Below are positions 1 through 64,000 of a DNA stretch of 64,000 bases, piece by piece. This stretch comes from Kingdonia uniflora (taxonomy: Eukaryota > Streptophyta > Magnoliopsida > Ranunculales > Circaeasteraceae), in the NCBI GenBank assembly GCA_014058105.1, contig JACGCM010000655.1, positions 2,130,501 through 2,194,500 on the forward strand. The letters are read 5' to 3'. A program made the position numbers and the translations under genes. The notes beneath the pieces were generated by a model that did not search any database, was not told where the DNA came from, and saw nothing but the letters and a program-made list of their open reading frames with translations. How positions within the stretch are numbered: the first letter of the stretch is position 1; each line of letters opens with the position of its first letter.

Positions 1-2219
1 GGGACTCCAACCTTATACAATACTGACACCCCAGGCGTCCGAATCCGGGACTCCTTGGTTCACTCTGCTTAGGCAACTCGGTTCACTCTGCTTAGGCGTA
101 GTTTAGTAGACAGGTCGGTGAAAATAAAGAAAAGAGATGTCTTTTCCATCGTCCTTTGTTTTCTCGGTTCAATCGCCAGCAGTCCCGGAATCTCTGAATG
201 TTTTGGTGATAGGGCCATGCATCCGCCTCTTGTATTTGTCTCCGAGTGTCCTCTAAACTACAACTCCTCTTTCATAAATGCTTTTTCCTAGAGGTTTCCC
301 CGTACGCAAGTTCCTTCTCAGCCTCCAAACTACAAACTACTAAAGCCTGTTTCTGAGCTATTTGAAAGCCTCTGTGATGAGACCCAACATGGAGAACTCT
401 TGCATTCCCTGCCTGCTATGACTGACTGACACCTAGAGTAGGCTACGGCAGCCCTAAAAAACCCTTCGCCTAGACTTGCGTACGACGATAGAAAAAGCGC
501 TAAAAGTGACTTGCGTACGTAAAGCCGACGAAAGAAAATTGCCACTAACCGTACGCAAGTCTTTTCCGCCCATAGATGATATAAAAAATATACATTACGC
601 GAAAAAGTGACTTGCGTACGTAAAGCCGACGAAAGAAAATTGCCACTAACGTCGTTTCAACAAAAACCATAGCTATCTCAAAAATATACATTACGTTGAC
701 TTGCGTACGTCATACTATAGGCCAAAACCCACTAACCTCTTTTCAACAAAAACCATAGCTATCTCAAAAATATACATTACGTTGATTCAACCCTATATCA
801 AAAGTCACTCGTTTTCCTTGTACGCAAGTTTACATACAGTTGGTCTCATTTTCTTTCATTGGGTGGTTTGTAGTTTGGAGGATCCTTGCTATAGCTCTTT
901 TCCCTTGCTTTTCTTCGTACGCAAGTCTCTCTTGCTTTTCTTGTCTCTTTATCTATCTATATAGGTGGAAAAAGCCATTTAAGCCGGGATCTGCAGAAAT
1001 AGAGAATAGGTCTACCACCAGAACCACTCCCTAAAAAAAGCGAAATCCTGCCCTTAATCTACAAATCTAGCAAAAAGTAGTTTAGAAATAAAAGCATTTT
1101 CTTTCTTGCTTCTAGCTACAACTCCTTATAAATTTTCACTATAGTTCTATAGGTATCGGGTGATCTCGCTGGTGATAGACTATTGCTCTCGCTGGTCTCG
1201 GGTGATCTCGCTGGTCTCGGGGTTTAGCCTGGATTCGTTGCGTGAATGTCTTTCTTTTTAAAACTAGCCTGGATTCGTAGCGTTAATGTCTTTCTTGCTG
1301 GGTCGGGTGGTTTTTCCAGCTCCTTGACTCCTAAACTACTAAAACCACCTCTAAGTAGCCGTAATGTATATTTTTTGCAATCCACCTCTAATGGCTTCTG
1401 CTGCTAACTCCACCTTACTTTCTGGCTCCGCCTCGTCGTACGCAAGTTCTATTTAAAGTTAGCTCCCTAATGGCTGAAGCAACACACTCCGGCTACCTTC
1501 TTTTTGCTATTTCTATCCTCTAGCTCTAAACTACTCTTTAAGGATCCTCTGCTTTTCCGTTGCTTTTCCGTATCCGCAATATCGCTTTTTAAACTCCTTT
1601 ACCCTACCCCTTCTATTTCTATAGTTCTTTATCACTACCTCGTCTTCTGTCTCGCCTTTGGCTCCTCTTTTCTTTGTAGTTTAGGATCCTACCTTCTTCT
1701 AAACTTTTGAAAATAGGATCCTCGTACGCAAGTTTTTTAAGGATCCTTGGCTTACGCTTTCCTTTTAAAGTGACTACGCTACTCCCCCTTAACCCTTTTA
1801 AAACTCCTTATATAAAACTTTAGTAGTTTGGAAAACACCTCTGTAGTTTAGGATCCTAAACTACGCTTCCAAACTACAACTACGTACCTTCTTCTAGTCT
1901 ATAATAAAGACAAAATAGGATCCTAAACTACGGCTTGCGCAAGCTCTAAACTACTCTTTCTTTCTTTTTTTAGCTTTTTTAATAACACCTCCAAAACACA
2001 CTAATGCCTCCAAACTACAACTACTAAAGTGACTTCTTTTTAAAACACCACCTCTTTTCTATAATACCTTCTTCTAAACTACGCTATATCTAGCTCTAAA
2101 CTACTCTTTCTTTTTAAGCGCCCTTATTTTGCTTCCTCAGCCAATATACGCTTGGCCACCGTAGAAGAAGTATTCGTGGCCCAGGTCTTTTTTTGTACTA
2201 CGGCAGCCTTACCTCTTTC
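1..2219. other. Gene-free, module-packed spacer
   Basis: No gene is recognisable. The stretch is a mosaic of the 9-bp element, GTAGTTTAG/CTAAACTAC, GGATCC-centred palindromes and AATATACATTACG strings. A 42-base block beginning at 507 recurs near 608. Short imperfect tandem copies of TGATCTCGCTGG type lie at about 1150-1225. Around 1230-1290 the string GCCTGGATTCGT is repeated. The open frames here are made largely of translated repeat modules, which give recurring peptides such as RTQV, YAS, LRT and TCVR. Confidence 0.7.
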
Positions 2220-2340
2220 GTTTTTGAGTCAAGACAAGGGGTTTAGGTAGTTGCTTAGGCGTTTTTGAGTCAAGAAAAGGGTTTAGGTAGTTGCTTAGGC
2301 GTTTTTGAGTCAAGATAAAGGGTTTAGGTAGTTGCTTAGG
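2220..2340. repeat. Tandem repeat, three copies of about 40 bp
   Basis: Three consecutive copies begin GTTTTTGAGTCAAGA and end TAGTTGCTTAGG, starting at 2220, 2261 and 2301. They differ by a few bases and by one-base length changes in the A/G run. Confidence 0.9.
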
Positions 2341-2735
2341 TTCGAGTCCTTCGCATATCCTCGGGGAGACCTTTTCTTCGTTGAGTAGCCGGCAGGAAAT
2401 TCTTTCGCGTGTGTGCCTGAATCTGTCTTTGCCTTACGTTCCCCGGTTCGCGATGAGAATCTGTCTTTGCCTTACGTTCCGAAGTGAGGGGAGTTAAGGC
2501 CTACTCCAGGAGGACTGTGGAAAAGACGAGTTGGGGCTAGCAGGATGCAGGACGTAGCTTTTTCGGGTTGGTAGCGCCTGCAGCACACCCGCAGTAGCGG
2601 GTAGAACCGAGCCCTTGCAGTCAGCCTAAGCACACCTCCTGCTAGACAAAAAAGAGGAAAGGGTTTAAATAGAAGACGAGGATTACCCTTAAAAAGGGTT
2701 AGGCGAGCATATAAATAGCGGCGAAGGACTAGCCA

Positions 2736-2826
2736 TTTCACTACTACTTGTTCCAGAATGCCGTGAGCGAGTGAGGCTCCGTTTCACTACTACTTGTTCC
2801 AGAATGCCGTGAGCGAGTGAGGCTCC
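2736..2826. repeat. Tandem duplication, 46-bp period
   Basis: Two near-identical copies start at 2736 and 2782, beginning TTTCACTACTACTTG and ending GAGTGAGGCTCC. Confidence 0.9.
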
Positions 2827-3268
2827 AAATAGTTTAGGACGCGTGCTTCGTTTGTCTTTCGTAAAAGAAAAGCTAACTTGCGTACGCTGAACCCCTTTAC
2901 GTAAGTAGTTTAGGGGCGTAGAGACATCAGAGTCAGTAGTTTACTTGCGTACGGAGAGACATCTTTTTTTGTCACTTGCGTACGCGGATTTAAAAGAGAG
3001 AGCGAAGAGTCAAGGTACGCTCACCTATTCTAGCCAAAAGTAAGCAACCTCTTTTCTTCGTACGCAAGTAGCCCGCTATCGTTAAGCGCGTCGTCGAAAG
3101 AATGATATTTTTGATGCTCACCTAAACCGAGGTCTATAGTTCTAGTTGGAGCTATCATTATCGTCAGTTGCCTAATTGATTAGGGTCCGAGGCCTATAGT
3201 TGAGCTCTCATTGTCGCCAGTATAGGAGCTAAAGAGAAAGACGCTGGAAAGGTTTCGCTGTAGATAGC

Positions 3269-3332
3269 GACATGACACTGGCACCGAAACTGGCTCACCT
3301 GACATGACACTGGCACCGAAACTGGTTCACCT
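3269..3332. repeat. Tandem duplication, 32-bp period
   Basis: Two copies of a unit beginning GACATGACACTGGCACC start at 3269 and 3301 and differ by one base. Confidence 0.88.
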
Positions 3333-3650
3333 GCGTTCATAGATCAGTAGACTGGACACGAAAATCGATAAGAAGAGCCCTATTCGAGTTATAGCACTGT
3401 AGGAAGGAAGGGGACTAGAAAGATTAGCAAAGACCCACTGCGCACCCGTCGTTCATAGATCAGTCGTCTCATTACTACCATTCTTTCCTTCTTCTAAGCA
3501 ACTAATGAAGTATATTTGAGACTCTACCTATTGGCGTCGTAAGCGTAGGTCTTGCTTTCTTACGAATGAATGAGACGATGCATGGGTAGTTCCACATCTA
3601 TATCTATGATGCTCGAGTTTGACTCTCTTGCATGGCTTTCGGCCGCGCAT

Positions 3651-3719
3651 TCTTAATGACTATACGAGTCAGTTCCTTCTGCGGTGCCTTCTTAATGACT
3701 ATACGAGTCAGTTCCTTCT
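3651..3719. repeat. Duplicated 30-mer, 39-bp period
   Basis: The string beginning TCTTAATGACTATACGAG occurs at 3651 and again at 3690, separated by a 9-base spacer. Confidence 0.88.
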
Positions 3720-4836
3720 ATGATAGCTATAGCTTTTTCGAGATAAAAGCAAGGCGAGTCTTTGCCCAAAGAAAGCTTGATAGCTTAGGATCCTTGGCTC
3801 TTTAGCGTACTCATTCAGAAAGTGGAAGATCAAAGTAGTGTAGTTTTTGGAGACACCCAGGCTCTCTAAACTACTTCTTTCGAAAGAGTAGTTGTAGTTT
3901 GTAGTTTGGAGTCGCCTTGCTTTTATCTCGAAAAAGCTATAGCTATCATAGAAATAGCTGGACAACCGCTAGTCATTGGACCTGCCACTTTTAAAACACA
4001 CCAGCTGACAGTAGTTTAGGGGACTTTACCCCGTGTTTTCATCCCTAAACTACAAACTACTGTTCTCGCTATGTTGTCTTTAAAATAGCTTCATCCCTAT
4101 GTTTTCGCTATGTCGTCTTTAAAACAGCTTCATCTCTGAGGCCCACCATCCAATAGGCTCTCTTTCGGAGCGGAGTGACAGCTATCTGATCGCAAAAGAA
4201 AGAAAGAGCGGCCAATGCCATCACTAGGTAGGTAGAGTCGTACGCACAAGGTCTGATGCATTAACCACGGCAGATACTTTTTGCACTTTGTATAGCTCTA
4301 CCTTACTTATCCTTAGTGCACATAGGCTTGTCTGAAAGTAGCCTTCCTCTTGTTGTTATGGCTTTTCAGATGGCCTTTCTAACTTGCGTACGGTGTCCTG
4401 TAGCAATTAGAACTATTGCACCTCTACGCTAGAACCATAGGCCTCCAACACACTCCCATTGGTGCGGTGCCGTGGGCTACTTGGCTTCAAAGCGTTGACC
4501 TATTGCTTTCAAAAAAAGGGCCTCAACGCGGGATAAATAGTGGATGATGGAAAATAGGATCCTAAACTACGTAATGCTTTTCCTTGGTGCTATATAGTGC
4601 CGAACTTGCGTACGCCAGGCCTTCTTTCGTCTAACTCTTATTTCACTCTTTTTCTTCAAAAATGGCTCTAACTACTCGGGCTTTTTTTTGAAACTTGCGT
4701 ACGCTCAAAGAACCTTATCTTGTCTTTAAGGATCCTACCTAGACCTACTCATGTCGTCAGTGCTATTAGCCTAGGAACCTGAGGTTTCATAGTGGGTTGT
4801 GGGCTTATAGTGTCGAAAGGTAGGACCGAAGCGGTG

Positions 4837-4925
4837 GCGAGGATCCTTCTTTCATAGTGGTAGTGTGGCTATTTCATACGGTAGCGAGGATCCTTCTTTC
4901 ATAGTGGTAGTGTGGCTATTTCATA
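4837..4925. repeat. Tandem duplication, 47-bp period
   Basis: Two copies begin GCGAGGATCCTTCTTTC at 4837 and 4884. Each carries a GGATCC palindrome module. Confidence 0.88.
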
Positions 4926-5207
4926 AGAAAGAAAATAGGGCGGGGCGCAGGTGTTGAATAACTAAAGAAAAGGTCTTTTCTTGACAAGCATCTGGACCGC
5001 TCTGAAACTTGCTATGCGACCCCAAACTACGAAAAAAGGCTCTACCTTAGGTTACGCGGTTCTTTTGGAACTTGCGTACGAAGAAATGTCTTTAGTGCGC
5101 CAGAGGTTAGGAGGTAGTGGTAAAGAATTTCTTACGCTGTTCTTTTGGAACTTGCGTACGAAGAATTGGTTACGCTCTCTACCTAGCCCTGTCTGCCTAA
5201 CCCTGCG

Positions 5208-5316
5208 CCCGTTCTTGCCTTAACATTTAGCACCAGCTTCTCGTTTGTTTTAAAGCCATAGTCCCGTTCTTGCCTTAACATTTAGCACCAGCCTCTCATT
5301 TGTTTTAAAGCCATAG
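5208..5316. repeat. Tandem duplication, 55-bp period
   Basis: Two copies begin CCCGTTCTTGCCTTAAC at 5208 and 5263, with a few substitutions. Confidence 0.88.
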
Positions 5317-5589
5317 GCCCTTCCCTCATCGAAAGGAAGTTGCCTACCCGGCTATTCTCGTTCACCCTCTGGCCCGCAAAAAAAAGAGTCCTCTTGCTAC
5401 GCTACTGCTTAAAAGCACACTCCTTTGGGTAGTTATTCTTCCAATGCCAAGTAAAAAAAAACTAGCTGCTTGCTAAAGATAAGAGTCGGCGTACGCAAGT
5501 TTGCTCCCGTCTCGCTTACCTAAGACCGGAGTGCCCTTTTCTTTCCATATAGCCTACTGTAGGTGCAGAAAGAAGTTCTTTGACCACTC

Positions 5590-5680
5590 CCACTCTTCAA
5601 AAAGCACGGAACGAAAGAAAGAAGAACTCACCAACCACTCTTCAAAAAGCACGGAACACGAAAGAAAGAAGAACTCACCG
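5590..5680. repeat. Tandem duplication, 45-bp period
   Basis: Two copies begin CCACTCTTCAAAAAGCACGG at 5590 and 5635. They differ by a 2-base insertion. Confidence 0.85.
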
Positions 5681-6222
5681 ACCCTCGCCTACACGTAATG
5701 GAAAAGATCACCGACCCTCGCCATTGAATGAATAGCCAACTCTAGGTCACTCATGATCACCTACTGGTGTTTTTTTTTATCGTGATGGTAGCCTAGCCGT
5801 ATCCTAGGGCTTTAAAAGGATCAAACAAGTAGTTTAGCGGATGATGGAAAATAGGATCCTAAACTACGTAAGTCTACTGTAAATAGAAGATAAATCGCGT
5901 TAGTGAGGTTGATAGTGACGAAATGCCATCATAACGACAAATAACCAAGATTCACGCTTTGTCTTGAATCACTCTGAAAGGGTTTACGGATAGCAGAGTT
6001 CACCCCGGACCCTTGAGTTGCCGAGCACCTACCTCAGCAGCGGGCAAAGACGTAGCCTATGGGACCAAGGCAATGGAAGGACACCTCACCTACCTCGGGG
6101 CCTAGGGCTAGCGGCGCAGGCCTCCTCTACCTAGACCTACGGCGGGAAGAAAGAAAAGATTAGAATGCAAAATCTCCACCAGTAAAAATGTGCAGGTTTT
6201 TTTTTAGCCCCTTTTCTATCTT

Positions 6223-6323
6223 TTTTTGTAGCGTAGTTTTAGACACCGTTACACCCTTTTTGTAGCGTAGTTTTAGACACCCGCTACACCCTTTTTGTAG
6301 CGTAGTTTTAGACACCGCTACAC
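6223..6323. repeat. Tandem repeat, three copies of about 36 bp
   Basis: Three copies of a TTTTTGTAGCGTAGTTTTAG unit are followed by ACACCG(C/T)TACAC, with one-base variation between copies. Confidence 0.9.
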
Positions 6324-6958
6324 GCGCTCCAAAACACAGCTACCGCTTTTCTTTATTCTCCAATCATAGCAGTGCCAGCCGTGTGATGTTAACGACGCCA
6401 GTGGGAGGGTTTTTTTTTCGGTTGGAAAGGTCGCAAAAGAAGACCTACAGGCTTCAAGCCTACTCTATCTATACAACTATCTATATAAGCTATACAAGGG
6501 CTTTAAAAGGAGTTAAATAAGAACAAAGAAAAGAGATCGAGCATCGTTTGTCCGAGAAAAGGGTAAACTGGCACGCTTGCGTCGAACAGCTGCAAGGATC
6601 CTAAGGGTCGGAGGAGGCATCGGCGTACGCAAGTCAAGGACAACTCCCCCAGTCCCCCAAAGGGCTAAATAGGAAGCTAAAGGTCTTTGTCTCCCCATCA
6701 TAGTAGTTAGAGATAGATATCCGTATATAGATTCTATACTCTGGCCCTATGAATGAAGAGTTAGCAACCACAACTAGCTAACTGACTCTGAGGATCCTTC
6801 TCCTCATCGTTATTGGTCAGAGTGGATTCCTAGCTATTCGCCAGTTTTAAAAGGGTAGGAAGGCGCTAACAAGGATCACGGCGCTATCTTTTTTGGGATC
6901 TGAACGAGTGATTTGCTATCGCGCTAGTGGATAAGACCTAGTAGGGTTAAAAGAAAAG

Positions 6959-7041
6959 GGATGGATGTCTGAGTGGACTAAGGAGTCGGTCTTGAAAACC
7001 GAAGTATTTATCATACCGGGGGTTCGAATCCCTCTCCATCC
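6959..7041 (+). tRNA. trnS-UGA: tRNA-Ser (UGA)
   Basis: Class II serine tRNA that decodes UCN codons in mitochondrial translation. The acceptor arms GGATGGA (6959-6965) and TCCATCC (7035-7041) pair perfectly. The anticodon stem TCGGT/ACCGA encloses the loop CTTGAAA, with anticodon TGA at 6993-6995. The variable arm pairs GTAT with ATAC, and the T arm carries GGTTCGAATCC. It closely resembles the native seed-plant mitochondrial trnS(UGA). At 83 nt it is about 4 nt shorter than the usual 87, and the shortening is in the variable arm. No repeat module interrupts it. CCA is not encoded. It stands alone with no neighbouring gene for several kb on either side. Confidence 0.96.
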
Positions 7042-8040
7042 TACCCTGTGCTTGATTCGGGGTTTTTAAGGAAAAGATGGCATGCACAAACCTTTAGAGA
7101 AACACCTTTGGTCCTGGCTTTTGACAACTAGCAGGCGACTTTGTAGCCTATTCCTCCTTTTAAAGGCCTAAGTTCTTTGCTAAAAAAAAAGCGCTTCAGG
7201 TATCCTAAACTACGCGGCCAACTTCACTCCACTTCTTTCGCTAAAAAAAGATGTCATTTCCCACCTATTTCTAGAAGATCATGATATGTCATTTCGCGTT
7301 TAGATCACGGCGTATTCGGGGCTTTAAGTAGCTTAAAGTAGCTTCTTTTCCACGTACGCAAGTGTCCCTCCACTTCGGTAGTTTGTAGTTTGAGGTAGCT
7401 TTCAAACTACAAGCTACCGTAGTGCCTACCGTAGTGCCCACTAGAATAGGTTCAGTAGTTTAGAGCCATTAGAGCCCTATTTTTTTAGCTCTAAAAAGGA
7501 AGGGATAGCAAGGATCCTAGCTGTAGCTGTAGCAAGAGTTGTAGTTTGGAATGTGCTGCCAAACTACAAACTATGCTACACACTTGCGTACGTGGAAAAG
7601 AGGATCCTATTTTCCATCATCAAAGAAAAGTGCTTCTAAAACACAACTACTCTTTCATACATTAGAAAACGAAAGAGTAGTTTACTTGCGATAGAAGACG
7701 AGGATCCTAAACTACGGCTTTTTTTTGACTTGCGTACGGTGGTAGTTTAGGATCCTTGCTCAGTGGTTTAGGGTGTCCAAACTACTTAACAGCTACTTTT
7801 CCACTGTAGGAATGAAATCAAACTACACGCAACTTGCGTACGTAAACTCTTATTCCACTGTAGGAGTTAAATAAAGCTACCGAATAGAAAATAGAGTAGA
7901 ATAGGTGAAGGAAGCCTTTAGAGAGAGCTTATAAAAAGTAGTTAGCGGAGGATCCTTAAAGACAAAACCGGAGGTGGCAGCAATAGAGTAGCTCTAAAGA
8001 AGGGCTTTAAAAAGAGTGAAATATGAAAGAAAAGCAGAAG

Positions 8041-8062
8041 CCTTTCAAGTATTAAAGAAAAG
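8041..8062. repeat. Empty site for the 9-bp element
   Basis: The string CC|TTTCAAGTATTAAAGAAA is uninterrupted here, with the junction between 8042 and 8043. The same string is split by GTACGCAAG 464 bases downstream, so this copy shows the uninserted state. Confidence 0.85.
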
Positions 8063-8301
8063 ACTTGCGTACGGTGATGCTGTTTTGTCTTTAGCGTTGC
8101 AAGTGCTTAAGGGCAAACTCATTGGCGGTGCTTTTGAAAGACCAACAATCACTATGTAGGGTGTCCAATTTTCCATCATCTTTTCCACTGTAAGAATGAA
8201 ATAAACGCAACTTGCGTACGTAAACTCTTATTCCACTTCGGACTTGCATACGTTTAAAACTTGCGTACGGGCAAACTCATTAGAAGCAAGAATAGGTTCT
8301 G

Positions 8302-8398
8302 AAAGACCAGAGCCCTAAACTACTGAAACTCCTAACTCTTTTAGCGTACGCAAGTCTAAATAGAAGACGAGGATCCTAAACTACAAAGAAAAGAGTGA
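8302..8398 (+). repeat. 97-bp inverted repeat, copy 1
   Basis: This block appears identical in reverse complement to 9534-9630. It contains a 9-bp element and a GGATCC module at matching positions, so both modules were present before the block was copied. Confidence 0.88.
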
Positions 8399-8505
8399 AA
8401 ATAGCAAGAAGAAGGTATTTTCTTCGTACGCAAGTAGCTTTGTAGTTTAGAAGGATCCTAATCATTGGTAGGATCCTAAACTACGTGCTAGTAGATTAGA
8501 AAGCC

Positions 8506-8514
8506 GTACGCAAG
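8506..8514 (-). mobile_element. 9-bp element in a filled site
   Basis: GTACGCAAG sits between GCC and TTTCAAGTATTAAAGAAA. The flanks otherwise match the empty site at 8041-8062, so the extra sequence is exactly 9 bp placed at C^T (A^G on the other strand). No target duplication is visible. Confidence 0.8.
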
Positions 8515-8788
8515 TTTCAAGTATTAAAGAAAAGAGGTGGGCTTAATAAAAAGAATAGAATAGAAGAAGGCAGAAAAGAGGTAGCCGGATAAAACAATTA
8601 GCGGTAGTTTAGGATCCTAAACTACGTAAGTCTACAAGGCATAACTAATGGCTTTTGAGCCTTTCAAGTAGCAACAAGTAGACGGTGGAACCAATTAGAG
8701 GCTTAACTTGCGTACGTGAAAAGTCGTTTAGAAGCCAGACACGAGACCCACTAAACTTGCGTACGAAAAGGGTTAAAGATGGCGATAG

Positions 8789-8833
8789 TTGTAGTTGTGG
8801 TTGTAGCTTTAGCAACTACAACCACAACTACAA
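8789..8833. repeat. Perfect 18-bp-arm hairpin element
   Basis: The arms (inner 16 bp GTAGTTGTGGTTGTAG and its complement, extended by two more pairs) flank the 9-nt loop CTTTAGCAA. The reverse-complement form occurs at 22493-22529. Looser versions lie at about 13607-13640 and 30900-30932. Confidence 0.9.
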
Positions 8834-9533
8834 GTGTGAGGATCCTAAACTACGAGCTTTTTTTTGAAACTTGCGTACGCTCAAAATAGACATTACGGTG
8901 AAAAGAGTTGCTAAAGCTATGATAGACAATGGAGTCAGAAGTCACTTTCTTTCCTTGTACGCAAGTTTAAAAGCAAGTAGGACCTACCCTGTGTGGTTCA
9001 AAGGGACTCGAAGCAGCTAATAAAGAAAAGAGGAGTGTTGGAAAAAGGGATCCTTGATTCGCACAGGGGTGTGCCGTTGTGTGCGGAAGAAAAGCAAGGA
9101 TCCTTTTAACGTACGCAAGTTGCGTACGTAGATTAGAAACGGATATCACTCGGTCTGCCCTTTTTTCTTTTGCAACTGTCCTTAGTTAAGCGCAATCCCA
9201 CTGTAGCGAGGATCCTTCCTAAAACACACAGCAAGGAGTAGTTTAGAAGCGCAATCCCAAAAGCCAAAATAGCGTCAGTCTCGAGTTAGGTAGCGAGGAT
9301 CCTATTTTAAAAGTGGAGCTAAATTAAGCCAGAAAGCAAGCAAGACAGAAGCGTCAGTGGTCGGTGGTTTTTTTCTTTCGTTTTCATCACTAGCTCTAAT
9401 GGCTCTTTTGTGCTTATTCTGATCTACTAACTCTTCTCTATAGACAAATCCGGCGCCCTCTTTTCCACTGTACTCCTAGCCGTAATGTATATTTTAGGCA
9501 ACTCAATCTGCTTGTCTTATCTCCGTACGCAAG

Positions 9534-9630
9534 TCACTCTTTTCTTTGTAGTTTAGGATCCTCGTCTTCTATTTAGACTTGCGTACGCTAAAAGAGTTAG
9601 GAGTTTCAGTAGTTTAGGGCTCTGGTCTTT
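9534..9630 (-). repeat. 97-bp inverted repeat, copy 2
   Basis: Partner of 8302-8398 in opposite orientation, about 1.1 kb away. A shorter related copy sharing the central segment lies near 30800-30850. Confidence 0.88.
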
Positions 9631-10421
9631 TCCTTTTCCACGTACGCAAGTGAGAACCTATTCTTGTGCTACCTAACTCTTGCTATACCAAAGCCATAAC
9701 TCCTTCGCCTATTCTATTCGGCGTACGCAAGTCGGCCGCCTCCTTTTAAAGTAGCGATGAAACCTGGGCTATACCCTAACTAGAACTAGAATGCAAAATC
9801 TCCATCATTTCTTACTCTAAACTACTAAACTCTCTTTAAAGGCTCGACTAACCCTTTTTTTAAGTGGGTAACCCACCTCTTTTCCGTAAGGATCCTCTTA
9901 TCCATCGTTCTTGCTTCTAAACTACCTAAAAAAACACCGTTTGTCTTTCTTGCTGGTTTCTTGCTTGGTTACTTGTCTTTGATCCTGGCTTTGCAACCGT
10001 GTGTTTTGTAGTTTGGAGTGCTCCAAACTACAAACTACGCCTTCGGCAACTACACAAGGATCCTTCTAAACTACTTAAACTAGGATCCTTCTTTTCTTTC
10101 GTATTAGTATTCGTGGGTCTTCTCGGAAACTTCCAGCTTTTGGCCTCTAACTACTGCTCTTGATAGTCTTCAGCGTAGTTTAGGCAACCTCTTCTTTCTC
10201 CAACACACCGATTGAAACTCCCCGATTGAAAGAGGGTTGGGAGTCTCAGCGCCTTTGACTATAAGCGAGCGTTCTTTTCTTTGGGATCGAAATCGCGACG
10301 CGTCATCAATAGTTGGAGGCTTTTTTTGGACTTGCGTACGGGGTGTTCAGATGACAATTGAATGTCATCAAAAGGCTGGTGGGGGTTCAGATGGGGGGTG
10401 GAGGTGGAGGAGTCTTTGTGC

Positions 10422-10455
10422 GAGCCGTTTGCGGTGAGAGTCGCACGTACGGTTT
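10422..10455 (+). other. nad2: Group II intron domain V, 3' half of trans intron nad2i542
   Basis: A 34-nt domain V begins GAGCCGT and ends ACGGTTT, with an internal GTCGCACG segment, matching the group II consensus. It belongs to the 3' half of nad2i542, which joins nad2 exons 2 and 3 and is trans-spliced in most seed plants. No exon 2 lies upstream in the window. The exon 3 border is 466 bp downstream, although domain VI normally needs only about 40 nt. Confidence 0.85.
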
Positions 10456-10458
10456 TGA

Positions 10459-10917
10459 GGGAGGTTCGCGTGTCTATGCCGCCTTTGTTCTTCTTGTCCT
10501 TCTATTCTGGCTCACTGATCAAAGGTTCTGCCAAGGATCCTTTTCTTTCGTCTTATTTTCGTGCGTTAACAGTTTTTTTTTAAAAATAGAACCACCGCAA
10601 CACACCCACCTTTGACGTAGTGCTTTCTACCTTTCTACTAGGTCATGTCTATAACTAGTTGATCGAAATCCTAAGTCAAAACACGTCGGCAGTAGTTTAG
10701 CGGACAAAGAAGAAGCTCTTTTCTTTCGTCTTTTGCGTGTTCTAGGGCTTTTTATGCTTCTAAAAAAAGTGGCTTTGTATCCATCATGTGACATGAAACG
10801 CTCTCTAACTACTGAAAAGGGTAACATGGGAAAGGTGGTGGCAAACAAGTAGTTAGAGGCCCTTTTTTTTTGCCTCTAAACTACGGCGTGTCGAATAGTA
10901 GTTAGCGGGGCCTACCC
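10459..10917 (+). other. nad2: Expanded domain VI of nad2i542
   Basis: GGGAGG at 10459-10464 pairs with CCT-CCC at 10911-10917, and the unpaired A at 10914 is exactly 7 nt before exon 3. This is the expected geometry of the group II branch point. The stem extends by wobble pairs TTC/GGG. The enclosed loop is about 446 bp, holding GGATCC and GTAGTTAG modules. The pairing is a reading of the sequence; the expansion is inferred against the usual small domain VI. Confidence 0.65.
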
Positions 10918-10920
10918 TAT

Positions 10921-11081
10921 TTGTTCCATGATCTATGGGTCTACAGGAGCTACCCACTTCGATCAATTAGCCAAGATTCTGACGGGATATGAAATCACGG
11001 GTGCTCAATCTAGTGGGATTTTGATGGGGATTCTTTCTATCGCAGTAGGATTCCTATTCAAGATCACTGCAGTTCCTTTTC
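10921..11081 (+). CDS. nad2: NADH dehydrogenase subunit 2, exon 3
   Basis: NAD2 is a hydrophobic proton-pumping subunit in the membrane arm of respiratory complex I. This 161-bp exon encodes the segment running from CSMIYGSTGATHFDQLAK to ILSIAVGFLFKITAVPF. It starts in phase after GG|T and ends after the first base of a His codon (C|AT). Those are the nad2i542 and nad2i709 splice sites, and the length equals Arabidopsis exon 3. The Ser in GILSIAVG stands where Phe is expected, a likely C-to-U editing site. The upstream exon must be supplied in trans, and exon 4 lies 5.9 kb downstream on the same strand. No repeat module interrupts it. Confidence 0.95.
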
Positions 11082-12394
11082 GGGCGGCTTAGAGACGGAC
11101 ACGGCCTCCTATAGGTAGTAGGATAGGGTAGGTGGTACATCGAAGTTGGAAAGAGAAGGGCTTTAGTAGTTTGTAGTTTGGACACGAGACCCACTAAACT
11201 TGCGTACGAAAAGGGCTACTGTAGGATTTTTCTATAGTGAAGCTACAGTAGTTTAGGATGATGGATAAGTAGTTTGTAGTTTGGATCCTAATCATTGGTT
11301 CTGAAGGAACTTGCATACGGTGTAATCTATGTGTAAGGTGGAGTAGTTTGTAGTTTGGAGCCATTAGAGCTTCTAAAAAGAGCGTCAGTCAAAGGCAGCA
11401 AGAAAGAAGAGATCGAATACTTGCGTACGGAGAGTAGTTTAGCGGCTCAAACAAGAGGCCAAGGAGGACTGGCAGGCCGGCTATGGCCCCTACGTTGCTA
11501 CGACACTACTAGGTCCCTCGCTTATTCATACAACCCGGTCCAGTCTAACTAGGCCTCATCTTTGAGCGACGCCGACGAAGGAAAAAGCCTTGCCAAATAA
11601 AAGGCTCTTCTTTCTTCAGCACACCGCTCGCTTACGCTTCTCAAAAAACTGGTTGCCAATCTTTCCTAACCGCGCCTAGATCAAAGGCTAGGTTTTTTTG
11701 TAGTTTAGGAGCGCGTGAAACTCATCACTACCTCGTAAGGGGGTTGAGACCATAGCATGTGACACGAAAGCACCGCTTGAAATGACAGAACAACAAGCAG
11801 CCCGCCTAGAAGAGCGACTCGCTCCTCCGTGTTGTCACACAAGATAAGCACGCCGCCCTCGGCCCTATGCTGGCCGGGCGAATCAAAGTTCTCTTCCGGT
11901 CAACTGTCCACCCAGTCAAGTGCCAAAAACTCAGTGGAATCGCGCTTGGCACGCAGCTGGTGTGCTTCCTGCCGACGAGGAAAGAAAGAAGAGCGACAAG
12001 GCTTGGATTTGACTGCTTGCAGCAACAGTTGGGGAGCTGATGACCCAAAGAATCCCTGGGAACAACTGAAAAAGAAGATATCTCGGTCACTGTCACTATA
12101 TCGGGGCTGTATTGGCGAGATCCTGCGGTGAACAGCTGACCCAACAACCGCCAGGAAGTCCGAGGACCTTTAGTACCCTTAAAGCAGTCAAACCAGCAGC
12201 GAAAGCGCTAACGAAGGAAGACCGCCCTTGTCCACTCACCCTCACCTTTGCAGCGGTCCGGTCTCCAACACGTAGTCCCGATACACAGCGGAAAAGCGCT
12301 ACTTTTCCGCGTACGTAAGTGTTCTTTAATCAAACTATTCTAAAAGAAAGCTAAAGAAAGCTACCTACCCCTCTAAACTACTACTCCTACAGTG

Positions 12395-12553
12395 GAATAA
12401 GAGTTGTAGTACGCAAGTTGCGTTGTTAGTAGTTTGTGTTGTAGTTTGTAGCTGTTAGTAGTTTGTAGCTGTTAAGTAGCTGTTAAGTAGCTGTTAAGTA
12501 GTTTGTAGTTTGGACACCCTTTTCAACAAAAAGTACGCAAGTGTGTTAAAAAA
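12395..12553 (+). repeat. Direct repeat in nad2i709, copy 1
   Basis: A 159-bp block matches 15166-15313, except that it has three rather than two units of the 11-mer GCTGTTAAGTA. It holds two 9-bp elements and several GTAGTTTGTAGTTTGGA units. A related block lies near 24440-24600. Confidence 0.9.
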
Positions 12554-15165
12554 TAGCTCTAATGGCTCTTTTCTTTAATACCTATTCTTTTTGCGGCTTA
12601 TTTTCTTTAATGCTCCTAAACTACGTGCTCCAAACTACAAACTACTGTACTCCTTTGTACCTTCTGGTAGCTTTAGCAACCAAAGCCATAACTCCTTCGG
12701 CTACCTTGTCTTTTCTCCGGCGCTGCTAAAAAAAAAAACCTTAGGTTTCTAAACTACGCTTGGTGCCTTGTCTTTTTCTTTCTTGCTTGGTGTTCCCTCT
12801 CTTATCTATAGACAAATCCTTTTAAAGCCCTTGTCTTTTCTCCGGCGCGGAAGACAACGCTCGCGTTGCTCTTTTGACCGCACGCAAGTAGTAAGCTTCT
12901 TCCTCTACATTTTCCTTCCCCCTTTTCTAATGGCCCTAGAGTGGGTTAGGTTAGGCGTATAGGGTCCGAGATCACAGAACTTTAGACAACGACTGAAAGA
13001 ATAGGAATTCCAGCCCGGGAAAGTTGTTGGCAAGAACCATGCGGAAGGGGTCCTTGTAGCTGCTGTTTTTGAGCCCGACTTTGACCAGAGGGCGGCAGCA
13101 GGTTTGGCATCTGCTACTTTCCTGACCGACGGATCATCCACACCTCTGACTAAAAGCGCAGCCGCAACATAGTGAGAAAAAGTTGGGGGTAGATAAAAGC
13201 AAAGAGTGTTGACCAAGGATCCTAGGTTTCGTGCTTGTGCCTTTCTATCTATAGGGAAAAGCATAGGGGAGCGAAGAAAAATGACAGAACAAAGGGACTA
13301 TAGAAGACCCCGTCTTTCTATCATTCCCAGTCCCTATTTTTGGGAGAACTTGCGTACGCCGATCCTCATTTAGCTGTTAAATAAATCCTAGCTCTGGTCC
13401 GTCCAAGAAAGATTGACGCATGCATCCTAAACTACGATCCACGTACGCAAGTCCAGCAATAAATCGTAGACAGGTGTTATTAAAAAGGCGCCAAAGTGAA
13501 ATAAGAGTGAGAAGCTTTCTAAACCACTAGAGTAGGTTCTGTGTGTTTTAGAGCTAGGCGGAGTGAAAATAGCGTAGTAAAGAGTAGATTAGAAGCAGGT
13601 AGCTTGTAGTTGTAGTTGTATTTAAAAAGCAACTACAACTAGTGGTGTTAGAACTCTTTTCTTTTGGAGGTGGGTGACTTGCGTACGCCGATTCTTGTGG
13701 CTCTTGTTGGGTAGTTGTAGTTTAGAAGCCGGATTTGTCTAAAGAAGTCTAAAGAAAGGGTGAAAGTGGTTTTTTAACGTTATTAAAGAGCTAAGGAAAA
13801 GCAATAGCGTAGACATAGTTAAAAAATAACTCCACCTCTGAGCTACTTGTTTGTCTTTTAGGCTACCTATCACTCTTTCTATTACTATTGGGCACAAAGT
13901 TTTTTCACCCCCTCAAAAGTAGTTTACTTGCGTACGAAAAAAAGTGCCTTTAGCATAGTAAAAGAAAAAAAATAGGTAGGATCCTAAACTACAAAGACGT
14001 AGTTTAGGATGATGGAAAATAGGATCCTAATCATTGGTAAACTTGCGTACGGTGTAATCTTTGTGTAACTTGCGTACGGTGAAAAAGAGCTGTTAATAAA
14101 CACACTTACGTACTTTTTGTTGAAAAGGGTGTCCAAACTACAACTACTTAACAAAAACACGAACTCTTATTCCACTACAGCTACAAACTACTAACAACGC
14201 AACTTGCGTACGGAAAATCCATCATCTGTCTTTAAACTACTATCCACGTACGCAAGTTTGAAAGACAGATGGTGGATAAAAGGATTTGTCTATAGAAAAG
14301 AGTCAAAGCTATTTCTTTCCGGGCAAAAGTAAGCAAGACCCTTTTTCGCATGGCTCAACATAGCTCCGACTCTTATTTAACGTACGCAAGTCCGTGTAGC
14401 TTTAGCAACACCTTGACTTCTATTTAAAGCCCTTTACTCTTATCCACCGTCTCTTTTCTTTAGCTTTTCCGTAATGTATATTTCATCCGGTTTTTTTTAG
14501 CCTCTAACTACTTCCGCTGTCATTTGTAGGGTGTCCAAAACACTATTTTCCACTGTAGGAATGAAATAGTAGGTAGTTTAGAAGTTAAAAAATAGCTCTC
14601 TAACTACGCGCTATAAAGCTACCTACTTCTTCCGTCTACTTACTCTGAGCTACTTGAAAGGCTTTAACTCGCACCTCTTTTCTTTAATACTTGAAAGGTC
14701 CGGCGCTTTATTTAACTCCTACAGTGGATTAGAGTTTACGTACGCAAGTTGCGTGTAGTTTGTAGCTGTTAAAAGGACACCCGTTATGCCTTTACGTAGT
14801 TTAGGATCCTAAACTACCGCTAATTGTTTTATCCGTCGTTAGCTCCCACCTCTTCTAAAAGAAAAGGGGCCTACCCCACTCTACTCTCCTTCTATATACA
14901 GTGGAAAAGCGCTAACTCAAAACCTATTCTAGTGGGCACTACGGTACAAAGGAAAAGAAAGCTTCCAAACTACCTCTTTAAACTTACGTACGGCTACCAC
15001 TTGTTTTTGATGATGGAACAGTAGTTTACTTACGTACGCGCAACTATCGTTAGCTCTAATGGCTCCTAAACTACATTTCAGCACTTTTCTTTAATCTGGC
15101 TTCTAATAGCTTTAGCAACCTATAGCTTCACTATAGAAAAATCCTACACTTGCGTACTAAACTAC

Positions 15166-15313
15166 GAATAAGAGTTGTAGTACGCAAGTTGCGTTGTTAG
15201 TAGTTTGTGTTGTAGTTTGTAGCTGTTAGTAGTTTGTAGCTGTTAAGTAGCTGTTAAGTAGTTTGTAGTTTGGACACCCTTTTCAACAAAAAGTACGCAA
15301 GTGTGTTAAAAAA
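15166..15313 (+). repeat. Direct repeat in nad2i709, copy 2
   Basis: A 148-bp partner of 12395-12553. The 11-base length difference is one GCTGTTAAGTA unit. Confidence 0.9.
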
Positions 15314-16282
15314 CAACTTTCACCCTTTTCTTTAGCTTTTCCGTAATGTATATTTCATCCGGTTTTTTTTAGCCTTCGGCTACCTAACCCTAGCTCTAAT
15401 GGCTCTTTATCCACTTTGAAAGACTAACTACTAAGGATCCTCGTACGCAAGTCTCAGCAGTTAGGGGCTGGCCTTTTAGGTTGTAAGCTTTAGCAACTAC
15501 AACTCCGGCTTCCTGTGCCCACCTAAGGTGCTAGCTCTTTTCTTTAATCCTTCTATAGACATTAGTTATGCCTTTACGTAGTTTAGGATCCTATTTTCCA
15601 TCATCCACTATTTATCTCTCTGTTGTCCTTTTCTTTCTAAAAAAACACCGGTACTTGCGTACGGAGATTGCTTGGTGTGGGTCATCTATCTCCACTTCGC
15701 TTGACTATATAGAAAGACGGTCATTCATATCTAGGCGCACGCGCTCTAAAGCTACCTACTGGCTATGTGGTTCTGTTCTGGTTTTCATCATAGTTTGCAA
15801 GGATCCTTCACACGCAAAGGGATCGTCAGTCTATAGTAGGAATATGGCTAGGGTTTCGAAGCAAAACTGGCTCTGGAGCGTGTGGCTTTTGACGATGAAA
15901 GAAGAAGACCTCAGAGGATTTGGCCTCTCTAAAAGAAAGAGGTCTTCGTACGCAAGTAAACCTTTCTTTTCCACCGCTAAACTACTCCGCTGTTCTTTCT
16001 CTTTTCTTCCCTTCTATGCTTTTTCCTCCCCGTGTTCCCAAAAAAAATAGTCTCGTCCTTTTTTTTTTCACTCCTTTTAAACTAATCTATGGCCGCTCTT
16101 TCTTTCTACTGAACCTGCGCCTACTACTAGGTTAATAGGCGCTCTAAACTACTTCTTGTCGTTAGGAGTCTTTAGCACACTCCAATAAAAGAGCTCGCTA
16201 TGATGTCATATCAGGTGTGGAATGGTTGAGAGCGCGGCACACCACTGGATATATCATCCAAATCTAGAGTGGAGTTATGGGA

Positions 16283-16320
16283 CAGCCGTATGATGGAAAA
16301 GCACTTTCACGTTCGGTTCG
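16283..16320 (+). other. nad2: Group II intron domain V of nad2i709
   Basis: The strand CAGCCGTATGATGG and the return strand TTTCACGTTCGGTTCG form a domain V. Its hairpin is slightly enlarged and its first base is C rather than G. Exon 4 begins 655 bp further on. The sequence after it, GGAGAGCAC, is shared with nad5i230. Confidence 0.75.
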
Positions 16321-16321
16321 G

Positions 16322-16972
16322 AGAGCACTTTTTTCGTCGAGACTTCTGCGTTCCCCTTCGTGTGACTCTTCCAGGTGAATTGACAACCTAGCCGCTCCTT
16401 ACCTTACGTCACTCAAACTCTTTGAGCGCCCCAATCTTCTCCAACGCTAATCAAGCTCTATCACTCGGGTTTTTTGGGGGGATCAAGAGACCTTCTGCAT
16501 TAAGGATAGCTGACGCGCCTTCATAGCGACAGAGCGAGAAGATTCAACCGAACTTGCGTACGGCGTCTTGGTGTTGGCTAGTCGAAGTTGAGTGGCCTCA
16601 AAAGCTAGCTTTTCCCGCACCTCCGAAACCTTTAGCGCGCTAGTCGCTAAAAAAAAAAACAATGTCTGTTGAGTCGGGGCCTGGCTCCCTTCTTTTGAGC
16701 GGGCTCTCGAGCCCATAAGATAAGAAAACCCCCTTCCCCCATCAATCAAAGGGGCTCCCCCAAAGCACACTCATAGCCTCCAAAAAAACCAGCGAAAGGA
16801 ATAGCCAAAACTGTAGTTTGGCGCAAGATTTGCTTTCAAACTACGTGCTCTTTAAAGGTCCTCTAGCTACTTCTGCCGAAACCAGAGTTTGGACTGCGTC
16901 GCCTTTCCAACATTTGGTGCGGCGAGTTCAAAGCTAATCAAAGTGCCGGGGCCTCAGCTCTCTTTTGACTCT
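16322..16972 (+). other. nad2: Expanded domain VI of nad2i709
   Basis: AGAGCA at 16322-16327 pairs with TG-CTCT at 16966-16972, leaving an unpaired A at 16968, 7 nt before exon 4. The loop between the arms is about 640 bp. It has at least one 9-bp element (near 16553) and no recognised gene. The short stem makes this less secure than the nad2i542 case. Confidence 0.55.
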
Positions 16973-16974
16973 AG

Positions 16975-17735
16975 ATATGTGGGCACCTGATATCTATGAG
17001 GGTTCACCCACCCCGGTGACAGCATTCTCTTCTATTGCGCCTAAAATATCGATTTCTGCAAGTATGCTACGTCTTTCTATCTATAGTGCGTATGGAGCGA
17101 CCTTGCAACATCTCTTCTTTTTCTGCAGCATTGCTTCCATGATCTTAGGCGCACTGGCCGCCATGGCCCAAACGAAAGTCAAAAGACTTCTAGCTCATAG
17201 TTCGATTGGACATGTAGGTTATATTCGTACCGGTTTCTCGTGCGGAACCATAGAAGGCATTCAAGCGCTACTCATTGGTCTCTTCATTTATGCATCAACG
17301 ACGATAGGTGCCTTTGCCGTAGTTCTAGCATGTAGGCAAAGCCGTATCAAGTACATCGCAGATTTGGGCGCTCTAGCCAAAACCAATCCTCTTTCGGCTA
17401 TGACCTTCGCCATCACCATGTTCTCATACGCAGGAATCCCCCCTTTAGCCGGCTTTGGTAGCAAATTCTACTTGTTCTTCGCCGCTTTGGGTTGTGGGGC
17501 TTACTTCCTAGCCACTGTGGGAATACTGACTAGCGTGGTAGGTTGCTTTTATTACCTACGCTTAGCGAAAAGAATGTTCTTTGATACACCGCGAACCTGG
17601 ATTCTCTATGAACCAATGGATCGTAACAAGTCCTTACTACTAGCAATGACCTCTTCCTTCATTACTTCATCCTTTCCATACCCCTCGCCCTTGTTCTCAG
17701 CCACTCATCTAATGGCACTCAGTTCATATCTTTAA
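16975..17735 (+). CDS. nad2: NADH dehydrogenase subunit 2, exons 4 and 5 fused
   Basis: This is the C-terminal half of complex I subunit NAD2. It opens with AT completing a His codon split by nad2i709, then MWAPDIYEGSPTPVTAF, and ends MALSSYL with stop TAA at 17733-17735. The 761 bp equal the Arabidopsis exon 4 (573) plus exon 5 (188). Frame and residues run without a break through the nad2i1282 site at about GCFYYLRL, so that intron is missing. The tail SSFP stands where LFFL is expected, and other Ser/Thr/Ala replacements suggest unedited C-to-U sites in the gene. Candidate editing codons survive close downstream of the fused junction. Several residues, such as LACRQSRIKY, also differ from flowering plants. 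No repeat module interrupts it. Confidence 0.96.
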
Positions 17736-20700
17736 GTTCGATCAGTCACAAGGTTCAAAGAAAGGGGAGCTAGTAGGGGGGGGGAGCGCTATGGACCTAC
17801 TCGAGTCTGGCTTCACTTGCGTACGCTGAAAAAGCTAGGATTTGACTCGGCACAACCTAAGGAGAGAGCCAAGACCAGTCCATATGCTTAGAATAGGTTC
17901 CTGGAGCACCGGCTGGTTCACAAGTTTCGCTGGTTATTGCCCAGAAGGAGTTGGGGGTTTTTTTTCTACTAGGCCTTTAAAAAGCCTTTGGACATGCTAT
18001 GGGACGGCCGAATGCTTAGAATTGGATTTCCGGCCTTTTTCCCATGCGCTTTCTCTAACTACTGGTCAACCTCCAAAAAAACCAAGCAAGAAACTTGGTC
18101 AACAAGCAACCTCCAAAAAAAACCAAGCAAGAAACTCATACAGGAAGCTTTCTCCGTACGCAAGTTCTGCTTTCCGTATGGGGCGAATCATCGATGATCA
18201 ATCTCACGGCATGCCTCAATCGCTTCCTCTGATGAGCAATCTCCCACCCCCAGCATGCCTCACTCTTTTTTTTCCTCTCCTCTATAGACATGATCCTTAT
18301 CCTTGTCCTTTCCATGGACCTTGCTAGAGATTCAAGCCAACTCAAGGCGGCTCTCCAACACATAGCTGCAATAAGCCTCAGAAGGTGGTAGAGAGCCCTA
18401 GAAGAGTATGTATAGGTAGATAAGAGCTAGTATGGATAGGTAGGATAAGGACTGAGGGGCCTTTCTTCGGTTCCTTTGAAAGCGTTCTGTTAGCGACGTA
18501 TAAGCGCCACTTCCCAAGTTGAATCCTCACTTGCGTACGTCGAAATCAGACCCTATTGCGATAGCGGCCGCTGATTATTGCACGAAGTTGATTAGTTGCT
18601 TTCTCCCCTTTCTATGAAAAAGAAGAAAAACCGTAAGTGGTGAAAAGGTTCTCCAGCATCATAAGATAAGTAGGCTCGTTGAGATGATGGAAAAGTTGGG
18701 CTGCGTTTTTTTTTTTGGCGGCCTTTAAAAAGGATCCTTGCTACCGACGACTTGCGTACGCGAATTGAAGTTGGCGTTGCAAAGCTTTTGGTCCGGGACA
18801 GCCATTTCGCTTGGGGAAATCGAAGCGTAGTTTAAGGGCACAGAGTTCCACTCTTCCCTTCCCTACGGGGTCTGCTCTGGTCGTAAGTAGCCACCGCTTT
18901 CGACATTGAAACTGCGCTTTTTTACTTGCGTACGGTGATTTGGACACTGCGCTTTTTGAGGTGTTTTTTTTGTTTGGACTTGCGTACAAAGACCCCCTTT
19001 TCCTTTCGTGGGATGGGATCTGGAGTCGCTTTCTCATCTAGCACCTCGTCCCAAAGTAGAAAAAATAAAAGTAGAAACAGGCCTGTTTAAAAGGAACTGG
19101 AACTAGAGTTTTTGGGGGGTAGTCGTTTAGGGAGCAGCCCCGGTCTGGCTTTCTTTGAGGAGGGTCCAGGTGTGAAAGTAGTTAGAGGCGTATGAAAGAA
19201 AAAGAGGTGAGGGGGGGTTAAAAAGGAGTGAGTCACAGCAAGAAGACCACCGAGCGAATGACGGAAGAAGCTAAAGATGGGTGGGTCGGCAGAGGATCGG
19301 CACGAGTCGAAAATATGAAAGAAAAGCAGAATTGGATCCTAGCCTTAGAGTTCTCATCCTTTTTCTAAAAAAAAACAGGACCACCGCTTTTTTTAGAGCT
19401 AGAGTTCTCATCCTTTAAAAAAACAGTACCACCGCTTTTTTTAGAGCTGATGACACTATCTAACCCACACTATGCATAGCTACGCTGCAAAGCTTTTTCG
19501 CCGAACTTCGCTAACAAGAGTGGATTCTCTAATCCATCTTGCACTCACTCCCTCTTTTTTAACACCCCCGCTCAACTTGTCTCGCTAAGCGCTTAGGAAA
19601 AGCGCTCTTCTTTTCTTATGTGCCCTAAGCTCTAATCTTTCATAACTTTTGCCTTTTTTGGGGAAAGGGCTCTAAACTACTAAAGAAGTGGTCAAAAGCT
19701 TTAAAGCTTGGTCCCCTAAGAAAAGAAGGATAACTTACTATGCTCCATTCTCATCATATCACAATGGAATGCTAAAGGAACTTGCGTACGAAGAAAGAAA
19801 AGAGCTAGTAAGACCCACTAGGCAGGAACTTGCGTACGACGAAAGAGCATTAAAGAGTAGTTGTAGTTTAGAGGACGAAAGAAAATAGGTCACCAATACC
19901 TATTTTCTTAGGTCACCAATACCTATAGTGAGGCCTAAAACACAGCTGCAAAAAGCGAGAGAAAGAAAGGCGTGCGCTAAGGTGGACTGGAGGAATAGCA
20001 AGGATCCTAAACTACGCAATAGAAAGAGTTAGGTAGCGCAAGATTTGTCTATAGAAAAAGAGTTGCCTAAAATATACATTACGGCTAGGCGCTAAGGTGG
20101 GCTTTAGTAGTTTGTAGTTTGGAGTGAAAGTCGTTTAGAGCAAGAAAAAGCCAGCTTTCTTTTAGATCTAGTTCTAGTCGTTGCTAACAGTTGGGCGATC
20201 GCTTTTCTTCGTACGCAAGTTCTGCTTTTTGTTCGCCGGTAGTTTAGGATCCTAAAAAAAGAGGATCCTTCCTCTGTATAGAGGCGGCGGTGTGTGAGCA
20301 TCTATATAGATAGATAAAGAAGATAGATAGATAAAGAAGAGCAGCAAAAAAAAAGAGGTATTATGGATGGGCTCAAAATAAGGGATTTCGTTGCTAAAGC
20401 TCCGTAAAACTAGAAGCGCAAGAAAGAAGTAGTTGTAGTTTAGGGCACTCTTTTGCCTGACGGTTACTTCTTTAAAAAGAGGTGGGTTTGTAGTTTAGGA
20501 TCCTACTAAGATAGGCTCTTTAAGGAAGGTACAAAGGAAAAGAGGTAGCTTTCTAATCTACGTACGCAAGTGAAGAAAAAAAAAGGTACTAAGGAAAAGA
20601 GGGTGAAAGCGCTTGTTTTAAAATCGGCTCCAGCAAGGAAAGAATAGCTGCTAGCGCTTATTTAACAGCTTTCTAGTGCTCTCTTTTCTACGTACGCAAG

Positions 20701-20834
20701 TGTCTCGCATTTGCTGCCTCCAAACTACCGTCTTTCTTGTCTCGCATTTGCTGCCTCCAAACTACAACTACTTCTTTTTACCGTCTCCCTTGTCTCGCAT
20801 TCTATGATTTTTGGTTTTCATCTTGATCGCTCCT
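17736..20834. other. Spacer between nad2 and nad5
   Basis: There is no recognisable gene. Open frames at 17842-18327 and 18741-19037 include translated modules and show no family motifs. An imperfect tandem pair built on CCTCCAAAAAAACCAAGCAAG lies at about 18069-18136. An AGAGCT-centred duplicated pair lies at about 19337-19450. TGTCTCGCATTTGCTGCCTCC is duplicated just upstream of nad5. No promoter can be assigned with confidence. Confidence 0.65.
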
Positions 20835-21064
20835 ATGTACCTACTGATCGTCTTTTTGCCCCTGCTCGGTAGTTCCGTAGCTGGTTTTTTCGGACGTTTT
20901 CTAGGACCAGAGGGAAGCGCTATCATTACCACCACGTGCCTTTCATTCTCTTCGATCTTCTCTTTTCTCGCTTTTTATGAAGTCGCACTGGGGGGGAGTG
21001 CTTGCTATCTCAGAATGGCTCCATGGATCTCATCGGAAATGTTTGATGCTTCTTGGGGCTTCTT
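20835..21064 (+). CDS. nad5: NADH dehydrogenase subunit 5, exon 1
   Basis: NAD5 is the distal antiporter-like subunit of the complex I membrane arm. The exon starts at a genomic ATG at 20835 ([17 protein letters not shown]) and runs to [11 protein letters not shown] plus two bases of a Leu codon. This gives 230 bp, the standard nad5i230 exon 1 length. An open frame extends 8 codons upstream from a TTG, but the conserved N-terminus fixes the ATG start. The intron that follows begins TGGCGACCG. Exon 2 is 7.35 kb downstream on the same strand, so cis-splicing is plausible. No repeat module interrupts it. Confidence 0.95.
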
Positions 21065-21164
21065 TGGCGACCGTGAAGTCACCGGCTGAATTGCTGAGTC
21101 ATAGAGTTGGCTTTTTCGATAGGACTCGACCCGCCCCTACCCCCCCCAGCCAGATAGGTAGCCG

Positions 21165-21227
21165 GCCTAAAAGCTAAGCTATAGAAGCGTCACGAAAAGG
21201 AGGAATCCTATAGCTTAGCTTTTAGGC
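21165..21227. repeat. Perfect 20-bp inverted repeat in nad5i230
   Basis: The arms at 21165-21184 and 21208-21227 (outer bases GCCTAAAAGC, inner bases GCTATAG) are exact complements around a 23-nt loop. It lies 100 bp into the intron and may be an intron domain I hairpin or an inserted hairpin. Confidence 0.9.
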
Positions 21228-22492
21228 ATGACTGGTTTTACCTTACCTTTCGATTTTCTTTCTTTTGAGCACATAGCTGTTTTAAACTACTCATTTTTTT
21301 TGGTCTAACCCATCTTGTGAAGTAGTTGGAGGACTTGCGCAAAAAAAAAACCCTTCGCTTACCTAGCACATGCCACTTCATCCGTCACAAGTAATGTCTA
21401 AAAGTTATGTGCATGAGTTAGGTCTTAGTCTTTAGTATTCAGAAGTCAAAAGCCACGCTCCTAAAAAAAACGATAGCTATAGAAAAACAAAAGCCGGAGA
21501 AATCCTACCGGTGTTTTTTTAGAAAGCTGCGGGTTTCTTTTTTAATCGGAGTGATGTTGCTAAATCGGGTCGGATCCAGGTTCTAATCAATGCGAACCTA
21601 AGTCACTCTTATGTCTCTGATGACGGACGAAAGATCCCGGCTTTAGCAAATAGCTCCTTTATCTTTTATTTCCACAGCAAATAGCTCCACGCTCCTTTAT
21701 CTTTTATTCAAACCCACTACGTACTATGCAAAATGGACTGGTGACTTGTCTTTGGTCCGCTCAAGGATAGGTAGTTGCCTAAAATATACATTACGGCTTT
21801 AAAAAGCCGGACTTGCGTACGTTTAAAAGGATAAGGCCGCCTACAGTGGAATAAGAGTTTACGTACGCAAGTTGCGTTGTTTTCAGGACGTAGTTTGGAC
21901 ACCCTACAGCCTTTCTTTTGGAGGTGGGAGTCAGTAAAAGAATAGTGAAGGATCCTTTTTCTCTTTTATTACCCATTTTAAAGCGAAAACCCTCCAGTAG
22001 GCTATCTTGCTTGGTGTGGGACTAAAATGCGTTTTGCTTTCAAACTACGTGCTGCAAAGCGCGGCTTTTGACAACGAAAAGAAAACTCGAAGAAGAGTAG
22101 GGGCTCGGTGGGGGGGGGCACCATAGCATGTCGGGAATCAGGGGGGACATACTGGACGTGACCACCCCCTCTAAGGCTCTACCGCCCTTCCTTTCTATCG
22201 ATACAGAGTTGAGGAGGCCGCCTCGAACGCTTCTTTTGGAGGAAGCCTTTCAAGTATGAAAGAAGTAGCTAGAGGATCCTAAACTACAAATAAAATGAAA
22301 GAAGCCAGTAGTTTTAGAGCTATTTTTTAACACACTTGCGTACTTTTTGTTGAAAAGGGTGTCCAAACTACAAACTACTTAACAGCTACTTAACAGCTAC
22401 AAACTACTTAACAGCTACTTTTCCATCATCACGCAACTTGCGTACGTAAACTCTTATTCCACTGTAGGAGTTAAATAAGCTTTAAAAAGGGG

Positions 22493-22529
22493 AGTTGTGG
22501 TTGTAGTTGCTAAAGCTACAACCACAACT
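22493..22529. repeat. Hairpin element, opposite orientation to 8789-8833
   Basis: The same arm sequence GTTGTGGTTGTAG and its complement enclose the loop TTGCTAAAG, the reverse complement of the loop at 8807-8815. It is therefore the same element inverted, inside intron nad5i230. Confidence 0.88.
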
Positions 22530-25500
22530 ACAACTACCGGACTTGCGTACGTTTAAAAGAGCTAGGGAAGTAGGCGAACAAAACGTCGGCGCCTCGCATA
22601 AGGGTAGCAAGAGGGCGCTTATGCCAACCACAACCAACGTTCCCATAGACTGACTTGATTGCATCTGTCACTCAGCTAGAAGTAGCTAGAGACGCACTAC
22701 CTCTCGAGGGTCAAGGGAACTACTACCACGCCTAGAGACTTCGACAACGCGACTTGCTAATAGTGACTACCTGTTGGTCTTTCATTTTGATAGGAAAGAA
22801 GCTTGTTTTTTTAGGCCGCGAAACCTTTGGAGAGAAAAAACGACGTCTAAACTACCTAGTTTTTGGGAGGAAAAAGCTTCCGCAGTCAAAAGCTTGACTT
22901 GCGTACAGTGAGTTAGCCTATTTTCCTTAGTATCCTATTAGTGTGTTGCCGAAGCGATAGTGAAGGTGCTCAGAAGCGCAAAAGTTTAGTCAGAACTATA
23001 GGGTAGCAAGGATCCTAGCAAGGATCCTATTTAAAAAAGAAAACTTTAGAGGAAGGTAGCTTTCTAAACCACGTAGTTTAGGATGATGGAAAATAGGATC
23101 CTATTTTCCACGTACGCAAGTGTGGTAAGATCCTTGAGTTAACGCTCTTCTCCAAAGGTTTGGAGGTGGGAGTTTCAAAAGTAAGCAAAGCCCTTTTCCC
23201 CCCGTAATGTATATTTTTAAGTAGTTTAGAAAAAAAGTGCCTATTCTATTTTTATTAAAGAAAAGCGTAGTTTAGGATGCATTGGAGCCATTTCTTTGCA
23301 GTAAGAACTTTTGCTATTGAGAGTAGTTTGGCGACGACTTTCTTTTAGGAGTGTGTTGGAAAAAGGCGTTGGTCACTTTGGGCCTATGGGGAGTAAGAAC
23401 TTTTGCTATTGAGAGTAGTTTGGCGACGAAACACACAGCGTAGTTTAGAAATCGCGCTCTTTTCCGCTATCGCGCTAAAGGTTGGAGCTATGCAGCTAAA
23501 AGGGAGGGAAGTAGAATACTTTAGACTTGCGTACGGCGAGTGTACTTTCGCCCGGAAAGAACTCCTTTTTAAACTTGCGTACGCGAAAAACGCTCCATCT
23601 TACGCTAAACTACTCTTTCATCAGCTGCTATTTTTTATAAACTACGCTGGGTGGACTCTTTTCTGCATATTGCTATTGAGAGTAGTTTGGCGACGACTTT
23701 CTAAGGCTTTCTTTTGGAGGTAGCCGTACGCAAGTTTCAAATAGCAACAAAAAGAGGATCCTAAACTACAGTAGTTTAGAGCCATTAGAGCCAGAAGAAG
23801 GCTTTATAGCGCCAGATTTTTGCTAACTCTTATTTAACTCTAACCCTTTTCTATAGACAAATCCTTCACAGTAGTTTAGAAAAATCCTACACTTGCGTAC
23901 GTGGAATAAGAGTTTACGTACGCAAGTTGCGTGTAGTTTGTAGCTGTTAGTAGTTTGTAGTTTGGACACCCTTTTTGGTTGTAGACTTACGTAGTTTAGG
24001 ATCCTAGAAAAAAAAACAACTACCACTAGGATCCTTCTTTTACCCCTTCTATATACATTGGCCCTAACAGGTCTATAGACAAATCCTTTTAAAGCCCTCT
24101 AACTACAAACTACTAGAAGTGGAGGGACACTTGCGTACGTGGAAAAGAAGCTACTTTAAGCTACTTGAAACTTGCGTACGGCTTCCAAACTACAACTACT
24201 CTTCTGCTTATCATCCCTTCCTTAATTCGGCTACCTATAGCTCGCCTATAGCTCGTAAGAACTTTTTCGATCTTTGCATCAGCAAGAAAACCAGGAGGGT
24301 TTTCGCGTACGCAAGTTTCAAAAGGAGCTGAGCTAAAGAAGCTAGCGAAAAAGGGCTTTGCTTACTTTGTCTTACTCTTTTCGTACGCAAGTTTAGTGGG
24401 TCTCGTGTCCAAACTACAAACTACAAGAAAGACAGTAGTTTACGTACGCAAGTTGCGTGTAGTTTGATTTCATTCCTACAGTGGATTATATGAAAGAAAA
24501 GTAGCTGTTAAGTAGTTTGTAGCTGTTAGTAGTTTGTAGCTGTTAAGTAGCTGTTAAGTAGTTTGTAGTTTGGACACCCTAAAAGTACGTAAGTGTTTTG
24601 ATTGTAGTTTACCAGCACCTCTAAACTACCTTTTATCGCGAAACCTTCTGGCTTTTCTTTCTTGTTGGATTTGATGATCCTAGCCGATAGCACCATGGCT
24701 TTTCCTTTTATCACAAGGAAAGAAAAGTCTTTGATCCGGCGCAAATCGCTCCAAAACACACCCTATGAACCAAAGGCATGAAGACTCCTAAACTACTTAA
24801 AAAGGATCCTCAACGCCAAAAGTAGTTAGAAAGCAAAACGCGCATTAAAGAAAAGACCTCTAAAACACACTACTCTCTCGAAGCTTTTTTCCCATTCGGC
24901 TTTCTCATGGTAAACTTCGAACTCAACGCGCGTCAAGCTCGACTCGGGTTCATAAGACTAGCTCGCTCTGTGTCGTTGCCTAACTTGCGTACGCCGATCA
25001 AAGAACGCCGGTTATAGGCTGGATGTGGATGAGCTAGTTTTTTCGATCAACAAGAAGCTAGGCAGCAAGCGCTAGTTGGTTTCTTATTAGCCCTATTTGT
25101 TGGTCTAATGTCTGTAGGGCCTTATGGGGAAGGGCCCAACTGTTAGGGACAGCACACCCCCCTCCCACTTATAGCGCACCTCTGTATCGAATCTTTTGGT
25201 CTAGTCGGTGGAACCGGTGAACCACGCAGCCCCCCAAGCCGGTTAGATGCGTGGGTGTGTTGCAGAGGGCTCGTAGTACTCCCATCAGTTGTTGCTCCCG
25301 GTAGTTAGATTCACGAAGAAGCCCCGGAAAGCCAGCTCCTACAGAGATTCCCACTACCGGGTTGGTTTTCTTTTTAGCACATAGCAACGTGTCAGGTAGC
25401 CAGAGGTAGTGGTAATGTAAATAGAAGAGAAAGCGCTAACTTGCGTACAAGGAAAGTAGGTAGCTTTAGAGGCAGCCTATAGCCTATTTTATTTTTCTAC

Positions 25501-26732
25501 AGTATTCTATTAGTGTGCTGCCAATGATGAAGCGATAGCGAGCCCATCCATAACCCCACCTTCCTACCTCTAAGCTGCTAAAAATAGCGTTTTCCTTTTT
25601 TTAAGACCGACCTACCCGTTATAGACATTACCCCACTACGCTTTCCTTTTTAAAGGACCGACCCTACCATCACGAGTGGTACCTTGTCCTAAAAAAAACA
25701 CCTGTATAGGATGCTGGAGTGGATTTTCAAACTATCTTTCCTTGCTGTTCCATCGTGCTTTCTTGCTCTGAGTCAGAGACATAAGAGTGGCTTAGTAGGG
25801 AGAACCTTAACCTTAGTAGGGAGAACATAGATCCGATCCTATTTTGTCTTCTATCTTAGCAACATAGCTACAGCGTAGTTTAGAAAAAAAAAAATGCTTT
25901 TCTTCGTTGAGTGTGTTTTTGGAGCTATACAAGAGCTAATAACGACGGTTTGGTAAAAAAAAAAAAAATAGCAAAGGCATTAGAATTCTAAAAAAACACC
26001 GGTGCGTTCCTAACTACTTTTGATGAGGATAGTTTGCTGCGTGCATTTCCATCTCGCTTTCTAGTACTGGTCCTTGAAAGACTGCGAAAGCCTCTTTTTT
26101 TAAACTCCACACAACTCAAAAAAGAAACTCTTTCTTGAGGATCCTTGCTGGGCTTTAAATAGATGATGGAAAATAGGAGCTTTAAAGAGCATTAAAGAGT
26201 AGCCTTTAAAAGAAGGCATTAAGGAAAAGAGGTAGCCGTACGTAAGTTTCAAGTATTAAAGAAGTAGCTAGAGGATCCTATTTTCCATCATCTTTTCCAT
26301 CATCAAAGAAAATAACTTTTAAAAAGAGTAAGGTGACTTGTGAGCTACTTGACTCCGGCTTTTGGCGAAGACTAGAGTTTTTTTTTAGGGAAATAAAAGA
26401 CAACGAAATTTCCCAAGGTGGCGGGATTCCTCCGAAAAGCGTCAGCTAGGTGAGTTTTGATTAGCCGCCCAGGCCAAAACACACCGGGACAAAAAGTAGT
26501 TGGGGGAAGAAGAGGCCTAATGAAAAGGCTAGGTATGCCTTAGACTTGAGTGGCAAAGGGAAAGTGAGACCTATCTCCGTACGCAAGTTTTCCAGGCCTG
26601 TTCGGACATGGGTACCAGACACTAAGCCTTATGATAGAGTGGAGACTTGGGGCGCTGACGCTCTTCTCTTTTGTGGGTTTTCCTATCATGTTTTTTGCTA
26701 GGATCAAATCCCGGCACGTAGTTTGAAAGCAA

Positions 26733-26944
26733 GATGCGCCAAAGACTCGCTAATCTAGAAAGCAAGATGCGCCAAAGACTATTTTTTTCTAGGGGCTATT
26801 CTTTTGATTTTCTTGCTGGATTTGAAAACTATCTTTACTTGTCTAGGGGCTATTCTTTGGATTCTCTTGCTGGGCCTCGAACGTCTAGGATACGATTAGG
26901 ATTTTCTTTCTTTTTAAAAGGGCCTCTAACGTCTAGGATACGTT
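26733..26944. repeat. Cluster of short tandem duplications in nad5i230
   Basis: GAAAGCAAGATGCGCCAAAG occurs twice, TAGGGGCTATTCTTT twice, and AACGTCTAGGATACG twice. The copies lie side by side or closely spaced. An open frame through this cluster is repeat-derived. Confidence 0.85.
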
Positions 26945-27993
26945 TAGGATGCTAGGCCTGCCTCTAGCTACTAAATAGCGAAAAAGGGTCTCTAACCTTT
27001 AGAGCGCCCTACCTCAGGAGCCATTGTTTTTGTAGTTTAGGGGGCCCCGAAGATTAGCCTAGTTTTGCGTACGCAAGTTCGAAGCGTTAGCTCTCAAAAA
27101 AGGCTATATGCAAGCCCACTATGAAAGAAATTGATCCACTTGATGACACGCTCGGAGTAGGTTTAGGCTACCTCAGGAGCCATTCGCGCGTTGAAAATGG
27201 CTCCTAACAGTTGGACGTAGTTCGTTACGCCTTCGAAGGCGTAAAGAAATCCTTTCTTCGTACGCAAGTCCACCAGTAGGTCCTTCCAAATCTTCTCCAA
27301 ACAGTAGGTCCTTCCAAAGGCGGTCTAAACTACTTTTTGAAATACACAAAGCCACAAAAAAGTAGCTAGCGAAAGAAACTCCGTTGATTTAGGGACCAGC
27401 GCTGTCTAATGAGTTTGCCCATGTAGCTCTTTTCCACCTCTTTTCTTTAATACCTCTTTTCTTTAGCTTTTCTGTAATGTATATTTCATCCGGTTTTTTT
27501 GATTCTGTTACTCCAATGATGATGGATTTTCCATATGTCCTATTTTCAACAAAAAGTACGCAAGTGTAGGATTTTTCCATAGTGAAACTACACGCAACTT
27601 GCGTACGTAAACTCTTATTCGTAGTTTAGTACGCAAGTGTAGGATTTTTCTAAGGATCCTCAGAAGGCTTTTCCGTAATGTATATTTCATCTCTTTTACT
27701 CCGGCAGCACATTCCTAACCCTCTTTTACTCCTACACTTGCGTACGTGGAATAAGAGTTTACGTACGCAAGTTGCGTTGTTAAGTAGTTTGTTAGTAGTT
27801 TGTAGCTGTAGTGGAATAAGAGTTCGTGTTTTTGTTAAGTAGTTTGGACACCCTTTTCAACAAAAAGTACGCAAGTGTGTTAAAAAATAGCCGTAATGTA
27901 TATTTTAGGCAACTACCTCCGGTGTCCACCGTTCCCTCTAGTTTAGCCTCTGTCTAGAGGTGCTAGAGGTGTCATGTCCGTAGTCAAGTTGGT

Positions 27994-28027
27994 GAGCCGT
28001 GTGATGGGAAACCTTCCCGCACGGTTC
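27994..28027 (+). other. nad5: Group II intron domain V of nad5i230
   Basis: A 34-nt domain V begins GAGCCGTGTGATGGG and ends CGCACGGTTC, close to the plant consensus. It is followed by GGAGAGCAC, as in nad2i709. Exon 2 is 388 bp further on. Confidence 0.9.
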
Positions 28028-28030
28028 GGA

Positions 28031-28411
28031 GAGCACTATTCGCGAATGAGAGGTTCAAAAAAAAACCACATCATGGCATGCAAAAGGCGAGCGTTGGGTG
28101 TGTTGTTTTAAAAGCAGTACATTCCATCATCTTTTCTACCCAGTGAGCCAAAGAGACTTGCAGCGCTCCGCCGCCCACTACGAGCTAACGGAGCTTTTGG
28201 TCTTGCCTGGCTTTTACTTGCGTCCGTCAAAAGGAGTCCTAAACTACAACTACGCTTCGCTTCTGTCGTCAAAGCTATGCAGCGTAGTTTAGGATCAGAT
28301 CAAAGACATCTCCTCAACGTTTTTGCGCTACGCTTCCACGCTCCTCAACGCTTTTGCGCTACGCTTCCATGTTGTGGACCGAGCCTTGTTCTCATCATTC
28401 ACTTCTGACTC
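28031..28411 (+). other. nad5: Expanded domain VI of nad5i230
   Basis: GAGCA at 28031-28035 pairs with TG-CTC at 28406-28411, leaving A28408 unpaired 7 nt before exon 2. The loop of about 370 bp holds modules and a tandem duplication of a CCTCAACG unit at about 28313-28372. The pairing register matches that of nad2i709. Confidence 0.58.
28313..28372. repeat. Tandem duplication upstream of nad5 exon 2
   Basis: CTCCTCAACG(T/C)TTTTGCGC is followed by TACGCTTCCA in both copies, period about 32 bp. It lies in the domain VI loop and extends the nad5 frame upstream of the true exon border. Confidence 0.85.
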
Positions 28412-28414
28412 CGT

Positions 28415-29660
28415 GTTCGATAGCCCGACCGTAGTGATGTTAGTTGTGGTGACGTCCATAAGTAGCTTGGTCCATCTTTACTCCATAGCATACATGTCGG
28501 AGGATCCGCACAGCCCGCGCTTTCTTTCTTACTTGTCTATTTTTACCTTTTTTATGCTTATGCTGGTTACAGGGGAGAACTTTATGATCTTATTCCTTGG
28601 ATGGGAGGGAGTCGGTCTTGCTTCCTACTTGCTCATTCATTTCTGGTTTACACGACTTCAGGCAGATAAAGCAGCAACAAAAGCTATGCCTGTCAATCGA
28701 GTAGGTGATTTAGGATTAGCTCCAGGGATCTTCGGTCTTTTCACTCTCTTTCAAACCGTAGACTTTTCAACCATTTTTGCTCGTGCGTCTGTTTTTCCAC
28801 TGTGTGAGCTCAATGGCGCTTTAAAAAGCCCTTCCTGGATTTTTCGCAATATGAGAGTGGATGCCATCACGCTGGTTTGTATTTTACTTCTTATTGGCGC
28901 TGCTGGGAAATCTGCACAGATAGGATCGCATACTTGGTCACCTGATGCCATGGAGGGCCCCACTCCAGTATCCGCTTCGATTCATGCAGCGACCATGGTC
29001 ACAGCAGGCGTTTTCATGATAGCTCGGTGCTCCCCTTTATTTGAATACCCACCTACGGCTTTGATTGTGATCACTTCTGCAGGAGCTACGACGTCATTCC
29101 TTGCCGCAACCACAGGAATCTTACAGAACGATTCAAAGAGGGTCATAGCTTATTCCACCTGCAGTCAACTAGGCTATATGATCTTTGCTTGCGGCATCTC
29201 CAACTATTCGGTCGGCGTCTTTCACTTGATGAATCACGCCTTTTTCAAAGCCCTACTCTTCCTGAGTGCAGGTTCGGTCATTCATGCCATGTCGGATGAG
29301 CAAGATATGCGTAAGATGGGGGGACTTGCCTCTTCGCTCCCTTTCACCTATGCCATGATGCTCCTGGGCAGCTTCTCTCTCATTGGATTTCCTTTTCCAA
29401 CCGGATTCTATTCCAAAGATGTCATCTTAGAGCTTGCTTACACAAAGTATACCATCAGCGGGAACTTTGCTTTCTGGCTGGGAAGTGTCTCTGTCCTTTT
29501 CACCTCTTATTACTCCTTTCGTTCACTCTTTCTCACCTTTCTTGTCCCTACTAATTCATTCGGGCGAGACATCAGTATAGGTCATGATGCGCCTCTTCCT
29601 ATGGCCATTCCTTTAATCCTTTTGGCTTTCGGGAGTCTCTTTGTAGGATACCTGGCCAAA
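28415..29660 (+). CDS. nad5: NADH dehydrogenase subunit 5, exon 2
   Basis: This is the central antiporter-like core of complex I NAD5. The exon begins with G completing a Leu codon split by nad5i230, continues [18 protein letters not shown], and ends LFVGYLAK followed by the intron boundary GTGTG. Conserved blocks include [40 protein letters not shown] and [18 protein letters not shown]. At 1,246 bp it is 30 bp longer than Arabidopsis exon 2; the extra ten codons lie at about 28790-28830. Ser and Pro in [19 protein letters not shown] and PFPTGF stand where Leu is needed, which implies many editing sites. The frame is intact. Exon 3 is not seen downstream, so completion in trans is expected. 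Confidence 0.96.
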
Positions 29661-30320
29661 GTGTGACCCGTTAGCCCATAAGTCAGTGACGAAGCGGCTC
29701 TTGCTTACCCAACACGATCATACGAGGTCTCATTTTCCATCATAGAAAATAAACTTGATCTACGTACGCAAGTCAAAAAAGAAAAGCTTGGAGTACTTGC
29801 GTGCGTGGAAAAGAACAAGAATTGGGGATCGGATGCGGGCGAAATTCCCGCCAATGACTGAGATGTGCAGTCGACTCCCTCCCCTTTTCCGGACTACAGC
29901 AACCGGAGAGTGAGCAGAAAAGGGAGGAGGAAAGAGGCCCTGGTGAAACGCGTGAACAAGTGTAAGCTTCGCTGCCCGACAGTATGACGTACTGACCACA
30001 CCGAGGGACAGGCCCTGAAGCGAAGGACGGGAACGAGCGGATTCAAGTCGTCCTCTTTCTGGCCTGGCAACGACACCATCCAACGGGCTCTGGACTAAAA
30101 GGCCACTGTCTGAAAGGACTAGGTCCAGGGGTGTGCCACCGCCGCTCTCCCACACAAGGTACATCTTGCGCCTATGGGCCACTATCACTATCCAAGAAGA
30201 CACTCGAAACTGGAAAAAGAAAGAAACCTGACCGTCTGAGACATGTGCATGCATACTTCAGTGACAAGTCCTACGACACAGGAGCGGGATTCTCCAAAAA
30301 GCCAAGGCTACGTCTAAAAC
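29661..30320 (+). other. nad5: Trans intron nad5i1455, 5' half
   Basis: The sequence immediately after exon 2 begins GTGTGACCCG, a good group II 5' end. nad5i1455 is trans-spliced in seed plants, because the 22-nt exon 3 lies elsewhere. The GC-rich, largely module-poor stretch at 29820-30250 is probably intron domains I to III. The downstream limit is a guess, set where dispersed modules resume. Open frames here on both strands (for example 29760-30254) show no family and are likely fortuitous. Confidence 0.65.
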
Positions 30321-33023
30321 CTAGGCATACGCTTTTAAGTAGTTTAGGGGTCCGTAGTTTAGAGGTCAAACGCAAAGTAGCACGTAGTTTGAAAGCAAAA
30401 CGCATTTTAGTCCCACACCAAGCCGAGGTTTAGCGGCTTTACCAGCAATAAATCACCCTTGATTTCGCGCGTCTAAAACCTGGGCATACGCTCCAAACTA
30501 CCGGGGTCCAAGTTGGAAAAGTAGTTAGAGGTAAAAAAAAGTAGTTAGGTAGTTTAGCAGCACGTAGTTTGAAAGCAAAACGCATTTTAGTCCCACACCA
30601 AGCAAGTGTAGTTTAGAAGGATCCTCGTACGCAAGTAAACTACTCTTTCGTTTTCTAATGGGATTTTTTTTTAGCGGCTTTAAAAGGAGCCCCCCTAACT
30701 ACCCTTTTAAAGTGTCCACCTCCAAAAGAAAAGAGTTCTAACTCTTTTCTACAATGCTTATCTTTTGAAACTCTTAACTCTTATTTAACGTCCTTTTTAG
30801 ACTTGCGTACGCTAAAAGAGTTAGGAGTTTCAGTAGTTTAGGGCTCTTTTCTTTTGAACCTATTCTTGCTTCTACATACATTACCACTACCTTAGTAGTT
30901 GTAGTTGCCAACTCATTAGGCCACAACTACAACTCCTTGACTCTGGCTCTAATGGCTCTTTTGAACCTATTCTTTTGCTTCAGACACCCTTTTTGGTTGT
31001 AGACTTACGTAGTTTAGGATCCTAGAAAAAAAAAACAACTACTGGCTTTCTTTTAGCGTACGCAAGTCTAATCTTTTAGACTTGCGTACGCTGAACCTTA
31101 TCTTGTTTTTTTCATATAGATGGATAAACCTAGCTCTTTTCTTTAGCACAGTGGAAAATAGGATCCTATTTTCCATCATCCTAAACTACTCTTTTTGCGG
31201 CTCTTTTCCTTAGCGCTTCCAAACTACAAACTACGTGCTCCAAACTACAAACTACGTACCTTCTTATAGCTTTAGCAACCAAAGCCATAACTCCTTCGGC
31301 TTACTTTCTTTCGCCCCGAGGTCGGACACCAGCGCCTGGGGGTTATGAGCGTCTATCTTTCCAAAGCAAACAGCTAACTTTCGCGGCTTTAAAAGGGATC
31401 TATTTCTTACTAACTAAGCTATTTGCTAAAGATTTCCCGGATAAATAGTGGATGATGGAAAATAGGATCCAAACTACAAACTACGTAATGCTTTTCCGTA
31501 CACGGAATTTGGCTAGAATCGAATAGCTTGACTGCAATTTCTTAGTGGTCATGTCCATAATGCTATTGGCTAGGATTAGGAGCAAACACCAGCACTAGTA
31601 AGAGTCGGAGCTATGTTGCTAAAAACTCCTAGCGCAAAAAACGCTCCATCTTACGCTAAACTACTCTTTCATCAGCGTACGCAAGTGCTATTTTTTCTTG
31701 CGGGGAAAAAGGGTTGAGTTACTTTTGCCTATAGGTCCTGATGAAAGTTTCGCCAGGATCCTTCTGAGGTCTACTCCATGCAAAGTAGTTTAGGGGCTTT
31801 GGTAGAAAAAACACGGCTTTTTTTCTTTTCATTTTGGCGCTTTAAAAAAAGACGACGCGAAGAGGTAGCCGTACGTAAGTTTCAAGTATTAAAGAAGTAG
31901 CTAGAGTATCCTAAACTACAAAGAAAAAAAGAGTAGTTTAGAGCGTACGCAAGTTTCAAAAAAAAAGCTTAAAAAAAAAAGCCAGAAGCCATAGTTTTTT
32001 TGTGCTAGAAAAGGTAGGATCCTTGTACGCAAGTTAAAAAACAACCCAGCGTAGTTTTTTTAAAATAGCAGCTGATGAAAGAGTAGTTTAGCGTAAGATG
32101 GAGCGTTTTTCGCGGATGCATTGGAGCTATTCTTTAAAAAGTTACGAACCTCCAAACTACAAACTACAAAAAACTGGAGGCAAGAGAAAAAATATACATT
32201 ACGCGCAAAAGTTGCCTGTAGGAAGCCGAAGGATCCTTAGTAGTTTAGAGCCATTAGAGCCATTTTTTCACTGTACGCAAGTAAGTAAAAATAAAAGTGA
32301 TGATGGAAAAATATACATTACGGTGTCCAAACTACTTAACAAAAACACGAACTCTTATTCCACTACAGCTACAAACTACTGTCTTTCATATAATCCACGT
32401 ACGCAAGTGTAGGATTTTTCCATAGTGAAACTACTTTCAAAACTTGCGTACAACTTGCGTACGTAAACTCTTATTCCACTGGTAGTTTAGGAGTGAAATA
32501 AAGGGGTTTAAAAGAGTAAGACAAAGTGATGAACCTCTGGCTGCCTTCGCCTATCGGCTCACTAACTCCACCTCCGGTGCTTTTGATTCCTAGCTTTAGC
32601 AACCCTAACAGAATTTCACTCCGGCTTCCACTAGCACACCCTAGCTTTAGCAACTCCACCTTAACCCTTTTCGTACGCAAGTTTAGTGGGTCTCGTGTCC
32701 AAACTACAAACTACCTAGTAGGCTATTCTTTGACTGTTTTTCTTTATTGTGCGTTTTTGCTTTCAAACTACGTGCTCCTCCTTGCTTTTGAGGCCTAGCT
32801 TTTTCGATCAACAAGAAGGACGAGAAGCAGGTCGCTAGGTCTAAAGGTTGAGACTGAGTACAAAGGCTCAACGTCCACAAGGGCTCTTTTTCATTGCTTT
32901 TTTTAGCCTATCGAAAAGCTAGTAGTGAGCATCGGGTAATAGTGAGCAGCGAGCGGGGCCGCATACTCACGCTTTGCCACCTCAGCCCTTGCTAACAACA
33001 TATAGCTCGAGGCTAGGACGCGC

Positions 33024-33049
33024 AGTAGCTAGCTAGCTAGCTAGCTACT
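33024..33049. repeat. Perfect 26-bp palindrome of AGCT/CTAG units
   Basis: AGTAGCTAGCTAG and its complement meet with no loop, forming a (TAGC)n microsatellite that is a full palindrome. Confidence 0.9.
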
Positions 33050-34662
33050 CTTCGAACGCAGCATTTTTTTACGGGCGGTGCAGCCAAAGGGGCCCACTTG
33101 GAGACTTGGGATCTCAGCAGTAAATGCTAAAGAGAAGGCAAGCCGGCCGGCTTTCATAGTCCGAGAGAGATAAATAGTGGATGATGGAAAATAGGATCCA
33201 AACTACAAACTACGTAATGTCTAAAGGTTGTGGCTAGTGGCTTTCTTCATTCTCTTGTTTCGGGCTCATAACAGGGAATACTCTCACCCCGGGAACCGGG
33301 GTGTCTTCCTCGAGATCGCTAGGGTTTTAAACCGGCGGTAGTTTGGAGGCAACTATGTCTTGCGACAGCAACACACCCTTTTCTTTTCGGGCCACTTCGC
33401 TCCTCGTATCTACACCCGTAGTTTAGAAGACACCTTGACTACTAGTTCACATGGAAGGCTAACTAGTTTAGAGAGAAGGCTAACTAGTTTAGAGAGAGAA
33501 GTCAAGAGACTCCACCGGTCGAAAGTGCTTGCTATGCTAATACACTTAGAGACTCCTTTTAAACCCAAAGGCTTTGCCAGAAGGCCTAGCAACCAGTTGG
33601 AGGACTATGAAGTAGCTATTTCGATCAAGTAGTTTAGACGGCCTTAAACGCTTTTTCGATCGTCTTTTTAAAACCCACCTCTCTTTTGTGAAAAAAGAAC
33701 TCCTCCAAACTACCTGATCGGCCCTGCACCTCTTGCCTTCGACATCGACATATCGCCAAGACCCCTGATTCTACGCCTAAAACTACCGCGACAACCTCGG
33801 ATTCTACGCCTAAAACTACCGCGACAATATAACGAACTCTTCTTTTCTAAGTCAAAAGTGTGGTATTTTTTTTTGCGAGAACAATCATAAGAAAGAGTTC
33901 CACCGCCAAAGAGTAGTTTAGAATGTCAATGCCCCAAGATGGATGTCTATGCTGTCTTTTCCGCTGTGCCTATATCCATGAAAAAGCGCAGAATCCACGA
34001 AAAAGCGCGGATTCGCCTATTCTATACTGGCTCGCCTAACCACACGAAGTGGGTAACCCACTTCCTGCTTGTTCCGCCTTAGGTATTTGATGACCAGAGC
34101 TAGACATACTCCGGTGCCCGCTTCCCGCTTGTTCGCCTTAGGTATTTGATGACCAGAGCTAGACATAGACACCCATGGAATCCGCAGTGTGCTGCAGACG
34201 ACTATAACCCCGAAGGAAGATGTGTCATGAGCCGCCGCATCCTTTGCTTAAAATAGGCAACACATTCATGTCATAATGAGAAAAAGCGTATTAGGTTTTT
34301 TTAGGGCTAGTGTCGCTAAGTGTCCTAAGTCAAAGGGAAGTTTCGCTTTTTTTTAGGAGTGTGCTTTTGGTGCGAGAAGGCTTCGAAGGAGCTATATCCA
34401 AAACACAGAGCTAATAACGATGGTTTTGTTTTGCTGGTGACTGGTGGGTTTTGCTTTCCAGTGCTGGAAGGATCCTCACCTACTGGCGGCGAAGGCTGCT
34501 AGGCCTGCCTAAGAAGAAAGAAGAAGAAGCGAAGGCCTCACTCTATATAGGATAGGAAGGATAGGATTTGGTCGTACTCACCTAGCGTAGTTTAGGATCC
34601 TTCCTTCTTGCAGCACTACACTAGAAGTTGCTATCGCTACTCCTCTCGCTTTGGCGTTAGCG

Positions 34663-34725
34663 ATTCATCCTTACGGTAGCTCAATTCATCCTTCCGGTAG
34701 CTCAATTCATCCTTCCGGTAGCTCA
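34663..34725. repeat. Three tandem 21-bp units
   Basis: The unit begins ATTCATCCTTCCGGTAGC and is repeated exactly at 34663, 34684 and 34705, with one base change in the first copy. The period is a multiple of three, so an open frame reads a seven-residue repeat, but no protein family is evident. Confidence 0.92.
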
Positions 34726-36200
34726 AAAAGTGGGCCATCCCAAGGAAGGCTGTTTTTCATGGCCCTTTCTCAATCTGTTTTAAATGCGAAGGTATCTGTT
34801 TTAAATGCAAAGGTATCTGATGCAAAGGTATGAAACCCTCCCTCTGAATGTCCCTTTGCTTTGAAGGCTAGGAACTCCAAAGCAAAAGAAGGATTTCCAT
34901 CGGTGTGCTAGCGTAAGGAAGGATCCTCAACTGATGAATCCTAAACACCGACTAGCGTTCCTTTTTAGACATTGGCGCTTACCTACAATAAGGAAAAGAG
35001 CTAGAACAAAAAAAAACCTCAACTCCCAAGGTAAAGGCCATAGTTAAAAAAAAAGCAAGGATCCTAAGAAGCAAAAGAATAGGCCTTTCAAGTATTAGGC
35101 CACTCCTTTCAAAGAATTCAGAAAAGACTTGCGTACGGTGAGCAAAAAGGGTATGGGTTTTTTAGGGCATCGGAGAGTGGGGGTCACAAGTCAAGCCTTT
35201 CCTTTTCTTTTAGACCTCAAGACCTCCTACAGCTATTGGGCTTAATCAAAACAACTCATGCTCTTTTCCGTAATGTATATTTAATCTTGTTTTTTGTAGC
35301 TTAGGGACAAAAAACCTATACTTAGCCAGTGCACTCTCTGGAGTTTCAAAAGGAACCTCGAAGCGCACTCGCATTCATTCTATGGCTCTTTCTTGCTCTT
35401 CCTCTAGGCTCAGAAGCTGTTAGTCTACAAACTTCCAACGCTTCGATGCATGCACCCCCAAAACCCTATGCGAACAAGAAAATCCGGGGATCTCAGGCCA
35501 GGTCTTTCGGCGTAATGTCTATTTTATCCGCGAAAAGCAAAAAAAAGCATAGCGGGGCTTGGTAAATCGCATAAAGAAATAAAAAGGGGCTTGGTAAATC
35601 GCATCGCATATAGTTAGGGGCAAGAATCCACTGAGAGACATTCACGCTACATATGGGTTTAAAAAGGGGGGGCAACTGATAGACATTCACACTACTGATA
35701 GACATTCACACTACATATGGGTTTAAAAAGGAGCAAGAATCAACTGATAGACAGACTACTATGAAAGCCGCCGTAACTCGTCGTCTAGGGCCTGTTTAAA
35801 AAGGGGACTTCTGGGCCCAGGACTAGAAAGCAAAGCAAGACGCGCCTATCTTCTTTCTTTGACTATTCTGGTACGCATCGAAGTTGGTTGGTCCGCATCG
35901 AAGTTGGTTAAGGGCGCTTTTCAACAAAAAGTACGCAAGTGATGATGGAAAAATATACATTACGGTGTCCTTTTAACAGCTACAAACTACTTTTACGCAA
36001 CTTGCGTACGTAAACTCTTATTCCATCATCTGTCTTTAAACTACTATCCACGTACGCAAGTTTGAAAGACAGATGGTGGATAGTAGTTTGTAGTTTGGAC
36101 ACGAGACCCACTAAACTTGCGTACGAAAAGAGACGATGGATAAAAGGAAGCGATAGAAAAGCGCGACTTGCGTACGTGAAAAGCAAGATAAGTAGATTGA

Positions 36201-39200
36201 GAAGAAGTGGGCTAGGTAGCCGTACGTAAGTTTCAAGTAGCTCAGACTTGCGTACGGTGGGAGTTAGAGGGCGTCATTATTTTCCACTGTAGGAATGAAA
36301 TAGTAGAAGGACTTGCGTACGTTAAAAAGAGTAAGAGTGAAATAAGAGCTAGGCTCAATCTGAGCTATTTTTTCATAAAAAAGAAGGATTGCGCTGGTGG
36401 GGCCTATCGCGTCTTAGACTTTCTATCTTTCGTATCTTCTGGCTTACACCTACTGGAGCACCTGAAAAAAAAGCGGCTATCGTTTGTCAAAAAGGGGTGA
36501 TCCATTGAATCGTCTCCAAACTACCTAAGCTACTTGGTTGCTACTTGTTTTAAAAGCGGCTATCAACGGAAGGGGTGATCCTTAGTTCTAGATTGAATCG
36601 TCCCCAAACTACCTAAGCTACTTGGTTGCTACTTGATCATGTGTGCCTATGTCTTGATATCTATAGCTATTCGCTACTCGCCTTTTCCTTTCAATGCTTT
36701 CAATGCCTTAGACCGGGCGAACCTCAGCCCTACCTATAGCGCAAGGTCCCCGACGCATACGCTTTGCTCGCCCCTACCTTCGAAGAGTAGTTAGAGACCT
36801 CATCTGACTATAAAGGCGTAACCACACACAATACATACAAGAAGTCTCCCAACTAAGACTCGCTCGTTCCAGTCAAGGGCTGGTGCTGACAAGGAAAGAA
36901 ATCCAATAGCAGATATAGGGGATGGCTTCATGCTTCTCTTCCCATGGTCAAAACCACTGGTGTGTTGCAGGCAATAGGTGGGGAACTAGGTAAGTGGCCT
37001 AAACTACGCATCGATCTCTAACTGCTTGCTTGGGCATTGCCATGGGATTCGTGTACGGCCTTTTCTTCGCATTGGTCATTTACTTACCACTTATGCAACC
37101 TTCTTTTTTAAGCACACCACTGAAAAAAAAAAACCTTCGCTCTGCGTAATGTATATTTTTTGCTACACACAAAACCTTGTTGCTACACCCCGAGGCAACA
37201 ATTAGCCACCCTAAAAACCTCTTTTAAAACGCGCTCTTGAGTTCACATTCAAAACGGGCACCCGAAGGTAAGATGGTGTTATACCTTCTACGGGCGCTAA
37301 GAAAGATAGATGAAGAAAAAGACCTCAAAAAACCTTGGCTTGGCGTACGCAAGTCCGCTGCTGAGGTAGCGCTTTCTAAACTACGCTGCTAAGGTAACGC
37401 GTAGGACCGCGGTTTTTTAACGGGGGGGTTAAATAAGAGTAAGAAACGATAGATCTTTTCTTTTAGAACTTGCGTACGGGGATAGGGGTGTGTTTTGGTC
37501 CAGCCTATAGTCCGCAGATGGGAAGCGTGATCGGCGTACGCAAGTAAAAGCCAAAAGAGCTAGCAGTGTGTTGTTGATAGGAATACCAAAGGATTAGACT
37601 CGATCTAGGCCTAATCAGTCTTCAGCCGCACTCTGCGTTGTCTTCTAAACTACTAAAGCCGGAGAAAAGAAAAAGAAAAGAATAGGGCTTTTCTGATTAA
37701 GAGAAAGCGTCAGACTGACGCTTAGACCAATGATCAGATCCCTACGAGGCGACGCTGGCACTAGGTTCGATACGAGCTACCGCTTTGAAATGAAAACCTT
37801 TTGACGTAGTTTTAGGAAGCTAGAGTGAAATAAGGGTTAAGGGAGAATACCCAGTAGTTTAGGAAGCCTTTCAAAAACGCAGAGGGCTTTAGTAGTTTAG
37901 GGGTTAAATAAGCTTTAAAAATGGAAGACGGAGTAGTGTTGGTCCTTTTTTAGAGGTAGTTTGGACACGAGACCCACTAAACTTGCGTACGAAAAGGGCT
38001 TAAAAGACGCACTCTAAACTTTTCCGCTCTTTCGTCGTACGCAAGTTTCTTTGTACGCAAGTTTTGGCAAATAGCCGGTCCTACCTGCACTAGAATTAGG
38101 TCTCGGTTGGTCTTTCTTGAGGAAATCCATCGAAAGCAATACACCCCCTTCTGGCTCACTTAGCTCCACTAGTAGTTTAGAAAGCTAGCTCAGAATGATG
38201 CCTTATCTTGCTCACTTCGCAGGTCTTTTCTTTATTAACAACGACCAATTATCCACCGTCTAGAAGGCAACCTAACTGAAGACTCTGTTTTATCCACCTT
38301 GCTGGATTTCAACCAATGCTTCTAAACTACTACAGCTATGATTGAGAGCCAACTCCTAAAGGTACGGAAAAGGTGAGCAATTAAGACCTAAATAGGTGAT
38401 ACAAATGAGACCACAAGGTGCACACTTCGAATACAACCCAATCCTTAGAACAAAAAGTAGCTGATATCGAACGTAGATGAGCTAAATAGGATCCAAAAAA
38501 AAACAACAAGAGATACCCCAAGATACAGCTGCAACCAGAGCCAAGGATCCTTCCGTAAGCAAGCAAAACGCACAAGTCGCCAACAATTGGCAATTTTAGT
38601 CCCACACCAAGCCGAGGTAGCCGGTAGTTTGGAAGCCGTACGCAAGTTTCAAGTAGCTCAGAATAGACATTACGGTGAGAGTAAAATAAAAATAGAGCCC
38701 AAATGGCTGGGGTAGGGTTTTCTTTTAGGAGCACGAGTTAGAAGGTAGTTTGGAGGATCCTGAGTAGTTAGTCTTTCAAAGTGGATAAAGAGCCATTAGT
38801 GCTTCAGCCATTGTAGTTTGGGAGGATCCTATTTTCTTTCGTTGGAAAAAGCCATCCGGATAAATAGTGGTAGTTTAGGATCCTCGTAAAGGCATTAGGG
38901 TGTTTTCCAAAGCCATTAGCGCCTTTCGTAGTTTAGTAGCTCAGAGTTTCAAAAAAGGTAGTTTGTAGTTTGGAGTTTGCTAAAGGCTCCTAAACTACTC
39001 AAATAGCTCAGAGTGAAATAAGGACTTGGAGAGGCGCGATGAACCAGCACTAGTGTCGTTAGCAAGACGCGCTCTAAACCACAAACCACTCTTTAGCCAC
39101 CGTATTTCGCAAGCTAGTCGCTATTCCCGAAATAAAGAAAATACCTACCTCATGAAAAAAAAGAAAGGGCCCCAAAATAAGGAAAAGACCTACCTCTAAA

Positions 39201-41800
39201 CCTTTTCTACTAAAAATGCACTTTCCTTTTTAAAAGACTGACTCTAAGCTATGTTGGACGCCATTAAAGAAAGTAGTTTGTAGTTTGGAGCAAGTTCTTT
39301 TCTTTGAAAGAAAAGCAAAAAGGAGTGTGAATTCGTTTTCGGCGTACGCAAGTTTAGCGGCAATACGCCTATAGCCAATAAGGGCTAGTGCCTAAACACC
39401 GTTCATTCTTTTTCGGCGTACGCAAGTTTAGCGGCAATACGCCTATAGCCAAGAGGGCTAGTGCCTAAACGCCGTGAATTATTTTCCTTAACTACCTTTA
39501 GGAGTGAATACGGCTAGAATCTATGAACCAGACCCTCCGCAACGAAGTTCCGTAGCGGTCTATAGCTGCCATTTTCAACGAGCTCCGTAGCTCTCAAGCC
39601 ATCAGTTATGCCTTTACGTAGTTTGTAGTTTGGATCCTATTTTCCATCATCCACTATTTATCCCGCCTATCGCGGAAAAAGCTAGGCATTAGGTCATGGA
39701 CATCGAAAGAATATAAGGTAAGGTATGGCATATTCTCGCAACTTCACTGCAGTAGGAAGGCATGAGGAAGACGCGTTGCAGTTTTTTTAGCTAATGAGCT
39801 ATTCAATCATCAACAGCCAATAGCGTAGTAAAGACTTAGAGAGCATCTACAAGAAATGGCTATGGCAAAAGGATAGCAATAGCGTAGTTTTGGAGGACAT
39901 GCGCTAAAGCCAGTAGCTTCGGTACCCTCCACTTCGGCAGTTTAGAGGCAGGTCTAGTTTGTCCTACGACCGATAGGTCTACGTCTTTCTTCCTTTCTGG
40001 TTGATCGGGACCTTGGGCTAGTATCTGGCTTCCTCTCTCTGGCTCGGCTCCCATTCTTTCCTTGACTCATTCTATAAGCTCGCTCTAAAGTTTGCTTCTG
40101 TGGGTCTCTATTCTGGTCTGTGTTTTAGGAGTCGCTCTACTCTGCACCCTACTTCTTTTCTATCTCTTACCTGGCTCCATCTCAGCTCTACAGGCTTTTT
40201 TGGGGTAGCTCCCCCGGTCGATCTTCTACGTTCAAGGCGCTAATAGAGTAGTTTAGCGGCGAATAACCCTATGCTTTTCTTCTGTCCGTTAAAAAACAGC
40301 ATGGCTACGCTATTAACCAACCTATCAGTGGTTTAGGGAAAGTAGTTAGGGGGATCGAAACATTTAGCGCAACGCCAACATAGCGACTTCAAGGGACCCG
40401 CACAAGCGGAAGATGAACCGATGAAGCACAAGCCTATGCAGCTGTTCGGAAGAGAGGAAGAGACTTGCGTACGCTGAACCAAGAAGGCCAGACTTGGTTC
40501 ATTTTAAGCAAAGCCGCTACCGCTACTACAGCCTAGAGATGAACCAAGAAGGCCAGACGAGCTAAGACAAAGGAACTACTGCTACTCCAGCCTAAATGTA
40601 TGCATCACTATCACCTATGAGACACTGGGAGAAAAAAAAAAGCACTATAGTCGGATGAATGGGTTAGGTAAAAGACCTCCTTCACTTACATCGACCCAGG
40701 GCCAAAAGGTAACAGAGGGCGAGTGGAACGTATGCAATAGGCTTTAAAAAAGGGGTTGATAAAAAGGACCAATCAATGCAAGACTTATATAGCACGCTGA
40801 ATCGAACCTTTTGAACGAGAAAGAAAGAAAAGGGGGAGACCAAAAGAGTAGGCTGAACGAGAAAGAAAGAGTAGGCCATCGCGAGTTTATAGTCCTATGA
40901 AAGGAGAATCACTTCGGCATACGCTGACGATTCGCTATTTGTCGTTCGCTTGTTGGAAAAGCAGACGCTACGGACAAGAGAGGCCACCCGACCTTCCATC
41001 ACTAACGCTCACACAAGCCTACGGACACCCCTCAGGCCTCTAAACTACTCAGACTTGCGTACGGTGAAACCCCGCACGTGGTCCGATAAGGATGGATAAG
41101 GAAAGGGTGGATGAGCCGTATGCCGCTTTCCTGTCTATGACTTATGGGAGTGGGGGGTTGTTTTCTGTACCTGGACACTTCTTTGTACAGCCAGACCCCT
41201 ACCATGCTAGTATGCGCTGAATCGATCAAAGCCATAGCAAGGACTCAATCATGGGTGCACCAAGGTCCTATTCTTTTCTCTTTCTTCGTACGCAAGACGG
41301 TGGAAAAAAGTAGTTTAGAAGGATCCTTAAACTACCGTCGACAATTTTACATGGTCTGTGCTGGTTCGAATCCAAAGACTCTGGATATTCTCATGTTCCG
41401 CGGAATGCAAGACCCGTATCATAGTAGGTTGCATCGCTCTCACCACGAAGCCATACTCGTCTAGCTTCCACTGCTTTTTCAATAGGCCTAGCCTGCGAGG
41501 ATCCTTCTGACGCCGTAGCCTATGAATAGTCCTCCAACCCATTATAGACACCAACCCATTATAGACAGACGGTTGGAGCGCTTCTTTCCCCGTAATGTCT
41601 ATTTAAAAAGAATGCTCTAGTTGGACTTGGACTTCTGACCTACCTGGCAGGATTCTACCTCTAGCTACTTTTTTGAAAACCTTTTCTGCCTTGTGCCACC
41701 TTCAAACGATTCGACCTCCACAGCCTTGTGCCAGATCAACGCTATTGATCTATACTAAGCAACGCTTTTTCCAAGGACTCAAAAGCGCCTATTGATGCAA
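36201..41800. other. Gene-free, module-rich region
   Basis: No gene is seen. The 9-bp element is less dense between about 39700 and 41000, where the sequence is more varied, but no family could be recognised. GAACCAAGAAGGCCAGAC is repeated near 40477 and 40544. A roughly 75-bp block containing GCGTACGCAAGTTTAGCGGC is duplicated at about 39340 and 39415. Confidence 0.55.
38573..38593. repeat. 21-bp insertion in a repeated block
   Basis: Copies at about 30391 and 30570 read AAAACGCATTTTAGTCCCAC without a break. Here the same block is split after CGCA by 21 extra bases containing the mini-hairpin GCCAA-CAA-TTGGC. Confidence 0.75.
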
Positions 41801-41954
41801 TGATCCAAGCCCTAAAAAAAAACCCGTGTTTTCACGAGTTGATCATTGGCGCAGCTCCACCCGTGATCCAAGCCCTAAAAAAAAACCATGTTTTCACGAG
41901 TTGATCATTGGCGCAGCTCAACCCGTGTTTTCACGAGTTGGATCATTGGCGCAG
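41801..41954. repeat. Tandem repeat, three partial copies
   Basis: GATCCAAGCCCTAAAAAA occurs twice and TGTTTTCACGAGTTG followed by GATCATTGGCGCAG occurs three times. The third copy lacks the first half of the unit. Confidence 0.88.
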
Positions 41955-44900
41955 GCAGCCCCCAAAGCTTTAGCCCCGACTTCAGCATGGCGACTAGAAC
42001 AAGGACAAGGGCTTTCAAAAAAAGAAACAAAAGAGTTTAAAGGTAGTTTAGCAAAAGAATAGGTTCAGTAGTTTAGAGCTTGCGCAAGCCAAGGATCCTA
42101 TTTTGTCTTTATAGCTAGAAGGTAGTTTGGAAGCCGGACTTGCGTACGTTAAAAAGGGTTACCCGTACGCAAGTTCATGGGTTACCGGAGGGCTTTAGTA
42201 GTTTAGGACTTGCGTACGTTAAAAAGAGTTGCTAAAGCTCCGGGTGCTATTTTTTAACAGACTTGCGTACGTTTAAAAGGGCTGAGGCTTTAAGAAGATT
42301 AAAGAGTAGTTTAGGAGCGATTTTAAAATAGCTACGCAAGTGGGAGCCCCTAAACTACTTAAACCCTCGGTTCGCTCATTGACTGAGCTGCCATTATCAC
42401 ATAGAGTGTCTTCGTATCCCGGCCATCTCTCACTTTCTGGTCTAAAGACAAAAGGAGTGTCGCGTCGTAGCCTATTGCCCCAAGTCCTTCATTCCCCCAA
42501 CTAAAGAAACTCCCGGCTCTTTTTTTTCAAAAGTAGGACCCACTGCCCGAGAAGAGTATGAGTAGACGCCTCTAAACTGCTCTTTCAATCTTTGTTCCCG
42601 CGCCGAAGAGACCGGTTCTTTGACGAGTTTAAAAGGGCCTAGACAAATAAGGACAAGCAATAGATCGCCCTATACTTATTGCCTCATCTGGCACGGAGCT
42701 CTCACAAGTTCTACCTATGACACGAAAGGGTTGTCTTTTTGTTGTGGAAACTGAAGGATCCTAGCGAGCTGCTGCCGACGCGGAAACTGAATGCAAACAA
42801 CAAGATGGAAAAAGCGTCGCCTAACCCAGATTCAACACGCCGCACCTTTGGTTCGTCTAAGGCTTGAATAGCTACTTGTGCCGCCGAAAAAGCTTTGACT
42901 TGCGTACGAGGAAAAAGCTAGGACTCGTAGTAGGTTTGTCTCTACCATGCTCTAGGCTAAGATCAAAGACATCTAGGCTAAGATCAAAGACATCTTCCGC
43001 TAAACATTGACCAAAGACAAGGGAAAATCCAAAACAGAGGCCCCTAACTGCTGAGAGAGGTGGGAGCCTAAACCTATAGAAGCAAAATAATAGGTAGGAT
43101 CCTAAACAACTTGCGTACGGTGAAAAAGAGCTAGCGTACTAGAGTTAGCGTCCTTTTAAAGTTTGAAAAGGGTCAGAGATGCGGAAAGGGAATCGACAGA
43201 CTTGCGTACGGAGATTTAGAAAGGGAATCGAATCGACGGAGTTCGCGCTTAGGGACTCTTAGGAGGAGAGATTGAACGCTTAGGTAGCCGTACGTAAGTT
43301 TAAAGAGACTTGCGTACGTTTAAAAGAGACGGTGGATAAGACTCAACTTGTTGTTTGCATTCAATGGAGGAGATGCTTAGGTAGCCGAAGGTTTCAAGTA
43401 TTAAAGAGTAGTTTAGAGCTTGCGCAAGCCAGAATCGCCGGTTATCCATTGACGGAGTGAAATAAGGGTCAGAGATGCGGAAAAGGAATCGCCGGACTTG
43501 CGTACGGAGATTGAACGCTTAGGGCTTTCCCTTCTTTGCTAGGTATCCGGAAAAGGTAGTTTAGCAGCACGAAGTCACTCCCTAGAGCTAGTCCAATCGG
43601 TGAGGATCCTAGCGCTATTTCTTCACCCTTCTTTGCCAGGTATCCGGAAAAGGTAGTTTAGCAGCACGAAGCCAGTCCCTATTCGGGAGAAGGTAAGCTT
43701 GTCCATGATGATCTGTCCTAAGCCCAAACCTATAGCACAAGTAGCGGGTATGCCGATTGTCGCATAGAGAAGTCCATGAAAACCCATATAGATAGGGGTC
43801 TTTTTTTAGAAGAACTTGCGTACGGTGAGTCTGATCCAGCAAGTATTGGCTACGTTCTAAGCTAAGATGAAGATGGCAACCAATCTGAAGACCAACACTT
43901 CTGGGATGAGAGCAAGCAAAGCGAAAGTAACTTCTTCTGACCTTCTTTCCTTTCCCGTAGTTTTGGAATGCTCCTTAACTACCCTCACTTCTCACTCACC
44001 GCCTCCAAACTACCTCAGTTGACTTAGCCTAATCGCCGCAGAGATCTGCTCTCTTATCCACCGTCTACTTACTGGACTACTGCTACACTACCTATTTTCG
44101 TCCTACTAAACTACTTGGTCTAACCTTAAATAGGAAGGCTTAACTACTAGACCTTTCGCTGGTTTAAGTGGGGCATGCTGCTTCCCTTCTTTCTTTGATC
44201 ATAACACCTGTGTGCTGCAGCGTAGTAAGGGGGTAGTAAGGGGTTTGCTTCCAAACTACAACTACTGCTTCCACCATAGGGTGCGTGGTTAGCGTTAAAA
44301 AAATAGTTTAGAGTGCTTGTTCTAGAGGCGCTAACTAGCCAGGATCCTTCTTACCTTTACTAATTAGGTCATGCTTCTCTCTTTCTGGTTAGGAGTCTTT
44401 CTAAACTACGGCATGCTGCTTCCCTTCTTTCTTTGATCATAGCACCTGTGTGCTGCTTTTAAAGAGAGGAGAAGAAGAGCGTAACCTGTGATGTACTGGA
44501 GCAAGAGGAGAAGAGGAGCGTAACCTGTGATGTGCTGGAGATAGCTAAAAAAAACCCGCGTGGCCTTTCTTTCACACTACGTGAAGGTCTAGTCTCACTC
44601 AGAATTGGCCAAGGCTGCTTTTGGACAAGTATGCTTGATCATCGATTCAGAAGTTGGAAGGACCGGACTTCGTCGACTGTGTTTTAGAGCGCGTCTGTAG
44701 CACACTGATAGAGTAGTACCTATGGCTTCTGGCCCCGCCCCCCCGGCTCGAACACACCCCTAGCTCATGTCTCATTCTTAGGCTACCTCCTTCGTCTTTA
44801 CTCTAGCTCAATCTACTTATCTTGCTTCTGCTTTTCCGTACGCAAGTTAGATCTTTAATCCTTATTGTTAGGCGCTACTTTTCCGCTTACCTTATTTTGC

Positions 44901-45715
44901 TACCTGACCCCATTGCTATAGCACTACGAGAAGACAATCTCACTCATAGCACTCCTAAACTACGACGACTGGATGAGTACGTAGGTAGAGCGTATGCAAC
45001 CGGTCTATGCACAGGTCTATGAATGCCGAGACTCCAGTGAGAGGCATACTCATAGGTCGTTCGTTATGCTTTTTGCTGCGATTACCACGCATAGACTACT
45101 GGACGAGTACGTACGTAGCGCGTATGCAAAAAGGTAGTTTAGGAGTCTCTAACTACTATCGTACGCAAGTTGCAAAGTCTCCGAGTTTGCTCCTAGGGCA
45201 ACCGTAGCGAATCTACCATCATTCATGTAGTTTAAAGGACACCCAAGATTTTATCTCCTTGCTGCCGCCAGCATTCGTAGAGAACTGCGCATACTCCAAA
45301 AAAAAAGTCCTCTAAACTACTCTTCTGAGAAGCCAAAGAGCATAAAAGTTCTATACACATTACCACTACGGCCTAGCTCAGAACTTTTTCGCCAACTCAT
45401 AGACTCATAGGTAGTTTAGGATGTCTTGTTTTTCACTTTCTCCTAGTAGGGGATCACAGCAGCTATTCTAGCAAGAGTCCTCATTCAGCGGGATGCATAC
45501 AAGGCGCCTTCCTCATTCATTACCAGGATCTTTCTCGCTCTTCTTTTTCTTCCATTCATTGCTAGGATCTTTCTCGCTCTTCTCCTATTCTTTGTCTCAT
45601 TACCTTATCCCGCGAATACGAGACCTATGCTAGCGCTTTTAAAAAGGGCTCCACAAGCAAAAACACACTACTACTATAGCTGCACACTACTACTATAGCT
45701 ATAGACGGAATCCAT

Positions 45716-45853
45716 ACTCGTCTTGTCGGACAGATGAATGCAAGGAGAGCACGCTATGGAACTCGTCTTGTCGGACAGATGAATGCAAGGAGAGCACGCT
45801 ATGGAACTCGTCTTGTCGGACAGATGAATGCAAGGAGAGAGCACGCTACGGAA
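45716..45853. repeat. Three tandem 45-bp units
   Basis: Copies begin ACTCGTCTTGTCGGACAG at 45716, 45761 and 45806. The third carries a 2-base GA expansion. Confidence 0.92.
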
Positions 45854-47202
45854 TCTTAGAAGGAGGATCTTAGGCTGCTCCGTGGGAGGTTTCTAAGGTG
45901 AGTTGGTCGCTTTTTGGTAGTTTAGAAGCAAACCTGAAGCAATGCAGGCAGCAATAGAGCATCATGACCATGGTCTGATTCTTTCCTATGGCTGGAAGAG
46001 AAGAGTCTTTCTTTGCCCTTTTTAAACCCTTCTATACACGCTAACTCAAGGATCCTACCTATTCTTGTAGCTTTAGCAAGAGCTAAACTACCCTTGTCTT
46101 ATGGCTTCTTTGCGCTATGGCGGGAAGAGAAGCGTCTTTCCTGGCTGGAAGAGAAGAAAGAGTCCTTCCTTGTCTTCTGGCCACCCTGCGCTATTTTGCT
46201 TTCGTTACGAGGAATCTATTCACACGCATCCTGTGCTATAGGGTAAAGGTGACTGAAGTAGACCTAGGAAAGTGAGCGAGGGCGCCGTTATAATTAGTGA
46301 GCTAAGGGACGGAGTGGGGGGGAGTATGGCAGTAGTTAGGGGCCACGCGCAAGAGAGAAAGAGAATTCATTCCATAGCCATAGTGCAAGGTCTCTAAAGA
46401 TAGCGCTTGCTAGGTCAAAAAGCATCGGTCGTTGATTACCTATCATGCGCTACGCTAAAAAAACAGCTAGACTTTCTAACAAGGGACAAGAAGAGCAAGG
46501 ACCCGACCCTATCTTCTATGAGCCTAACAAGGACCAAGAAGGACGGTAAGGTAGCACCCAGCAAATGAAGAAAAAAAAGCGCTCGTACACTCCAGCCATT
46601 TAGCGACTATAGCGGTTAGTTAAGGAGATGAGGAGAAGCGACTATAGCGGGGAGACTCGCATGAAAGGGCCTATGCAAAACATAGACGCTCCATTATCAA
46701 AGATCTAAGGAAAATAGGAAGCCATCGCTGGGGCTCAAGACCCTTACCCTTAGTAGTCGTAGTCGCGATTCTTTTCATCTCCTTACTAATGACTATCAAA
46801 AGCTGACTGAAGCGCTTTCTTTGACCACGCCTCCAAACTACAAGCTACCTACTAAAGCCCCCTCTGACTAGCAAAAGCTGACTGAAGCGCTTTTGACGTA
46901 CGCAAGTGACGCTACTTCCTTAATTCGGCGCCCCACCACAGGCGTACCTTACCTGTTTAAACCCTTGAATCTTATCCCGCCAACGAGAGATCTACGCTAA
47001 CCCTCGCACTTTTTATCTAGCCGCTTCATCGGCGCTCTCCTCAGGCCCTGACCTATTAACGCGTATGCAGACTGCTATAGTGCTCTTTCGTTCTTGCTAG
47101 GATCCTTGGGACGAGTATGGCTTCTTGTGTTTTTTAAGAGATGCACCCTGCCTGAATGATCGCACCCGGTCGATGATAGACGAACCAGAAATAAGAAAAT
47201 CG

Positions 47203-47302
47203 CTATCTTCAAGCCATCGCTATCTTCACTTACTGACGAACTTGCGTACGGTGACCACAATCAGAATCGCTATCTTCAAGCCATCGCTATCTTCAAGCCA
47301 TT
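47203..47302. repeat. CGCTATCTTCAAGCCAT minisatellite
   Basis: Four copies of CGCTATCTTCA, most followed by AGCCAT, are arranged as two pairs. The pairs are separated by a segment containing a 9-bp element. Confidence 0.8.
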
Positions 47303-50300
47303 GTCCAACAAGAACACACCCCAGGACGCATCAAAGATCTAATACGAAAGACAAAGGGCTGGCTTCTGATAGGTGAAGATCTCACTATGACTACCTATGC
47401 CGAGACCAAAGCGCTGGCTCTAATGGCTCTTTATCCACTTTGAAAGACTAACTACTGTATCAAATGTCTTTCTTGCCTGTCTTCTTTTGAAAGTCTTGTC
47501 TTTTTGTTGCCTGTCTCTTGCCTTGGCCTTTTCTTACGTGTCTTGTCTTCCTCTTGTCTTTTTGTTGCCTGTCTCTTGCCTTTTTCTTGCTTGTTCCGTT
47601 CTCTAAACTACTTAAAGTCTTGGCTTTTTCTTCCCTGTCGATTGGCTCTTGTATTGTGTGTGGCATCTTCGTGGGCTCTTGTCTTACCTGACAAGCAACA
47701 GTTAGAGTGCGCTTAGCGAATTGCGAATTGCGAACTACTATATATGCAATTCAGCTATTTTATTCTGCTTCTCTTCTTTCTTTTCGTAGCAAGGGGGAAA
47801 CTACCTTCTTTTCGTACGCAAGTTTGACTCTTTTCTTTAATTCCATCGCTAGCTCGTCCTTAGCTCAATACCTCTGCGTTTTTGAAAGGCTTCTGACTCC
47901 AAACTACAAACTACACTCTTTTTAACGTACGCAAGTCCTATTTTCCATCATCAAAAAACCACCTCTAAACTACTCTTTAATACTTGAAACTTGCGTACGG
48001 CTTCCTCTGCGTTTTTGAAAGGTTCTAACTCCACCTTTTAGAAATTACGGCTACCTCTAAACCTTGCTGCTGCTTTTTAAAACCACCTATGTCGAACTAA
48101 CGCTTTAAAAAGGAGGAGCTATAGCTATGTCTAACTAACGCCCTAGGAGCTATGTCTAACGCTTTAAAAAGGAGCTATGCAGCTAACTAACGCTTTAAAA
48201 AGGAGCTATGTTGCTAAGCAGTTAGAGAGCGAAAACTAAAAAAGTAGTTAGAGTGCACTTTTGCCGTACGCAAGTAGGATCCTAGGCTGCTTTTCCTTAG
48301 TTTCTGCATACCGCGCTTTTTCGACGACGCTCAGAGCGAAAAAGTTTCATCAACCTATACTTGCGTACGGGAAAAACTAACTCGGACTTTTTTAAAACTG
48401 TCCTCAAACTACAAACTATGCTGCTCCGCTCTGAGCTAGGTCAGAAAATAAAAAAAAAAAACAAAGTTTCATCAACCTATAGTTTTCAAAAAGTGCACTC
48501 ACCCCTAAAAGATTCCGCTCTTCATTCAGCGCAAACAGGGGTAGATAAAACCCACCTCATCCTAGGCTCAAAGTAGTTAGAACTTGCGTACGCCAAGGAT
48601 CCTTTTCTTTCTACCCCGCACTAATAGAATCGAAAACGAGGTTTTTTTTTGCACACCCCACTCTCATCTCAATCTAATCGCTCATAGGCTAGGTTTTCGG
48701 CGCAGTCTTTTGCATAGATGACTGCGATTTCTTTCTCAAGGATCCTAGGTAGCGTTTTTTTTGTACACTTGCGTACGGTGATCCTTTGTCTTTATATCTT
48801 CAATGCGCGAATCAGAAAGGATCCTTGGTAGTTGCCTAAAATATACATTACGGCTATTTTTTAACAATGTATATAGAAGTAGTTTAAAAGGGTTGCTAAA
48901 GCTCCGGTAAACCTAGGGTGTTGGTAGGCCTTTTTAAGGCCAAGCCTACAAACTTTGGAGGTAGTGGTAATGTCTATAGAAGCCGGATTAAAGAAAAGAG
49001 CCAGCTTTCAAAATAGGCGGAGTTAACTGAGCCGTTTATAGTCGCAGATGGAACGCAGAAAGGCTTCGGTCTTCGTACGCAAGTAAACTACTTTTTTTAA
49101 GGGTCAAAGCTTTTTTGATCAAAGGCTCTTGATAAAACACTATGAGTTAACCGTGTATCAATTTCTATATACGCCCACAAGTCTGCCTTTTTGACCCATC
49201 GTTCTTCTTACCCGACCCCTAAACAAAAGCGAAAAAAAAATACGTCCTACTAGTCCTCTCGGCGACTAGGGCTTGGCTCTTTGTTTAGGGGGCATAGTCC
49301 AGTAGTTTCTTCTACCTGGGTCAACTGCTGGCTTTCTTTCTAGGATCCTTGCTAGTTCTGCCTGCTTAGTCTCTCTACCTTATGGTTCCGAGCATTTCCT
49401 CGGTTCAGTATACAACTACGGGGATTCTAGCAGTAGCTTCATCACTTCAGCCCAACTCTCGCTCTTTTGAAACTCATCGAGTGGTATACGCCTCTATGTA
49501 TGGCTAGGGTTCTTTTCTACATATGTATATAGAAGGCTTTGTCTTTTGGTCAGTTAGGATCTACTTTGGCTCTCTTTACTGGAGAGTCGGTGCTTCCTTA
49601 TTCTATCATCAACTTCTCCTGGCTGGGCTGGCCAATGCTTCTGGCTCTCGGCTACCTTTCCTTTCCTTTCGCTCTCTCTACTATAGACTCTCATCGATGC
49701 ATCGTTGCAAAGAAAAGAGAAGTCCAGATATCTATAGGCACTCCCTCTTGCATAAGATCTCTCGTGCTACTTTCAAGGAAAAGAAGCCAGTCTAGTGCTA
49801 CTTTGATCCTTCCTTCTGTTCTGGCCTGCACACCAAATAACCTACCGGGGGTCGGCTTTAAAAAGAGAGTGTGAGATGTCCTGCTGCTTTTCCTGATGCG
49901 CCTGGCGCCTACATGAGAGCCGAGGATCCTAGCTGCTGTCCAGCTATTTGCTATCTCCAAGGATCCTTGTTGGGGCATCGCCTAGCAAAGTCTTGCTCTA
50001 ACTACTTTCCGCTGTGCGGCTAAAGGGTAGCATTGGAGAACGTGTTTAGAGACGCGGCTGCTAGTAGAAGTTCCTAGAACCAACAATGCTTCTTATTCTT
50101 ACATCGCTCTTGGTATAACAACAGGCACACCTTAGGTTGTTCCTAACCCCCCCTTGTTGCGATGGGAAGTTTTGCTGTAAGAATAAGTAGTAGATAGGAC
50201 CTAAGGTATATGAGATGTTGACTCTAGAAGGATAGGTAGTGCTGGGCTTTTTTGAACCCATAACTAGTTCCTCGCCCAAGGTATAACAACGCGGACAGGA

Positions 50301-52554
50301 TCCACCATTGGTCCTTCCTTTCTTTACTATGTTAGAATACACAGCCGAGATGTAGAGTGGTGCTTCCAAAAAAAGGATCCTCGTCTTGCTTCTACTTTGC
50401 TTCCAAAACACAGGATCCTCGTCTTGCTTATACTTCTAGTTCAGAAAGAAAAACTGGTAGAGCTGCTTCTCGCTGAGTCCATTATGGTTGGGACGGGCAC
50501 TCCCGGTTTTGACCTTCCTTCGCCGTACGCAAGTCTTCAGTATAAGGGATGGGCTTCATAGTCTGATGTATTGGATAGCACAGCACAGCAGACTCACTGC
50601 TACTGCTGTATTGGATAGTGGCGAGTCTTATGTATTATGTATTGGATAGCAGTGATCTATCTCTTTTTTTTGAGAGGCCTGCGCATTAGAGGTTGGCTTT
50701 TGGCTTCTCCGGACTATTCTTCGTACTGGACAGGGCTGGACTGAACTTGCGTACGGTGATATCGGTTGAGTTCAAGCTTGACATTGTTTTCTAAACTACG
50801 CTGATCGTAGTTTAAGAAGCGCGTTTTCTAAACTACGCTGGTTTTTGAGGACTTTAAATAGAACTTGCGTACGACGAGGTGTAGCAAAGAAAAGAAGGTG
50901 GAAAAGACCAATGGTCCAAAGTTTAGCGCGCGAAAGTGTTTAAAACAACCGGGGAAAATGAGACCAACCTCTGGCTGCCATTCGTAGCGCCGATCTAAGG
51001 TAGTTTAGGATCCTCGTACGCAAGTTTTTTGAAAGTTTAGTCTTGGAAAGAAATAGCTCCAACCTTTAACGATACTTGCGTACTTTTTGTTGAAAGTAGT
51101 TAGAGCACGATTTCTAAACTACGCTGTGTGTTGCAAAAGTCACTCAACCGGAAGTTGGGACTCTCATTAGGAGCGCACTTCTCCTTCTTTTTCACTCCTC
51201 GCTTAGGTGCTCTGGTAGTGGGTTTGGTTCATAGCTCTCTTACAGATGGGATTGGGATCGAAGAGGATGCTTGTAGATCAGCGAAGATTGCTAAAGAGTA
51301 GACTCTCGCTTCCGGAGCTGCGGAAAGACGTTTTTTTTTTCGGGCTACATCCATCGTAGAACTCGAACAAAATAAAAACTTGCGTACGGAGATCCCACAT
51401 AGTCCCGCCTGCTACATAGGTTAAACACGGCCTTAGTCTATCTACTATAGGTTCACTATCAAGGCCGATCACGCCTAGTTAGTCTTTAAACTGTAAGAGA
51501 GAAAAGAGTCGAGTTTTCATCCCGCCAATGTTTTGACGCTTCGGCTGCACGGAGATAATCTGACCGATCAGCGCTCTATGCTGCAGCCACTCCCATGCTT
51601 CCATCTATGGCTGATCTGCCAACATGACCACTACTACTATGAGAGGCTATTCTGCTCTCTATCACCGTAGTCGGCGCGATTCGGATCTCATGGCGGTCTG
51701 CACATTGTATTTCAAGAGCTACTATAGCTCGGCCACACCTCTAGGTGGGACTTTCTCTACTAGGAAGTGTCGTGTTATGTCCTTCCTACTCGCTCTATAC
51801 TTCTTCATTGTCGCTTCAACCATAGCGCCTACTGGTGGGTCTCTCAGAAAACCATCTCCGTGCGCAGGCTGTGAAGTTCTAGCTAGGATCCTCTTTATCT
51901 AATATGCAGGCTGTGTCAAGTGAAGTTCTATCTATCCCTTTTTTAATACCACCTCGTCGTACGCAAGTTCTATTTAAAGCACTATAGACATGACCTAGTC
52001 TTCTATTTAAAGCACTAAGCTACGGCGCACTATAAGACATGACCTAGTCTTCTATTTAAAGCACTATAGACATGTTTTCAGAAGTTCGCTAAGAAGTAGC
52101 TAGCGGCATGGTTTTTTTTTGTCTAGCAGTCTTTTGGATTTCGTCATTGGGGTGGGCAAGTAATGTCTATAGTCGCTCACGTACCAGACCACTATGAAAG
52201 AATCTCGGATGAAAGACCAACAATGCACAGAAGAAAAGAGCAGTGCCAACTTTCTTTTAGGGCAGCAGGACGACTATATCCCTACCATTCTCTTCGGCTT
52301 TAAAGCAGAGGCCAACCGCTAACTTGCGGGAAAGGACGAGAATATAGGCCGGCACGCTCTCAGATAGGAAGCGAATGGAATCAATGGCAAGTTAGAGAGC
52401 ACCCCCCAATCCGATACCAAGAAGAAAGGAGCGGGTAGCTAATAAAGCGGTGGGTTGGGTCCTACCCCATCTCAGCTTTGTCCTTCTTTTCCACCTAAAA
52501 CACGCTAGTTCGAATCTGATCGTTCCCGCCCTACACGCAATGAGACTCACACAA

Positions 52555-52675
52555 GACGCCGACTATAGCTACGGTTGACACGCCTAATATAGTTACGGTT
52601 GACACGCCGACTAAAGACCGCAACACACCCAAGTGGACACGCCGACTATAGTTACGGTGGACACGCCGACTAAAA
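52555..52675. repeat. GACACGCCGACTA minisatellite abutting the copia relic
   Basis: Several imperfect copies of the unit GACACGCCGACTATAGTTACGG end a few bases before the copia-like coding sequence. Confidence 0.8.
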
Positions 52676-52775
52676 GGATTTTGGCCTGAGGTTGTCTAAC
52701 TACTGTGGAGCATTCATATTCTCAATCGAAGTCCAACGTTGGTTGTTCGTAATATGACGCCAGAAGAAGCATGGA

Positions 52776-52784
52776 CTTGCGTAC
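52776..52784 (+). mobile_element. 9-bp element inside copia relic (1)
   Basis: CTTGCGTAC splits the codon after EEAW. Removing it leaves AGT, the Ser expected before Gly-Asn-Lys-Pro in this family. The site is therefore A^GT and the insertion is in frame. Confidence 0.8.
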
Positions 52785-52862
52785 GTGGAAATAAGCCTAG
52801 TGTTGCTCATTTAAGAGTTTTTGGATGCCTAGCCTATGCACATATTCCTGAAAAGAGAACTA

Positions 52863-52871
52863 CTTGCGTAC
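52863..52871 (+). mobile_element. 9-bp element inside copia relic (2)
   Basis: CTTGCGTAC lies at a point where the reading frame changes between AHIPEKR and KKLDNKG. The exact pre-insertion sequence is not clear here, and extra bases downstream may belong to another event. Confidence 0.65.
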
Positions 52872-52978
52872 GCGGAAGAAGCTCGACAATAAGGGAGTGA
52901 AGTGCGTTTTTAGCGGCCTTAGTCATCACTCAAAGGCGTATAAGCTGTATAACCTCGTGACTGGAAAGATTATCATCA

Positions 52979-52987
52979 CTTGCGTAC
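52979..52987 (+). mobile_element. 9-bp element inside copia relic (3)
   Basis: CTTGCGTAC lies directly before RDVVFDEE. Removing it leaves AGT, the Ser normally preceding Arg-Asp-Val-Val in copia pol. This is an in-frame insertion at A^GT. Confidence 0.82.
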
Positions 52988-55886
52988 GTCGAGACGTGGT
53001 GTTTGATGAGGAGAAGACCTGGTCATGGAATGTTCATGCTTCGTCCATTCATGTTCCAAGGATCCTTGGTGATGCCCATAACGAAAGGTCTTCCCCAGCT
53101 CCAACTATTGTTGGCGCATCCACACAAGTCATTCCTACTCCACAACCAGCTGTATCATCTGAGGAGCAATCTTTAAATACCACAACATCTAGGCCTACAT
53201 GCACCAAGGCCAGATCCGCATGGATGCATAATTAGGTGGTTCCAGGGATCGATAAGGATGATGATCTTATTACTAAGCATGCCTTGTTTGCAGATTGCGA
53301 TCCGGTTTCCTTTAAAGACGCGGTTCAAGCACCCGGCAGCAAGCAATGGATTCCGAGATCCATTCGATTGGAAGGAAAGACGACTTGGGAATTGTCCGAA
53401 ACCTCGATTTAGCTAGTGAGCGATCGAGAAAAATATACATTACGCTCAAAAATATACATTACGTTGACTTGCGTACGTCATACCATACTTGCACACACCG
53501 ATCGTCTCTGAAAATGAATCTTAGGCACAGCACTAGAACTCTCATAGGCGCGCTACCCACACTACCTACGCTACCTACGCCATAAAAAAAAGCTAGCTCA
53601 AGCTTTCACTAAAGAGAAACGCTTGATACGGTGTCGGAGGTCACTACGGGAACACCACCCACAAAAAGAGAGAGCGTGTGAGCACAGCGAACTACGCGAA
53701 AGGAAACGTAAGAGGGGGATATCTCAAGAGGAAGGAAATAGCTTAGGTGGACGCAGAGAGGGCGTAGTTTGGAGACATTGAAGCAACACAGCACCTAAAA
53801 CTACACTGAAACCTTTGGCAATCATCCATACCTAAAAACCTAAAAGACACAATAAGACCAAAACTTGCGTACGCAGACCAGAATGACACCTAAAAGTGAT
53901 ACATTACACATCCTTAATGCACACACATCGAAAACAACCTCAACCTTAGAGAAAGAAAGAGCTGAGAAAGGACGTGGATAAGCAAAATGGGAAGCCTACC
54001 AGGAAATGTACAAACCAGAGATGTTGCCCTCATCACTCCTTCCTACGCTGATGAACCTGTATCCGGGCCTTCCATATGCTGATGAACCTGTCCTTTTTAA
54101 AAACACGTCTTTCCAATACTCATGAACCTGAGCACGTCTTTCCAATACTGATGAACCTGAGCTTCTGTCCTTCTCCAGTAGCTATTCACTGAGGCTAGTC
54201 TTGGTTGCTAGTCTTTTATAGTGGGTTGGTTGCTAGTGACAGGTGCGGTTTGTCGCCTGACCTACTATCTAACTGAGGGGCTATCCGAGACTCTTATCTT
54301 GAGGGTGCCCTCACTCGGTGCACACAAGCGCTTTTCCTAGGATCCTTCTGAGCGTAGCCGGCTGCTCCTTCGCGTCTCTTCTCAAAAAAACAACTAGAAA
54401 CTCGCGTTGTCTCAAGCCTCTATTCTCACTAGGATCCTTCTACATCTTGTATAAGCAAGCGATCGAAAAAGCGTTGACCTGCCGCCAAACCACCTGATAG
54501 CGGGTTTGTCTTATAGAACGAAAGAGCGTTGACCTGTGCGCGGTGGGTTTGTCTTATAGAGCGAAAGAGCGTTGACTAGCGAAGCAAGTAGACCTGAAGC
54601 GCCGCTATCACTGAAGACTACTCTCCGTACGCAAGTCTTACCTCTGAGTTTTCATTTGCTAACGTCTTGCTTTCGGGCGCAAAGGAGTAGTTTGTAGTTT
54701 GAGGACAGTTTTAAAAAAGTCCGAGTTAGTTTTTCCCGTACGCAAGTATGGTTGGATGAAACTTTTTCACTCTGAAATAGGCGTTAGGAGGGAGAAAGAG
54801 TTTAGTGGGTTTCGCCTATAGGTTGAATCAACGTAATGTATATTTTTGAGCGTAATGTATATTTTTTCTACGACGCTCAGAATATACATTACGGGAAAAT
54901 TAGGTTAGTGGGTTTTGGCCTATAGGTTGATTCAACGTAATGTATATTTTTCTCGATGGCTCTAAACTACGATAAGCGTCGCCTCTAAACTTGTTGGTTC
55001 CACAAGCAAAAACACACTGATGCCTTGTTCCCAGTGATTTTCCAACAAGCCGTCGCCAAACAAAAACCTGTGGCTGGATTGAATCCTTCTATGTAAAGGT
55101 AAAGCGCGAAATAAACCCCATAGACATTACAAGGATCCTAGAGCGCTTAGTTTGCATTAAAGAGTATTAAGGAAGCAAGTAGTTTAGACTTGCGTACGGC
55201 GAGTTAGTTTTTCCCGTACGCAAGTATGGTTGGATGAAACTTTTTCACTTTTGCTATCGTCTCTGGGCTAAAAAGAGTTGAGTGGGTTCTTTGAAAACTA
55301 TAGTATGACGTACGCAAGTCAACGTAATGTATATTTTTTCTATCACTTTTATTTTTTTTTTAATATACATTACGGGCAGACTTGCGTACAAAGAAGCTAG
55401 TGGGTTTTGGCCTATAGGCAGAAAAGAAGCTAGTGGGTTTTGGCCGTACGCAAGTATAGTTGGATGAAACTTTCTCGCCTTTTTCAACAAAAATGCTAAA
55501 CTACTCTTTTTAAAAAAGGGCTAATATTCTTTTTCCTGCCTAGAAGTGGATTGGGAGTGTACCGGTTCCCTATTTTTTTATCTTTCGCTTTTCGTTCTAA
55601 AGTTAGTCATTGTGGCTCTTGTCTCTATACGTGATTATTTTCATAGCGGTATACACACCTTTTGAGAACAGAATCGTAGCAACCACTTTTTATTGCCACT
55701 TGCGTACAGAGAAATGGGTTTACTTTTTTTTGCCACTTGCGCACAGAGAAATGGGTGTACTTTCTCGCCAAAACCTTTGAAACTTTACCACGTTATACGC
55801 GCCTTTAAAAAGCCTGTGAAGAAGTGAGAAAACTCCTGATGGTTGTATTTTCAAAAGCAACTAGAGGACAAAACTCCGTACGCAAG

Positions 55887-56047
55887 TAGCGCGATTGAGA
55901 AAGAAAGCGTAGTTTAGGATCCTCTTTTTAAAGAAGCAACCATCAGGGCAGCAGTCTTCTTTTATGGCTCTTAGCGCGATTGAGAAAGAAAGCGTAGTTT
56001 AGGATCCTCTTTTTTTGCAGTCTTCTTTTATGGCTCTTAGCGCGATT
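55887..56047. repeat. Tandem duplication with internal deletion
   Basis: Two copies begin AGCGCGATTGAGAAAG. The second lacks about 20 bases between CCTCTTTTT and GCAGTCTTC. Each carries GTAGTTTAGGATCCT. Confidence 0.85.
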
Positions 56048-56096
56048 AGTATTAGTTGAGTTCTTAGCAGTAATTTAGGGGGCCTCTCATTTTCAA

Positions 56097-56295
56097 CAGA
56101 AAAAGCGAAAAACTTGCGTACAGTGATGAAACCCGTCTTTTTTGCCACTCACCGCTTTTCTGCCCATAGACGACAGAAAAAGCGAAAAACTTGCGTACAG
56201 TGATGAAACCCGTCTAAACTACTTTGCCACTCACCGCTTTTCTGCCCATAGACGACAGAAAAAGCGCTAAAGTTGACTTGCGTACGTCATACTAT
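56097..56295. repeat. Tandem duplication, copies differing by an AAACTAC module
   Basis: Two full copies and one partial copy begin CAGAAAAAGCG. Copy 1 reads CCCGTCTTTTTTGCC, while copy 2 has AAACTAC at 56216-56222 inside the same T run. Each full copy has a 9-bp element variant, CTTGCGTACAG. Confidence 0.85.
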
Positions 56296-57669
56296 AGGCG
56301 AAAGTCAGCAAAGACCTTTTATTTTTTTAGGGAATGCAAGCCCTGTTTTCAGCGTCAGACCAGATGAGACCGATAGCCATATAGATCAGAACTTCTCGCC
56401 TTACCCCACTATCTACGCTTTTCGAAACGGAGGGTCTTTTTTTTTTTTTGTTTTTGCCTCCCCTGGCGTTTTTTGACTTCTTTTAACTACTCGTCCACGA
56501 CCTACTGCCGGGGAGATCTACCATTGTCGTCCTCTTGTGTCTGGGACTAGATAGGTGAAATAGTGATAGTCACGAAATAATCTGATGCTCCTCATTGTCA
56601 AGGTCAAGCTCTTTTTTCGCGTCACCAAAAGTAGCTTTTTTGTAGTTTGGAGAGCGCCTGACGCTACCTTCCTTACCACAGCGCGGAAGTTTCTTACTCC
56701 CCCTAAAAGTGAGGGCGCCGTTATAAGGATCCTTAGTAGCCAGAGGAAGGTAGTTGCCTAAAATATACATTACGGCGTACGCAAGTAGCGCCATTATAAG
56801 GATCCTTAGTGGGCTAAGGGAGGTAGCCGTACGTAAGTTTCAAGTATTAGTAGTTTAGAGCATTAAAGAGTAGCTTAGAGGTGGGAGTTTCAAAAGTAAG
56901 CAAAGCCCTTTTCCCCCCTTTAAGACATAGCTCCTTTTTAAAGCTTAACTACTCTCTAAACTACAAAAAAGCTATTTCTAAACTACGCTGATCGCAAGTG
57001 GAGTTAAGCCAAAGTTTCTTACTCAACTATAGGAAGCTTGCTAAAGCTAGTGTAATTAATAAAGCTAGGACTTACGTACGTTTAAAAGAGTTAGCGAAAG
57101 TAAGCAAAGCCCTTTTCCCCCCACTACGGTGGTCAGCCAAGGACCTTTTCTACGTGGACAAAGGATTGCTCCGCTTGGATATGCAGCTGGACCACAATGG
57201 CAACTCGTCATTCGCCTTTCGCCGTACGCAAGTTTCCTTTCTCCCGCACTATAGCTATAGACCGTTCAGGCTGGGCATTTCGCTTGAAGGACTCTTTCCA
57301 AGCGCTAACTCAATCCGCTTATCTACCACCCTACGTAGCTCTTTCTGAGTGACTTCCGTGACGCGTTAGAGAAAGATGTTGTTTAGGTAGTTTAGGATGC
57401 AGCCTCTAAAACACACTACTTAAGGGGTAGGAGGAAAATAAGGTCTAGTTTTAAAACACCACTACCACTATAGTATAGCTAGGATCCTCGCTGGGAAAAC
57501 CCTTAAAAAATCCGTCGTGCTCTATGTGATGCTGGTTCGAGAGTTTAGGCAAAAAGCTTGACTAGTAAAGAACCCCCTCTTTCGTGCGAGTTTCCGTGCT
57601 TTTTTTTATTGAGAGTGGTGCTAAGGATCCTAGCTAATAGATCAGGCCGTAGCTTAGAGCGACTCATGA

Positions 57670-57894
57670 ACCGCCTATCATATTGGGCTATTCATTCACG
57701 CGCATCCAGCTAGGATCCTAGCTATAAAGGACTACGCAACCCATAACCAAGATAGCTGGACAACTTCGGTCACGCAGATCAAGGAAGAATTCTTCGTGCT
57801 AACCGGCGCACCATTGGTAAAAGGAAAAGACCTCACTTTCAAGGCATTCTCGTTCCATCTATCATTCTTTTATTTGGCGTTGAAGCCCGGGTAG
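57670..57894 (+). other. Unrecognised 74-codon open segment
   Basis: One frame is open from after a stop at 57667 to TAG at 57892-57894. Its residue pattern looks protein-like: YATHNQDSWTTSVTQIKEE near the middle, and hydrophobic SFHLSFFYLALKPG at the end. It has no Met start near its beginning, no family motif I recognise, and a GGATCC module in frame. It could be a decayed fragment of a transferred gene or chance. Confidence 0.25.
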
Positions 57895-59670
57895 TTAGTG
57901 TTTTGGGCTATAGGTATCCCGCAAACTTCTTTAAGTGGTCCGAACGAGTATGCGGTAATCTTTATAGTCCTAGTTCGGGGAAGGCTAGGGCGGCGACGGA
58001 GGCTAGGCTACTCTTAAGAGACGAGATAAGCATTGTAGAAAAGAGTTAGAACTCTTTTTTTTGGAGGTGGCTTGTCCTTATCTGTTAGAGTTGCTAAAGC
58101 TATGATAGACAATAGGGGTGTGTTTTGGAAAAAGCTAGGGCGATACCTTGAGGACCCTTCGCTCATGTGATGTGAGGTAGGGCCCAAAGCGTGAGTGAGG
58201 CAGTGTGCTACTGCCGTATAAAGAAAAGCAAAAGCTAGGATCAAAGACAAGTCACCAGCCAAAAGTCATGAGTCTTCGCTTTCCATTGCGTCTGACTCTT
58301 ATCTATAGACAAATCCTTTTAAAGCTTTTTAAACCACACCTCCTACTTCAGTGGCTACTCTTTAATGCTCTTTAATGCTCTAAACTACTAATGCTCTTTA
58401 ATACTTGAAACTTGCGTACGGCTACCTAGACCTGCTATGCTAGACTAGATTGAAAGAAAAGGCCTAAGTAACCAAGCAAGAGACCAAAGGTTTCTTAAAG
58501 TAGCGTCAGGTGTCTTTTTCTTCATCCATAGGAGCCTTTAAAGAGGGGGCTTTAAGCAAGGATCCTTGGAGGCTGGGTCAGGCCTTTAAGCAGTTGCTAC
58601 TTTTAAAAGAGTAGCTAAAGCTAGGAGTTGTAGTTTAGGAGTAGTGTTGGTCCTTTTCTATAGAAGGAGTTTCAAAATATACATTACGGGTTGAATGGAT
58701 AAAAAAAACCTCAATGCACCAGCGTAGTTTAGAAATCCAGGGGTAAAGACTTAGCACAGTGGTTCTCTTAGAGGGTCTTCGCTACGGGCCTTTTTTCGCT
58801 GGATAAGTAGTTTAGCGGATGATGGAAAATAGGATCCAAACTACAAACTACGTAAGTCTACTGCTTTTCCTTAGTGCGCCGGGTCCTAAAGTAGAGCCTG
58901 GGATCCCACTTTTTTTAGAAACTTGCGTACGAAAAACAAAGCCTGTTTTGTCTATCGTAAAAAAAAAATAGCGACTGAAAGAAAAGCAAAAGAACTTCAC
59001 AACGCAACCTAGGGGTTTAAAGCCATAACAACTAGCAGCCCTGGTAGATTGGCCATAGTTTCTTTCAGGAGAAGGCAGGAGAAGGTTTGAATAGGCGATC
59101 TGGGTAGTTGCTATCGCTACAAGGATCCTAGGCAAGACAGGCGAACAAAAGAAAAACCCGCTCTACTCGAGTGGATGTAGGCGATCCTGCTGCTCTCTTC
59201 TATACCTTACACTTATAGCTTAGCTTCTACGGATGGGACTTTTGGTCTAGTTTAGTACGCATCCACACAGAGAAGGATCCTTGGGCTATTCTACTCTACC
59301 TATCTTGCTGGGATTGAACCCTTGGGTTCAGGCCAAAACACGGCGTGCACCCCCTTATCTTACATGCCCGAGTAGCTTCTCCGTACGCAAGTTCCTATAC
59401 TACGTACAGGCAACAAATAGGGGACGTTGGACCACGCTACTTCTATCTTGATCTTCTTGTGTCTCGTCTGTCTGCCTAGTAGTTTAGAAGGCTATTGCTT
59501 AACAAAAATAAACTACCCAGCAAGAAAGAAGAAATACAAAACGTTTCGCGCTTCCATATAAACTCCGATTTTAAACAAAGAGAAGCATTTTATTGCTGGA
59601 GCAGCCGAGGTCTAAAGACTTGCAGGATGATTTCGCGATTAAATAAAGAGGTGCTGGTTGTAGAAAGGTA

Positions 59671-59680
59671 GCCGAAGTTT
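59671..59680. repeat. Shortened 9-bp element site (GAAG)
   Basis: GCC-GAAG-TTTCAA stands where the filled form is GCC-GTACGCAAG-TTTCAA and the empty form is GCC-TTTCAA. It is consistent with loss of five internal bases. Confidence 0.55.
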
Positions 59681-59754
59681 CAAACTTGCGTACGGGCAAA
59701 TCTTTAGCGCGTCAATAGGTAGGATCCTAAACTACGTGCTAAGGATCCTAGAAA

Positions 59755-59764
59755 GCCGTAGTTT
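59755..59764. repeat. Shortened 9-bp element site (GTAG)
   Basis: GCC-GTAG-TTTCAA at the same type of locus is again four bases where nine or none are expected, but with a different set retained from the site at 59671. Confidence 0.55.
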
Positions 59765-62700
59765 CAAACTTGCGTACGGGCAAATCTTTAGCTTTCTTTT
59801 AGAATAGGTACAGCGGAAAAGTAGCTTTAAAAGGAGTTAAAAAAAAAGAGGGAAGTAGTGTTGGTCCTTTTCTATAGGTAGTTAGGAGGTAGCTTTTTTT
59901 TAGCACCACCTAGGTAGGATCCTAAACTACGAGTTGCCTAAAATATACATTACGGCTAGGAGTTAGAGTTAATAAAGAGTTAATAGCAAGGATCCTAGTT
60001 ACTTGCGTACGGAGAAGGTAGCTTGCTACGCTAGTGTTTTCCATAAAGCCTAAAGGCTATCAATGTATATAGGTAGCTAGGGGCTATAAAAAAACCGGAC
60101 TTGCGTACGTTAAAAAAGAGTTCTGTGTAGCTTAGGAGTCAGTAGTTTAGCGCAAGAATAGGTATTGAGCTAAGGTGGACCGGAGTGAAATAAGAGTTAG
60201 AACGTAGCTCAACTAAAAAAAGAAACCCTTGCTTTCTAAACTACGCTGGTGACTTTCTAAACTACGTTTGGTTACTTGCTTCTTTCTTGCTGGTGATTGA
60301 GGATCCTTGCTGCTTTCTTGCAGGTTCTTTCTTTCTTGCTTGGTGTTTTCTTCCGTCTTTCTTTCATAGTGGTCTCGTTTCTCTCATGTCATTTGGCTAG
60401 GATAGGATAAAATCCCTTTACTACGAATACGAATTGGCTTTCTAACTACTTGATGCACAAGCCACTTTGCGTTGCGAGTCCTAGCCCTAAACTACGCTTT
60501 TTTCTCTCTTAGTTAGGTTCTTTTTTGAAGTGGGATTTGTGCGTTGACCAAGATAAGCAAGATTGAGTTAGCTTTAAATAGAAGACGAGGTGTTAGATGT
60601 TGAAACAAGGCTGTAGGAAAAGGACACCAGAGGTAGTGCTAGAATATAGTGCTAAACGCATAGCAATAGTAGAAAGAAGGTAGCTTGTTTTTGATGATGG
60701 AAAATGTGTTTTACTTGCGTACGCAGCAACTAGTGTTATTAAAAAAACTTTAAATAGTTGTAGGAGTAGTTTAGAGGTGGGAGCTGGCTTTAAGTAGTTT
60801 GGACACGAGACCCACTAAACTTGCGTACGAAAAGAGTTTAAAGCCGTACGCAAGTTTCAAATAGCTCAGACTTGCGTACGTTAAAAAGAGCGATTTTAAA
60901 ACGGACTTGCGTACGGTGTTTTCCATAACAGGAGTAGTGGTAATGTATATAGAAGAAAAGAAACAAACGAGCGAGACGAGAGAGTCAGAAGATAAGAATA
61001 ATAATGACTCTGAGCTAGCTTTAAGCAGTAGCGTAGCAAGAGGCAATAAAAAGGGGTAGGGCGCCGTAATGTATATTTTAAAGAGAGTTCAAAAAAAAAG
61101 AAGGAGTTGTACTTGCGTACGCCGTAATGTATATTTTAGGCAACTACCAAACTTGAACTCCTCCGTCGCCTCTTTTCCGCGCCCTTATCCTAACTCTTTA
61201 TTAACTCTGGCTACCTTGCTGTTTTTCGCTAAAGTAGCTGAACCAGGACTTGCGTACGCTGAGCATAGCAAAAATGATGACGTTAGCGGTCATTGCCTTT
61301 AGCCTGTCGTCCTAGACCCTACTGATGTCTATAGGGGATCGGCGGACCAGCACTAGTCACCTAGGCACTAGAAAGCCAGCACTAGCACTAGCGCAAAACC
61401 GTAGTTTAGAGCACTTTTTTTCTAAACTACGCTGGTAAACTACGACTCAACTTTCGCGAGGATCCTTCTTATCCCCTACTTGGAGCACGAAGTGGACTCG
61501 ACTCTAAGGATCCTTGACGACCACTGGGAGCATTCCCTATAGCTTCTAACCAACTCTCTTCTTTCGTAGCGGTCATGTCTATGAGAAAGATCGAACGCCG
61601 GAGAAAAAGCTAGCGACTCAAAAATGAGCGAAACTCTTTTGGTGCTACTCCTCTGATAGCGGGCACTAGTCGGCTTACCTTGTTGGGGCTGGGTTTTTTT
61701 TTGGCCTACTGCGCAACTCATAGTGGCTATGTCTAAAAGTTAGGGCCGCTTCTTTATGAGAAGGTCACTCTGTCGTCAAAAGCCGGACTCTCGAGCCAGA
61801 AGGCTACTCTTTGCAAAAAACCCTCCTTGCTTGATTGAAGGAGCCGCACCATCCACTATCCAAAGGATCCTTGCCGGATTTCTTTTTTTAGTTGCGGCCA
61901 AAAAAATGAAAACTATAGACATTACTACTACGCAAATAGATCTAGCCTATAGATATATTTAGCGCCAACTTTCGCTCTTTTTAACTACAGCGCCACCTCT
62001 ATCATTGAAAAAGCGCCTGATGGTTGCTCCCCGTACGCAAGTTTCAAAAAAGTAAGCCAAGAAGGTAGAGCTAGCACCAGAGAAGGTAAGGAGGAGTTAG
62101 CCACAAGGTGGGTAATGTATCGAAAACAGGATTTGAAGAGGGTTGCTCGGGCAGGTAGTTTAGAAGCCGTACAGGCGATGGAAGAGCAGAGCCAACTTGC
62201 GTACGGAGAAGGAAATAGAGATTCTTGGTTAAGCCAGGAAAGCAGAAGGAGATAGAATGGGACTGATCTAGCTGCGCTAAGAAGAATGGATGGGCCTGAT
62301 CACTCCGGCAGAGTTTAAAAGGGCCTGTAGCCAAGTGAACTTAGGACGTATAGGCTGATTGGGTAGTTAGAGGCATTTGGGCTATGCAGCCATCTCATCT
62401 CCTTGGTCTACTATACATAGCGCCTATACTTGGTCTACGCTTCACTCTCGTCCTTTCTGCGCTGCGCTGCGCCTAAACTACTGGGCTCTCGTCTTTTCTT
62501 CCTTGGTCTTGGCCTATTGCGTACTACTAGTCCACCTGCGCTTGCCTTAACAAGAACTCTCCAAAGCGCGATGTATGCATAGTTAGGCTGCTACGTGTCG
62601 TCATTGGCCTTGGCTTTAAAAAGAGCTACTTTTCTCATCATTTCGGGGAAAGCGTTGCCTTACTGATTCCCCCAGACTCAAGAATGCGCGGGCAGCCTTA

Positions 62701-63288
62701 GCATAGAGTCGACTCTTTGTCTAAAAAAAGCCATCTGGCTATTCGGCATGATCAAGTGGCTTTGTCTATGGGTGCGGGCATTTTTTAAGGGTCGCTATGT
62801 CCTTGTATTTGGAGATAATAGAAAAGAACGCTTTTCGATCAATGGAAAAGAGCTCCTATAGAGATAGAGACAGTACCACTGCGTTCTATGTCCAACGCTT
62901 TTTCGATTAGCTATACTAACTGGCTACGTGCTGGTCCGCTATTTCGCCATAGCCCATACTTTCGCGTCACATTAGACTTGACCGTCACCTTACCAACTAG
63001 GATCCTTGCGTGCGTCTTTTCCACATAATTATTTTAGACTTGATCGCCATCTTTCACTGTACGCAAGTTCTTTTAAAACACTCTTAGACTCTTTCGTCAC
63101 ATGGCCTACTGCCGGACCTACCTCAGATTGACTAAGCGCCTTCCTTCTTCTATAGACATTACAAGGATCCTTCGCTAATTCGCTATTTAGGATCCTCCTT
63201 TTAAAGCTAACTCTACCTTTTTTTGCTGCTACCCTTGGGTGATTCTTTTTTTTGGAGTGCGTGAATGAGTCGATTCAAGAGAGGGGTT

Positions 63289-63316
63289 GAGCTAGGGGGG
63301 CTCCGCCCCTAGGCTC
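63289..63316. repeat. Strong GC hairpin
   Basis: GAG-CTAGGGG and CCCCTAG-GCTC pair around a short GGCTCCG loop. It may act as an RNA-stabilising or processing hairpin, as seen at some plant mitochondrial transcript ends, but no gene ends immediately upstream. Confidence 0.7.
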
Positions 63317-63628
63317 ACAAGCTCGGCTTGACTTGCGTACGGTGATCGTAGTTTGGGATGTGCCCCTTGGGATCCAGAGAAGGGGAGTATAAGGTTTGAG
63401 CACGAGCTAAAAAAAGAAAGAGATCCGCGTACGCAAGTCCTAAACTACTGTTGAAGCTAAGAGTAAAGGGAAAGAGATCTCGAGCATCACCTGACTCTTT
63501 TTAAACCCAACCTCCAGAGCGATATCGAAGGAAAGGTAGTTTAGAGCGCTTTTTTTGGAGGTCGATTAGCATGTCTTGTCCACAGGCTCGCTTTTGCTAC
63601 GTGCTAGGTAAGAATAGAACGATCTTGA

Positions 63629-64000
63629 GATTCTGACTTCCAAGGAGCTTACCCAGCCTTCGATCTTTGTACGCAAGTCGACAAGTTTTTGAAAAGAGTC
63701 TTGATCTTCCGGGATTCTCTGAACCTCCTACCAGGGAGTCTAGCTGAGTTGGCCAAGACTTTCTGCCCCGAATTGGGTGTGAAGGGAGAATTTAAGCATG
63801 AAGAAGTGACGGTGGCGACGATAGAAAAGCAGAAAGAGCCATTGCTTGCCTACTTGCGCCAAGATATTAGGCTTTTGGCTGGTGTCGTGCAGCGAGCTCA
63901 AGACCTTTTTTGGGAAAAGTATCGAGTTGACATCACTTCGTGTTTAACCCTTTCAGCCCTCGCCATGCTCATCTTTCGAGCCAGATTCTATAAAGAGAAA
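63629..64000 (+). pseudogene. dpo: Linear-plasmid family-B DNA polymerase fragment, runs off window
   Basis: The open frame from 63629 to the window end encodes the end of the exonuclease domain of a protein-primed family-B DNA polymerase, as found on linear mitochondrial plasmids. Visible segments are LIFRDSLNLLPGSLAELAK, then CPELG, then LLAYLRQDIRLL with the Exo III Y-x3-D pattern, and LTLSALAMLIFRARFYKEK. A stop at 63626-63628 cuts the frame upstream, and no Exo I or Exo II motif is visible. It therefore looks like an integrated, truncated copy. A 9-bp element sits in frame at 63669-63677. The polymerase domain would lie beyond the window and may or may not be intact. Confidence 0.88.
63669..63677 (-). 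mobile_element. 9-bp element inside dpo fragment
   Basis: GTACGCAAG interrupts the polymerase frame without shifting it. The flanking bases here are T and T rather than C and T, so the target differs by one base from the A^G rule. Confidence 0.65.

Follow-up and report, generated by a model that had tools for sequence, protein, structure and literature searches.

The window, that is the whole stretch of DNA analysed here, is 64 kb long and covers positions 2130501-2194500 of a contig of 2,494,347 bp (C196) in an assembly of 1.0 Gb. Plant-type mitochondrial genes are found on this contig, nad2 and nad5 in the window and cox2 elsewhere; their matches are solved mitochondrial chains, the best of which are presumably plant chains. 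The window also contains two group II intron matches, one tRNA match, and fragments of a copia pol gene and of an organellar DNA polymerase B gene (dpo) (Table 1). We take this DNA to be plant mitochondrial.

Scattered through the window is the 9-bp sequence CTTGCGTAC (unit 1), with 202 copies, 112 on the plus and 90 on the minus strand, against 0.41 expected from a first-order Markov model; only 29 further strings differ from it by one mismatch. The commonest variant is CTTACGTAC, a C-to-T change as read on the GTACGCAAG strand, with 11 sites in the window and 25 in a second, separate data set consisting of C196:1-200000. That data set has 518 sites of unit 1, so that a unit of ~10 bp reaches an unexpectedly high copy number in mtDNA (202 per 64 kb, 518 per 200 kb). 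In the whole assembly, the pattern ACTTGCGTACGNNRA, which places the unit in a strict context, has 7873 matches versus 16 for the reversed pattern; among the matches listed some lie off C196, often in clusters. The nad2 and nad5 reading frames of the window hold no copy of the 9-mer, where 6.8 would be expected (P ~0.001).

The unit is strongly conserved as a whole. In the strict context A...GNNRA there are 496 exact copies and 25 with a single substitution, with neither one-base deletions nor inner one-base insertions; in a looser context (A before, G after) the shortened strings ACTTGCGTAG, ACTTGCGTG and ACTTGCGG occur 2, 6 and 3 times. By inspection CTTGCGTAC has no terminal inverted repeats, its only palindromic part being CGTACG, next base included; four strings were folded and none gave a stable hairpin, and a hairpin reading of the unit was rejected on this ground. 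A viral collection queried with nad5 and copia yielded no relatives, and a pattern with 17 set bases found in it only three loci with one 9-mer apiece, which we take as chance.

Table 1. Positions in the window of genes, units and filled or empty targets.
Positions	Strand	Feature	Basis
8040..8060	+	Empty site GCCTTTCAAGTATTAAAGAAA, junction 8042/8043	sequence match
8506..8514	-	Unit 1 in ACTTGAAA^GGC core; GTACGCAAG on +, CTTGCGTAC on -	sequence match
16938..17732	+	nad2 exon sequence, unit-free	sequence matches
22248..22255	-	ACTTGAAA of empty copy, junction 22247/22248	
26238..26246	-	Variant CTTACGTAC (GTACGTAAG variant) in ACTTGAAA^GGC core	
27737..27745	+	Filled by unit 1; empty near 12392(+), 7847(-), 22451(-)	
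28293..29663	+	nad5 exon sequence, unit-free	sequence matches
31677..31685	-	Filled by unit 1; empty at 23625/23626 (-) and 32070/32071 (+)	
31871..31879	-	Variant CTTACGTAC (GTACGTAAG variant) in ACTTGAAA^GGC core	
35086..35093	-	ACTTGAAA of empty copy, junction 35085/35086; beyond ACTTGAAA only GGC common	
36247..36255	+	Unit 1; same target empty at 56879/56880, with 11-bp unit at 38663	
38663..38673	+	Unit 2 (ATAGACATTAC) at target also seen at 36247	
43290..43298	-	CTTACGTAC; same target with unit 2 at 61066	
50864..50872	+	Filled by unit 1; empty near 60584(+)	
52700..53232	+	copia pol fragments, two frames (PF25597)	Pfam match
52776..52784	+	Unit 1 within copia fragment; aligned relatives without the 3 residues 10/10	
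52863..52871	+	Unit 1 near frame change of copia match	
52979..52987	+	Unit 1 within copia SH3-like domain; covering relatives without the 3 residues 3/3	
54833..54843	-	Unit 2 at target holding unit 1 on C196 near 190617	
61066..61076	-	Unit 2 (ATATACATTAC) at target also seen at 43290	
63629..63999	+	Organellar DNA polymerase B fragment (PF03175)	Pfam match
63669..63677	-	Unit 1 in dpo-like reading frame	

Filled and empty sites and their target

The initial annotation had described one locus as intact at 8041 and split by the 9-mer at 8506-8514. The empty site is present on the plus strand, its true start being one base to the left, and GTACGCAAG was found at the filled site exactly as given; the further empty copies that had been placed near 22250 and 35085, and those filled with the variant near 26243 and 31870, were also recovered (Table 1). 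The two members of the 8040/8506 pair are alike over 21 bp on one side and over only ~5 bp on the GCC side, and therefore do not provide the best proof of insertion. Better pairs are the filled site at 31677(-) compared with 23614(-) and 32071(+), where the right flank is alike over 40 bp, and C196:190822(-) compared with window position 720, where the flanks agree at 25/25 and 23/24 bases.

Some observations concern the surroundings of this locus. In the assembly the module GCCTTTCAAGTATTAAAGAAA is present in 53 exact copies, in differing surroundings (L004, L005, L006, L008, L009), and three loci on other contigs that bear it have no exact 9-mer within 3 kb. One of these three, L006, a locus of 38% GC, has near its position 1554 a degenerate unit, CTTGTGTAC, preceded by A and followed by GAAGAA; old mitochondrial DNA copied into the nucleus would be expected to look like this. 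At window position 43392 (-) the ACTTGAAA^GGC target holds the 5-bp string CCTTC instead of the unit.

We have studied the exactness of the gain by several approaches. A gap scan for inserted strings of 4-25 bp, in which the 9 bases of the left flank had to match exactly and the 9 of the right flank nearly so, and from which low-complexity flanks and adjacent tandem copies were excluded, returned 2469 strings, with CTTGCGTAC at the top with 8 distinct contexts and runners-up with 6. The flanks of all 202 window sites were also collapsed after removal of the 9-mer, as the initial annotation had proposed, and uninterrupted copies were found for 14 of them at 9 bp and offset 0, versus 5 of 2000 random cuts. 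In the same length-by-offset grid the other removed lengths (5-8 and 10-13 bp) gave 0 to 7 of 202, and shifted 9-bp cuts gave up to 11/202, the latter scoring as well because one mismatch per side was allowed. The junctions of the 14 empty copies are A^G in 11 cases and A^A in 3. When the window and C196:1-200000 were searched jointly the peak was again at 9 bp and offset 0, with 42/518 sites in the contig set and 21/202 in the window, while random cuts gave 9/1500 and 11/1500, respectively, and removal of 6-8 or 10-12 bp at most 8/518 and 6/202. Under a stricter definition of homology (both flanks scoring >=14) an empty copy could be recognized for 5/761 unit sites, with A^G (3), A^C (1) and A^A (1) junctions; the controls were 0/2283 for random sites and, out of 761, 0, 1 and 0 when 8, 10 and 12 bp were removed. 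Targets homologous to filled sites of either unit 1 or the 11-bp unit described below were in the length-0 state in 78 cases, as compared with 6 to 21 cases for any other single length from 1 to 25. Gapped self-BLAST, a method too insensitive for this purpose, returned two 9-bp inserts.

Overall, the earlier claim of an exact 9-bp gain without duplication, mostly at A^G, holds both in the window and in the separate 200 kb. Homology between paired sites extends over short distances, the shorter flank often matching for 10-25 bp, and this counts against the reading preferred below. The presence and absence of the unit at otherwise matching sites was seen at paralogous positions inside one genome, from which we infer that the unit is probably mobile.

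Junction bases were tabulated, again following the initial annotation, over 611 distinct contexts from 264 kb (the window plus C196:1-200000). The base before the unit is A in 99% of them and the base after it G in 91%; two nearly free positions follow (0.12 and 0.02 bits), then G (66%) or A (21%; 87% together) at +4, A (85%) at +5, and A at the next two positions (55% and 52%). The full pattern A^GNNRA is present in 430/554 A^G contexts, as compared with 6432/43325 AG dinucleotides of the same DNA that read AG..RA. The target thus extends beyond A^G to GNNRA, a feature missed in the initial annotation. The variant CTTACGTAC departs from a single target rule, with T rather than R at +4 in 72% of 18 contexts. 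The junction bases occur once in both filled and empty copies, and hence there is no target-site duplication of the kind that marks DNA transposons, MITE-like elements included.

An unrelated 11-bp sequence, ATATACATTAC (unit 2), which the initial annotation had likewise missed, has 33 copies in the window; A before and G after are found in 27/29 of its distinct contexts, and A at +5 in 20/27. A related form, ATAGACATTAC, has A^G in only 4/10 window contexts, and for both forms over the 264 kb (109 contexts; A 78, G 78, A at +5 76) the preference is weaker than for unit 1. Empty copies of unit 2 in the window numbered 0/33 in one test and 1/33 in the joint search; in C196:1-200000 they were found for 7/52 sites at 11 bp, as well as for 7 at each of two neighbouring offsets and for up to 5 when 13-14 bp were removed. 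With looser criteria the proposed boundary scored 18/43, and shifted boundaries 2 to 15. Three targets were found with either unit (36247/38663/56880; 43290/61066/7909; C196:190617 with window 54833), two of them also in the empty state, with 2-3 mismatches in 18.

Reading frames that contain the unit

Since filled and empty pairs by themselves give no direction, we compared the reading frames that contain the unit with their relatives. A conserved protein domain is interrupted by it in the copia fragment and in the cox2 frame. The Pfam match of the former extends for 51 residues over 48 profile positions, and no solved structure matched this fragment. At both in-frame copia sites of Table 1 every relative that covers the position is devoid of the three residues (at 52979 protein P0002 was aligned, while P0012 and P0013 were judged by eye), so the two sites were empty before the unit arrived. 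The initial annotation had derived insertion from the copia and dpo sites together: the copia part is supported, whereas the dpo site was dropped as proof of direction, because the relatives fetched leave insertion versus deletion unsettled at that stretch.

The cox2 frame lies on the same contig (L014:3975-5279, minus strand) and has 435 residues, of which 44-255 align with chain 7jro_b, which we take to be the COX2 chain of mung bean. The unit is in frame at residues 102-104, where this closest solved chain has a three-residue gap; of five printed COX2 alignments, two show a gap of three at this point and the others of four or five, which indicates a loop of variable length. On these alignments the site agrees with insertion as the direction. 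The frame stops short of the usual C-terminal part, perhaps located beyond an intron, and for this reason we make no claim of a working copy; beyond the conserved part it remains open for another ~180 codons. A second frame of L014 (1718-2968, minus strand) contains two units and looks ccmF-like by eye; Pfam gave no match for it, only for an overlapping frame.

Mechanism of insertion and alternatives

These results can be interpreted in terms of an ultra-short, non-autonomous mobile unit that is generated by nuclease-directed insertion of a fixed short cargo at RA^GNNRA sites, a reading to which we assign a probability of roughly 0.55. It is very probable that CTTGCGTAC is a discrete inserted unit, while on the involvement of a nuclease and a cargo the odds appear evenly balanced. 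According to this scheme, a mitochondrial nuclease with a preference for R-A^G-N-N-R-A-A sites would break the DNA at A^G; the break would take up a fixed-length cargo, by joining or by copying, and the filled form would then spread through mitochondrial recombination. We prefer as putative donor an RNA or DNA oligonucleotide, as in a model of target-primed copying; candidate forms of it would be 9-nt and 11-nt species, or RNAs with GUACGCAAG at an end. The use of a like target by the unrelated ATATACATTAC suggests that it is the cutting step, rather than the cargo, that determines the site. The free NN between the fixed G and RA, and the targets common to two unrelated cargos, suggest that a protein recognizes the target, and the near absence of shortened copies speaks against frequent premature termination; it is for these reasons that a nuclease combined with a short, defined donor is preferred. 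A broader version, in which the machinery would insert fixed-length short cargos of any sequence at RA^GNNRA, with the 9- and 11-bp units sharing targets and many thousands of insertions made, including in-frame ones in core genes, is put forward only tentatively.

The richness of this genome in shuffled short repeats makes template switching, or gene conversion, the main rival, although we consider it unlikely. A broken or stalled strand ending in RA would anneal to an existing copy, copy 9 bp and return at G; the flank rule would then derive from homology to the donor, with no need for a site-specific enzyme. Most possible donor copies do carry the A and GNNRA flanks, and the many short modules in unrelated surroundings suggest that short-homology recombination is active. 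However, the two nearly free bases between the conserved G and RA look like the mark of a protein, an unrelated 11-bp unit has similar flanks, and the 9 bp are gained without neighbouring bases. The same short repeats might instead be shuffled as modules, with the 9-mer as an optional linker and the empty copies as independent joins, in keeping with the scatter of GCCTTTCAAGTATTAAAGAAA and with the many pairs alike for only ~10 bp on one side. This seems improbable, since the gain is of 9 bp and not of 8 or 10, and the same 9 bp interrupt the frames of copia and cox2, neither of which is a module of this type.

The near-perfect conservation of the unit is what a selected signal for transcription, uptake or recombination, arisen by point mutation, would also display, and the CGTA core recalls plant mitochondrial promoter motifs; nonetheless exact insertion into otherwise matching DNA does not support a signal, orientation bias is small and copies occur inside coding frames, so that the promoter and uptake-signal readings were rejected and we regard selection of this type as very improbable. 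Even less weight can be given to an artefact of assembly or sequencing: the evidence does come from one assembly only, but the target rule is strict across hundreds of distinct contexts, the reversed control is nearly absent, and nad2 and nad5 are free of the unit. Precise deletion of an ancestral 9-mer, compatible with filled and empty pairs taken alone, is contradicted at both copia sites and is the least credible explanation of all; the closest solved COX2 chain is likewise devoid of the residues.

Known short elements and other repeated words

The closest precedent is the 11-bp MUSE1 of Podospora, which escaped the initial annotation; there the unit had been compared with the 36-bp Bpu elements of Cycas. 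According to Koll et al. in 1996, the MUSEs of Podospora reportedly comprise several unrelated elements per genome and include insertion into a conserved protein. The string CGCAAG is common to our unit and to what we take to be the MUSE1 sequence, which may be chance; words of 9 to 11 bp contain too little information to bear on common descent. To our knowledge, the movement of ultra-short mitochondrial elements has been an open question since their description in fungi. The byps of Magnusiomyces mitochondria are also short mobile inserts within mitochondrial genes, bypassed in translation; unlike our unit, they are longer.

In the portions of the sources available, MUSE1 is given as 11 bp with >100 copies (PMC7218506), and MUSEs are described as invasive (PMC7272585). 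The present unit shares with them the mitochondrial location, the size of ~10 bp and the high copy number; it differs in its plant host, in being 9 rather than 11 bp long, in its thousands of copies, and in a target rule, A^GNNRA, read here from 611 contexts. Of the GC clusters of yeast, excerpts of PMC4478555 state that GC42 is a palindrome of 42 nt, that a direct repeat, AG or ACT, borders the clusters on both sides, and that an RNA-mediated route is suspected. As far as these excerpts go, the clusters resemble our unit as short mobile mitochondrial sequences with presence/absence sites and an AG-type target, whereas the unit has 9 bp, no duplication of AG, no stable hairpin and nothing of a GC-rich palindrome. 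For Bpu, the part of PMC8297867 at hand describes 36 bp with terminal AAGG direct repeats, and counts of 486 and 504 in two Cycas, 19 in Ginkgo and 0 in the three other gymnosperms of its table; on that description, both are present in plant mitochondria in hundreds of near-identical short copies, but the unit is only 9 bp long, lacks direct repeats and is not a Bpu element. An AG is a recurrent feature of the targets or termini of the MUSE, GC-cluster and Bpu elements, and also of the target of the 9-bp unit. A literature search for the words of the unit or for a comparable plant element retrieved nothing relevant by titles and abstract openings; as subscription papers were mostly outside its coverage, this does not prove novelty.

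If our main reading were true, 9 bp would be the minimum size of mobile DNA units, a precise target rule would be available for testing the mechanism, and giant plant mitogenomes would have a concrete route for gaining DNA; thousands of natural copies and two cargos are available for comparison. If, as we suggest with less confidence, the cargo can be any sequence of fixed length, this would be a class of mobility for which the target, rather than the element, is the defining feature.

Other short words are also frequent in the window. AGGATCCT and GTAGTTTAG occur at 116 and 163 sites, often adjoining, and one of the two is a perfect palindrome; they were rejected as units of the same kind because A^GNNRA is not the rule at their flanks and their empty matches are few. 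With 9 and 12 boundaries tested, respectively, each had an empty match for 13 sites, one exact (15434, a 7-bp cut within AGGATCCT) and the rest with 1-2 mismatches, while with one boundary the same test gave 19/202 for CTTGCGTAC, 4/11 for CTTACGTAC and 0/33 for ATATACATTAC. Finally, a repeat family at 12383-12577, 15142-15334, 22314-22471 and 27730-27906, whose members are ~76-90% alike with many small gaps, is rich in CTTAACAGCTAC and CAAACTAC words.
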